The notes beneath the pieces are model-generated. The model was not told where the DNA came from. It worked only from the letters and a program-made list of their open reading frames with translations, and did not search any database. This document shows, piece after piece, positions 1-64,000 of a stretch of DNA of 64,000 bases. Source of the stretch: Eumeta japonica (taxonomy: Eukaryota; Arthropoda; Insecta; Lepidoptera; Psychidae); NCBI GenBank assembly GCA_005406025.1, contig BGZK01000293.1:1-64000 (forward strand). The letters are read 5' to 3'. The translations under genes were made by a program, and so were the position numbers. How positions within the stretch are numbered: the first letter of the stretch is position 1; each line of letters starts with the position of its first letter.

Positions 1-1850
1 CTGAGTTTAACCTTTTAGATGTAAAAATATGTTATCTGTATCAGAGTCATCAATGTACCCACTTGGTCATATACAATATTTTATGTAATACATACTTTGA
101 AATTTCACTTCTTGATGTAATACAATAACAATTTGCATATGTTGTATTGAGACATTGTTATTCACAAGCAGTATTGAATTATGAAGTAATTTAATTTTTA
201 TACTAGGTAGTAAAGCTTGGTTATTTTTCAATCGTAATAAAATTAATGTAATAATAAACGAAATACATATTATTTTACTTATTAAAATAACAAACTATTA
301 TATTTTCTGTTTGAGAAAACGTAAAATATAATAGTTTGTGCCTCCCATCCAACGATGTAAATATGGACATTCAAAGTACATCTAACATTACTATCAAATT
401 TCTGTTGTGGTAGGTATCAGTTACTAAATTCTCAATTTGACCTGATTTCACAATCATAGCTCTTCTTACTGCGACGCTAAAAATGGAGATTTACGAGTAT
501 TTAGAGTCCAAATGAAACATACTAAGATAATACATATGTACATATATATTATTTGCAGACTAGTTTTCCTGGCTTCACAGGCGCATAGAATGTGTTGTTT
601 CGTCTTTTATATGGAAAGTCCCTGCTATCAATCCCAATTTCGTTTTCACATTTAATTTTGTTTCCGGTACTGTTCTTGGTTTCGATCCCGATCTGATACT
701 TTGTTCTCAATTCCGGTCATGATCCTGCTTCTCAATTCTACTTCTGAATAATTTTTCCTGATGATTTAAATGAAGTAAAACTTATATTCTGCTCCAAGCC
801 AAGTGCTATCTACACGTGAATACCACATTAAAAATTTTTCAGTAATTTCCGACATGTATGCAAAAGGACAGACGGACTCTAAAAAGAAGTTATCATTTAA
901 ATCAGAGTTTTTGTTATAGTTACTTTGACAAAGTTGTTTTAACAAATAAGTAGATTATAAATATTTGCGAAAAGAGCAGGATAAAATCCATCCTGCATGT
1001 ATACAAAATTTCATATTAATCGCATGTACAGTGAATTAGTCACAACTGATCAAAGATAAAAACCTCTATAGATTTGTATATTATTATAGATAAACACACA
1101 TTAGTTGAATTTCAAAATGTAATTAAAGTATTTTTCAAGTTCAGACTAACATCAAAACATTAAACCAGCACTCTATCTCTCAAATTTTGGATGAAAATGA
1201 AAATCTTTTGTTCGCATTATTTAATTTTATTTTCATTGTTAGAGAATTGTGTTGAAATTTTCTACATCTTATATGATTTTATTACTCGGTAAGTACTTAA
1301 GTTACCCACATTTCTCTTAATAATAATTAAACACAGTATATTTTATTAGTATTAGATAATAGTAAAAGAATTAGTAATATCCTTTAGCTCTATATGTACC
1401 TTTGCACAATTATCAGTTAGTTGCAACAATATTTAAGGTTTATAATAAAAACATTATAATATCTGTATAGCATTTACTTATGTATTGATATGAATAAATA
1501 TAAACGTAAAATAATGTAATCATTTTTTTACGAATACATGTTCACTAAGTTTTCTGAGGTGTAATAAATGCTTTCTACAAATGAAATTGAGATAAAGCTA
1601 AGGTTTGTCTTCCTCGTCTTTTTCAATAAAAACATTCCCTTACTCATTTTCGGTATTACAATGTTTAAAACGGCAATTGTGTTACACATGCTTAAATAAA
1701 TAAATGTTAACAGCAACCATTTATTTTTTTATTTTAATAACAGGATTCATCAATATTCATCCAACTATAGTTTTATTTCTTTTTGTTCAATGTACCAGAT
1801 TTTTCTCTTTTGTTAAATTCATCTGTATTGTTGAGGATTAATTTTCAATA
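1..1850. other. gene-free AT-rich flank
   Basis: I see no coding exon here; the short open frames are low-complexity. Positions about 650-750 hold a degenerate block of GATCC/CCGGT-like words that resembles blocks near 34.9 kb and 46.2 kb. Positions about 911-975 match about 31,388-31,450 closely (shared core gttatagttactttg), so a dispersed repeat lies here. Confidence 0.6.
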
Positions 1851-1854
1851 TTAC

Positions 1855-2275
1855 TTCGGACTTTTGAAGTGAAACTTCTAATATGACTTCCAACAAGGTT
1901 GCGTTAAACGTTTAACGCTACTATGGAGGGGATATGAAAGCACTGTTGCGTTAAATGTTTAACGCTCCTGGGGAGGAGTACACAGAGCGAGAGTGAATGC
2001 GTGGCACTCGAACGTATGCGCGTAGTATACCTGTCACAGGCCAGCGTGAACGTTAGCAACGAGTAGCGTCCAATATTCCAATAGATTTGGATATTTCTCC
2101 ACTTGAAAATGATAATTAAAAGATGCGATCAATTGTGAATTGTAAGCAATATTAATAAAGTTTGTCTTAAAGTAATAATATGAGTTCACTAAAAATCAAT
2201 TTCTACCCCTTCCTATTTTCATTTCCACATTTCGAAGTTTCACTTCTTCCGCGTGGAGGGACTCCACGCACTATT
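1855..2275. repeat. short non-autonomous repeat with inverted ends
   Basis: The word gaagtgaaacttc at 1866-1878 recurs inverted at 2234-2246. Between them lie a perfect 18-bp palindrome, GCGTTAAACGTTTAACGC (1901-1918), and a near-perfect copy at 1948-1965. A hairpin with 8-bp arms (2251-2269) sits at the right edge. The interior is richer in G+C than its surroundings. This fits a MITE-like element; the exact ends are not proven. Confidence 0.5.
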
Positions 2276-3229
2276 TTTTTTTTTAATCTAGGAGCCGGTA
2301 GTAAATAAACTCATCGCTTAATTGAAAAAAAAAATGTGTTTTAAAAGCATGTATTTAGATATGATGAGCTTATGAACTATAAAAGCTGCTAGAAAAATCC
2401 CGCTTCTTTTAACTTTCAATAATTATTTTACAGTTTTTTTTTTTTTGTATTACAAGTCTTCACATGTATATTGAATTCTGAGTGCAACGTTTATGTAAAA
2501 TGTGAATGGTAAACAAGTCAGGAGTGCGAAAATTGAGCCAATTATTATTAAATTGAAGTTAGTTTGCTTACTACACTAGCATGTGGAAAAATTGAATAAG
2601 TACATAATTTATAGTTTAGCATAAAAAATGTGAATCGGCAAATTGTTTTAAAATTCATGTAGTTAGATTTACTGAAACAAAAAATAATTGCGATTTTCAT
2701 TGTTATTTCATAAAATTCATTTTAAAATTACCATATTAGACATTTTTATTGAATTATTGGTTTCAAAATTTATATGAAGTTTGAAAATTAGATTTCTGTA
2801 CTATAAAAATTTTATTTATTTATATCTAGTTTATTTTGTTCTTGGAAATTGCTTACACAAAGCAGCATAGACAGGGCAAATATATTACACCTATATATAA
2901 AATAATATTTGCCCTGTGTGTACCTGAATTATAGCATATTAGTTTAGTTCACAAGTTGAAAAATGTGTTCATTCTCGCTACAATCTCCAAAAAGTATATG
3001 CGATTGCTCATTGAATTAATAATGATGTCTAGAAAAGTGTGCAAAAAATTGAACCTCACACTTAAATAATAACAATTAAATGGTCCAAAATGATGGGAAT
3101 CTGTTTTTTGCAAATAACTCGTAAACTATTATTTAAAGAATGAAAAAAAAATTAAGTAGGAAATTTCACAATATAATGTTCACTTCTGAAACTTCATCTG
3201 TATAACCAAATACTTTGTATTGATAGTTG
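2276..3229. other. AT-rich spacer
   Basis: No gene or clear repeat structure seen; homopolymer-rich, AT-rich sequence. Confidence 0.5.
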
Positions 3230-4030
3230 AAAATAAGGCTCCGCACGGCAAATCCGGCACCAAATCGGACATAAATGCTTTTTGCATAATATAGTATTAA
3301 TTTGAAAATAAAAAAAATGGTTATTGATAATTGAAGAAATAATATACCGCAGGAAAAACACGCTGCGTGTACTTATATGTACGCGCGTAAGAAGTTATAC
3401 TACGCTACAACGCATGAAACTTTGCCTCACAACGGCGAAACGGTCTCAAAAGCGTCGTCATGGCGGAACACAAGAACGCGGCGGAGAACAAAGAAGGTTC
3501 GGGCAGCGTAATACCTGCGCATTATATAATTCGCAGCCAATTCAGAGCGGCAAAGTTTCGTGCATTATACTGTACTTTGGCGTTATTAATTAATTGTTTT
3601 AAATTGCATGCAAATAATTAATTACAATAAAATAGGACTGGAGTGGGTTAGTTAATACGGTTTATAAAATTAAATTTCAATTTAAAAAATTAAATTAATG
3701 AATACTTAATTATAATACAAAATGTAATATCAATTGTATCTGTTTATTTGAAATTGTAACAATTATTAAGTGAAAAACTGAAATATGATAAAATTATTAT
3801 GTTGCCAACTTCCATTTTGCATTCAACTACACTCACCTACTGATATCTTTATAATTTACTAATTCCGCCAGTCTCATAGTCATCAATATTCAAAGTAATG
3901 ATATTGGTAGTATTCTCCATATTTTGATAAATGGTAACTCTTTTACCTCAAAACTCTGTTGTCGAATGAAATTGTTTACTAAACAGTTTACGAGCAACTT
4001 TGTATTAGTTTTCGTGTCACCCCGATACAA
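3230..4030 (+). repeat. dispersed repeat, inverted relative to copies at 24.6 and 26.5-26.9 kb
   Basis: The stretch with gcgcgtaagaagttata (about 3383) and the stretch ending in ttccattttgcattcaac (about 3810) both recur as reverse complements at about 26,830 and 26,555. The phrase tttcgtgtcaccccgat (about 4010) recurs inverted near 24,630. No intact coding frame is present; the 89-codon frame at 3324-3593 lies inside the repeat and is not believed. Confidence 0.55.
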
Positions 4031-6826
4031 ATTATATTACTCATAAGGCGCCAAAAGAAGTATATGTTCAATAAATTCTATCATTTACTTTTCATTATAT
4101 GAACCTTTTGTTATTTACATGACTGTTTTTTAAAATTATTCTGTTTTTTTGAGACCTCTTAATACCTATTCTTAATGAGATTTTCATATTGTAATACATA
4201 AATATATATTTCATATTTTGAACTTCGTTTCTGTAATGAAGACTATTAAAGATGAAGGTATGGAAGTCGACGTTTTTTTCGAAAATTTCCTCTGGGTCTG
4301 GAGCCCATTTTTTGGAACTTTCAATTGTTAATAACTTTTACCATTGTTTATGTGCGAAATTTAAACTTTTGCATATTTTTCTAGACGACATTGCGAATTC
4401 AATCAGACATCGCACATATTTTTATGAGCTGTAGCAAGAATGAACATGTTTTTCAGCTTGTAAACTAGACAAATATATGCATACGCTACGTACGAGCGCG
4501 CTAGACTAGGTTCTATCTTCACTATATATTCTTCTCTACGTTCTATCCGCGGTGCGCGTGTTCTTTGCGGTGATTTCCTTAAATGACATTGCCTTCAATG
4601 TCGGTAGGATAAATGACTCTAAATATGTTTTCATTTATATCTACGTTTTGCTTATATAGCTTTTTTATTTGCCAGGATTCGTGTCACGTCAAAGTACAAT
4701 CTCTGAACGTTGTAAATTATCGTTTATGACTGAGAGAGACATTCATATAGACATTTGTGACGGACAGACATTATATTCCTGGTATTACATTTCCGTTTGA
4801 TATTGCGGATACGAGCTCTCAAAGTAATCGCTAAAATAATTTGCTTTCTCGTTGCGTTAACGAAGACAACTGTAAATTTACAATACTTAAATCAACATAT
4901 GAAGGAATTAAAGCCTTACTCGATATATTTCATTACTGGTATCTTAGTTTAGTATTGTCTTTAAATTAAGATTGTTTATGATAGGGGATTCTAGGGATGA
5001 TAAGTCAATGTGGGTTAAAAGAACAATCATGCTAGTGTAGTGCCCCTATCCCCATGTGCGGATATGCGCATGAAAAAAAATATGTACATGCATTATCCTT
5101 TTTTCCAGATTTGAAAAGTCTTCCTCCAATTTTTGACACTCTTCCGGTCAATGATTGATAAAGAATTGAGGTATCCGTTTTTAATATGTTATTACTTCCA
5201 GTTCTTATTCATGAAACATTAGGTTCAAGGATTTATTAATTATTTCTCCAACAAGGGGCTAATGGTTGCAGATTTTCATAATTGGTCTTTGCGTGAGACT
5301 AATAATTTAACACCTAATTTGTCAAGGACTTGACAATTTCTTTTTGTTTTATAGGTGAGAGTTTGATACCGTTGCTAATAGTACGGCAATGAACGCTACT
5401 TTACAATAATACAAGTTGCAACGTAAAGTAAAAATGTTCTTTCAAAATAAATCTAAATTATCCCGTAAAAAGACCGTTTATTACATTACTATTAAAATAA
5501 ATAGTTAAAAATGTATCCATATCTTATCCGTATTCTTAATGCATATCCGTAATCCATAGATCTTGATTTTAAGTCATAGGACACAACACTAACCACTCAT
5601 TAGGTTATTAATGTACATAATTTGTACCTCTTTGGTTTGTGCAGTGTTAAGATTAGGTTCGGTTGGATCTGCAAAAGTTAGTTTTTAATAAAATTGGTTT
5701 AAAAACACTTTACGTTTGCATTTACATACTACATAACTAAACGAAAAAAAAAAGGTAATAAGTGATCGTTTCAGTTTTTTTTTGTATTATTTTCACTGCT
5801 TACTTCTGGTGAATTCAAAAGTTAGTTTACTATTCTGTGATTCAAAAGGTCAAATGGCCTATCTTAGCAGTTTAGGATCCAACATTAGAATAACTTTCCT
5901 TCATCTGCTAAGTGAATGAAATAAATGTCCTCAGAATAAAGAACTTTACAGTTACCAGAAAAATCCTGATGTCTTTAACTTCAATGAACTAATTTGCATT
6001 TCCTAATAATGGATTGTTACATTTGATATTCATCATCTATATTAGTTTGTCAACTACAATGCCTAATTTTGAATCTAAAATCTGAGGTAAACCAAATCTA
6101 AGATTAGGATTCCATTGATATTGCTAAGAAGTGACAATGGAGACACTTACTAAGCCTACAGCATCTGTCCTAAGCAGGGTAGACGCTGTAAGCATACAGC
6201 CATTTAAACCTTAAAAGTTTAAAGAAATATGTATCTTTTAACAATATGTAGCCTATTAAAATTTTTACAGAATGTGTTATGGCGGATAATTTAATACCAT
6301 AATAATAAAAAAAAAAAATTAATAAGCAAAACGGTAAAGTGGAGGGTTTCCCCATATACAAATGTGTTTCATCCCTTTTTTTTTGCTTTTGCTCTATCGT
6401 ACAAAAACCATATATACTAATGTCAAATTTAGTGTGATTAGGTTTCAAATTCATAAATAATCGGTCAAATGTGAGTTGTGATCGCGCTAAAAATCCGCGC
6501 CAAAGAATTATATGAAAAAAAAATTAATACTAATAGATTAATGGAGAAATCACATTTATTTTGTTACTTAGGTATTTCTTGTATACGCTTATACTGTGCG
6601 CAAGTCCGAGTAATATCTCGTTATTTATGATTTACATTTTAGACCTGAAAAAAATATGATTATTTTGTAACACAGTTACGTATTGAAAGCTCAATAAATG
6701 AAAGCTTTTGAAAATAGTAGCAAATAGTAAGATAATACCTATCTAAATATTAATAACTATCCTTTTAATACTTACAGGTACCTAACTCAGTACGTACTTA
6801 TCCACATAATTGTTTTTATTTTGTTT
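4031..6826. other. gene-free AT-rich region
   Basis: No exon, RNA gene or well-bounded element could be supported. Open frames here are short and compositionally like non-coding AT-rich DNA. It lies downstream of the OSCP1 stop codon. Confidence 0.5.
6815..6820 (-). terminator. candidate poly(A) signal of OSCP1
   Basis: AATAAA on the minus strand, within 15 nt after the OSCP1 stop codon. The unusual closeness means further signals downstream may be the real ones. Confidence 0.4.
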
Positions 6827-7848
6827 TTAAGAATTGCTGTCATCTAACATTTTTAATAAATCTTCTTGGGGCGATTTTGGTAACTCTGGATGAAAAGCTA
6901 AATCGGAAACTCTATTTTTGATATTAATCTCAATATTTTTGAACTGCAGTTCCTTAGTTTTAGAATGGGAACTTGATTCTCCCAATTCTATGGGTAAACG
7001 CAATGCGATAACTTCTCTTTGTTCGCCTGATTTTTTTGTAATCTGAGACAATAAACAACTTATTTCTTCTGTATCCGTACATACATTATCATCGTTAAGG
7101 TTTTTCTTATTATCATAGTTATAAATATTCTCTCCTAAATTATCGAGTAGTTTTTGATTTATGTTCGAGGGCTGGCAAAAAGTTCCATCTTTTCTTTGTA
7201 GACCTAACCTTAATAAAACAGATATCTTCAAATGATATTCTGAAAACCAAATTATTAATGTGTTATTCAGGCATTTGTAATCGTCGTCAGTGAAGCTTGT
7301 TGCAAGCCCCTCGAATTTTCGCATGGCATTAACAAAAATACATTTCGGAAAATAATTTGGTAAATGGAGAGCGACACCCTTTAAATGTCGCCGCGTAATG
7401 TCAAAAATGTTTTGATTTGTTGCGACGGATATTTGCCACTTGTACATCATTGTCATTAAATCCCACAGTTTATTCATTGAATACTCGTCCAGTTTCATTA
7501 TCGAGCTTGCAGATATATCCTGTAATAACTGTTTGATGACCGCTTGTGTGGCCACCGGTTGCGGTATAAATAGCTCATCTAAAAGTTTCGAATGCAATAG
7601 TACTGATGTGATATCGGTGAGAACTGAAAATAAATGCACAGTAATTTTTAAAAAGGTCGAATCTAAGTACTTACCTACCGGAAATCACCACAATTGTTAA
7701 TTCAGTGCTGTAAAATAGTCCGATGATTTTACGTACCTCTTTCAGATTTGTCAGATGTTATCTTTTGTGCTTTCAGACGCTGGTCAATTATGTATATCAT
7801 TTCACAGCCTAAATTTATTACGATGAAAGGAGTTGCGAACTGAGACAT
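6827..7848 (-). CDS. OSCP1: OSCP1-like protein (organic solute carrier partner 1 / NOR1 family)
   Basis: Two coding exons: 7848..7737 and 7623..6827, joined by a 113-bp GT-AG intron (donor gtacgt, acceptor ttttcag). Together they are 909 nt, 302 residues plus stop; human OSCP1 is about 380. The N-terminus contains an INLGCEMIYIIDQRL segment, and exon 2 carries SIMKLDEYSMNKLWDLMTMM; both match the most conserved family blocks. The C-terminus ends in an acidic DLLKMLDD motif, as in the family. The start at 7848 is the first ATG of the conserved block and lies 85 bp from the start of the divergent SMYD4-like gene. A possible poly(A) signal (AATAAA) lies at 6820..6815, just after the stop. OSCP1 is known in vertebrates as a modulator of organic solute transport with cilium and testis links; the insect role is not visible here. 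It is shorter than the vertebrate protein in the middle and C-terminal parts. Confidence 0.9.
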
Positions 7849-7933
7849 TTTAAGTGTATGCTGCTCGCCGCTGTCGGCCTCGGCTGTTTGAAATAATCAA
7901 TAATTTTCCGCAACATAACCTCAACATCTAAAC
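7849..7933. promoter_or_regulatory. putative bidirectional promoter between OSCP1 and SMYD4-like gene
   Basis: Only 85 bp separate the two divergent start codons. The part next to OSCP1 is relatively G+C-rich (about 7860-7890), unlike the surrounding AT-rich DNA. No TATA box is evident. Both 5' leaders and the shared promoter must fit here unless upstream non-coding exons exist. Confidence 0.6.
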
Positions 7934-10900
7934 ATGGATATCGATTTGTTGTATGCAGAAGTAATGCAAAAGTTGATTTTAGAGAATAAGATCGCTAGAG
8001 TCTCACAGAAGTTGATATCTTCCACAAAAAATGATGACAGAGTTCAACAAGTATATGATGTTTTAAAAGGTTCTAAAATGTTCCCAAAGCCAATGATAGT
8101 GCAAAAATGTGCAGTAAAGTCCACCGTGTATCGTAACCTTGGCAACAAAAACTTTCAGAATCACAACGATTATGAAGCTTGGCAGTACTACAATCTAGCT
8201 TTGTTGCATGCACCTGTAGACTCAGTGGATTATATTTTTGCTTTAGCAAACAGATCAGCTGTGTTTTTCGACTTGAAAAAATATGAGGAATGTTTGAATG
8301 ATATAGAACAAGTTAGTAATATGGGTTATCCAGAAAGACTAAAAGACAAACTATTAAAAAGAGAATCATCGTGTAAAGAGGCACTCTCGAAACCTTTGTT
8401 GATAGATGAGAAGAATACAGATGCCATAGAAACTATGTACTCGATGAAAGGATCGAGAAACCCTAGGTATTCTTGTGCAAGTGATTGTATAGATGTTCTT
8501 TACAATGACCAAATGGGACATCATGTTGTTGCCAAAAGAGATATTGAAGTAGGAGAATTAATAGCACAAGAAGATCCTTATTTGTTGCTGTTGCTAAAAC
8601 CCCAGCTCCTATTTAGTTGCAGTTACTGCTTGTCAAGAAATGGAAACTTGATGCCTTGTGATAAATGTTGTTTTTCCTTTTATTGTAGTGAACGTTGTAA
8701 GGAAAATGCATGGAAATATTATCACGAATATGAATGCCCGATTTCAGCTACTCTAATAGCATTGAAATTTACGAAATTGGAACTTTGGCTTTGCGCACGG
8801 TGATCAAGGCTCGCTGTGAACAACCTGATTGGCAAAGTTTGTTCAATATAATTAGTGAAGTTGAAGCAAACTTAAATACAGAGTATAGGGGTTGTACTAG
8901 AGTTGATGACAAATGGGTGTATGATTCGCAGTCTTATGCAACAATACATGCCTTAGTATCAAACATTGAAAAGCGTTCCGTATCAGATATATTTAGAAAG
9001 GGAGTAACTGCTGCAGTGTTTCTACACATTCTGATGAAAGAAACGGAATTTTTAAAGGATGCAAAGACTGGAATAGTAAAACGTGTCGGAGGTTTGCTTC
9101 TGCATCATATTATGACAGTTCCGACGAATATGCATGGAATAAGTGTGAACACACCTACATCTGAAGGGAAATATGTGAATGATATGAGTTTAGGTAGTGC
9201 TGCATATGCTTTCTTTAGTTTATTAAATCATTCATGTAGTCCAAATGTAACAAGGTTTTCCAGATTTGGAACTGGCAATATGAAACTGATTGCCATAAGA
9301 CCGATTAAAAAGGGGATGCAACTTTTCGACAATTATGGGTAAGAATTTTTGTTAATTTGTCCAGTAAGTTGAATTGCATTATAATACTTCTAGCGGGACA
9401 TACTACTGTGGTTTAAATGTTAAACTAAATATGTTGAAAAATAGTACGTTGTTACTACCATATTCAATAATAATAATATAAATTTATGCTTATTTTCCAG
9501 AAGGTAGGGAGAGACCAAAGATTTTCACATGGTACAATGGCACAATGGTCTACATAAGATTTTTTCGGGGTGACCTTTGTCGACTTTTCCATCACATACA
9601 TTCTCTCTATGAATTTGTTTTGTCAGTCTAAAGATATCTTGCCAAAATATATGTGATTTTCATTCATCCTTTCCAGATAGCCAATCTTTAGTCAAACCAA
9701 AGCGACATATCTGTTTCTACTCTAGTCACTACATCTTTTTTCAAACCACAATAATTTCTGACATCATTCTTTCTCTGTCTCTCTTTCAAAGACCTTCACC
9801 ATGTATCACACAGAGATACATTATCATCACATTGATTCTACTTTCATTTTTCTTCTTCTATATTTAATAGATTTCTAGAATAATACTTTTTAACGGTATG
9901 AAACATTCTCTGTCCATCTATGTCTATTTGTTTTGTGCATCCTTGTTTTTATTTAGTGGTGACAGTTGTAAAATGATTGTGGTCATGGCTTAAAAATCAA
10001 ATTTGGGATATCAACAGTCATATTTAAAGCAATTAGGGGAATTTTTCAATTCACAATGAGTGTAATTCAAAACGATAATTTTCACATCATGTAATTGAAT
10101 ACCTAATATGTAACCGCTTGCTGTATGTATCTACAATATACAAATTTAACTTTTTTAAATGTCTAACCATAGTCCCCTGGTTGGTATATAAAACTACTGT
10201 ATTAGTAATTATTGAAAAATTGTGTGTTATAAGACACAATGTTTATTTAATTTAGATTAAAATAGTATTCAATATTGCAGTTTTGACTTTATTCACGTTT
10301 GTAGGCATTTACTGCAAAATGGATTCATTAAATAAAATAATTTATAACAAGGCAAATTTTAGGAGCTTATTCCACCATCCTTTTAAACTGATATTTAACA
10401 AAAAGTCATTTTTATAAATAATTTTGTGTTTCATTACTTTCTTTTAATGAGTTTTAGCCTGAATAACCATTAAAAGGAAGATGTGGAACACAAATGTTAT
10501 TATAAAAGTGACTTTGTTGAATGTCTGTTTAAGAGGAAATGGTGGAAGAGTCCTTTAATATGTTTTATATTGTATTAAAAACACAATATTAATTTTAAGT
10601 TGCTTACAGTTGCAATTGTTATTCCTAAGATATCTTAAAGTATTCATACTGACAGCACATTTGATGTTACAAGAGGAGTTAAAACAAAATTCTTAATATT
10701 TACAGTTGTTATAAAAAATAAATAAACTTACTAATTTGCATACATTTTTCTGTTTTTTTTTTAAACGACTGTTATTGTACAAAGTGTTGGTATAGATAAT
10801 GTATATACCAACAGTATCGTAATTGATAGGTAGATTTAAATGTATTGATACATTATTGTTGTATGGACCATTAGCGAGCCATTTTGATTTCCCTGTGTTT

Positions 10901-11885
10901 GGGTGTTTTTTTTGTATAAAAAGTTTGTATAAAAAACATTCGTCTCTTATTGTAAAACAAATTAAGGGAATAAAATTCTATAGCCAGAAACAAATCATCA
11001 AGAATTTCAATCTATGTGTTGTAGATTTCCCTTTGGTTGTATTTAATTTTCAATTTGTTTATTTGAATATTATCTACATTTTTATAATAAAAAGTAAAAT
11101 TATATAGATGTAGTATTAGTGCATTTTTTGAATAAGGTAAAAGTTTTTTTTATGATTTTTAACTTGTTATTGCTTCAGTGGAGCATATCTATACTTGTAG
11201 TATTTGTAGTACATGTAGTACAAGAAAAGAGAACCTCATAGGACAAGAGTTCTCTCTTTATTATTTGGCAATGAAATCTTAAACATGAGTCCATAAATTA
11301 CAATTATAAATAAATATGTAATAGTGTGGTACACTTTTTTTTTGAGAAATCACAGTGAAATTAAGCAACCAATATAATATTTATAAATAAGGAGCTATAT
11401 TGATATGTGCTATATTTTTACATTTTGTTATAAGTTTTATTATGACTTTATACTAAGCCTATTTATCAGTAGATTAGAATTATAATTAGCCCAATATTTA
11501 CAGAGTTCATCATGCCACACAAGATCGTGAAAGTCGACAGAGCACTTTAAACTTTCAATACAAATTTGTCTGTACTTGCGAAGCATGTGTTGATAATTGG
11601 CCAACTTATCATAACTTGGGAGCAGCTAAGAATCTTCCAAAGCTTATTGCAGAGAAGAAGAAGAAGATCTTAAGTCCGAATGCCATAGAGAAGCTAGAGA
11701 GGGGTTGTAAAGATATAGCAATGGCATTGTATAAACCTTTGTGTGAACTAATAACAGTTCTTGACAATTATGCTCCATGCGTTGAGTTAGCTGATTGTCA
11801 GGAGTCATTGAAGCAGTGTTTAGGTATTTATGAAGGTTTTCTACCTTTTGGTTTTACTAAAGTTATTGATTGGGATGTTTCTTAA
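7934..11885 (+). CDS. SMYD4: SMYD4-like SET and MYND domain lysine methyltransferase, frame-broken
   Basis: Exon 1 is 7934..9338 and exon 2 is 11504..11885, split by a GT-AG intron exactly inside the SET motif DNYG|VHH. The joined product is about 595 residues. Order of parts: N-terminal TPR-like helices (about 65-135), SET-N (about 180-215, DQMGHHVVAKRDIEVGE), MYND zinc finger with its Cys series from C229 (CSYC) to C268 (YHEYEC), SET core LLNHSCSPNV, then a post-SET zinc motif CTCEAC and C-terminal helices. The frame shifts once, near 8774-8777. Upstream reads in one frame to CPISATLIALKFTK, then continues in another as IGTLALRTVIKA; one extra A in the AAA run would restore continuity. All else looks intact, so this is either a recent disabling indel or a sequence error. 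The C-terminus (after ESLKQCLG) may run into the intron of an unrecognised further exon. SMYD4 acts as a cytosolic/nuclear methyltransferase in animals. Confidence 0.87.
9339..11503 (+). other. intron of the SMYD4-like gene
   Basis: A 2.2-kb AT-rich intron with donor gtaagaa and acceptor atatttacag. The tract at about 9500-9850 is pyrimidine-rich with little else recognisable. No nested gene was found. Confidence 0.8.
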
Positions 11886-14600
11886 TAATCTTAACTTTTT
11901 AATTAATATAAGCACTATCAGTCATTTGAAAATTGTTTTACAGAATTGGAGTAAAACATATCATAAATGTTTTCAATTTTATAAAGTATTTGATACAATA
12001 TTTGGCGGTCTATAAAAGTGGATTAGAATCTGATTACTATAATTTTAATGTTCTATCTAATATAAGTAAGTAATATAATACCATATGAGTATTTTGTTTA
12101 TGTTAAATGATATGCATGTGTAAATCATGCAAAATTGTGTATTGTAAATACATATGTCATCTATTTATTTTCATACATTTTAATATACTATGCATTGTTT
12201 AATTTCATATACATATATTGATAATCCTAAATACATGTTTATCAACTATTTACCAAAATGCGTGTTGTTGTATTTGTAATTTTGGAGTTTGTTTCATGCT
12301 TTATGCTTTAAGAGACTAAAAGATAAACCACTTGGCAGAATTTGGGTATCAGGCATCTAGAGCGTAAAGTCTGTTATTTTTTTTAGTAATGTGTTAATAT
12401 ACTTGTAAAAAAACTGTCAAAACAGCATTAATTTTTCCAATATTTTAGGAAACTATTGCAATTAAGATATACCTATGTGGAAATGGCATGCATTTATATA
12501 AAAAATACCTATATAGTATTCCACTTATCTACAAATAATTCAATCTGTGAAAGTATGTCTAAAAACTTGAACGTTATTTAGATATTAAGGACTAAAATAG
12601 AAGTTATTTTGGTTTAAAATCAAGAAAATTATGGCATATTTATGAAATGTAAGAATAGGTGAGGTTTAGTACTCTCCAGTATTTTGCTTGATGCTTTTAA
12701 AGCAAACAAATATTTTACTATTTATATTGAATTTATTAAATCATGAAAAAAATGTTGCTAAAAGCTGAATGTGAAGTTTCAAGAGATTGACGAATTTATC
12801 ATTAGATAAACATTATTCATGTTCTTGTTGTACAATAATCTTATCCATAAATTTTATACTGTCCACCTGTTAATAAATTTTGTATATTACAATGTTTTAT
12901 AACCTTTTAAAAGAAAAGATAGTATTCTGATTTATATTAAATGTGATTAAGTCTTTTCAGCCTTTTCAAATAATAGAAACAATTAAACTGGACTATGATT
13001 TTGTTAGGTATCCTTATAATTTTCTTTTAGCATATAAGTAGCCAAATAAGTTTAACGCCATCAATTTGTTTTATTTTGCTGCTGTTTTTATGTACTTATA
13101 AATTATGTATTTTAAAGGCTGCTATAGTAATATTATTTGATTTTAAAAGTAATAATGTTTGATTCAACTGTATTTATATAAACAAAGGTATGACCATTAC
13201 AAAATATATGTATAATAACTTACAGATTTGTGACAGAGAACTAAATAATATTTTTTTGACTCATCTCTTGATAGAATTGGATTTCACATATTATTTAAAT
13301 TATAAACTTGGCGTGAGTAAATCATTGTGGCTAGAATTATTAATGCATTATGATTTAAAATAATTTTATCTTTAGTTCCTGGATGACTGAGCTTTGCTTA
13401 GCGCACTATGAGTTTTCCAGTTTGCTGTGGGAAAAAGATAACTTTCACAGGAACAATTGCTTAAGTTCAGTTCCAACAATAAATTAATTATACAAAATAT
13501 ACATATACAATAATATTTTATATAAATAGAGCCACATGTCTATATTATGTAGGGTCATTTGTTGTCGAGAAACAATAACTTAACAACAATGTAATTACCT
13601 CATAATTGTAGATATGGTACTAAATAGAATAACATTTACATTTTTTAAAATTGAATTTTTCCAAAGTAGGAATCTATGCTTAAAACTCAAACAAATTCTC
13701 GTTTAATGGTAGGAAGATGATATCAGCACCGCAGGTGTTTTAACAATAGATCCTTTTTTTTTTTAATTAACAAACTTTAAATGAGTGTTATCCGAGTGAA
13801 AATGTATTTGTATTCAGATCCATAGAAATTAAAATATTCATGTCCGATTATATTGCTCTCTTATTATGTTAATTACGCGTCGCCCGCGCCCTCAGTAAAC
13901 TAAAATCAAAAATACAATAATATAAGTTTATCTTCATAGAATTTATTAATATATTTATCAATTGTTCCATATTATATAGGTACTTCATAATTTGATGTCA
14001 TTGTGTCTAAAACATATCTATTATTTAATATTATGTGCATTGATATTATGGTGTCATATAAATGAAATATATTAGAATTATCAAGTAACAAAAATAAAAA
14101 TAAATAATACGTTCCAGTGAGAAAATTTTAATTTATCTGAAATGCATTTTGTAAATGGTTTTGCTTTGTTTATATTGTTATTTTTTATTTAAAAATATAA
14201 TTATAATCTTTTTTTAAGGTAAATTAAAACCAATGAACCAAAGAATTGATGTATCTTTCTGAATATTAAATGTTTTTAACAATAACAGTCACTTATTTCC
14301 TAGTTTTTTTCCTCGGCTTTAAATATGTGGACGTATGATAAATTCTCCCACCCTTATACACAGATGGACAGGACAGTGAAGTTTAAAAAGAATTTTGGTA
14401 TCCTTGCATCTAGGGATATACAAATATACCATATGTATGTAGCCCTATTTTTTTGTAGTTCCCGGTTTGTGAATTTTTTTTTGTTTGTTTTTTAGAACTC
14501 TCTTCCCGATCAGCTTAAATATCTTCAAATTTTTTTCGGAATTTAATCCATATGCGTTGTACTTCGAAGCATAAAATAATCGGTCATCTAACATAAAGGC
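11886..14600. other. AT-rich intergenic region downstream of SMYD4-like gene
   Basis: Presumably the 3' untranslated region of the SMYD4-like gene, then spacer. An AATAAA is present near 12,875. No additional exon or bounded repeat could be supported. Confidence 0.5.
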
Positions 14601-15089
14601 TACAATTAACCCTTTGACAGCTGTGGTCGGATATATTCGACAAAGTTGTGACACAGGCCTGTGGCAGATCTATCCGACAAATTATTCTTTTTATTTTTTT
14701 TTGTTTGTACTTTATTTTCATGTTATAAAAAAAGTAAAAACATATATTAGTGTAATTAATTAAATGGATTTAATAATATATAATTAACCTTAGAATTAAT
14801 CCCAGAAATATCATAATATCGTGACAATAAAATCCATTTCCTTGCAAAATATCGATTTTCATATATATTCATAAAGCCAAGGTTGATGTATCCGACAATA
14901 GTGATGTGACATTTGTTTTTCTTTTTTTTGTTATAATTTTATTGCTCAAATAGCCTTGAGGTTACCGGGGAATTGATTTAGAAATTTTGATTTCGAACTC
15001 GATAAGTGAATTTTATAAATTAATTCTACATAAAAATTATTTTTTTTTATAGCATAGTCTAGGGACAAACGAGTAGGCGAGTCATCAGA
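14601..15089. other. AT-rich spacer with a possible transposon edge
   Basis: A TTAA followed by CCCTTTGACAGC (about 14,608) resembles a piggyBac-type end. A nearby tggtcggatatattcgac recurs inverted near 16,140. No matching second terminus with TTAA was found, so this is only suggestive. Confidence 0.3.
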
Positions 15090-15440
15090 AAGTACATGGT
15101 TGCTGCCGTCCATGTAAACTTGCAATTTCAGAGAAATCACCAGTACGTTGCCGGCCTTTTGGGTAGGAATAAGATATTTGATGGAGGGAAGAGTGGATCA
15201 AGAAAGAGGGAAATGGAGTGATAAATGAAGGAGTAGGATGATGTAAAGGCAAATGGAGTGATGGAGGGGAGAGTGGGGTGATATTGGGAAGTGGGCTACC
15301 GGAACTTTCACTCACTGGACGAAAAGTGGACATGAAGTAACAGCAGAAGCTGTTCCTTCATGTTTGTGTTCTGTGAGACTATGGTATTTCATCAGTCGAG
15401 CCGGTCTATTTTCGTATTGTAGTCAAGTTGACTACAGCAT
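15090..15440 (-). repeat. lepidopteran dispersed repeat (copy 1 of 2)
   Basis: Read on the minus strand it contains gtgagtgaaagttccggtag, then a series of CACTCC-rich words, then gccggcaacgtactggtga and tttacatggacggcagcaac. The same order occurs on the plus strand at 36,160-36,425. It has no coding capacity. Confidence 0.65.
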
Positions 15441-16153
15441 GACTACCACGGATTATTTTTTATAAATGACTATTATTGATTTTTAATAAATACCAATACA
15501 GTAAAAGATATTTTAAATTAATTCTTTACATAATATACTTTCCATATTTATTTGAAATTCATAAGTTATTATGAAATTGTAACGTACTTAAATACGTTAC
15601 TATTTCATATTAAGATGACCAACTATTTTTTGTTCAAAAAGAGTACACTTTGCAAGTAGCAAGAAAACGGTAGCCATATGTGCGCGCAAAATTCAAATCA
15701 TTGTCAAACTCGTGCCTGGTGTTTGCCCTGTCCTCTGATGTGTCGGAAACGGTATGCAATATGCGCGCGTGAAATTAAAATCACTGTAAAAATAATTTTA
15801 AATATTTAATTAATAAAATTAAAATATTATAAAAAAATGTTTTAGAAATACAAATGAGTATAAAATTATACAAATGAGTATTTTCAGAGTACAGGATTTG
15901 AAGTGTATGGTTTGCGAAAAAAGAGTACAAAACTCAGTAAATGAGTACAGTTGGTCACGTTATTCATATTGTCGACTTATGATAAACATGGGATTAATTC
16001 CATCACTAGATGGATGCAATTCGTTTTTACTTTGAAAGTCAATCTCGGAAAAAATCCGATCGCTTATGACGTCATATTTTTATTCTTATTATTATTGACA
16101 CGATTCTACCAATTTTTTTTAGTACATTCAGAGCCTTTGTCGGAAATATCCGA

Positions 16154-16155
<2 letters not shown>
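15441..16155. other. AT-rich spacer
   Basis: No gene is visible. Ends in a cctttgtcggaaatatccga word that is the inverse of one near 14,620. Confidence 0.4.

Positions 16156-16220
<65 letters not shown>
16156..16220. repeat. (AT)n microsatellite
   Basis: An uninterrupted run of about 32 AT units. The long open frames reading IYIYIY through here on both strands are artefacts of this run. Confidence 0.97.
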
Positions 16221-16225
<5 letters not shown>

Positions 16226-16293
16226 GTCAGTTTTGTTGCGCTGTTCTAATATACATATATATATTAGAACGGCGCAAAAAAACTGACAATTTT
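16221..16293. repeat. hairpin with about 32-bp arms
   Basis: Arms at 16,221-16,252 and 16,261-16,292 pair with two mismatches around an 8-nt spacer. It abuts the (AT)n run. Could be the core of a fold-back element or a precursor-like hairpin. Confidence 0.75.
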
Positions 16294-17329
16294 TTTTCAA
16301 TACTTTTATGTTCTGTTATTAAATTATCTTATGTTAATTTATCATGTATTGAGAGCTCTCTCCAAAGACCAGTTCAAAAAAAATTTAGTATCAGTTAAGT
16401 TTTTTAAAAATTCCAAAAATAGTCAAGTTCGATTATTCTTTATATTTTTAATTTTTGCTCGTTACAGTAAAATTTTGTACACCAAAAAATAAGTTACTCT
16501 AAGTTGTAGCTTAAGATATTTGTTTATGAAGGTCATTGATTTATTAAAATTTTTAAATGTATTGCTTTTGATTTTTTCGAGCGACCTTTAAATATTCGTA
16601 TTAAGATGAGAACATATTTAGAAGAAGAATGTGTGTGATGGAAGACTCGGCAAAGGTTGCCCTGGGCATATGTCAGGGATACGATCTCCGCTTAATAGGT
16701 GTGCAGTGTGAAAGACAGATGTAGGAAAAGTGATGTTAGCAAACGGTGTAGTTTGAAACAAGATATAGTGACTAGAGTAGAAATATAAGTAGAATATTGC
16801 TGTAGTTTGAACATTTGGAAAGGATGAATGTAACTAGATTGACAAAACAAATCTATGGAGCGAATGTGCCAGATGGAAGGGTCGACAAGGGTCGCCCTAA
16901 AACATTCTATGTAAACTAAACCGGTGGTATATTGAAACCACCATATATCACAGTTCATTTCATTACTTAACAAGTGTGTTGTCCTTGTAATATTCCTTAT
17001 AGAGAAATTTAAAATAAGCGTATGTATATAAAAACTTCATTAGAAAATTGGGAGTTTTTTAAGATATACCAATATATTTTTTTTCTTTGCAATGTCTTAT
17101 TTTAATTAATTTATTGTGTAATTACAATTGAATATTTATATTTAGGATATTCTTGTTTTTTACTTTCAAGTTATATTAAATTCCTTTTGGTTATTTATTA
17201 TTTATAAGTTCGATTGTCTGTGTTTTCTCATTACGTTATTCGTTTTTATATTGGGTATTGATTATAAAACATAGAAGGGCGTTACGTTACGCATGGCAAA
17301 TGAGACACATTGAAATTGATGGTTATAAT
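16294..17329. other. AT-rich spacer
   Basis: No exon recognised. The interval 16,620-16,930 is more balanced in base content and has two similar phrases (gtgccagatggaagggtcg; gtgtgatggaagactcgg), perhaps a decayed repeat. Confidence 0.4.
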
Positions 17330-17655
17330 AAAGATAAAAAAAAAAAAATTGCCCAGAGGGTGTCGGACCATGCTCATTATAGGGTTCCGAAGCCATTATT
17401 ATAAAGAAATGCACTACAGATGAAAAAAGTAGGTTTGTTACACTTTTTCCAAGTTTCCCGCACTTTAGGCGGCTATAACTAGAAAAACAAGTAGGTATGT
17501 CGACTATTACTATTAAACTAGTGTCAACTAAAGTGCACCAGCCAAAGAGTGTATCTTAATAGCTCTTACGTCCTCTTGTTGAGAAGCGCAGTTTTTTTTG
17601 TAATAACTCAAAAGCAGTAACATCCGACCATGTTCAAAAAAAATTTTTGTAAGTA

Positions 17656-18703
17656 CAGTCAAACTTGGATAAGCGAGAGTTTAAGGGAGCACAATCGCAT
17701 TCTCGCAGAGGTTTCTCACTAAACCGAGTTTCTCGCTAATGCAGGTACATGGGTAGCGTTTCTCTCATAAAGAGGTACGCAGCAATAACAAGTCACAGCA
17801 AGTACGAATGTAGTAAATATGTAATATGATAAAATTATGTGCATAATATGCACAACATATATTTTTAATAGTGTGTATATGTTACGTCCATTAGATTTCG
17901 ACATATAAGTACTTTATAAGGGTAGGTATCAAGATGCTTACGAATACAAAACAAAAATTCATGGACTACGTAATTTTATTTTATTTAGAACTTATTTATA
18001 CTTAAAAAAAATCCGTCAATTTCGTTTGGGTTTCTGTTTTCGTATTTTGAATATTTTTCTTTAACTCATAAATTTTGTCGAATATTGCTTGATCAACAAC
18101 CGCCGCGTATTCAAAGTACTGATGGACCGTCTCCAACGCATTTAAAGCTAGCTTCATTGGAATGATCTTTATTTCTGTTTCCAGAATCTGTGCCTCGTCT
18201 TCACTGTCATTTCCAGCAGTACAGGTGTTCACACAATTCTTAACGATATCGTCGTCGGTTTGTTCTCGGTACACAGGCACACGTGTCCATTCGAAAAGAA
18301 TGCGATAAAATAAAAACGTTATATAGTACCACGAAATAGAATAGATACAATATTGACGGGAAAACAATACAAAAACAATGGTAGGAAGTTCCACGAAAGT
18401 TAAGAATAAGCCATAAAATAGCAGATGTTAAATTTGCAATTTGTTTTGTCATTTGTTACTGTATGTGTATATTTTTTATGTGTGTATTTATGAATAAATA
18501 AAGCTCGACTGTCGCTTATAGAGGTATAGATAAGTAGCAGTCTCACTTACGGAGGTCCATGAGGGAAAAACGAGTCTCTCTTACAGAAGTTTCTGTTTCT
18601 CGCTAATAGAGGTTTTGGGAGCTTAAAATGACGGGTCCTGGCTATTAATCTCACTTATAGAGTTTTCTCACTTATCCAGTTCTCACTTACCCAGGTTTGA
18701 CTG
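17656..18703 (-). mobile_element. Tigger/pogo-type DNA transposon, internally deleted
   Basis: 1,048 bp with inverted ends CAGTCAAACTTGGATAAG (left) and CAGTCAAACCTGGGTAAG (right), flanked on both sides by TA, the target duplication of Tc1/mariner-pogo elements. The sub-terminal parts repeat TTCTCACTTAT-like words in inverted order. Inside, on the minus strand, is a transposase C-terminal remnant ending in QTKLTDFF. The catalytic DDE part is missing, so the copy is non-autonomous. Confidence 0.88.
18002..18394 (-). pseudogene. pogo/Tigger transposase C-terminal remnant
   Basis: The open frame of 130 codons has a believable part from about residue 38 on: an acidic segment (TDDDIVKNCV, NDSEDEAQ), then ALNALETVHQYFEYA and the terminal QTKLTDFF. 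This matches the tail of pogo/Tigger-family transposases. The first 37 residues are hydrophobic and probably non-coding sequence read through. The helix-turn-helix and DDE domains are absent. Confidence 0.75.
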
Positions 18704-19150
18704 TATTTGCTAAGCGTTATCTTCGTTGTTTTTTTTTCATATTTTTTGGACATTTGGTTTAAATAATAGAGGGACACACACACTTTCTGCTACTTTCGGG
18801 GCGATTATTTCCGAAATTATTCACGTAATCAGAAAAATTGCTCAAAAACTTTAAAGTGTTTTTAAGAGAACTGTTGAAATATGTACCGTTCGTTGATGTT
18901 TGCTAAAAAAATTTTTTTTCAGCTTCTGTATCATGTATGGTGTCCCCCCTAGAAATATTTATTTTTGTTACTTAACCACCAAACTAAGTAGAGGCTTAAG
19001 CAATACATCCACACTAGAAAATAAATCAATATACGTTTTGTAGTTTTCGAATAAAATGCCTGTGACATACGGACAGAAGACGGACGGGCAGATGGATATG
19101 ACGAAACTATAAGGGTTCCGTTTTCGCCATTTTACCTCGAAACCCTAAAA

Positions 19151-20389
19151 ACAATAAATTAGATTGTGATTAATAATTAATATTTTCATTAATTCTTACA
19201 ATATTTTCTCAATGTTTTTTTTTTCGAATTAAAAATACAAATAAACTATAAAATTATGTGAAATCTGTGAAATTCAATTCCAATAAAATCGTTAGTTTCC
19301 TAAATATATAATATAGAACTTTCCTTTGAAGTCTACAATTAAAACGAAAAAAAAATCTTAAATTTAGCGTTGTTCAGCAATAACCATAATAATTGTATAT
19401 TAAATAAATATTTCATATTTATTGAACACTTCATTTAGACTAGGTATTAACAAGATAATCTCAATAAAACTGTTTTAAAAAGACATCATTACGTGCGCGC
19501 TCATACTCACAGCTACATTTTAAATGTTCCTGGGAGATGTATGGTCTCTACGATTAGTCTGGATGCTTACAAAAATTATCGAAATAGTCCCTTAAATACC
19601 GTACATAAAAATTAAGTCTCAGACTGTAAGATCATATTTTTTCTTTTGATCTTTAAAGCGTCTGGCTATATCTACCGCCAATAGAAAGTGTCTGGGACAG
19701 TTTTTTTTTTCAAAATTTTTAACTAAAATCCGTACGACATATTTAAAAATCTGCTCACAGACTTTAAATAAAATAAGTAATATTTTTACGTACCTGTAGC
19801 ACCTGGTACGTAAGAATTGGCCGTCGGCCCAAACCAGCAGGAATGTACACGTTTACTGTAACTACTATCAGTACTCTGGTAACGTTTGGGGATTTGAGAT
19901 CTTGCTGTATTAATATGCATGTCAGTGACATTGTCAGCCCATCATCTGTATAGCATTATAATTAGCATTTTCTTGGTCGCCTCACACAACGTCCACACTT
20001 CGGACAGCGCTACCCCCTCTCAAGCGCGAATCCAGCATGCGAGTGAGAAGGGAGGGTTACACGTACGGGTTCAGTCAGGACTGGCTCCAGTTCGATTAAA
20101 ATATTAAAACTAAGACTCAGCCTGGGGGGTCATGACCCTCTGGATCCGCTTTGACACCTTTTCCATTTAACGCTATAGAGAGGGTTTAACACTATTTGAA
20201 GTCGACACTACTCGGTATCATAATGAAAATATAAAAGAAATAGTTTTTATGTCCACCTTTTATTCCAAAATAAATTCTGAAAGCAAGCATATTATCAAGA
20301 GCCAGCGTAAAAAATGACGACATTAGATTTAATCTAAATATTATTTTTAACAAATTTTCAATGGCATTCTGAAGCAAATTTAAGGTATT
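19151..20389. other. spacer without supported gene
   Basis: AT-rich to about 19,780, then a more balanced stretch 19,790-20,150. A 62-codon plus-strand frame (19,919-20,107) starts with a hydrophobic segment but has no recognisable family and no intron context, so it is not called as a gene. Confidence 0.4.
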
Positions 20390-21570
20390 TAATTAAATAT
20401 TATTTTAGTACGGTTCTATCACTGATCTATAAAAAAGAGAAAATGTACAGTCACTCGGTCAAAAACGGCCGCATCAAATGAGCGCTAAAACAGAGAGTTT
20501 AGCACTCATTGCATTCATTATAGTTTTGTTGTACCTTCCGTTACGACGTCGAAGTGCTCTGTTAAAAAATGCAAAAAATACACGTAAAAAGCTATGAAAA
20601 AGAATAGTATTTCTTATTTTCGATAAACAAAATTTAATTTGCTTATAATAAGTGCTCAATCACCTATTATAATGAGTATTCGATGAGTATTTTTTATTTT
20701 TTTATTCAAAGTAGCATCAAAAACCGATATATAAACCGACTTAAAGAAATAAACCTAAGCAACATCGGTCTAGTATTTCTTTGCGTTGCCATATTGTGTT
20801 GCTAACAAAGAGACTGTTCTTATACTAATGGAGTCCCCTATTTTAATTTTTTATTTATTATTTGTTTTATATTTATACAAATCTTAAAATTACCTCTAAA
20901 AGGAAATTATACAATAAATTAAACCTATTCCAAAAAAAAATGTGTTTATTATATTTGAATTTATTTTTTAGCAAATTATATATAAGTATTATGTTTGTTA
21001 AAAATATGTTAATGTTTAATGAATTATCATCTTATTTTATTATATAAATAATAAGAAAGTTTTATATTACTATAATCTATAGCACAGAAATTATCAAGTT
21101 CTTTCATGTATATTTTCTCCGATATTATTATAAAGATTCATATTAATTTTAATTTTAGGTGACTAATACATTAAGCTTTATTATGAAGAAAAATAAACAA
21201 TAATTCTTTTCATACATTCAACCAAAAAACAAAAATAAAAAATTAAAATAATATTAATCCACTCCACTGATCTCTTGTTTTAGAACAGCACGTGTAAATT
21301 GTAAAAAATATGACCTATATCTTCCAATAACAAAATGATCGTTACTTGTTTTCTTTGCATTTAAAAATGAACCACAATTTATGTCATTTCGGTTGAAATG
21401 TCAGATGATAAATAATGTTCCTCCCCTTCTTTTTCTTTAGCACTGCAAAATGCTATTATAAAATATAGGACAGAGACAAAACGTACATGTTGAGCCATTA
21501 TTCGCCATCCAAATAGCACGCAATTGAACATCTTTTTTTATATATCTATGGATTCTATGGTTTACTTCTC
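20390..21570 (+). repeat. about 1.15-kb dispersed repeat, copy 1
   Basis: Aligns by eye along nearly its whole length with 25,378-26,540, same orientation. Shared landmarks are ctataaaaaagag at the left edge, a hairpin around tttagcactcat, caaagtagcatcaaaaaccg, ttatactaatggagtc, and a right part with gccatccaaatagcacgcaa. A shorter third copy is at 45,165-45,850. No intact coding frame. Family unknown to me. Confidence 0.75.
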
Positions 21571-22438
21571 TTATTTTGAGAGAGAATTCCACACGTTCGT
21601 CACAGGCTAGCGTATATAAAAATGGCATTATATGGCATACATGGTTACTTATTTTATTACATATATGTATTATACATACTCTATTATATATTTTATTACA
21701 TACCTTATTATGTTGAAAACCGTGGTAAATCAATGATTTTGAAGATTATAATAATCGAATGCTATATAGGATTAATGAAGTATCTTCGTGAAAAAATTGT
21801 GGTAGAATTATAATTTTATTAAAAGTAGTATTACTTAAATATATTTTTCAATTGAATTCATAATGAAAATAAAACTTAATTTAAACTTGTTTTGTTCAGT
21901 TCTATCATTTTCATGTACTTCACCAATTTTTATAAGGTAAATTTAATGAAACAGTCTTGTTATACTGTTGTAGATTTTTTTTTAATAATTTTTCTAATGA
22001 AATAGTTTTTATAATAAAAAATATTAATTTACATAGATTTTTATTTTACGAATTTCTATACTCGAATCTCCTGTTTGTAGAGCTGCTAAGTACTAATAAC
22101 GTATATATGTATAACATATGTTTCTTTTATTAGCTTTTTTTTTTGATTCATTAGTTACAAGACCGTAAATTTAACAAATTATCGGTACGTATTGTATTGA
22201 GATACTACGTATTATTAATAATTTCTACGTATTATCTTATTTTTACTTAACCTGTAAATATGGCAGTAGGTTTACTGCAATATTATTTTACGGGTAGGAG
22301 TGCAGTTGATAGACACTATTAAAATGTCTTTTCTAATGGTCCCTTCGTAACATCTAAAATTTACTACCTTTGGTCCGGATGTGTAGAGATTATTGCAAAC
22401 ATATTTTGCATATCCACATCAGATCGTGTACCGTTCTT
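21571..22438. other. 3' flank of nucleotidase tail D
   Basis: AT-rich. The part next to 22,438 is presumably the 3' untranslated region of tail D on the minus strand; an AATAAA complement occurs near 22,126-22,131. No other gene is seen. Confidence 0.5.
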
Positions 22439-23785
22439 TTATCCATAAAGTGTTGCATTTGTCATAGAATAATACTGTTGTCTGACGATGGTCTCGTTTA
22501 ATAATGTGATCCGGTTTGTTACTTTCGGTTCTACGGGATCGTGCTTTTTCAGATATTCCCTTACACAAGTCACTTCGTTATAAGGTAGAACTGTAGAGGG
22601 CAAGTTCTGGAACATCGCGAAGCCGATGCCGCCGTTGAATAAAAAACTAGGCATTATCACTTTGTATGTATTATTGTATTCTATTTGGAAAAAGTTTGGT
22701 TCATTGCACTGTTCGCACCTCGCTTGGGCTTGAACCAGGCGCTCACCTGGTGGTCGTGCAAGGTCATAAACAACTTTCAGTCCTGAAACTTGTAAGAGTT
22801 CTCCGGTCGGACTCACAGGTCGCCAAGTTGATATCGAATGTTCTAAAGCTTGTTGAAGTATTGCGCCATTCATCGTTACTATCCTTAAAGTGCTGGTGAA
22901 TGGGAGAACAGTGACCAGATCCCCTCGCCTTATTGAAGGTCCCGCTATGGAAGTTCTAATCCTGCCACTATGTAATATCGCTATGGGAGCGTCGGTCCAA
23001 AATTGGCCTTTATACTGATCCGCGTAATGTTCTACAATGGAATCTGTAATCAGGTTTCCCATGTTGCATTCGTTTAGTCGACACGAGCCATTTAGGACCA
23101 CCGATGTATTTCCAATCATTTCATTGAGCAAGCGGTTTATTTTTGTACCGTAAAATTCAACAAGATTCAAGACATCCGTGTCTTGTGGTATATTACGATC
23201 TAAAAGTATAGGCGCTCCGTTCACTTCAGTGATTTCCCCATTTTTATCGATCCTTAAATGTAGTTTCCCCAAATATTTGGTAAAAGCGTAAACTTGAACA
23301 ACGGGCACACCTTTCCCCGAAGGCTGATAAACAGTCGTAGGGTATGGGCCTTGTGGCGACTCGCTGTCCGGAGCTGTGCCGTTCCAAAGGAAAGTGTTCG
23401 AGTGTCCTCCAATAACTAGATCTATTCCCACGACGCGACGTGCAATTTCAAGATCTTTCAAATAACCGGAATGGCCGAGAGCTATTAAAATGTTTACGTC
23501 TTGTGCTTGAAGTTTGTCAACTTCTTCCTGAATCGAAACGATTTCGTCTTTGTATTCGACATTGTTTTTCGACGACATCAGCTTAGTGTCAGGCGTCAAA
23601 TAGCCTATGATTCCGATTTTTGCCCCGTTTTTTTCTACGACCACGGACTTCTTTAAATTTGACACATTTAAGAGTTCAGGTTCCTTATCGATAATAATGT
23701 TCGCCGCCAGAACCGGCGTTGATATATTTCTGAGGAACGGAGTGAGTCCAGATATTTCTTCGTCGAATTCGTGATTACCGAGAGA
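22439..23785 (-). CDS. 5'-nucleotidase/apyrase alternative terminal exon D (no GPI signal)
   Basis: One uninterrupted terminal exon of 448 codons. The acceptor tttgatttcag precedes 23,785, and the coding part opens in phase 0 with SLGNHEFDEE. With the shared head it would give about 572 residues, close to the 574 of human CD73. Metal and dyad residues are kept: GNHEFD, GHSGYLKD, GGHSNTFLWNG. The disulfide pattern CRLNEC is also kept. The substrate pocket is altered: the usual GGGIR reads SGRIR, and GGDGF reads GGIGF, so the aspartate equal to CD73 D506 is gone; the LPF phenylalanine (F417) and the F500 equivalent remain. It ends in a polar NATLYG with no hydrophobic tail, so the product should be secreted rather than GPI-anchored. 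Furthest tail from the head, about 15.4 kb from exon 2. Lacks its own signal peptide and first metal motifs. Confidence 0.92.
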   Translation of the reverse strand, partial: SLGNHEFDEEISGLTPFLRNISTPVLAANIIIDKEPELLNVSNLKKSVVVEKNGAKIGIIGYLTPDTKLMSSKNNVEYKDEIVSIQEEVDKLQAQDVNILIALGHSGYLKDLEIARRVVGIDLVIGGHSNTFLWNGTAPDSESPQGPYPTTVYQPSGKGVPVVQVYAFTKYLGKLHLRIDKNGEITEVNGAPILLDRNIPQDTDVLNLVEFYGTKINRLLNEMIGNTSVVLNGSCRLNECNMGNLITDSIVEHYADQYKGQFWTDAPIAILHSGRIRTSIAGPSIRRGDLVTVLPFTSTLRIVTMNGAILQQALEHSISTWRPVSPTGELLQVSGLKVVYDLARPPGERLVQAQARCEQCNEPNFFQIEYNNTYKVIMPSFLFNGGIGFAMFQNLPSTVLPYNEVTCVREYLKKHDPVEPKVTNRITLLNETIVRQQYYSMTNATLYG

Positions 23786-25377
23786 CTGAAATCAAACCAT
23801 TAAAAAAAATTAGGTGTTTTTTTCATATTACAGAAGAGGACACGAATGTTTTAGTATTTACGCTATATTAATAGAATATGTGTGATATAAGCAGATGCTG
23901 TATGTTTAGGTTATTAAAATAACAACAAATGTCTACAATTATATACATATGTTATATACATATTAAAATACATGGTCGTGATTAAAAAACAGAATTCAGC
24001 ACTTGGCGTGTTTGTGTACTAGTGTGCAATATGTGCTTCAATTTCATACCAAGACCTACGATTTTGATAATGCTTACGGCCTACTTTTGAGTTTTAACAA
24101 AAAAATCTATAGATTAGTTTTAAATTGTGAATTAATTTTAAAAATGGGTTTAAAAAGAGAGGTAGTGTTGGAAGAAACCTTTAACGTGATTACTCTCATA
24201 CTGTTTAGAAAATGATCTATGTGTGACATTAATAAAACATCTGTCGACATATACGTCAAAGCTTAATAAAGTATTTATCATCAACTTTATTTAATTACAT
24301 GAACCCCGCGTTCTATATTGTAATAAAATTACTAGACCTTGCGGGTTGGTTAGATGCGGCGTGCACACGACGTAGCGGTCGTGCGGATTCCTATTTTCAG
24401 TGTTAAATTAAACTTATAAATGATGGAGGTAGAGTTCCGGTAGCTGTCATTTTTTTTATTGGAAATTTATTCGTCTTTCAGAATCTTGTTCATAAATTTC
24501 GTAATTAGCAATAGTTACTGAATTATTACCGAAAAACTAAATATCTGTATTTTTTTTCCCATCTTATTTTGTTAATAACTTTGCAATTTTTGAAGTCATG
24601 AAAAAATGACGAGAGTGAATTTTTATCGGGGTGACACGAAAATTTCAATATGAAGTTGCTCGCAAGCGACTTAGTGAGCAACTTCACACCATTCATACTC
24701 GTATTTGCAGGCCAAAACGTTTACGGTCGCGATTCCGTCGACGTTAAAGTTTATCTGACATAACAACCTCTGAGCACTCGGTAACACGCCCACATTCGTT
24801 CCCGTTAATGTTTCACCGGAAATGTGGCGGATTGAGGGTTCGACGGAAACTTTAGCGAATAACGTAATGTTTCAAATCTTATTTACCCATATTCAGCATG
24901 TTGATAAGTTATGATTTTATTTGACAATTATAAAGTTAAATTTTAAAGTCACAATAAACAAATTTATAAGATTTTTTCTCCTTCTTGTTGTTACGAATAA
25001 TGATGAAAGATTTCATCAATTGAATATATAAACGTAAAATATTTTACTGCTGTTCACCTTTACTACGAGTTTCGTTACTATTATTTTCTTTGTCTGCTAT
25101 CGTAATTGCGTCTGAATTTGTTTCATGCATTATTTCGTTTTTATTTTCACTTTATTATATTACATCACTTCCAATATTAATTAGTGTATGTAATTCAATA
25201 TCTATCTGTATATTTATTTATATGGTATTGTAAACTTTATTAAGAGGTGTGAGTCATAATTTCCTATAACGTAGGTATAGTAGAACGCACAAAACTCTGT
25301 CGCTGCGAAATTAGTCACGAAAACGTTGCAATGACCTAAAATTGGCACGTGGGGGAGAAGAAAGAAGGGTCGTGGAC
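23786..25377 (-). other. intergenic/intron sequence between tails C and D, part 1
   Basis: Searched on the minus strand for the head motifs LHNNDMHA and NAGDTY; none found. Contains a hairpin gaagttgctc/gagcaacttc (about 24,651-24,685) and a phrase inverted from about 4,010. Otherwise AT-rich. Confidence 0.6.
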
Positions 25378-26540
25378 ATTGATCTATAAAAAAGAGGAGG
25401 TGCACAGTCTCGCGCTCAAAAACAGCCGCGGTAAATGAGTGCTAAAACAGACAGTTTAGCACTCATCGCGTTTGGTGTAGTTTCGTCGTACCTTCCGTTA
25501 TGAGATCGAAGTGTTCTGTTAAAAATGCAAACATGCCACGTAAAAAGCTATGAAAAAGGATGGTATTTCTTATTTACGATAAGCAAAATTTAGTTTATTC
25601 ACAATAGTTGCTTAATTACGTATTATAATGTGTATTCGATGATTATTTTATATTTGTTCATTTAAAGTAGCATCAAAAACCGAGATGTATCTCGGTTTTT
25701 GATGCTGATGATTTCCTTTAAAATAGACCTAATCAATACTGGTCTCGTATTTTTGCGTTATCACATTATTCGGTTGCTTAACAATAGAGACTCTGTTGTT
25801 ATACTAATGGAGTCGCCTTTTTTATTCATTCATTTATTATTTATTTTATATTTATACAAGTCATAAAATTATAGATAACAAAAAACTAAAAGGAAATCAT
25901 ATAATAGATTAAACCTATTTCAAAAATAATTATGTTTATGAAATTTCAATTTGTTTTTTAGAAAATTATATAAAAGTATTATCTTTATCAAAAATATGTT
26001 AATGTTTAATTAACCGTCATCTTACTTTATTATATAAATAATAAGAAAATTTTATATTACTGTAATTTAAACACTAGAAATTATCAAGTTCTTTTACATA
26101 TATTTTCCCCGATATTATGAAATTGAAATTTCATATTAATTTTAATCTTAGGTGATTACTAAATTAAGCTTTATTATGAAGAAAAATATACTTTATTTCT
26201 TTTCATGCATTCAACCAAGAAACAAAAATAAAAAATTAAAATAATATTAATCCACTCGACTGATCTCTTGTTTTAAAACAGCACGTGTAAATTGTAAAAA
26301 ATATGACCTATTGTCTTCCAATAACAAAATGATCGTTGCTTGTTTTTTTTGATTTAAAAATCAACCTTAGGTTATGACATTTCGGTTGTAATGTCAGATG
26401 ATAAATAATGTTCCTTCCTTTCCTTTTCTTTGGCACTGCAAAATAGTTTCATAAATGTGAAACAGAGACAAAATGTACACTGAGCCATTTTTCGCCATCC
26501 AAATAGTACGCAACTGTGCATCTTTTCTTTTTTATACATG
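25378..26540 (+). repeat. about 1.15-kb dispersed repeat, copy 2
   Basis: Second copy of the 20,390-21,570 repeat, same orientation. It keeps the left-edge ctataaaaaagag, the hairpin gagtgctaaa...tttagcactc, and the right part with gccatccaaatagtacgcaa. Small indels and substitutions separate the copies. Confidence 0.75.
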
Positions 26541-26960
26541 TATGCTGTCGGTGAGTGTAGTTGAATGAAAAATGGAAGATGGCAACAAAATAACGTTAAT
26601 GTATTCCAACTTTTTACTTAATAATTGCTATAATTTCAAATAAAAAGATGAACTCGGTATTACATTTTCTATAAGCAAGTAAATATTAATTAGTTGAATT
26701 TTAAAATTCAAATTGAAGTTAACGACCATATTGACTGACCACTCCAATATTTTTATTATTTTATTGTAATTGATTATTTTCGAGCAATTACAAAAGTTTT
26801 TGTAATTATTTTAAAGCAGTACCTATAACTTCTCACGCGCGTACATATATGTAAAGGCACGATGTTTTTTTGGGTGCTGTAAAACCATTTTAATGCATTT
26901 TTCTAGACGTCATTTTGAATTCAATGAATTATCGCCCATATTTTTGGAAGTTTTATCAAG
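26541..26960 (-). repeat. inverted copy of the 3.2-4.0 kb repeat
   Basis: Contains gagtgtagttgaatgaaaaa and cttctcacgcgcgtacat, the reverse complements of phrases at about 3,810-3,835 and 3,380-3,400. It directly follows copy 2 of the 1.15-kb repeat. Confidence 0.55.
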
Positions 26961-28347
26961 AATTAACATCGATTTGAACTTTTGAAGAATGCCTAATCGG
27001 GTATGAATGAATGAATCATACCATGACAGTTTATTATATCGGTAGAATCAAAAGAGAACTAGGCATATACAAATGACATTAAAGCTACCATAGCCAAATC
27101 AGCAACATCGTAAATGTTTTAACTTATGACTTGGTATCTGCACAATTAGTGCTAAAAATAAAAATTTGAAGTTTTGAAAAATGGGCCAAAAATCGAAAAA
27201 CTGCTAGGTTTTAATTAATCTAGCAGTATACTTGCTACACTTATGTCTTAAACACTGAAATCAGCTCAGTATAACACGGAGATTAGATAGGTACTTACAA
27301 TTTAGTGCTATCTATACAACAGAGGAAATTATTAAATTTTTTTCTATACACACAAAACCGTAATACGTAATTGACATCTGAACGTTTTAAAATTTTAGCT
27401 TTTTGTTTTGTTTTTGCGTACTGAGCACTGCTAATACGATAGTCATACAAATAATACGGTGAAAAATGGACATCTAGTCTGGAAATCAATGAATTACAAA
27501 AGGAAAGTTAAGTAATGCTCAATTTGTTCTGCCTATTCCTAGAAGAAGTTAAGGAAAAAAAGGTTTAATTTTTTGGAACGAAGTTTCTTATTTTACTTAA
27601 AAACCTAGCAGTCTATGGGTAGAGAAAAGCATATCTGATTTAATAATCGCTAAATTATAGCGGGTAATTATTTATTGCGTAATTAGTGCTATCAGTACAT
27701 ATAAAACTTGAGTGAAAAAAAATTATTTTCATATATTACTTACCGTCTTATATTTGGTCTTCAAATTAGGTACTAATTTTCTAAATTAGCTTTTGTAGAT
27801 AAATCACACGTTTAAAAGGATGAATAAAGATAAAATAATACAGAGTTAAAAGTATTTCAAGATTTAATTTCCTTCGTTTCTATCAAAAGAATATTAATAA
27901 ATAAATAAATTACACAGACTTATTGTATAGAATAATAGGAACTAAATTTTACATCACTGAATGTCACATTCGTAATAATTACATATAATACTGGTAGAGA
28001 TTATATTAATTAAAGTTGTTGCGTTGTAAAACTTTAAATATAACATGAGTATTAATATTAATTACATCAAAATAGTGTGCCTAAATTGAATTCATATCTA
28101 CAGAAAAAAAATCACAGAAGTGAACAATTGTTCTCGCACAGTTGGTCGTCACGAAGGGAATAGAAGTTTTTATATGCTTGTAATTATCACAAAAAATTGA
28201 CTTGACACACTATTTTTCTAACATCACAAATTGTTGTATAAAATGTCTTTTTAATACTTATCTTTTAATGTCTTTATAATACGAATCCTTAAATACTTAT
28301 GTTCACGTTTTTTTTTTGTCAAGAAAAAAGAAATTAAATAGATCTTT
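26961..28347 (-). other. intron/intergenic sequence upstream of tail D and 3' flank of tail C
   Basis: AT-rich; no head exon and no other exon found. The part just below 28,348 is presumably the 3' untranslated region of tail C and has ATTAAA-type words (complement tttaat) near 28,250-28,275. Confidence 0.5.
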
Positions 28348-29754
28348 TTAGAGAAACGTTCCGTATAAAGCTATACAAAGTAGAGCTACTGTAAATGTAC
28401 TAATAGAAAGTAACTTGTTAGACGCCGCGTCTGTCAGAGGTTTCGATGGCTCCTTTGTGAAAGTTATTCTTCCTTCTGTTTCCGGATGTATGGGATTGTG
28501 TTTATTAATGTAATACATTGTACTAGCTAATTCGTTAAAACTCAAGTCTTCTCTTGGTAGGTCTTCGAGCATCGAAAATCCATCTCCGCCGGCTGCCACG
28601 AAACCAGGCATCAACACTTTGTATTTCCGCTTTGGTGTCACCGGATGATATTCTAAATTTTCGCAGGAACACAATGCCGTCGCTCTAATTACTCTTGATC
28701 CAGTCGGCTTGTTGAGATCGTATACTACTTTTATACCAGAAAATTGCAAGAATTCCCCTGGTGGTTCTATTGAAAAATAATCTGATACAGAATGTTCAAG
28801 CATTTCTATAAGAAACGTGCCGTTCATAATTACCGCGGCTATGTTCCCATCAAATGGCAAGACGGTCAATAGTTCTCCTTTTGTCACCGGCGCAGGTAAT
28901 TTATGCGGCACTATAGAAGATCTAATCCCTCCTCCTTGAATTATTGCTATAGGTGCGTCCGTCCAATATTCTCCATCGTACTGCGAGGCATAATATTCAA
29001 CCATTGCATCAGCTATCAAGTTACCTAAACCGCACTCAGATCTGTGACATAAGCGACCGTCAAGGGGAACAGACGTACTACCTACAATTTGGTCAGCTTC
29101 TTTCGCAACGTCTTTCCGATAACGTTCCACTATTTCCAATAATTCTTGATCTTGAGGTACAGTCTTGTCCAGAAGAATGGGATGACCATCGTATTTTACG
29201 ATTTCGCCGAACTTATCAAATGTTAAATGCAATTTCCCCAGATATTTCGTGTAGGCGTATGCTTGAACGACAAGTACCGTACGACCGGAAGCTTGAGTCA
29301 CTACGGTTGGATATGAACCTTCTGACTTTTCAGAATCCGGACTAGTACCGTTCCAGAGAAAGGTGTTAGTATGTCCTCCAATGACCAGATCTATACCTTC
29401 CACCTTCTGAGCAATTTCCAAGTCTTTTATAATTCCCGAGTGACCTAATGCTATTAAGATGTTTATTCCGTTTTTTCGCAGTTTGGCTACTTCCTCTTTA
29501 AGGGCTGTTATTTCGTCTTCGTATTCAACATCATTTTTAGTCGCTAATATTTTAGTTTCCGGAGTCAAATAACCTATAACACCGATCTGGAAGTCGTTCA
29601 TGTGGAAAACCTCGGATTTTCTGAGGTTCGATTCGTTTTGTAACTCGGGTACTTTGTTTAAAATGAGATTAGAGGCTAGCACGGGGCATGTTAAATTTGT
29701 AATGAACGGCGCTAAGCCATGCACTCCGTTGTCAAACTCATGATTTCCCAGAGA
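28348..29754 (-). CDS. 5'-nucleotidase/apyrase alternative terminal exon C (GPI-type, intact core)
   Basis: One terminal exon of 468 codons after acceptor cttgtttcag, opening in phase 0 with SLGNHEFDNG. Joined to the head it gives about 592 residues. Catalytic set present: GNHEFD, GHSGIIKD, GGHTNTFLWNG, IIQGGGIRSS, LPFDGN and AAGGDGF. The cysteines CHRSEC are conserved, but the residue after the first cysteine is His where CD73 has Arg354. The C-terminus has small residues (TDAASN) followed by a hydrophobic stretch to the end (ISTFTVALLCIALYGTFL), typical of a GPI-attachment signal. Expected to hydrolyse extracellular nucleoside mono- or polyphosphates at the cell surface; the exact substrate cannot be told. 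It has no own signal peptide or first metal motifs, so it needs a 5' exon from elsewhere; the only one seen is at 39.2-40.6 kb. Confidence 0.93.
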   Translation of the reverse strand, partial: SLGNHEFDNGVHGLAPFITNLTCPVLASNLILNKVPELQNESNLRKSEVFHMNDFQIGVIGYLTPETKILATKNDVEYEDEITALKEEVAKLRKNGINILIALGHSGIIKDLEIAQKVEGIDLVIGGHTNTFLWNGTSPDSEKSEGSYPTVVTQASGRTVLVVQAYAYTKYLGKLHLTFDKFGEIVKYDGHPILLDKTVPQDQELLEIVERYRKDVAKEADQIVGSTSVPLDGRLCHRSECGLGNLIADAMVEYYASQYDGEYWTDAPIAIIQGGGIRSSIVPHKLPAPVTKGELLTVLPFDGNIAAVIMNGTFLIEMLEHSVSDYFSIEPPGEFLQFSGIKVVYDLNKPTGSRVIRATALCSCENLEYHPVTPKRKYKVLMPGFVAAGGDGFSMLEDLPREDLSFNELASTMYYINKHNPIHPETEGRITFTKEPSKPLTDAASNKLLSISTFTVALLCIALYGTFL

Positions 29755-31100
29755 CTGAAACAAGAAAAAAAAAACGTTATTATCCATTCGTTGAATTTCA
29801 ACTGCATCGCCCATACAAACAAATAATGATTATGCACATGAGGCAAATTCCAAGCAATGGCTTAATAAAATAAGTACACGAACGTAATGAATAACGGGTC
29901 ACAACATGCAACGTCGACGCTTTGTGAATTACTCATAAACTTTCACCGAACATAAATATGATCAGGTGTGCAGCGATGTAAGCATATTATGATAAATATT
30001 ATCGTATAGTGAAATGAAAGTATTACATTCAATTAGGACAGAATTTACGTACATGGCTTTGGATTGATGACATTTCATTCCATCGAAAACGAGTGTATGA
30101 GATTGACCTATTCTTGTTGATTTTAGGCCTCTCATCTCGGTCGCTCCATATTCTTATGACATTCATTTTATATGGTAATCATAATATTAGCTATGGTAAG
30201 GGTAAAAACATTGGAAGGCGTGACTTACAATCAATCGCCGAGCGTATTCCACTTCAAAATACAAGATGGAGTCATTTGTTTTTGTAATGTAAAGAAAGTA
30301 TAGTGCGCTACGTGCGACATCAATTTATAATAAAGTAACGAAGTGCAAAATAGAAAGTTGTTTGTCGGGCTAATAATTGAAATAACAAGTTAACTATTTT
30401 GTATTTTTTTATTATATTCGACAATATATTGCATTATACAAACAACAGTACAAACTGTCTTCAAAATAATCCGCCGATATAAAAAAACGATTAAATTTAA
30501 TATGTAGGAAATATTTAGGGTTTCCTCTTTAAAAAGCTTCACTATTATGTTTTGCAATACTGAATAATACCTTAATTCGAATTGAAATACAAGTTATTGT
30601 TTTTGTATTTACCGAGAAATATAATTTCTCATTAAAAGTTTTTCGTGTTACGTAGATGAATAATATAATTATTATATGAAAGAAAATTATATTCAATAAA
30701 TAAAAGTAATACAAAATTGTAAAAGGAAAGGTTCACCTGGAAATAAATCTACAAATAATATTTGAATGACGATATGTGCCTTAAGTGTAATGTTTGTTTC
30801 AGATTTTTATTAATTTTCAGACAGTTGAAGAAAAAAAATCAATTTATTGAAAATAAATCCTAATAATTAATATTAACTGACATTGAACTATTGGACGCTT
30901 ACATTCTAAACATTATTTATTGTAAAAAAACGGTAATAAAATAACAACTAAACGAAAAGCAATCATAAATAACTCCGTATAAATAAAAATCAACTATAGA
31001 ATCAAATATAGAATGGATTATATAATCCATATTTTCTTAAATATTCATAATCTCCTTCCAAAGAAATCATTAAAGAAGCCATTTATAAAATAATAGTTTA
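29755..31100 (-). other. spacer upstream of tail C
   Basis: AT-rich; no nucleotidase head exon or other exon was found on either strand. Confidence 0.55.
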
Positions 31101-31330
31101 GAACGTCTTCGTAGAAATGTCGTGTCGACAACCTTAGAACAGCTGACGCGTAATTATCGTGCCGCAGTGGGGGATCTAGATGGCCAACAGCGTACGTGCT
31201 GCGCGGCCGGTCAGTGATTCGCTTCGCGCGACCGCGATTAGTTGCAAACTTGCACTGATAAGAGTTCGTCGTGTCGCACTGTGGCCAAACCGCGCCCGCG
31301 CTTGTAGTCTGGCCGAGCGTTTATTCGAGT
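31100..31330 (+). promoter_or_regulatory. G+C-rich island with Inr/DPE-like words
   Basis: A CpG-rich patch in AT-rich DNA between tails B and C. On the plus strand TCAGT (A at 31,213) is followed by AGTTG at the +28 position, matching the arthropod Inr and DPE consensus spacing. It could be a promoter, perhaps of a mobile element: 31,388-31,450 just beyond it is shared with 911-975. No function is shown. Confidence 0.3.
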
Positions 31331-31594
31331 TATGTCCATATCATTTTATTTTATTTATAAATATATTTTCAATGACATATTTCTGTTATAGTTACTTTGG
31401 CAAAGTTATTCTAAAAAAGAAGGAGATTATGAATATTTACGAAAAGATGCATGATCGATACTTTGATTACTTGAATGTTTTTGGGATATCAAACAAAAGA
31501 TTTTTTCTTATAGACATAATTTCGAAAATATGTGTTTCTTGAATTATTATGGAGATGTGGTATTTTCTACATATGTTCATAAAAAATTAATTAA
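31331..31594. other. spacer with shared repeat, 3' flank of tail B
   Basis: Contains the stretch also found at about 911-975. AATAAA complements occur near 31,353-31,372 on the minus strand and could serve tail B polyadenylation. Confidence 0.4.
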
Positions 31595-32980
31595 TCATAT
31601 CAAAAGCATGACTATTATAGCGAAAATGCAGGCGGACGATAACATCGGCGCACCAGATCCATTCGGTAGTTTATCACTGTTAAGTATCGTGATGCGATTT
31701 TCCAATGCGGGATAAACGGGACTGTGATTCTTTATATAATGCGAAGTGGCTTCTAATTCATTGTATTTCAGAGATTTAATCGGCAAACCGCCAAACATTG
31801 AGAAGCCGTCACCTGCCAATGATAAGAAGCTCGGCATTAACACGTTGTACTTTTGTGCCTTTGAAATTAGGGAGTACTTAGGTACGCCGCATGTACAACG
31901 GGCGGTAACTTTTACAACTCTCCTGCCTGGAGGCTTCGACAAATCGTACATAACTTTTAGTCCTGAAAATTGTAAGAACTGACCAGGCGGTCTCACTTTG
32001 TCGTATGAAGCCACAGCATGTTCTAACATTTGTAAAACAGTAGACCCGTTCATGCTAACCACCACTAAATTGCCATCAAACGGCATCACTGACAGTAGGT
32101 CGCCTCTGGTCACCGGCGATGGAGTGCTGAGATGAGCAACGGACGCTCTAATACCGCCACCTTGAAGGATGGCTATTGGTGCGTCTGTCCATGTATCACC
32201 CACATATTTCGAAGCGTATTCGTGAATCATAGCGTCCGTAATGAGATTTCCGAAGTTACATTCTTGTAAACGGCACGTGTGCCCGTCTAGGATGGTCTTG
32301 GCTGTACCCAAAACTTCGTTTGATATTCTTGTAACATTCTCCTGATATCTGTCTATGATCTTCAAAACTTGAGGGTCTTGTGGTATAGTTTTGTCGAGAA
32401 GAATAGGAAAGCCGTCGTAATCTATCAGTTCTCCGTTTGTGTCAAAGAGTAAATGAAGTTTACCTAAATATTTCGTATACGCGTAAGCCTGGACGGCAGG
32501 AACGATCCTGCCCGAAGCTTGCTTCACTAATGTAGGATACGGCCCTTCCGGTATTTCTATATCCGGAATCGTTCCGTTCCATAAAAAGGTATTAGTGTGT
32601 CCACCAATAACTAAATCTATATCTTCTACTTCCTTAGCAATTTGTAAATCTTTCGTAAATCCAGAATGACCTAAAGCTATTAAAATATTGATTCCTTCTT
32701 TTTTCAGTTTCTTGGCTTCCTCGCGGATAGCTTTGACTTCTTCGATGTATTGCACGTTGTTTTTTATTGCTAGAAATTGTGTATCAGGTGTCAAGTAACC
32801 GATTACGCCGATTTTGACACCGTTTATATCGAACACCACCGATTTTTTTAGGTTTGGTTCTTGCTGTAATTCTGGTTCGCCAGTGAGAATAAGGTTAGCG
32901 GCCAGCACTGGAGTGGTCACGTTTTCTATAAATGGTGTTAATCCAGAGACACCATTGTCGAATTCATGATTACCAAGCGA
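31595..32980 (-). CDS. 5'-nucleotidase/apyrase alternative terminal exon B (GPI-type, intact core)
   Basis: One terminal exon of 461 codons after acceptor aattttgtttcag, opening in phase 0 with SLGNHEFDNG. With the head, about 585 residues. By that numbering the dyad/metal residues are N128-H129, H229 (GHSG) and H252 (GGHTN); the 23-residue gap between the last two equals that of CD73. The other motifs are CRLQEC with the pocket Arg, ILQGGGIRAS, MPFDGN, and SFLSLAGDGF. The end has NGSGA followed by a hydrophobic stretch to the stop, a GPI-attachment signal. This is the most CD73-like of the four tails. Several N-x-T/S sites fit a secreted glycoprotein. Tail B and tail C look closest to each other by eye. 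Confidence 0.93.
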   Translation of the reverse strand, partial: SLGNHEFDNGVSGLTPFIENVTTPVLAANLILTGEPELQQEPNLKKSVVFDINGVKIGVIGYLTPDTQFLAIKNNVQYIEEVKAIREEAKKLKKEGINILIALGHSGFTKDLQIAKEVEDIDLVIGGHTNTFLWNGTIPDIEIPEGPYPTLVKQASGRIVPAVQAYAYTKYLGKLHLLFDTNGELIDYDGFPILLDKTIPQDPQVLKIIDRYQENVTRISNEVLGTAKTILDGHTCRLQECNFGNLITDAMIHEYASKYVGDTWTDAPIAILQGGGIRASVAHLSTPSPVTRGDLLSVMPFDGNLVVVSMNGSTVLQMLEHAVASYDKVRPPGQFLQFSGLKVMYDLSKPPGRRVVKVTARCTCGVPKYSLISKAQKYNVLMPSFLSLAGDGFSMFGGLPIKSLKYNELEATSHYIKNHSPVYPALENRITILNSDKLPNGSGAPMLSSACIFAIIVMLLI

Positions 32981-34850
32981 CTGAAACAAAATTAATAAGC
33001 GGTTATCGATATTTTTTTTCAATACTATGCTTCATGCATCACGTCTACATGCAAAATTATTTATACATTATGTTTTACAATGTTTTAATTGTAGCAGCAT
33101 AACGTGTCGATTCCTACATAAACCATATAACAGGTGAAAATGGTTTTCTTCAGTAGGTAGGTTACAGATAAATTGTATAATATGCGGTGAATATGCATTT
33201 ATGCGTGCACCCATACAGTTAAGCGAAAAAATTACAACTACAGTTAAGCGAAAATTTAATTACAACACTACATTAACAGGTTTGTTTAAGAAAACATTAA
33301 ATACAATGAATACCATGCACAATTTTCAAAATAAAATCTGTGTAAGAATTGCCAATAAAGTATTCATTCGATATTACTTCATGCATAGATAAATAATTGA
33401 ACTTACTTCCTTTATTTTTTTTTCCTTTCAATGAATATATTAACAACTATCGTAATTTGTCTGTATTATTTCACATTTTTGATATAATATAAAGTTATTG
33501 ACATAATCTACTTATAAGAAAGAGTTAGTCTATCAATGCAATATCAAAAATTCGATAAGTGAATTAACATTTATTAAATCACAATCAGGAAAAATAATTT
33601 AATATTCGAATGGATAGCATTGGAATATAAAGTCGTTTTTAGTCACTTGCTTGCAAAATAATGCGTTTTGCGTTTGTTCTCGCCAAAATTATGATATATT
33701 TCATTGTCTTGTCACCTCAGGCCTATCTTTACATCCTAATTCTCACATATTATAAAACACAACGTTGCTAAATCATAATTTAGCGGCAATACGTGTTTTC
33801 CGTGTAAAATGTGTTTCTTTTGTGTCTCTTTAGGGTCTCGCCAAATATCACGAATTTTTTTATTACAATAAACAATGCAAAAATCCGAGAAAAGTGAGTT
33901 AAATTAGGTAAAACATGTTTTTCCACTAAAATGTGCCTACAAACTACATAATAATATCTATCGAGCTATGAGCTTCTGTGTGCAAACAACAACGGTTTAG
34001 AGCGGCTAAATCAACGAGGCTGATAGAGCAGATGATTTTACTGAAAATCACATGGGCATGTTGATTCCAGTAGTCACTATTGAGTCTTAAACGCTGGTTT
34101 TTTTAGTGTTACAATAAAAATTAAGTAAAATTATTTTTTTTTTATTAATCCAACGCGATCAGGCACAGATAAAAGTGTTCACACAAAAAACAGGTATTTA
34201 AAAAAACTTACTTAAGATTGGGGGGGAGCTCATGCTAAATCTCACATCTCACGAAGGGAGAGGGCAGGTGAAAAATTGCGAAAATCGCCTCACGTAATTA
34301 ATGAATGGGCTTATTCTTAGATATTGCATCACTTTAGTAAACCAGGTCACTGGTCTAGTGTGCCACGGTGGTCGCTACGACGAGTCACCAATGCGATGAC
34401 GACGACACGTTTAACTTAACCTGGTTAACTTGCTCTACGAACGAGTTTTTACTCTGAAGAACTGCGTTTTTATTGTGTTTTAACAATTCGGTCAGTCAGT
34501 CAGAGTATTCTATTATATTATATGAAGAAATATGCCATATGAATATTTTTTAATTCACATCTGTTAAACTATTGTCATAAATAAAAGACGAGAATAGGAA
34601 ACCCGGCTGCGTACAGATCGAATAAAAAGCTAGAAATGCAAAATTATTAACATATTTACATTTTTTAATTGAAATTAACAATGGTTACACGTTATTTATA
34701 TTTAAAATTACAGCAGATGTCGGTCCCGATTACTTTCTTATGGATATAGAATTATATTTTTTAATGATATATTTTTTAGGATCATTTTAGTATTACCAAA
34801 TGTTTTTACGATAAATCATTCATATAAATAAATTTCTATATTAAAATAAT
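32981..34850 (-). other. spacer between tails A and B, part 1
   Basis: No copy of the head motifs was found. AT-rich with a more balanced patch at about 34,330-34,460 that shows nothing recognisable. Confidence 0.55.
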
Positions 34851-35150
34851 AACTTTTGCCCGCGGCTCCGCCTGCGTGGACATCAAATCTTTCATCATTT
34901 GTCTCGACCGGTCACTGTTAATCGTGATCCCGATATTGTTCCTGCTTTCGATTTCAGTCCTGGCTCCGTTTTTGATTCCAATTCTGGTCCCGATCTAGAT
35001 TTCGTTTCTTTTCAAAATGTACATAATTCGCCTGCGGTTTCGGCCGACCCGCACGATTCCAACCCCGAACCGATATTGAACTTGAATCTCTCTTGCACAT
35101 TGTTCTTACCAATAACTAATCGTCACGAGTAAAGGATTCGTTGTACGATC
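34851..35150 (+). repeat. degenerate GATCC/CCGGT block
   Basis: After a cccgcggctccgcctgcgtgg phrase common at repeat edges comes a run of loosely repeated words such as gatcccgat, gattccaattctggtc and gatctagat. Similar blocks are at about 650-750 and 46,110-46,330. The 77-codon frame here is a by-product of the periodicity. Confidence 0.5.
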
Positions 35151-35359
35151 ACGTTAGCAAAGTCGCGAGCAAAAGTTAGTGTCTTTATAAATTATAGCCT
35201 ATATGTTATTCTGATGACTAAACTATATTTACCGTATAGTTTCGGATAATTCTGTTCAGCCGTTAAAGCGTGATTGGATAACAAACATTCAAATATACAA
35301 ACTTTCACTTTCACAATATTAATAGGGTTAAATACTAAATTTGACAGACAATCAATGTA

Positions 35360-35440
35360 ATAGATTAAAACCTATTCACGCACACGCATGTACCCACGCA
35401 CGCCACCACGCACACACGCATACACACACACACAGAGAGA
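35360..35440. repeat. CA/CACG-rich simple repeat
   Basis: An imperfect run of acgcacacgca, cacaca and gagaga units. Confidence 0.85.
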
Positions 35441-36159
35441 GACATATATGCATACAATATTTATAATACGTACAAATAAAATGAAATTTCCGTCTCTTTT
35501 CCTGATTTAATAACAGTAACGGCTGAGCGAATTGTGAAGAAGTTTTATATATAGGTAAATTATTTCTTAGAATACAATACAGAATTGTTACAATAAAAAA
35601 ATGTGAATATCAGAAAAAATGTATAAACAGCACCAAAATTCAAAGGAGGACCAATTATTGTTCATATAAATTAGTATTTAACCTTTGAACACAGAAATAA
35701 GTTTTTCTGTTCCTAACTTTAAATTTTTCAGGGTTTTCGTATAGTCGTAAAATTACATCGAAATTTCAAACTACACAATTGTCTTTGAAAACGCTGAAAT
35801 ATTGTTTAACTAAGAATCAAATATAACTTTACATGTTTCTCGTCTAAGTGTTTCAGAATTTTCATAATAATTTCGCTCTAAATGCTGTTAAGAACTCATT
35901 TTGTGAAAACGCGTTATTTTTAAAGTCGAATCAAAAATTTTAATATCATGTTTGCATTGTATTTCTACTGTTTAAACTTTGAAGTCAATTCCTTAAAGGA
36001 ATGCTTTTACAAAAAATACTCTTTTAGGCAATTTTTATTTCGTGTAAAAATCTACTTGGCGATTTATGTTTAAAAGAAATATTACTGTGGTAGAGCAATG
36101 CTGTGATCAACTTAGCCAAGTTGACCGGCGCATTTTCGTGCTATGAAATATCAAACTCT
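35441..36159. other. AT-rich spacer
   Basis: Nothing recognisable; no nucleotidase head exon. Confidence 0.5.
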
Positions 36160-36425
36160 CACAGAATACAGACATAAAGTAACAGCCTCCGCTGGTCGTT
36201 TCGTTCAGTGAGTGAGAGTTTCGGTGGTCCACTCCCCATCCTCTTCCATCAGCCCATTGCCCTATACATCACCCTTTCCCCTGCGCCCAATTTTCTCTCC
36301 TCAGATATCCTTTTTCTATTTAAGCGTATGGCAACGCACTGGTGACTCATCTGGGGCAGCTGGTGTACATGGGCGGTGGTGACCACGTGCTTTTTGGTGG
36401 TTCGTATGTTCGTTTGCCTTTCGAT
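36160..36425 (+). repeat. lepidopteran dispersed repeat (copy 2 of 2)
   Basis: Contains agtgagtgagagtttcggtg, a C-rich middle with CCATCC-like words, then ggcaacgcactggtgactca and gtacatgggcggtggtgacc. It matches the minus strand of 15,090-15,440. Confidence 0.65.
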
Positions 36426-36738
36426 TTGCTATAAAAAAGCCATATAACTTCTGATGAGTGCTACGTGTTTACTATTTGGAACCAAATGGGATAAAATATT
36501 GTCATAATATTTGTATCAGGCTAAAAACAAGCATGAATTGCCAATTCAATTTGCTATCAAGTGTAATTTAAAAGTGTCTGTTGTTTTTAGGTTTAGAATA
36601 TAAAAATTAAAATGATCAATTAAATAACTTTAATAAAAATAATATACAAAATGTAGGTTTCGCGGCAAATATATAAATATATACCATTTTTGACACAATC
36701 AAATCTTACGTTACAAAATATAATTTTTTTTACAGTGT
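36426..36738 (-). other. 3' flank of tail A
   Basis: AT-rich; presumably tail A 3' untranslated region. ATTAAA-type word on the minus strand near 36,629. Confidence 0.45.
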
Positions 36739-38220
36739 CTAATTCACATGCATAATACAAAGAGCAAAGTGGATTGCTGTGATAGTTGCCACGATAAATG
36801 TAGATTGTAAACCAGTCGCAGAATCCGGTGTCGTACCGGTGTCGTCCATTGTGGTAGGAGCTGATGTGGTGATGGTGTCGTCGACAGTGGTGGTGGTGTC
36901 GGGGACGGTGATGTTGGTGTAATCGTCCAGGTAGTCGAGGTTTAAGAAAGTGATTCTTTCGGCTACTTCAGGGTATACAGGACTGCGACGCTCGATGTAA
37001 TCACGGAGACTTGTCACTTCATCATAGTTCTGTTCTTCGGCCGGCAGACCGACGAGCATAGAATACCCGTGCTCACCTTGAGCGAGAGCTCTGGGCATCA
37101 AGATTTTGTACGTGAACGAATTTTCTATTATGTAAAACTCCGGTACGTAGCACGACCAGCATCTTATCAATGACGATACAACTCTAGAACCTACGGGCAT
37201 ACTGAAATCGTAGACTACCCTTATTCCTGAAAATTGCAAAAACTGACCCGAGGGCGAGTGCAAAGCATAGTTCGCAACGGAATGTTCGAGGACCTGTTTC
37301 AGAATCACTCCGCTCATGGTCACCGCAACTACAACGCTCTCAGCTGGCAGAAGGTTTATTAAATCCTGCGCGTTAAGGGTCGAAGGTCGAGTAGTGATAG
37401 AAGAAGCGATTGCGGCACTTTGTATGATAGCCGCCGCCGCGTCTGTCCATCTGTCTCCTTCGAAATTAATGGCGTGATGATAGACCATAGCGTCCGTTAT
37501 TAAGTTACCGAGGTTGCATTCTTCGCTACCACAGCTATCTCCGTCCAGAACGACTAAGGTTTGGCCGATTATTTCGTTGGTTAAATCAATATTGTCAGTA
37601 TACAAGTTTATAATTTCAACTATTTCACTGTCCTGTGGCACAAATTCGTCTAAAAGAATAGGAGTGCTGTCGTATCCTATTATTTCACCATCGCTGTCAA
37701 AGACAACGTGTATTTTTCCTAGTTGGTGGGAATAAGTATGAGATTGTACCACAGTAACATTTCTTCCTGTCAACTGTCGTACAGTTACGGTTTCAACTTT
37801 TTCATTGAAATCTTGTCTGTTTTTTCCATTCCAAAAATATTTATTGCCAAAACCACCAATCACTAAATCGATGTCTTCTACTTCTCTAGCAATCTCCAGA
37901 TCTCTTTCATGCGACGAATGACCCAAAGCAATCAAAATGTCCACGTTTTTGGACTTCAATAGTTCCACTTCAGCTCTTAAAGCTATAATTTCATCGATGT
38001 ACTCAACATCGGAATGCGAGAACATTTTGCTGTCGGGATGGAGGTAACCGATAATACCAACTTTTACACCTTCAATGTCGAGTACAACCGATTTGTGGAT
38101 GTCAGCAGTTTTAATGTCATCGCTTAGGATCACGTTCGACGATAAAATGGGTGCATGAATATTTTCGATGAACGGTGATAGTTTTGATCCGCTGGGTTCG
38201 AATTCACTGTTCCCAAGACA
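36739..38220 (-). CDS. 5'-nucleotidase alternative terminal exon A, predicted catalytically dead (pseudoenzyme)
   Basis: One uninterrupted terminal exon of 493 codons; acceptor tgtttttccag, phase 0, opening CLGNSEFE. With the head, about 617 residues. Fold and length are kept, including cysteine pairs (CGSEEC, CWSC), but active-site positions have changed. In CD73 numbering: dyad H118 to S, D121 to E, metal ligand H243 to F (GGFGNK), R354 to G, R395 to A (QSAAIAS), F417 to A (LLPAES), F500 to A and D506 to H (LAQGEHGY). N117 and H220 remain. The C-terminus adds a Thr-rich, mucin-like stretch of about 35 residues (TTTTVDD, TTSAPTTMDDTGTT) before a hydrophobic end that looks like a GPI signal. 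No stop or frameshift occurs over nearly 1.5 kb, so the loss is not simple decay. It is the tail nearest the head, about 960 bp from exon 2. A surface binding or decoy role is inference. Confidence 0.9.
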   Translation of the reverse strand, partial: CLGNSEFEPSGSKLSPFIENIHAPILSSNVILSDDIKTADIHKSVVLDIEGVKVGIIGYLHPDSKMFSHSDVEYIDEIIALRAEVELLKSKNVDILIALGHSSHERDLEIAREVEDIDLVIGGFGNKYFWNGKNRQDFNEKVETVTVRQLTGRNVTVVQSHTYSHQLGKIHVVFDSDGEIIGYDSTPILLDEFVPQDSEIVEIINLYTDNIDLTNEIIGQTLVVLDGDSCGSEECNLGNLITDAMVYHHAINFEGDRWTDAAAAIIQSAAIASSITTRPSTLNAQDLINLLPAESVVVAVTMSGVILKQVLEHSVANYALHSPSGQFLQFSGIRVVYDFSMPVGSRVVSSLIRCWSCYVPEFYIIENSFTYKILMPRALAQGEHGYSMLVGLPAEEQNYDEVTSLRDYIERRSPVYPEVAERITFLNLDYLDDYTNITVPDTTTTVDDTITTSAPTTMDDTGTTPDSATGLQSTFIVATITAIHFALCIMHVN

Positions 38221-39182
38221 CTGGAAAAACAGGCAATTGAAGTTAGATATGGCAGACAATATGTATTTGTAAAGCAAAAAGTTAGTGATGCCTTAATAAG
38301 ATATTAAAAAAAGATAGACAAGAATTGCAAAAGAAATACCAGTAAACAATAGAGTCATGCGTTAGTTTATATACGTGCAGGACAAAATTGAATTATGTTA
38401 ATTGTATTGTACAACAGTGTTAGGGTGTAGGTTAGTTTCAAGCCATACAATTATAGTTAGTTGTTAGGGTGACATGCATTCCATTCTTAGATAAAATCTG
38501 AAACTTACGTATTTAAGTCATCGTGACTGTTTGTCTTTGAACAACATTTGATAAAGGCTTAGATTGTAAAATCATATTTAAACATGATTATGTTACTTCG
38601 AGTGCCGACTTTTCGCGAAGCGTGTTGTCCTTTGATAGTATCCTGGCGTTTATTTGGTACTGCATTCGTATCTCATCGGTGTGTATTTGTTACTGGAAAT
38701 TTTTTTCACGCCTTCTTATAATTCGTTTCAATCTTATAAAAGACGTTAGCGAATAGTATAATGATTAATAACCACCACAGAGTATTGGGGCTAAATAATA
38801 TATTTAAGATGTAACAGTTGTGTAGAATTCAAATTTCTTGATTTCGTAATATTGTCTATAAATGACCTAATTATATTTTATATTATTACACAGACATAAT
38901 AGATACGTATGTTTTATATTGACATAAAGAATGCATGTTCTAGGTTTTTTTTTTAAATCAATTTTATGGACTAGTAATTTTTTTGGGGTCGATTATGGAG
39001 TTGATGCCCAGGGCTCTAAAATTTAAAAGAGTTTTAGAGCCATCCTAAAATCAAATCTATTCTTATATAACGAAATTTAGTTACAAACGCATTCGAGATA
39101 AAAACACGTGCCGTCTCGATCGGGCTTAATTCTGAACTGTACGAGTCCGACATTTGGTCGGCGATCGTCGCGCGATAGTTAC
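38221..39182 (-). other. intron between shared exon 2 and tail A
   Basis: Donor gtaact at 39,182 and acceptor ttttccag before 38,220 give a 962-bp intron, the shortest of the four possible head-to-tail joins. Nothing else recognised. Confidence 0.75.
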
Positions 39183-40629
39183 CACGGCGTCCGGTCGTAG
39201 GGCGTTGATGAAGTCGGCGGCTATCCGCCATTTGTAGAGGGTGAACCAGGCGGTGCCGGTGTAGGTGTCGCCGGCGTTCAGGTACAGCACCGGGGGGCCG
39301 CCGGCCGCCGCCGCGGCTCTGTATTCCTTTACGCTGTAATAAAAAAAAAGATACGGATATCTCAAACACGGTGTAAATGCAATCGATCGTCGACTGATTT
39401 ATTTCTTTGAGCGAGATTTTGGTATTTTTTATATTTATTTGCATAATATAAAACATACGGTCTGAGAATTGTAAAAATAACACATGTATTATACTTTGGC
39501 ATACTTAGATATTTTCATAGAAAAACATAATTTTGGCAGTTAATTAATCTACTGTTGACTTATGCGTAGTGCACATGTATGGATTTTAGTATGTATAAGA
39601 GCAAAATTTCATTTGTTAGGCATGCGTTTCACAGGAGAAAATGTCCGATAAAACAATAGCGTCGGGCAGGGCGAGTTATTCGAATCGATCAAGGAAAATC
39701 GTCGTCATCGATTTTTTTTGGCGAATCACTAATTTGGCTTTTTCTTATTATTTGCTTGATCTACGTTATAGTAGGGACATATTGCTCTTAATTATTTTTT
39801 TCCATCCCAGACGCTCTGTGCTCTTTGAATTTCATCATCAGTATAGTATTATATTCATCCATTTCGGATGAATCCATCCGTACAATCGTAACATTTCATT
39901 TCTTTTAATACCTTAGTCTCTACATTTTCTTCTAAATCACAAAGTTTTTGACGTCACTATTCTCATACTTCTAATTCAAGTACTCTCCACACGTAATATT
40001 TAAGTTCACTGCTTTAAAATAATATTACCGATAACGCGATCATTAATATAATTGTTGCGTCAGGTTTTAAGCATCTTACTGTTGAGATGTAATCCTTCCA
40101 CAATTTTTTATTTCAGTTTGAGGGATTTGGATAGAAAGCCTTCCGCATTGGTCCAATGCGGACTGGGACAACACCAGCTGGTGAGAAGGCAGTCGGTGTT
40201 GCTTGGTATTAACGATTGATGTCACCATGTGATGACAAAAGTTGGAACCGATTGCTTTATCTATTCTCAGATACACAAATTTGATCCGATTAAAAACTAA
40301 ATGCTCAATTAGCCCGTGGACAGAATCGTACGGTAGTACACAAAACCGTGTCATCAGTTCATAGAATTATAGAGTCGCTGTTAAAATTAATAAATCTGGA
40401 AAACTTACACGTGAGCGACCCGCGGGAAGCCGCCGTAGCACTTGCCGGCGTCGCGGTCCTCGGTGGTGCACACGCCGCTCAGCTGCGAGGTCTGCTCGAA
40501 GTGCGCGTGCATGTCGTTGTTGTGAAGGATGACCAGCTCCAGGCCGGCGGCCGGCGGTTCTTGCACCACGGAGCCGCTGCTCAAGGCGCACATCAGCGCC
40601 ACCAGCGCTAGGTGTCTCTGCGTTAGCAT
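39183..40629 (-). CDS. shared 5' exons (head) of the 5'-nucleotidase/apyrase locus
   Basis: Exon 1 coding part is 40,629..40,409 (73 codons plus 2 nt, donor gtaagt). Exon 2 is 39,333..39,183 (151 nt, acceptor ttattacag, donor gtaact) and ends in phase 0 after RPDAV. Together 124 residues. The start has a hydrophobic signal peptide (about 1-20) and an AACC-ATG context. An upstream in-frame ATG at 40,728 exists without a stop between, but would hide the signal. Metal motifs are LHNNDMHAHFEQ (D39, H41) and NAGDTYTGT (D96), equal to CD73 D36, H38 and D85. Cysteines in CTTEDRDAGKC match the CD73 C51-C57 bridge. Exons 1 and 2 are markedly richer in G+C than the tails, with a run of five Ala in exon 2. 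The head cannot fold alone: it lacks the GNHEFD dyad and both later histidines, which each tail supplies or has lost. A minus-strand TATA-like word is near 40,706-40,715. Confidence 0.9.
39334..40408 (-). other. intron 1 of the nucleotidase locus
   Basis: About 1.07 kb with consensus borders. It contains a perfect 9-bp-arm hairpin, CCGCATTGG-T-CCAATGCGG (about 40,143-40,161), inside a more balanced patch that may be a repeat. Confidence 0.75.
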
Positions 40630-40904
40630 GGTTGATAAGTTAAAACCGAAAACAATACTTATTACGCTATGAAAATTTCGTTCTTCTTCCGTAGTTGCAA
40701 TATATACATATATAAGTAAAATAAACATCGTCTCGTAATATGAAAATGATAAGGTAATTTAGCATCTAAAGTGAGACCAAGAAATAAAGTCATGTCCATA
40801 ATGCTCACTAGTGTATTCTTGACCATTACGTTTACGTCAATCAGTTTATTATTAATAAATAAAAATTTTACAATTTTTGTTTCCCTCTGTAATTGAGAAG
40901 AAAT
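40630..40904. other. 5' flank of the nucleotidase head
   Basis: Holds the presumed promoter and leader of the nucleotidase locus on the minus strand; otherwise nothing distinct. Confidence 0.45.
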
Positions 40905-42150
40905 ATATTAATGCTTAGCCATTCCACTATTTTAGAGATGGTACTGTTTACTCCGTTAAAATTTGGTTGTTGCCTATTAATCTTAAAAAGTAAACATTAG
41001 CAAACATTACAACCCCATGCTCATCCTTAACGTAATGTGGTAGAATATTAATATAAATTAGGAATAGAAATGGTGCAAGAACTGAACCCTGTGGCACACC
41101 CATATTGACTGCAGACCCTGTCGACCTCTCGCCATTAACTTCTACCCTTTGAATTCTACCACTCAAATAGAGCTCCAGAATTTCAAGCGATCAACCCGTG
41201 ACACCATAATAAATGTAGATTCCTCTTCAATGTATCATGATGAACGCAATTAAATGCCTTGGATGAATCACAGAAAACCTCAATTGCGTCCTGTGAATCT
41301 TGTATTGTGTAAGGTGTTAATTCGCGGAAATCCATGGTAGACGCTTGCCTGCAACATGCATTAACATGCAGCATGTAACCCACCACTGACCCTCGAATCT
41401 GCCTCTCCCCTACGAATCTCTATCCAAATGATTGAATATTGATTCCAGAGGATTGACCGATATCGAACACTTAAACTACGTACGTTTCATGCCAACCAGG
41501 CACTTTCCTGAGGATGTGCCTGGTTGGCATGAAACGTACGTAGAACAGTTTAACAGTTAGCGGAATAAGATAATTATAAAAATAAATAACACTTGCTAAG
41601 GTGTTCGATATCTGTCAATCCTCTGGAATCAATATTCAATCATCTGGATACAGATTCGTAGTGGAGAGGCAGATTCGAAGGTCAGCGGTGGGTAGCATGA
41701 TGCATGTTAATGCATGTTGCAGTCAAGCGTCCTCTGAATCCTCACAGGCGTAAAAAGTCTGCTAAATAATCTCACAATTGGCTTTAGTTGTTGAGCGACC
41801 CTTTGTGAATCCAAACTGTTTAACGTTCATCAAACTGTTGTTATGTAAACACCGCAACAATTGGTTTAAGATAAGCTTTTCAAATATTATACTAAGTGCC
41901 GGTACTATTGATATCGGTCTAAAGTAAGTAGGGTCAGATATAATACAGGATCTAAGTGATGGAATAACTTCACTTTGTTCATTATATCCGGAAATACACC
42001 ATCATCAACGCAAGCATTAAATTTCACTACTAAGCATAAAGCAATGCAGTCTATTATTGAATATATTATTTTCACAGAAAGGTGATAACCTTTCTGTAAA
42101 AATGTATGTAAAGATCCGCGGTTTTTTCCATTTTTATACATTGGAATGTT
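40905..42150 (-). pseudogene. decayed non-LTR retrotransposon reverse transcriptase (jockey/CR1-like)
   Basis: Read on the minus strand from high to low coordinates, the pieces come in the right order: DDGVFPDIMNKVKLF (about 42,000), FRPIS-like text and a GFTKGRSTTKAN-type block (about 41,800), then VFCDSSKAFNCVHHDTL (about 41,220-41,275), and GVPQGSVLAPFLFLIYIN (about 41,050-41,105). The final catalytic box is degraded (MFANVYFL where FADD would stand). Pieces lie in several frames, and a fold-back element interrupts the copy at about 41,340-41,731. Non-functional. Confidence 0.85.
41340..41731. mobile_element. fold-back (long inverted repeat) element inside the LINE
   Basis: Two arms face each other around a 12-nt loop at 41,504-41,515. 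The inner 28 bp (41,476-41,503 and 41,516-41,543) pair perfectly. The outer parts (41,340-about 41,470 and about 41,601-41,731) pair with scattered mismatches, and the right arm carries about 57 extra bases (41,544-41,600). A 14-bp near-repeat, gcgtcctgtgaatc/gcgtcctctgaatc, flanks it at 41,286-41,299 and 41,727-41,740. No coding capacity. Confidence 0.8.
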
Positions 42151-43679
42151 TTAAGAATGTCATATTAGTTGACGTGATTAAATACATATACAATACACAA
42201 ACATCGACATTACCTTTCAACAAAGATTCGGCGAGAACGGGCGATGATTTCAGAAAAATGTAGTCGAAACTGGCATACTAACAAAAAACTTTTCAAAAGC
42301 ACAGATAACTTCTATGTCTTTGTGTAAGATTTTATCATCAATCTTTATTTGAATTATTATATGGCGAGATATGTGTTTTTCAGTTTCACTATGTATTATA
42401 TTTCAAGTACTTTTTTATCGTGTCTATGCTCTTTTTTATTTTATTATAGATAAACATTGATTTAACGGCTGCTCGTACATGCTTCTTTTTTTTTCAATTT
42501 CTTAGGTAATTGATTAAAATAACTGAATTGTTATACCACTTTTCCTGATAAAGTACGTATAATCTACGCCTGCTAGGATAAATACTCACTGTCGCCCAAT
42601 CACTAAATGATAAGGTTTTATTAAAATCAGTGGCGAAAATGGAGATAAAGCAAAAAACTTTTGCCTACCTTTGTACATTGTTAAAAAATCAAATCATTTC
42701 GTTGCACAAAAAAAAAATATAAGAAAAAATAACAATAACGAATTATTTAATACAGCGCCCTCTATAATTATGGTTAAACATCTCTAGTATTTCATAAGAA
42801 ATACGATATAAGCTGTATGGTGCGCTGTTGAGCGTCATCGGCGCGTTCATTTGCTTATAAATCAAACAAACAGTGATACACGTATAGAAAACATACACAA
42901 AAATTAGTTTCGTATGCATTAAAAACATATCAACTAACAAACATAATTTCAGATTCTGTCTAGATAGAGAAACGGACAAAATTAAATAGTTTTGTAATCT
43001 GAACGCTTTTGTGATTTTAAATAGCGTTTTATAATTAATACGTACATACGTCATTATCATTTTTTAACAGTCATGACGCTGTCGTATTTGTATTCATAAA
43101 CACTATAATTTTGATAGTTTTATATTATTTGTGTTATTGTATCGTGCAAGTAGTAAAAATGTTTAATCACAGTTGTGATATTTGTGACGGAAATGTTTGC
43201 TTAGTAAAATTAAACAGTTATAGACTAAAATAGACGACTCAAAAAACAGGAAATGTAAGTAGAAAATGTAATAGTAAGTACTTGAAATATTTAGCTTGCT
43301 TACTGTGTGAAAACACAAAAATAGATTGCCATATTTTCCATATATTTTATTCACAACTACGAAATCGGTTTGGAATAATCACGGATACGTTGTTTTGCAT
43401 AACTTGACAAATGCCGTTAAAAAACACGACCAGTCAGAAAAAAACACTTAAAGTCGTGCTTAAAATTACATACTTTTGGTAAAACTCGCATCGAAACAAG
43501 TTTATGCAGTTAATATAAATTAGACATTCAAAAGTAGATAGAAATCGTAACCTTTTTCAACGCTTTATCGATATTGTATGTTTTTTTGGGTAAATAAGAA
43601 TTATCTATTCAAGGATACGATGAAACAATCTCTTAGTTAAATAAAGGGAAATATTAAAAATGGTAAAATTTATTATCGA
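42151..43679. other. AT-rich region without supported gene
   Basis: Short open frames on both strands look non-coding. No bounded element was recognised. Confidence 0.45.
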
Positions 43680-44560
43680 AATATGATGATATTTTAGAAG
43701 GTTATTTAGAAAGTTCCACTCAGGCTTTCACAGCCTTATGCAGTAGAGTTCAAAATAATTTAATTTCTAGTACTGCCTCTCTGATATAGAGCAAAATTAA
43801 AAAAAAAAAAAAACAGATATATGATACTGATTTTCGGCAATTATTATTGATGAAACGTCGGATGTTAGCCGAAGGAAACAGCTCGTAGTTATATTGCGAT
43901 ATTTTGTAGATTCCAAAGTAGTCGACTGATTTATAAAATAGGTGGATGTCAATTTTGATTTCACACGTATTTTACTAACTTTTGATGTCCTCTGAGAATA
44001 TGATAGCTTATTTAAAATAATAGCTCAAATATACTACTCATAGACGACTCAACAGTTGTCTTTGAGCAAAATAGTGACCAAGCTAACATTAAGGAATATT
44101 GTTCATTAACTCATTTTGTTTGATGTTCTGCTCATCTTAAATTAGATTCTTTCTAAATTTTGTCAACGAATTGGCAAAAATGAGCGATTTTTCAGTATTA
44201 TTAAAAGCATAACGAAATTTTTCACGGTAGTACAAAAAAAATTAGCTCATTACGGCCAATGCCCCAAAATACTGCGCGTTGTCGAAACACGTTGGTCTGA
44301 CGATTCGCCTATCGTAAATATGGGACTATGATACATTAATTAAAGCTCACGTCATTCTTGTATAGTTTAAAAGAATTTGACTTCATCTTTTTTTTGGATG
44401 TTTTTGATAATATTTTCGTAGAAACAGATATTTTTAACGAAACATGATACAAAAAAACTTTTGCAATAGCTAACCCTAAAAATCATTTTGAATTTGAATT
44501 TACGTCCAGCTAAGGGGGAACGAGGGGCAAACATGAGGCAGGTTCAAGTCACAAATGCTC
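43680..44560 (+). pseudogene. fossil hAT-type transposase (DUF4371-like)
   Basis: Broken by stops and shifts, yet family words survive in order: IIIDETSDVSRRKQLVV (about 43,840-43,895), LRYFVDS, a CSAHLKLDSF block (about 44,120) and RVVETRWSDD (about 44,277-44,306). These match the RNase H-like core of hAT/ZMYM1-type transposases. No terminal repeats were found. It is older and of a different subfamily than the element at 53.7-57.8 kb. Confidence 0.7.
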
Positions 44561-45164
44561 CTCGTCGATTGCGTGATTCTAAAAGATCCAGAAACGAAGT
44601 ACCGTAGATTTTCTACTATATATGCAGATGTGTAGTTATTTCTACACTTGTCGCCGATTCGTTTCGCCACAAAACGGCCCAATTTCCATAAAAAAGAAAT
44701 GGTTTCGGGTCAGAATAAACTATTTCGGTCGATCTGCGCCTGAATACAAAGCACAAGTCCGCGTTGTGTAGGAAAATAGAAACGGTTAAATTTTTACATT
44801 AGGCTTTTCTGCGTTATTAAAATGAAAGCATTTCATTTTACAAGGTCGAAAAATACATGATTTCGAAACGAGATGTACGAAACTTTTCAAGAAGTGACGT
44901 GGATAATAGACTAGGGTTATGGTTGGTGATTACGTCAGCAATATTTATTTACTTTGAGTACCTACCTGATTATTCTGCAAAATTTGGTACATATCGATTT
45001 GAACATATGACAACTCTACCTGTTTATGCTCGAAAGCGAAAAGCATATTCAGAGATTCCTCTAATTGCTTACTCGCCCCTACGCTGTAATTTCTAAAATT
45101 TATTCGATTTCATTTTTGTCCGGTTCATAGTATTTACGTGTTATTAGTTAATGGTTGTTTTATA
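44561..45164. other. spacer, possibly continuation of the fossil transposon
   Basis: A 79-codon open frame (44,857-45,096) has no recognisable domain. No other feature. Confidence 0.35.
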
Positions 45165-45850
45165 TCGACGTATAAAAAGAGAAGGTGGACAGCCTCACGC
45201 CTACAATTTTTTTTTATTTTTATACAATTTTAAAAGTGCACCTAAAGACAATATGTCATACTGAGATAATTTTCAATTTGTTTATTTTTTAACAGTGTAC
45301 GTAAATGACATTACTATTCATCAAAAGATTTTAATGTTTAATGAATAGCCAATTTGTATACAATAAATAATAAGAAACATTTTTATCAATTTACTCTACA
45401 CACATTAGAAATGATCAAGTTTTTAATGTATAATTGAATCGATACTATAATATTAAAATTTCGAATTAACTACAATCTAATGTTACTACCACATTTTTAC
45501 TCTGCAAATAAATATCCTCGATTCGATTCATATATTCAAACGAAAAACAATAAAAAGTAATTAAAAGTTGAACCGCTCCACCGATGTATTGTTTTAGAAC
45601 AATATATGCAATTTGTAAAAATTACTTATGTTCTAGCAACAAAATCATCGTTTCTTGTACTATCTGAAGTTAAAAATGAACCTTTTTTTATGATCTTTTG
45701 ATTGAAACATCAAATGATAAACAATGTTTCTTTCCTTATCTTTCTTTGGTACTGCAAAATGGTATTGCAAAATGTGAGACAGAAATATCATGTAGGTATT
45801 TTTTGAGACGCTTTTCGATCTTAAAATAATAAGCAATTGTGCATATTTCT
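45165..45850 (+). repeat. dispersed repeat, copy 3 (internally shortened)
   Basis: Starts with gtataaaaagagaaggtgga as in copies 1 and 2, then lacks roughly 400 bases that include the hairpin, and resumes with the shared middle and right parts (aacaatgtttctttcctt, gcaaaatggtattgcaaaatg). It is more diverged than the other two. Confidence 0.6.
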
Positions 45851-46100
45851 TTTTGCATATGTGTTGTTTTACCATTGATCAATTTTGCGATTGTTGGCGT
45901 GATTAAAACCTTTTTAGTAGGATATTTAAGTAAATAACGTTTATATGTTGAGAACATAATAATTAAATAATAATTTTCCTGAATAAATATAAAATGCACT
46001 TTAAATTCCTTTAAAGTTTCTAATTTTTTTCTTTGTTTACTTAATAACTACCGCTCGTGAATAACAAAAACAGATATCATTATGAATTGCTTCGTCTTCT
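45851..46100. other. AT-rich spacer
   Basis: Nothing recognised. Confidence 0.4.
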
Positions 46101-46360
46101 TCATCTTTTAGATCGATCGATCTCGCCGCCAATCCCAATTCCGGCATGGGCTATGATCTCCACTCCGGTCGCCATCTGAATTTCAGTCCAAGTTCCGCTT
46201 AGATACTCGATCCTAGTTAAGTTTTGTTCAGTATGGTTTTTGAAGCTGATCCCAGTCCCACACTCGGTTATGATCCTGGTTGGAGTTTCAATTCTGATCC
46301 CCGCACTGCTTTCCACTCTGATTCCACACCATCACGGTTCATATTTGAACGGAGCCGGGG
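46101..46360. repeat. degenerate GATCC/CCGGT block
   Basis: Loosely periodic words (caatcccaattccgg, gatctccactccgg, gatcctggttgg). On the minus strand it reads as GIGI/GIRI-like peptide, an effect of the repeat. It is followed by ggagccgggggcaaa, the complement of a phrase beside the similar block at 34.86 kb. Confidence 0.5.
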
Positions 46361-47238
46361 GCAAATGTTAGTACGTTTATGAAAATAAAACATAAATTAT
46401 TTTACTAGGGAATAATGTAGCATCCTGTGCCAAAAGAAGGAGCTTCAAATTATTATTTTTCTTGTCTTTGTATAAAAATATATTTCTTTTTTGTTTAAAA
46501 ATTATCTTATGTCATATTCTAAAACATCTTTATACAAATTATATTATGTGCGTATACATGACGGCACATACATGTACGTTAAGGATTTTTACCACTTATA
46601 AGAAAACCGTAACCAAGTGTAAATCCAACTCGGGCAATGAAGGTGCAGTACAATGCTTTTTTACGTTTTATCACCCCACCGTTTAGACATCACCATACCA
46701 CCATTTCCTATTTTAAAATGCATAGCTTGTGTTTAGAACCCTACATTCTGCACGACCTAGGGCGAGTTAGGGTTTGCTGACGTCCTTTGCCACTGTCGCA
46801 ATGACAACCGCACCTAAGGCTCGACGCGTTTCCTAGGCATAGAATGAGTGGGACGATTGTCTTTAAGCCTGGGTTTATCGAACACCCTAAGGTTTTTGAA
46901 GCCAGATCGGCTTTTTGCCCCGAAATGATCGCGAAACTAAATATCACTCTAAATATTCGCGCCTAAGTTTAGAAAATAACAGTCTTGACATTAAGAGCAT
47001 CGCCTCCGAAACAACAAGCGAGGACAAGGGAATATATGTACATATCTTAACTTCATTGATTAGATATCGCGTATCTGTATTTATATATACGCTGGTGGAA
47101 ATCAACTTTACCAAAGGAGAGACTTGTGTTTTCGCCGAAAGATAATTCTAAACAGCATCAATAAATCTCATAGAGTTTAATATCAACAGACAAACATAAA
47201 CATCACTAAACATTGCAACTGCCGACAACCGTCTAGTA
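46361..47238. other. spacer without supported gene
   Basis: The stretch 46,735-46,930 is richer in G+C and may be a fragment of a retroelement, but no coding motif could be identified. Confidence 0.4.
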
Positions 47239-47550
47239 CCGTGTATCCCGACCTTTTTTGACCATGCCCCACCTTAACATTTCTAAAATTTTTATGCCCC
47301 CATATATAATTTTTAACCTTTAAACTTTAAACGAACCGTCAAACGAAATTATACCGAATAATTATTTGCAGCACTTTTTTAAGAATGTGCCTTTTCTGTT
47401 AAATTTGTCACCGATATCTAGCATTGCATTTGAATAACCCAAAGCGAAAGGGTTAAAGTCGTGTCGAGTCCATTTGTTAATTGTTAATTGTCCTCCTTAA
47501 CTATCAAATTGCCTCCCTGTGGGGCGAGGGTCCCACGTTGGGAAACACTG
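47239..47550. mobile_element. 312-bp non-autonomous hAT element (MITE)
   Basis: Perfect 8-bp target duplication GTCTAGTA at 47,231-47,238 and 47,551-47,558. The ends are inverted: ccgtgtatcccgacc on the left, and cagtgtttcccaacg on the right when read inward. A ttttgaccatgccccac word follows the left end and a ctgtggggcgagggtc word precedes the right end. No coding capacity. Confidence 0.88.
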
Positions 47551-47558
47551 GTCTAGTA

Positions 47559-48359
47559 AGTACTTTGCTTAAAAAAAAAACGATCGACCCAGCTTTAAAA
47601 AAAAAAAGCAAACGTATTGAAGTCACGTTGCACAGTTCCGTTTTTCGGCCGTTCCGATTCCAGCGACGCCTGCGCCGGCGCGCTACCTGCCGGCCGTTTC
47701 TCGGTAAGTTATTAACGGTACGGGGACAAAAAGCTCCATTTGAGGTTTGCCTTTTGCGATCTTCCCAATTACAGTACGCCCGCTTATTACACGCACCGGA
47801 TGACATTTCGTATTTCTACTATTCATGTGATATTACGTTCGAAAGAAATTATCGGTATCTGTATAAATGAGCTATCTGAATGTATGGTTGATAATATCTC
47901 GGCCGTGGTTCATGATAAATCAAAGGTTTTTTGATGTTAGACGTGTTTCGACTATTGCCTACGACAATGACGATGAAAGCTGTTATATATATGTGTGTAA
48001 TGTTTGAAGTTAAGTGTTCTTATCTAGTCTCAGAAAGATTAAGGAGCTGTTTCACGATGCATCGTCAATCTATCAACCATGTAATCGACCGTCAGTCAAC
48101 GGAATGTTGTGTCATATTTGCATGTAGATGTGTAAATGCCGAGTTTATGGTCGATTAGCTAATTAACCGGCTGCTAAAAATTCACCGGCGTGTGGTGAAA
48201 TCGGTCTTAAGCATCGTGCTTGTTAATGAAATAGACGTTGTATGTTTTGATGAATTTCTGTCCATCTCTTCATCAAAACACAAAATGTCCTTAACAAAAC
48301 ATATCAAACGAAAATCTAAATGCAACCGGGAACAAGGCGATCCATCGCAACTCCACCCC
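47559..48359. other. G+C-enriched region with a possible splice donor
   Basis: 47,630-47,740 is markedly G+C-rich (gcgccggcgc core) and ends in a consensus GTAAGT at 47,704-47,709. It could be an untranslated first exon of an unseen gene; no coding match. Confidence 0.3.
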
Positions 48360-48610
48360 TAATATTCGCGTCGAATTTTTTTAACGCTACGATGTTTCTA
48401 GGATTCTATGGCAGTAGGAGTCCGATTGCCGCGCCCGCCGCCGTCAATAAATACAAGTGATGAATTTTTATGACGAGCGTCATAAATCGTTCGCGCAACA
48501 ATAGCCGGGCCCCGAACGCCGCGTGGGACGGTCTCCTCCCGCGGCAAAAAAATTAATTACGGACCGCTCGTGTCAGTACGTGCCTCGTCGCCGAATGACG
48601 TACAAACATT
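48360..48610. promoter_or_regulatory. G+C-rich, motif-dense non-coding island
   Basis: Contains a palindrome TTTATGACG-AG-CGTCATAAA (48,467-48,487 region), which holds two inverted CRE-like half sites and posterior-Hox/Caudal-like TTTATGA words. Around it are gccgcgcccgccgccgtca and gccgggccccgaacgccgcg. It lacks coding potential. It may be a regulatory element or first exon; conservation is untested. Confidence 0.3.
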
Positions 48611-49400
48611 ACTGTTTTTGTGTAGAACTGTGGGCGGTGGAATACTGTAGAGGGCGTTAGACACGGCGAATATACTATAATATTTATATCGTGATGATTT
48701 TTTGGAAATATATTTCTTCTTTACACACGGTTAAGTCCGTATCACATTATGAAAAAATTGGAAAACGGTTGTCCCTAAAGGCCATCCCTGCAACTTTCCG
48801 CTAATTTTAACCGCAAAGTTATAGTAATGTAGTTTGTTGTGACGTCTTCAAGGTCAAAAAATTTGAGCTTTTTGAGCTCAAAAGTCTGGTATACATTAAA
48901 CAAAGTAATTTTTTACACAAATCGTTCGATTTTCAATTGTTTTATGGTATTTAACGTCGTTTTTTAGCTCTCTTAGGCGAAAGTCATTTAAAAAAACTTA
49001 TTTAACGAATTTTGAAAATGATTTGTCAATAATTTTCCTCAAACAAATCAACCGTCTCTGATTTGTTTATTAGTGATTGATTCAATCGTTTGAGGTTTTA
49101 AATACACGAATTATTGAAATCGATCCTTATGATCATTTGAAAATTCTCGATTAAAAATCGATGTCTCAAAATTTTAAACTAATGTTGAAAAATTTTTTTT
49201 AAATTTTTAAAAGGCCATAATTTTGGAACACATTGTTCGATTTCAATGTTTAAGACGGCAATCGATGCAGTTTTTTAGGCCTAAAATGTTATACTAAGAG
49301 CACGCACGCACGCACGCACACACACTCACAGACACACATGGACACCATCGCAAAAATAGTTAGGGAAGCTTCCTAGGGCTTTAAAACATTGAGATCTGAT
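48611..49400. repeat. likely dispersed repeat with simple-repeat edge
   Basis: Holds phrases typical of an insect non-autonomous repeat (gaaaacggttgtccctaaag; gggaagcttcctagggcttt) and a run of gcacgcac/cacaca units at 49,300-49,340. No coding capacity. Confidence 0.45.
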
Positions 49401-49438
49401 GAAAACTCGATTTTCGAATTAGTTATTTATTTTAATAT

Positions 49439-49529
49439 GGCCGTGTGTGATAGTCCTATGGAGTATCACACACGGCCACACGACAAATATTAAGATGACA
49501 AATGTTTGAGTACCTTAATATTTGTCGTG
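49439..49529. repeat. two perfect hairpins in tandem
   Basis: Hairpin 1: arms GGCCGTGTGTGATA (49,439-49,452) and its complement (49,464-49,477), loop 11. Hairpin 2: arms CACGACAAATATTAAG (49,479-49,494) and its complement (49,514-49,529), loop 19. One base separates them. Confidence 0.9.
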
Positions 49530-50606
49530 CGAAATGAAGTTTCTTCACGTACGTATAAATATGCTGCTGATGTGAAGGTGATTGATCTCCTGCGGGCCTA
49601 GTACGATGCCCTGGAGAAAAGTCTCTCTGTAAGAATATCCTTCTCAAGTAAGGTCACGAAAGACAGGACAATCCTGTAGACATATTCTCGTCTAGAGCGC
49701 CTCACTACGCCTGCTGCTACCGCGATGCGAAATAAAATATTTTTTGGTAATCAATTATGATCTCCCTAGGTTTCACGTTTTTTTTTTTATGGAAATCTTT
49801 GAACTAAACGAGAAATAGTTGACCTTCTAATATTTTGTTGTAATGAAGTGCTTCCTAGTTAAGTACTAAAATATATAAAATTAATATTATTTGCAAGTGT
49901 GACATGTTATTGAATTAACGTTAAATTACAAATACGCCACTCATGTTATTTCGCAGCTGCGAAAGTTGAAAGTTCAGTTGAACAATAGAAGAGAAGAACG
50001 TGCAAACAAATTGTAACATTTACGATGTGCGGAATCCGCTGTGTACGAGTGCTACTCACACTTGGCTCCTTATTTGTTTTCAGTGAAGATTTTCGATTCC
50101 AATCTAACGGATGTTTAACCACGAGCTATCAATATTTTTTTTTGTCTCAATGCCTATCTTACGTTCACCACCAATTTAGGGGTATGATTTTTAATTCTTG
50201 TGACTCGTGAGACAAATGCTTGTACATTATGTTACTACATATCTATCTATGTTATATTCCGACAATGAAAATTATAAATTACATATCCTCACTTCAAAAT
50301 TAAGGTATGTGCTTACCAATTTAAATTTTCTTCGTGAACTGCCAATTTAATAACATTTTTTTTTAACGGGTCGCCGTCTTTTGCCGCCGGTAGTATGTTC
50401 GTTTGCAAAAAAGTTTCCGACATCACGCTTAAAGGTTCTAAAACTCCTGCTTTTACAAACTTTTATTTGACAGCATATTTTTTTTTTAGATTCCATTCCA
50501 AGCGAAAGCTAATCGTCGAAACCGAAATTAAACTTTGAAACCCATATCGCTACATATATTAATTTGTGCCGAACGCAACGTAGAATTTATGCGCCAAAAA
50601 GTCGAT
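49530..50606. other. spacer without supported gene
   Basis: Nothing recognised beyond short open frames of non-coding composition. Confidence 0.4.
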
Positions 50607-50650
50607 GATGCTGTACAACTTTCAAGGCAACCCGAAAGTTGTACAGCATC
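50607..50650. repeat. perfect 17-bp-arm hairpin
   Basis: GATGCTGTACAACTTTC at 50,607-50,623 pairs perfectly with 50,634-50,650 around a 10-nt loop. Confidence 0.9.
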
Positions 50651-51654
50651 GTGACGAGGTAACAAGGCCTTCGAAAATAAAGATGGACACGCAAACGATT
50701 CCATTTGGTAGCATTCATTAGACCAACAACCTTCCAGCTTTGCTAGGTCATTAAAGGAAAAATATTACTATGAAGGCAGAAAAAATGTAATGGGAGCGGA
50801 CACACGTCAAATAGATGCTATACTACATATAAAAAAGTTTAATCTTTTGACAATTTAAACGAATTAAATTCAGGAGAAAAAATAGCACATCACCCACGAG
50901 ACGTTTCGCTTCTGTACTGCAACTGTTATTATGTAATCGGCTCGTGGTTCAATTATTTTAAATTGTTAAACGACGAGGTTGCGCCGGCACACGGCGATTA
51001 CAGTAATGGCTTGTATAAAATGCTTGATAATCATTTATGTTGAAGTTTGAGGCGTGAGTCTTTTGGTAGAAGTAGGAATTATTGAAATTATTTTTTATTT
51101 CTTCCTACCGTGGGACTGATATAATAGAGGACGGAATTGGTTGCATTTGTGCGTATGATTTTTTTTTCGTATGAAAAGGGCATATGCACATGCTAACAGT
51201 TAGATAATCGTTTAGGTCATTACCTCCAGCTAAGGACGTCCGCAACACCAAGGGAGTCGCTAGTTTGTTGTCGGCCTTTTAAAAAGGTATACGCTCTTTT
51301 CTTGGATGCCCTCGTAGTTGTTGTTGGTTGATTAGTCGGAAGTTTTGGCGTACATTGTACGAAATGGGGATAAAACTTATGATTATCAATCACAGAAATG
51401 TGAATTTGTAATGAAAATGTTCACATTTATTTTTGTTATACTAATATAACATGGATACATGTGTCTAGCAACATTATTTGAATTTAACATTCGTCGTGAC
51501 GAATGGCAACTTAATAACATATTATAAAACAAAATTGAAACAACGAGCAAACAAAATACAAACCAATAATATGCATTCTTTACGTTAGTTAAGTTTCAAT
51601 ATAATTGCATAGGTTTTAGTCACCACACTGCTCGGGTACACTCTCCCACATTTT
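50651..51654. other. spacer without supported gene
   Basis: Mixed composition, no gene or bounded repeat recognised. Confidence 0.4.
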
Positions 51655-51912
51655 TTGAGATTGATGTGTTTAAACGTTAAGCCCTCCACGCCGGACCAGT
51701 GCGAGTTGTAGTCTACTCACCAAATTAATACTGTCATCAAATGATAATGATCACGTCCGAGACTGGCGACTTAAAATGTGCTCTCCGAGGCACAGAGCGA
51801 GTGGTTTAATCTGACTCGACTCGTTGGTCAATTCGCGATTGGTCAGAATCAAACCCGATGCTTTTCGAAATTCGAAAGCGACGCTCTTTACCATTGACCT
51901 ACCACAGCTTTT
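51655..51912 (-). mobile_element. tRNA-derived SINE
   Basis: On the minus strand it opens with a tRNA-like head: ggtcaatggtaaagagcg (A box) near 51,897-51,880 and gggtttgattctgacc (B box) near 51,857-51,842. It continues with a body ending in gcactggtccggcgtggagg, the lepidopteran SINE phrase. Boundaries approximate. Confidence 0.75.
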
Positions 51913-52230
51913 ATACATAAAAAAAATAGGTAAATAATAACCGTCTATTTACCGTTGTCCTTACCTATTTTTTTTTTTCAAGCGTTCTAACATACTTGGT
52001 ATTATAAGTACAACTAGCTGTCCCGCCCGCTTCGCTGGGTAATTTTTATTTATAAATAAAATGACGAATGATTTACGGAATTCGAAAAATGAATAGCCTC
52101 GAACCATCTACAAATCATTCCGCATCGAATGGTCCCATGTCTATACATTTAGTAGTTTTTACGTGATTGGCGAACAAAGACAACCTATTTTCATTATATA
52201 TGTATAAATAAAGATAACAGAAAAGTATTT
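51913..52230 (+). repeat. repeat with 'agctgtcccgcccgcttcgc' edge
   Basis: The phrase at about 52,014 is a typical border of a common lepidopteran repeat. Followed by AT-rich sequence with no coding capacity. Confidence 0.45.
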
Positions 52231-53650
52231 CTAGAACCTTCATTTCTTATTCAATCAATACTGAAATGGATCGTTTTCTTATTTGCATACAGTATAGCGT
52301 TCCAAAAACTCGATGTCAGCTCTTAGACTAATACGTTTCGCAGTTGGAGTATAAAAAGCGCCAATTAGAAGTCTGCCTGTGAGGGTTATCGCGTGTGTAT
52401 CAGGGGGCGCCTGCTGATGCCTGTATTGAGTCCGCGTGAATTCAATTCTTATTTTGGATCTGAATACTGACTCTCCTCCAATCTCCATCTCACTCTACAT
52501 TCGATACTCGCAGAAAATAAGTAGTTTATTGTGGAAATACAAGGCATTAGCCAACAAACACCAAGAGTTCGACGAATTGGTCGTCATAAGACGTGTAGGG
52601 GTTTTTTTATGCGGGGTAGATATTCTTTATTTGTCAAAAAAGAATTGAACAGTAATGATAAACAAATTATTCAAAATCGGTATTTCGTCAATAAATGAAA
52701 TTTAATCCATTGAAAGTAATAATTGAGAAGAGAAATAATAATATAACGTGACAATTTAGTCTTTTTTTTAATGTTGATTACTGAACGTCATTCAATTTTG
52801 TATGTACATATTTAATCTCTTATGTGCAATTCACAATTTTCGTGTGTTGTTTTTCAGTATTTTATTATTTAGTATTTTATGTATATTTTTTTTAACAAAA
52901 AAGTACTTTTTTCATTGTGGGATTTATGAAAATACCGGTCATATGTACCAGGAAAATATGTTAGAGTAGCAGAGCTGTATTGCGCGTGGCCACCTTCGGT
53001 CAAGGTTCTCAGTCGCTACAAGTCTATTAAGTGCCAGTAAAGGTTATGCATTTTAAATGCACACAGCCTTTACAAATTGCAACATTAGTAACAACACTTT
53101 ATACCGGTTTTGTCATAAAAAAAATAGCAGTACCATATTAACGTGAAATCGTATGACAACGTGACCTGTCATAAAATTTATTATATTTTTTGATTTGTCA
53201 CATTCTTCATATTTATATACCATCCTACGGATACAGAGTCACTATATACAAAAAACGCAGTCGATTCACAAACAAAAGTAGGTAGACTAAATAGAAATCA
53301 TTTGCCTCTATTTTATAAAACAATAAATTTTTATTCTCACTCTTACCAGATTTTAAAATATTTATGCTTTTTTTCCTCTTCTTTTATTACATCTCATCCG
53401 AGTTTGAAGCATGGCTTTACTCAAAAAATTGAATTAAATTGCATAAAAAATAAATAATTTTATCGTCAATCATCATTCACAAAAAAATATGTAATTTATC
53501 GCATCACTCTTAACACAAAAAAAAAGACAACGAATCGTAAAGGTTGTGCAAAGAGTTTATTCAAACGAAAAACACAAAAGAAAATCGGGCAAGTTTGTGT
53601 TAATTAGCGAAATACTCAAAAAATCGTACATAGATTTCATCCAAGACTAA
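52231..53650. other. spacer without supported gene
   Basis: No exon or bounded element recognised. Confidence 0.4.
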
Positions 53651-54381
53651 TTTTAAATCAGTGGCGGCGTAAAGGGGGGGCGGCGGGGGCGGTCCGCCCC
53701 GGGTGCCAAGTACCAAGGGGTGACAACTCACTCGCGCAGTTTAGTGTACAATCGCGGAAATTGGCGCCTAGTCATTTAAGAAAATCTGTCTATGAATGAT
53801 TTGTCTCCGCCCACCTTTTTGTTTCCGTCGTGTTGCAATATCGATAGTGCTATAAGTTTTCTTTTTACATAAATGGTAAGTAAAAAAATAAAGGTCAAAG
53901 CTAGTTTTAAAATCTGTAACATTTCTGGCACCATCGGCGCATCTGCACGACGAGGACGGCGCGGGCGGAAGGAGCAAGTAATTTCCGGCTTTCACCCCAC
54001 CCGCGTCGTCGCCGCCCGCGCCGCACCTCGCACAATGTGTCAGTCAAAACAATCACAGTTGGTCAGTCAGTGTCAGTGTTATTGTTTATAATCGTCGCGT
54101 CGCGTCACAGAAGTCAATAAGTACTAAATTAACTAAATAAAGGATTGAGTGAGTGTATTTGGCGGATGGCGGATAGTAGATCGAGGTCAAAAGGTAAATT
54201 TGATTTGAAATACCATTTAAATATAATAGTAGTAATAATAACTCAATGTGAAATACACACCTATTTTACCATATAAATTACTAAAGTTAAATTATCGGTT
54301 TTGTCCGATCTGAATTTGACTTGTTGTTGATATAAATTGTGTAATAATCACGATACAAGTAAAATAAGCAGTATAACGTTT

Positions 54382-54621
54382 TCATTCATACATAGAAATC
54401 AAATGGTCGAAACACGCCTTAAACCTATCTACACCTTCCTTGGTATAGGTGCCTAAGCATTCCACATCAGTCGCGAGTGCGCGTTTTTGGTAGTCGTATT
54501 TACCTCGATTGTCGGCATCATACGTACCGAAGATTCTAAGAAATACGTTCTTTGTTTGTTGTGATTGCCTTGCACGTGTTGCCTCAGCTGCTAGACTGTT
54601 CTTCGGTAGATTGTTATGCAT
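54382..54621 (-). CDS. hypothetical 79-residue protein, antisense in the hAT intron
   Basis: An ATG-initiated frame of 79 codons with balanced, protein-like composition, unlike the low-complexity frames around it. It reads charged and polar (SLAAEATRARQSQQTKNVFL, then GKYDYQKRALATDVECLGTY), has two Cys, no signal peptide and no membrane segment. I do not recognise a family. It lies on the minus strand between the leader and coding part of the hAT element. It could be a captured gene fragment, an element-borne gene, or chance. Confidence 0.35.
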   Translation of the reverse strand: MHNNLPKNSLAAEATRARQSQQTKNVFLRIFGTYDADNRGKYDYQKRALATDVECLGTYTKEGVDRFKACFDHLISMYE

Positions 54622-55167
54622 TATCTGTACGTTATCATATTCTTAGTTGCTCACAAACTTTCAAAACATAATGTTATAAAGTTATAAGAGTAAAATAATA
54701 TTGATTATTCTTCTTTCCATTTAGCGACAACTCTCAATAACGCCATAAAATGCGCAGTTCCTTCAGTGTCGCGATGTAGAGTTTACACTGTATTAAATAC
54801 TCAAAATTTTTTGAAATAAGTAATAAAATTAAAATATAGAAGAGTGAAGTTTGGGTTTGTGTTTTTGAAGAATATTAAGAAATATATAAATGTAATGCGT
54901 TTCTTTTTATTTTGTTGAGTTCATTTTCAATGTACCTCAAAGGTCGTGTAATGCACGAGATCCGAATTTTTATATATTTTTACACTTTCACTAAGAATTC
55001 AAATTCATCCAACTTAAATGTACATAATTTACGCTGCCGAGACGTTATACCTTATACTGCTGGTCTTACTTCTACTGTAATATAATTATAATGAAAATTG
55101 AGCGAGAAAAGAACTGTAAAAATTAACGAGTATTGACTTACTGATCTTTACAGAATAAAACTTTAAT

Positions 55168-57720
55168 ATGAAGCGAAATAGACCTAGTGGTATTCAGCAA
55201 AGAAAAATAAAGAAATCAAAAGAACTTGCACGTGAATCGTTATCTGGATCAATTTTGAAGTATGTAGCACCTTCGGCTTCTCTGGAATCAAATACATCAC
55301 AGCTAGCTGTTGAAAGTGACCTTCTTGATGAAACAAATGATGTAGAAAGACGGTGCCAAAATGAGTTGGATGGAGGGACGCTGGAAAGAAAGCCTGACAT
55401 ACAAGAAGAAAGACAACGTGGAGAAGATCAGCATCAAGAAGAATATGACCAAGAAAAAGGACGGAATAGCGACAATGAAGAAGAATCACAGCAAATTGTA
55501 AACGATGAAGAAGAGCTGCATAACACCACTCGTTTCGATGTTGGTCAGCACCAATGTATGATGATTTGAGAGTTGAAATTGTTAAGACGGGAAGTGAACC
55601 CTATCAAAATAGAGATGGCCCATTTTTAGATACTGTGCAAATATCTGGAGATAAAATAAAAGGAAATAGCCGAAATTTCAATTCAGAATGGTTTTATAAA
55701 GCGTTACCAAATGGAGAAAAAGTACTCAGAAAATGGATGGTATACTCTCCAACAAAAAACAGTTTATACTGTTTTTTCTGCAAACTATTAACGCACCATG
55801 AAAAAAAAAAAGCAGAGTTTTGTCAACGGATTTAATTCATGGTGGAAACTAAATCCTAAAGTGTCTGAACACGAGAATTCTGAGAGCCATTTCTCCCGTT
55901 TTGAAAAATGGAAAATCTTGGAAAATGGATTGAGGCTGCAAAAACTATCGACCATGAACATCAAATGGTCTTAGACCAAGAAAAGAAGAACTGGCGTGAC
56001 ATTTTAAGTCGCCTTTAGATGTTATTCTTTTCTGGCACGCCAAAATCTTCCTCTTAGAGGGCATAGAGAGGGGATTTCATCAGATAATAGAGGGAATTTC
56101 TTGGAATTAGTTAATCTATTGTCGAAATATGACCCAATGTTAAAAGAGCATATTCTAAGAATTGAACATGCTATCGCCAGTTCAAAAAGTAAACGGGTAG
56201 ATTCTTATTTGTCTAAAGACATTCAAAACGAGTTCATCAGTCTTTTGGGGAAAGAGGTGAAGAATAACATTTTGGACGAAATAAAAAAAGCTAAATATTT
56301 CGGAATTCTTTTCGATAGCACTCCAGACATATCACATGTTGATCAGATGAGTTATGTAATCTTTTTTAGGTTTCTTCCCTATAGCTGGAAAGACTGCAGT
56401 CGAACTTACTGAAAATATCCTTACACAGTTGGAGGGTGATAACTTGGACATACATCTATGTCGGGCACAAGGATACGATAACGCTGCAACCATGGCAGGA
56501 GTTCATGGTGGTGTACAAGCAATAATCAAAGAACACAACCCTAAAACGTTGTTTATGCCTTGTGCTAATCATTTGCTAAATCTGTGTGGAGTGCACTGTT
56601 TCGGGAGTGTTAGTTCAAGTGTAACATTTTTCGGAACATTAGAAAGAGTTTACACGTTTTTTTCGTCGTCCACACACCGATGGGGAATTTTAATGAAAAG
56701 TGTAGGCGTATCGGTCAAAAGACTAGTAGAGACAAGATGGAGTGCTCATCACGACGCTGTTAAATCACTGAAGAATAATTTTGAAAAACTTGTATCAACA
56801 CTCGAAGACATGTGTGATCTCAGCAGCAGCAGAGAAAACGCCGATACAAGAGAAGCAGCATCCACACTCTTACCGGCTTTGTGTGACTTCAGTTTTTTAT
56901 GCTACCTCTCTTTTTGGTGTGAAGTCCTAGAAGAAGTTAACCAGACACAAAAGTATACGCAGACACCTGACTATCACTGGAAAAGTGTGTCAAAAAATCA
57001 AAGCCCTAAAAATTTTCTTCTAAGTCAACGTATCAATATAGTGGAAAGAGCTATTTCCTACGCAACTGAAAAATGTGAGGACTTGGATATTTCAATTGAA
57101 AGAAGAGGAAGAAGGAGATTCCGAAAACGTATGCCAGGAGAAGTGGCCCGGGACGCTGGACTAACATTGCCAGAAGAGTTGCAGAGAGCTATGTTAGAAT
57201 GTCTTGATAGATTTTACGAAGAACTAGAGCATCGTTACAAAGCGATGGATGACATTCTTATAACATTTGTTGTTCAACCTAAAACTCTGCTTACATCAAC
57301 AGAAGAAGAACTTCGTGATATAGTTCCAAATTTGACGAAAATCTATGATGAACTTTGTGCAGAGGACATTATTTTGAGATTTTACGACTGAGGCGCCACT
57401 TGGAAGCCGCCAGCATTTCTCTTCAAGAAGCAGTCCAATGGACTACCCTGGAGCTTCTGAAATTCATAGTGAAATGGGACTATTCTGAGTCTGTTCCAAG
57501 TCTAGCGCTGTGTCTAAAATTTTTTAATAATTTGTGTTTCGGTGGCTTCTTGTGAAAGAAGTTTTCAAACTTAAAATTAATAAAATCTTACTTAAGATCC
57601 ACAATGAGCCAAACGCGACTTACCAGTCTTTCCATATTGTCCATTGAAAAGGCCAGGAAAGTAAATTTTGATAATGTGATCGCACATTTTAGTGAAATAA
57701 AGTCACGTAAGCACGTTTAG
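55168..57720 (+). pseudogene. broken hAT transposase (ZMYM1/TTF zinc finger-DUF4371-hATC type)
   Basis: The coding remnant runs in order through at least five frame changes. An acidic, lysine-rich N-terminus begins at 55,168. Then comes a TTF-type zinc finger, with ALPNGEKVLRKWMVYS and SLYCFFCKLL (about 55,700-55,790). Next is the RNase H-like core: ILFDSTPDISHVDQMSYV (about 56,308-56,360), CRAQGYDNAATMAGVHGG (about 56,460-56,515), PCANHLLNLCG (about 56,560) and VETRWSAHHDAV (about 56,730). The hAT dimerisation end VASCERSF...STMSQTRL (about 57,543-57,630) is last. Breaks are near 55,550, 55,805 (long A run), 55,970-56,100, 56,365, 57,355-57,390 and 57,557. The product cannot be made as one protein. 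Confidence 0.88.
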
Positions 57721-57801
57721 TATTTGTCGTTTTATTTTGGGGGTGCTCAATAGAAAGCCGCCCCGGGTGCCAAACCATGCTACGCCGCCACTGTTTTAAA
57801 T

Positions 57802-58761
57802 GTTTAGATGTTGTGATCTCCTATATAATACGTTATATTTATAATACGTTATTATGAAATAACGAATTATATAACGAGTCGTTTTGTGGCACTTCCATAT
57901 ATTACAAAATTGTGGGGATTAGTGATGGAACTAGCAACTGAAAATTATAAAACCATAATTATATTCAATATGAAATGGAAAAATTCTCATGGTATTTTTA
58001 TTGATAGTTTATAATGTAATTTTGAACAGTTCAAATATGACTAGAACATGTTTATTTGCTTCTGTTACACTGTTTTTTTTAGTTTGTATTGATTGTAGAA
58101 TATGTACAATGAAATCTATTTCGCTTTGATTATCTGACTGTTTAATTAACAAAATAACGGTGTCTAATGTTTAAAATGTCCTACAGCATATCTTCGTCAT
58201 AATTTTCTTGCAACTATCAATTAAAATTTCGGTTTGGTAAGTTTTTAAGTTTTTTTCGAGAGCTATCGTATGATACTACTTTAAATGCGAGATGGCGAAT
58301 TTTCGGCGTGAGAGGAGGGTACAACTAAAAAAAATGTTTTTTAGAAATATTGGGCTCTAGATTTGCTTTTTTTTTACACAAAATATCTCGTTACTATTTT
58401 GTTAACTATACTATATGTTCAATTTAAATATATAAGGCAGTGTTAGCAAAAATTTCAGAGCATTAAAAAATATGGAAATAATGTATTAAAGTAGAGCAAC
58501 GTAAAAAAGATACAAAGCGAGTTGTGTGCGATGGAAGCGTTGTTAAGTAGCGTTCTACCTCATACAGGTGAATTGAAGGCATGAAGGTGATATGGCGTAT
58601 TATACAAGGACGACAGTGCCAAAGAATCCTTAAATTCGATAAAAGATTGATTAATTTTAGTGAAGCAAATGAGGTGCATAAAGATAGCGTCGAATGCACA
58701 GCTGTGGTTTCTACCTGCACCTCTGGGACATAGCCGTGGCTATACACAATATCTTACAACA
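57802..58761. other. spacer without supported gene
   Basis: AT-rich; a 94-codon minus-strand frame (58,463-58,747) has no recognisable domain. Confidence 0.4.
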
Positions 58762-59230
58762 AAGGATTAAATCAAATAAAATCAAAAATACTTTGTTTCG
58801 TAGATAAGGTACACTTGAAATACGTCATTAATTAATTCTTTTCAACGTTACCACCGATTTTCATTGAAATATAATAAGAACTCAATGCCGATTTCAAATA
58901 CTGATTTACCTTGAGTAGAATGGGCAAGAAACTCAAGGGTTGCTCATTTTTTACTAATCAATACACAGTATTGAGTAATTAATAATTTTTTGTCGACAAT
59001 TAGGATAATATGAAGCACCCTGATAGTCAATCCCATGGGTTTTTTCATTAAAATATTTAGACAAGGTATAATAGTTTATGCGTTATAACTCTCTTTTAAC
59101 GAAACGTTTAAATTCATGAAATGACAAATTTGTAATTTGATCTGGGATCTTATTATAAAAGCACACACATTGCCCCTTAAATGATTTCTTAATTTTGCTT
59201 AGACGGGTTTTATGAGCAGCAGGATCGTTC
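58762..59230 (-). mobile_element. 3' end of a LINE
   Basis: On the minus strand: a reverse-transcriptase C-terminal piece (KIKKSFKGQCVCFYNKIPD, then HEFKRFVKREL), a 3' untranslated region with a ttgagtttcttgcccattct phrase, and a tail of TTTTGATTTTATTTGATTT type at 58,762-58,785. 5'-truncated, non-functional. Confidence 0.78.
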
Positions 59231-59237
59231 TTCTGTC

Positions 59238-59283
59238 TAGTCAGTCAATCAATGTCAGTCAGTTAGTCAGTCAGTCAGTCAAT
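59238..59283. repeat. (GTCA)n-type microsatellite
   Basis: Imperfect run of gtcagtca units. Confidence 0.85.
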
Positions 59284-59659
59284 GTTGTAGTGTTTAGATA
59301 AGTAACCATAAGAGCAGACCACGAACAACGGTTTATAGAAAAATTTAGCTTAAAATCATTCCAATAGTTACATATTTTGAATGTTTACGCGATAAATACG
59401 TATAGTGGTCGAGTGATTATGACAAAAAAACATTGTTCGTGATAACGTCTATTCGATCAAACGCCAATTACGCAACCAAAGGTTAAACTGAGACGGTACT
59501 TTTTTATTAATGTATAACAGTCGAGGTTGTGTTCCGCTTTAATAAGTAAGGTCGTATCGGAAAAAAAAACGCAGACTAACTTGTTATTTTTTTATCTACC
59601 AGTCGATTTGGAAAAGATGTGCCTTTGCGTGTTATTTATTTAGTTTTAAAACCAGCCAA
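59284..59659. other. spacer
   Basis: Nothing recognised. Confidence 0.4.
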
Positions 59660-60145
59660 TTACGTGTCGGGCCACGCGCATTGTAGGGTTCCGTAGTTGT
59701 GCGTTGCAATATGGGTCTTAGAAACGGGCTTTTTGTTTGATACTATGAACTAATTAATTGAGTTCACGGCACAAAGGCTGATAGCGTCTATAACGGGCCC
59801 ACATAGGACGGGCGTTATGGATGTTTTGATTTTATTATTTCATAATTTACGTGCTTTATAAACTTATATTTGCTGCCTTCTTTACATAAATAACAATTTT
59901 ACTTCAGTAATTTTCAAAGGAATTTGTAAGAAATTTTGCATTCTACTCCTTCAAGTACATTATGTTGGTTGGTCGACTGCTACTCGTTAAGTTGTAAGGC
60001 CTAATTAGCTGTGACAGTTTACATACTACTGCCGTTAATGTTTTTACATATCAAGAAAAACAATGGACATACAGACAGACAGACAGACAGACGGACGAAA
60101 ATAGCGAAACTGCAAGGGTTCCTTGTTGACTACGAAACTTGAATT
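59660..60145 (+). repeat. 'gggttccg' family element, short copy
   Basis: Begins near cattgtagggttccgtagtt, and ends with an ACAG run (60,068-60,097) and gcgaaactgcaagggttcct. Same family as 17,330-19,150. Confidence 0.65.
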
Positions 60146-60414
60146 GATGGACTTGACTGACAGACGGATATATTAGGACACGAATCCATAGAAAATAAAG
60201 AATCTAAATCAAAATTTATGTGTTTCGAGTTTTTATTTGTATAGAAGTAGCTTTTGCCCGCGGTTTTGCTACAACTGTGACCACTCATACATATTGTTTA
60301 TATGCCACATATTTGCAACGATGGCGGTCAAGACAATGCGATTGACCTATACCATATAATACTGTGATCTACGGAGACGAAGCAAAAGTTATCTTATAGT
60401 ATGTATAATAAAGC

Positions 60415-60690
60415 CAGAGTCATGGTGTCTCACTAGAGTGGTGGTCAAAAGCGCTGCATTCAAACCAGAAGTCGTCGGATTCAAACCTGCACACATTAAC
60501 CGATTAGTGAAATTAAACCTCTAGCCTCGGCTAGCAACTTAAGACGTCGGTTGCGGACGTTGCCATCGCACTGGTGAGAGTCGTTAGTAACCACGGACCC
60601 GCACTTGGGCCAGCGAGGGGGGATTAAGCTCTAGACCCTCCAACTGAGATAAAAAGCACGGGACGTTTTAGCGGTGGAGTGATACTTGAC
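60415..60690 (+). mobile_element. tRNA-derived SINE
   Basis: tRNA-like head with A-box-like gtggtggtcaaaagcgctgc and B-box-like cggattcaaacctgc (about 60,440-60,492). The body has cacttgggccagcgaggggg, the lepidopteran SINE phrase. A tgaccgagtggtcgtcaagg phrase at about 61,385 may be the head of a second, truncated copy. Confidence 0.72.
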
Positions 60691-62104
60691 ACTCATATTA
60701 AAGATATGTCAATACAATTGCTGTGAATGAAGTTAATGTTTATTATTGAATAGTTTTCGTAGCGTTGGCGCTATTTTATAACAAGACTTACATTTCAATT
60801 ATTAAAGGACACATCGTTTCTTTGAGTTAGTAAGTTACGACTGACACAGGGGTTACACTGCACCATGAGCACGATCCGACTACCGGCCCTTCAAATGCAG
60901 AAGCACGAGATGAATTAATTTTCAATGCATTTTTTTATTAGGTAAGACATTGGGTAATAATTTTTGTTATTACTATGCTATTTTAGAATACAGAATGATT
61001 TATTGATACGAATTTGGAAAACAATGATTTTGGCCGAATGTGTATAAGTGCAAGTATAGGAGTAGGTTTAAGTACACGAATAGGCTTAGGCCAGCGCTGT
61101 GCTAGCGCCAGGGGCTCAGAATGATAGCATAGGTGATTAGACGATCGATACAAGTTCTATTCGAGTCCCAGATAATCGACGATAACAACACGTTGTCACC
61201 GTTGTGATTAAATTGATGATTTACACCGCGACGGGGCGCTGCAGAGGTGCGACGGCCACGTGATATTAACATCGGGTGAAAATGTGTGTCGTAATTATTC
61301 GCTCGCTGAAGCGATAATTTCTCCGCGCACTTATCGCTAGTATAGAAAGTCACAGGACAAATAATATCGATATTATTCATCCTGATGACCGAGTGGTCGT
61401 CAAGGCCGCAACGTGGAGGCCAAACGACTTCGTGTATGCCGAGCGACTTTTTAGGGTTCAGTGGTTAAAAGATGCCGACAGAACCCTATAACTAAGCTCA
61501 CATCGTCTCTATGTTCATCTGTCCGTCTGCCTGTCCTATACCTGAAGTGTTGTATTTTGAGATATAGGTGAAAAGTTGAAATTATCACAGAATATGTAAT
61601 TTTTTTTTTGGTTTTTAATCTTTCTTAAAAACGATAAAAATCTGGTGTGATTCTATTGAAAATTAAAGTAATATAACAAATAATAAAAACTGGTTAAATG
61701 TGAGCTGTGTTCGCGTAGATAATTCTGAATTGTATGAAATATAACAGAACTTTGGTAAATATAACATAAATACATTGTGTGGTGGCGCGGTGTTGGTAAA
61801 ACGGAGCCTCAGTGAGCAAGTGTCATTCGCACTTGGCCGGTTTTGTTGATCATGCATTTGCAATCGAATTAATGTACGGGCTTCATACGAAATCGCGCAA
61901 AGCGACTCGCTCGTTCAAGCGATAATCACCCGTCAGCTGTAGAAAAAGTTTAGGTATATAGAGTCTGGAGTCAGGTGCGCGCTTAGTTCTAGACGTACCA
62001 ATAACAGGAAAGTTTTGATGAGAAATCGCGGTGAGCACTCGTTTAGAAGCTAACCTCGGGCAAACGTCTGATTGTATTTTATTAAAAACGTTTGAAAAGA
62101 TTTA
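60691..62104. other. repeat-rich spacer
   Basis: Contains a probable 'gggttccg' edge in reverse orientation at about 61,440-61,560 (ctgtccgtctgcctgtc) and the SINE-head-like phrase at about 61,385. No gene is supported. Confidence 0.45.
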
Positions 62105-62105
62105 G

Positions 62106-62161
62106 AATAATAATAAAATTTAGGGTGCATGCTTTAAATGCACCCTAAATTTATTATTATT
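62106..62161. repeat. hairpin with 24-bp arms
   Basis: Arms 62,106-62,130 and 62,138-62,161 pair apart from one extra A; the core is TTTAGGGTGCAT. The loop is 7 nt. Confidence 0.88.
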
Positions 62162-64000
62162 TTTTCCCTATAGTAAATACGGCTTTGGACTATGTTTGCA
62201 TACATTCTTATTAACAAATATGCAATAACCAATATTATAGCTGTCCCTAAAATAATATTATAATTGAGTATCAATGAAGCCGTTTCTATGTACACTAGTA
62301 CTTTTTTTTTAAATCGGTCAAAATTCCTTTTTGGTTGGTTCCCTCGACGTGAAGAAATGAAAATAAAATAAAAGTTTACGACGTAAAATTAAATATATAC
62401 AAATAATGAAATTTGTGAATTGTTATTGTATTTTTATTTTCCACGGTGTGGACGTTTTGTTCTCATGTGGGCCCAGTTTATTTTTGCTGGTCGATATGTG
62501 ATTTATCATTTACAGTCAAATAAGTTCTACAAATTCAGCAAGGTATAATAATCTAGCGTTATATGCCAATGTGAAATTTTAAAATTAAAATAAAAGATAA
62601 TGAAGAAAAGTAACGTTGCGGGTGATAAATAAGATATTACGTATTACTTATCGTATTTGTTGTAAAAACCTTGCGCCATCCAATATTTTTTATATAATAT
62701 ATTATATGTTAAAATTGATAGTATAATGTTTTAACATTGGTTTCGTAAATATTATGCGGAACCGCTAAGTTTGAAGATTCCAGCTGATATCTCAAATGAG
62801 ATATCTTATCGGCAATCGATAGGACGAATTAATGATATCTACTATATTTAATCGGTTAATGCGATTTACTGATTATACTAACGATTAAAAACTGCATGGA
62901 TTACGATAGGCCGTGTTTGTATCTTTGTATACAACCGTATTTTGTAAGCAAACTAATTATAATAATATAAAGTCTCATACGTCTTTTGACTTGGAACATC
63001 GTTATGGGTTCAAGGAAAATAAAAATTGTAGATATATCAATAAATAATATATGTAAGTGATGTAACGCGAATCCGATTTATATTACACAATTACAATACA
63101 CAGGTGAACTGAAAAATACCTGCGATACATTACAGTGGAAAAGATCATGTGAACTTCCGTGTATAAGAATAAATAATATAAAAAATTTAACTTAAATTTG
63201 CTATAAAGTCATTGTTGGAATCTGCAAAGTTATGCGCATTATTAAATGAGTTTCGAGTGTACACCATTAACTACTAAGGGTGAACGTGATCTTGCGCAAT
63301 CAGTGCATAAAAAAAAAAAACTATATTTCAATTTGCGTTATATTCGGTCTCGTTATTAAATTTAAACTTTCAGGTAGATGAGGTCACTCGTTACAGAGCA
63401 CCTCGTCCGTTGCGGTGGATTCACCAACAGGGTTCAGTGACAAAATTTTCGTATCGTCTCTAGACTACGTATTCAGAATTTCAGTACAATCGAATACCGA
63501 GAAATGACTGGAGAATTGATTACGAAACTCGTACCGGAACAACATATTTACATAAGAATGTTCCGAGTTAAATGATATCATGTAAATATCGATATTTACG
63601 AACGATAGTTTGTAAATATCGAAAAGCTTCACGAGTATATGAAATTAAAATAAAATATTTTTTAAAATATTCAACGAATACAATTTATTATTCGTTCCGT
63701 TTTCTTTTTCGTTCCATTTAATAAAGCAATTTTATTCCCGGTGAGCCGTTATAAATTATAAAATTACGCGATAGTGAACGTGATAAATATTGTGTTGATT
63801 TAATAAATGACGCCCAAAAATATTTGGTGTATTTGCTCTATAAATAACCGGACGAAAACGTGCGATATTTAAACATGGTCTTGTTACTATCTATAAATGT
63901 ATAAATCTATCTCTGTATAGATTTTGAGGATGTACATTTAATTCTTTATAAAACATGCAAAAATCAAACAAACAAAATTATTTAAATAAAAAATGCGGCC
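62162..64000. other. AT-rich end of window
   Basis: No gene found. A 30-codon open stretch after ctttcag (63,374-63,470) was considered and not accepted as an exon. Confidence 0.4.

What the first reader, a model, noticed from the sequence alone, without database searches (positions are those of the whole stretch)
22439..40629. One head, four tails: a 5'-nucleotidase locus with four tandem alternative terminal exons
Shared exons 1 and 2 (signal peptide, D-x-H and NAGD metal motifs) end in phase 0 after RPDAV. Four downstream exons on the same strand (starting at 38,220, 32,980, 29,754 and 23,785) each have a good acceptor, start in phase 0 at the identical protein position ([S/C]LGN), run uninterrupted for 448-493 codons and stop. 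I searched the gaps for further LHNNDMHA or NAGDTY exons and saw none. No tail can make a full nucleotidase alone. The simplest reading is duplication of the terminal exon only, with alternative splicing and polyadenylation producing four ectoenzymes from one promoter.
Basis: partly seen in the sequence, partly recalled or inferred. Interest (0 to 1): 0.88.

Follow-up and report, generated by a model that had tools for sequence, protein, structure and literature searches.

The report
One gene head, four alternative tails
In an insect whose closest protein matches are butterflies and moths, the start of one gene is followed by four complete alternative gene ends that are likely joined to it one at a time by RNA splicing, predicted to give three nucleotide-cutting enzymes and one look-alike without a working cutting site, and matching kinds of ends occur across butterflies and moths.

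Summary
Two shared exons (40629-40409, 39333-39183) encode 124 residues. Four single-exon tails follow on the same strand, each starting in phase 0 after CAG at the same residue. Head exons occur once in the window; the genome search found besides them only five distant paralogue exons (39-43% identity). The tails are saturated at silent sites and constrained as proteins. Database records of ten lepidopteran species carry several tails on one head, diverging from this residue. Trees and profiles recover four tail classes. T1, T2 and T4 join theirs in the tree; T3 matches its class best by profile but without tree support. The window tails do not form one clade (p-AU 1.6e-40). So this is one ecto-5'-nucleotidase gene with an old array of alternative terminal exons. 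'Four ectoenzymes' needs correcting: T1 and eight T1-class relatives lack four substrate residues in 9 of 9, and the catalytic histidine in 8 of 9, so that isoform is a predicted pseudoenzyme. A fifth, T1-like tail lies without a head on another contig. No RNA of this species was available; splicing is inferred.

The parts
40409..40629 (-). Shared exon 1 (coding part): ATG, hydrophobic N-terminus, metal motif NDMH (D36/H38 of CD73)
   Evidence: translation and donor; one search aligned residues; only strong copy in the genome search
39183..39333 (-). Shared exon 2: metal motif NAGD (D85 of CD73), ends in phase 0 after RPDAV with donor GTG|gtaact
36739..38220 (-). Tail T1, 493 codons: predicted pseudoenzyme tail (GNSE, GGFGN, QSAAIA), hydrophobic C-terminus
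   Evidence: T1 class 9 rows, support 100; best profile T1
31595..32980 (-). Tail T2, 461 codons: listed catalytic and substrate residues kept except N390 (Gln, as in 28 of 33 T2-T4 rows); hydrophobic C-terminus
   Evidence: T2 class 10 rows, support 94; best profile T2
28348..29754 (-). Tail T3, 468 codons: catalytic residues kept, R354 position is His; hydrophobic C-terminus
   Evidence: best profile T3, 723 against 680 bits for T2; not placed in the class by the free trees, but a tree holding it there is 1.3 log units better
22439..23785 (-). Tail T4, 448 codons: catalytic residues kept, HSGRIR, D506 position is Ile; no hydrophobic C-terminus, so predicted secreted
   Evidence: T4 class 22 rows, support 92 and 99; profiles T3 and T4 tie, 639 and 638 bits
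38221..38250 (-). 3' splice site of T1 (tttttccag)
32981..33010 (-). 3' splice site of T2 (ttgtttcag)
29755..29784 (-). 3' splice site of T3 (ttgtttcag)
23786..23815 (-). 3' splice site of T4 (tgatttcag)

Best explanation
This is a single ecto-5'-nucleotidase (5NUC/CD73-family) gene whose two shared 5' exons are likely spliced, one at a time, to any of four tandem complete terminal exons, giving three predicted ecto-nucleotidases and one predicted catalytically dead isoform. The junction does not fall between domains. It cuts the metal-binding domain, so the head supplies three metal ligands (D36, H38, D85 in CD73 numbering), and each tail supplies the other three positions, the catalytic His/Asp pair, the substrate pocket and, in T1-T3, a hydrophobic end fit for a membrane anchor. 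Choosing a tail would therefore change activity, substrate pocket and anchoring without touching secretion. The choice is most likely a competition between the exon-2 donor, the four acceptors and the poly(A) sites of the tails (inferred; no RNA-pairing code was seen). The array probably arose by tandem duplication of one terminal exon that had no internal introns, before the window's lineage split from the other Lepidoptera sampled.
For: Anatomy and head. Of 12 PF02872 matches in the genome, long open tails are only the four window places and C2543. Junction: records of ten species carry two or more tail records on one head; in 20 of 31 within-species pairs the shared head has no mismatch, in 11 it has 1-5 (three with the H. 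armigera X5 record, two a Danaus start variant, six among four Bombyx records, of which one pair is the same tail); one more pair had no junction and was dropped. 61 of 63 proteins without head motifs have Gln, as from CAG read through, just before the junction. Classes: 59-row tree, class profiles; all window tails as one clade rejected, p-AU 1.6e-40. Order: in 6 of 6 fused gene models the first tail is T3 class and the second T4 class, the window's order. Joined products: P0015 carries head plus T3-class tail, 590 aa, longest contig 1,863 nt; P0129 (Bombyx-type head) carries head plus T1-class tail. Selection: pS 0.74-0.84 against pN 0.24-0.40 in ten of ten pairs of T1-T4 and T1b. Signatures: R354 kept in 9 of 9 T2 and 16 of 16 T4 rows but 1 of 8 T3; GRIR in 14 of 16 T4 rows; T1 dead. 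Intron: five of five paralogue head exons stop one codon before a GT that fits a donor at this position.
Against: No RNA-seq of this species was seen. The isoforms of other species are database gene models whose read support I did not see. Poly(A) hexamers are near chance; T4's acceptor is only fair. The free trees leave win_T3 outside its class (support 32 beside T1), though holding it there is not rejected (p-AU 0.56); win_T4 scores the same with the T3 and T4 profiles. A T1-class tail without a head on C2543 shows that a headless tail can persist; its contig ends 755 bases upstream, so its head may be unassembled.
Confidence: 0.87

Rival explanations
1. Four separate tandem genes, each with its own first exons that are too diverged or missing from the assembly.
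For: Ordinary tandem gene duplication is common (general knowledge); other 5'-nucleotidase genes on C69, C242, C362 and C848 have their own heads.
Against: No second head in the gap-free window. Head search of the whole genome gave seven matches: the two window exons and five paralogue exons on other contigs. Records of ten lepidopteran species carry several tails on one head.
Confidence: 0.05
2. Only one or two tails are used; the others are relic exons on the way to decay.
For: T1 has lost its active site, and win_T4 has lost D506 and has no hydrophobic end.
Against: The tails are open for 448-493 codons with protein-level constraint, T1/T1b included (dN 0.29, dS 3.3). Each class occurs in several lepidopteran families.
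Confidence: 0.04
3. Tails are joined in series, so that one mRNA carries head, part of T3 and T4 (double-length proteins), as in six database models.
For: Fused models of 890-1030 aa exist in six species.
Against: They leave the first tail at differing places (first tails of 322-430 residues), as gene predictors do. The window tails end in stop codons, and T1-T3 in hydrophobic ends.
Confidence: 0.04

Closest known systems
Lepidopteran protein 5NUC / 5NUC-like isoforms in RefSeq and related records (H. armigera, H. zea, Leguminivora, Danaus, Leptidea, Pieris, Bombyx, Plutella and others)
   Same: Same gene family, same kind of head, same junction residue, matching tail classes. The window gene looks like an orthologue.
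   Different: Those are mostly automatic gene models; I saw no paper on the array in the listings (one search listed none). The window lineage adds a T1b tail and a T4 without a hydrophobic end.
Human CD73 and the ecto-5'-nucleotidase family
   Same: Head plus T2 matches CD73 chains over residues 16-563, E 2.7e-124; catalytic and substrate residues kept in T2 except N390, which is Gln.
   Different: No terminal-exon array is known to me for CD73 (recalled). T1-class tails lack the substrate site.
Insect GST genes with duplicated 3' exons (mosquito GstS; Anopheles GSTD1 splice variants)
   Same: One N-terminal part joined to alternative homologous terminal exons (passages of PMC9540044, for GstS; PMC1761136, only names splice variants of An. 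gambiae GSTS1 and GSTD1).
   Different: GST tails are smaller (recalled) and I know of no dead one; here the cut passes through a two-metal site and one tail is predicted dead.
Lepidopteran serpin-1
   Same: A tandem exon chosen exclusively changes specificity: 14 isoforms in Manduca, 4 in Bombyx, 6 in Cydia (passages of PMC10671500).
   Different: The serpin exon is the ninth of ten, internal; here the whole terminal exon with its stop is swapped.

Membership tests
Ecto-5'-nucleotidase (CD73/5NUC) family | Full-length similarity of head plus tail, with the PF02872 part in the tails | tested here: met
   head+T2, query residues 16-563 on CD73, E 2.7e-124; PF02872 in all four tails; the PF00149 search of the genome did not complete
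Ecto-5'-nucleotidase (CD73/5NUC) family | Metal ligands D36 H38 D85 N117 H220 H243 and catalytic H118/D121 (positions recalled) | tested here: met
   kept in head+T2, head+T3, head+T4; not met in head+T1 (H118S, D121E, H243F)
Ecto-5'-nucleotidase (CD73/5NUC) family | AMP hydrolysis at the cell surface | not testable with these tools
   needs expression and assay
Alternative terminal exon array | One shared 5' part, several homologous in-phase 3' exons each with acceptor and stop | tested here: met
Alternative terminal exon array | Each terminal exon has its own poly(A) site | tested here: inconclusive
   hexamers present after each stop, above the shuffle mean only for T2
Alternative terminal exon array | Transcripts joining the head to each tail | not tested
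   no RNA of this species held; other species only as gene models or unnamed contigs
Pseudoenzyme (T1 class) | Catalytic and substrate residues lost while the chain is kept by selection | tested here: met
   R395, F417, F500, D506 in 0 of 9, H118 in 1 of 9; T1/T1b dN 0.29, dS 3.3; the model of P0129 matches CD73 over its length (TM 0.47-0.54 by query length, domain angle uncertain)
Pseudoenzyme (T1 class) | No measurable activity | not testable with these tools
   assay needed

The most novel reading that the evidence does not exclude
Splicing itself is the activity switch: the head-proximal T1 isoform is a conserved built-in inhibitor that pairs with the T2-T4 enzymes of the same gene, as CD73 subunits pair, so each splice choice both lowers enzyme output and poisons what is left, tuning extracellular adenosine throughout Lepidoptera.
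Probability: 0.2. Interest if true: 0.85.

Novelty: new variant of a known kind. Interest (0 to 1): 0.64.

Why it matters
A single gene appears to have kept, across Lepidoptera, a set of interchangeable enzyme parts with distinct active-site signatures, one of them predicted dead. It suggests how a large terminal exon without introns can act as a module for making an enzyme family without new promoters. It also gives a natural test of whether an inactive sister isoform controls extracellular AMP and adenosine. PMC3405022 reports an H. zea salivary apyrase of the 5'-nucleotidase family (passages seen). Annotation practice matters too: six of the gene models looked at here fuse two tails.

Tried and rejected
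Rejected: hidden heads between the tails; a recent local duplication; haplotype or assembly copies (tails 45-57% identical, no Ns). C2543 as a haplotig: its matches to the window are the T1 tail, the SMYD-like gene and four short stretches of 64-216 bases, not a collinear copy. RNA docking/selector pairing between the start of intron 2 and the stretches before the four acceptors (60 shuffles and 60 random stretches each): T1-T3 paired worse than their shuffles, T4 1.5 s.d. better; against random window stretches T1, T2 and T4 were worse and T3 0.2 s.d. better, so no code was seen. The head's high GC3 (0.887 against 0.37-0.45 in tails) at first suggested a foreign head, but five of five paralogue head exons are also GC3-rich (0.68-0.84). 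Naming the lineage through Lepidoptera-only families (PF07294, PF10793) failed: the genome search did not complete.

Rows dropped or not used: the trees used 39 tails of single records (37 named, P0015 and P0129 unnamed), 4 window tails, 12 halves of 6 fused models and 4 flies, chosen by me from the 214 proteins returned; T1b was added. In one search, three species had one record and one pair (Parnassius apollo) had no junction in P0005. Ten proteins over 350 aa without the junction motif were left out of the count. The 63 counted there include the fused Parnassius model P0005, a full-length Trichinella protein (P0093) and an Arctia gene model (P0064); the last two are the two without Gln. The active-site table has 45 rows: CD73, 2 flies, 9 T1, 9 T2, 8 T3, 16 T4; T1b is not in it. 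CD73 position numbers are recalled; the letters at them were checked. The three protein searches each scored about 8,000 candidates and listed the best 120. The paper searches listed 20 of 78, 20 of 37, 20 of 55, 12 of 60 and 12 of 35 papers and 0.
Full report
What is there. On the minus strand of the window two exons (40629-40409 and 39333-39183) encode 124 residues: a hydrophobic N-terminus, the NDMH motif and the NAGD motif, ending in phase 0 after RPDAV. Four single-exon tails follow on the same strand at 38220-36739 (T1), 32980-31595 (T2), 29754-28348 (T3) and 23785-22439 (T4). Each begins right after CAG with [S/C]LGN and runs 448-493 codons to a stop. The head occurs once in the window, which has no Ns. 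In the 702-Mb assembly the head finds its own two exons and five exons at 39-43% identity on C69 (two), C242, C362 and C848 (seven candidates, all scored). The PF02872 family search gave 12 matches in the genome; long open tails were only the four in the window and one on C2543.

Is it more than chance? The tails are 45-57% identical as proteins. Silent sites are saturated (pS 0.74-0.84) while replacement differences stay at pN 0.24-0.40 in ten of ten pairs of T1-T4 and T1b. That is purifying selection on the tails, the dead one included (T1 against T1b: dN 0.29, dS 3.3). Acceptors are good for T1-T3 and fair for T4. Poly(A) hexamers exceed the shuffle mean only after T2, so the separate 3' ends remain inferred.

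Is it spliced this way? No RNA of this species was available. Elsewhere, 5NUC records of ten lepidopteran species carry two or more tails on one head. In 20 of 31 within-species pairs the shared head is identical and in 11 it differs by 1-5 residues; one of the 31, in Bombyx, is two records of the same tail; one more pair lacked the junction and was dropped. The tails diverge from the residue used in the window, after a shared run of 0-14 residues in the other 30 pairs. P0015 (longest contig 1,863 nt) encodes a complete 590-aa head plus T3-class protein, and P0129 a 578-aa Bombyx-type head plus T1-class protein. As the head is split by an intron in the window, such contigs look like spliced RNA, an inference since their origin is not given. 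Among proteins without head motifs, 61 of 63 have Gln just before the junction, as expected when an open frame is read back through a CAG acceptor.

How old? A tree of 59 tails gives a T1 class (9 rows, support 100), a T2 class (10 rows, 94) and a T4 class (22 rows, 92), each with its window tail, and a T3 class of 13 rows (93) beside which win_T3 stands unresolved. Class profiles built without window rows agree for T1, T2 and T3: win_T3 scores 723 bits with T3, 680 with T2, 638 with T4 and 523 with T1. win_T4 ties between T3 (639) and T4 (638). Holding win_T3 in the T3 class gives a tree 1.3 log units better than the free one (p-AU 0.56). Holding the window's tails together as one clade, T1b included, is rejected with p-AU 1.6e-40 (60 rows). 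The tails therefore separated before the window lineage split from the others. In T1, T2 and T4 the window tail is sister to the sampled members of its class, Plutella included in T1 and T4 (in one search T1 together with T1b). This suggests an early-branching lepidopteran or near relative; the species was not identified. In 6 of 6 fused gene models the first tail is T3 class and the second T4 class, the window's order. Five of five paralogue head exons end one codon before a GT that fits a donor at the same place, so the intron is probably older than the array. Paralogue PF02872 matches lie in short open frames (54-165 aa), so the one-exon tail is probably derived and made exon duplication possible (inferred).

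What do the tails do? In CD73 numbering (positions recalled, letters checked) the head carries D36, H38 and D85; the tails carry N117, H118, D121, H220, H243 and the nucleotide pocket. All 33 T2-T4 rows keep N117, H118, D121, H220, H243, R395 and F500. F417 is kept in 32 of 33 (H. armigera X5 has Tyr) and D506 in 32 of 33 (win_T4 has Ile). N390 is kept in 0 of 33 and is Gln in 28, as in both flies. Classes differ near the substrate: R354 is Arg in 9 of 9 T2 and 16 of 16 T4 rows but in 1 of 8 T3 rows; the motif at R395 is GRIR in 14 of 16 T4 rows. T1 is different in kind: R354, R395, F417, F500 and D506 are kept in 0 of 9 rows, H118 in 1 of 9 (Plutella) and D121 in 3 of 9, while H220 is kept in 9 of 9, N117 in 7 of 9 and H243 in 4 of 9. 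T1 isoforms are thus predicted unable to bind or cut AMP, though the shared head still offers its half of the metal site. An AlphaFold2 model of P0129 (29-row alignment, mean pLDDT 80.6, pTM 0.58) matches CD73 chains over its length (Foldseek E about 1e-56, TM about 0.5, domain angle uncertain). T1, T2 and T3 end in hydrophobic stretches, as for a membrane anchor signal; T4 does not, so T4 is predicted secreted in this species.

Mechanism. Most likely the exon-2 donor is paired with one of four acceptors, in competition with cleavage after the earlier tails. No pairing code was found. The T1 tail lies first, so using it would be the shortest path.

Beyond the window. Contig C2543 has a fifth tail, T1b (SLGN at 756, stop at 2693, 645 aa, Thr-rich stretch, 61% identical to T1), with no head on the 50,000 of 50,967 bases searched. 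The same contig carries a copy of the window's SMYD-like gene (66.6% at DNA level) in the same relative orientation, so a block was probably duplicated long ago; T1 and T1b pair with support 99.

Known or new? Databases already hold isoform models. In the listings I saw of searches of open papers (capped lists of titles and abstract starts; one search listed none) I saw no paper on this array; this is not proof that none exists. The Bombyx Bm5'N paper (PMC8468349, one passage seen) concerns a 13-exon gene, so apparently another. Nearest kinds are GST genes with duplicated 3' exons (PMC9540044, passages) and serpin-1 (PMC10671500, passages). I rate it a new variant of a known kind: an alternative terminal-exon array that splits a metal active site and keeps one predicted dead tail.

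Noticed in passing
L016 (G000:C2543:1-10000), 756-2693: A fifth, T1-class tail without a head on the part of its contig searched: 645 aa, GNSD and AGYKN in place of GNHE and GGHxN (read by eye), Thr-rich mucin-like stretch before the end; 755 bases from the contig's left end.
   Followed up: partly
window 7919-11885 (+) and C2543:15936-17181: SET/MYND (SMYD-like, name from recalled motifs) gene in the window; a stretch 66.6% identical to 8097-9344 lies on C2543 in the same orientation relative to T1b, suggesting an old block duplication.
   Followed up: partly
window 39183-40629: Head exons have GC3 0.887 against 0.37-0.45 in the tails; five paralogue head exons elsewhere in the genome are also GC3-rich (0.68-0.84). 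Cause unknown.
   Followed up: partly
window about 41400-41650: Long inverted repeat (fold-back) inside LINE-like remnants upstream of exon 1 (read by eye; not measured).
   Followed up: no
window 55159-57391 (+): Open frames resembling a hAT/zinc-finger-type transposase (recalled resemblance translations).
   Followed up: no
P0019 (H. zea X4) and P0130 (H. armigera X5): Extra T2-like and T4-like tails in Helicoverpa without hydrophobic ends (by eye) and with His at position 245, as in the one mosquito row of the table (Anopheles nili, a 5NUC-like record): possible secreted apyrase-type isoforms.
   Followed up: no
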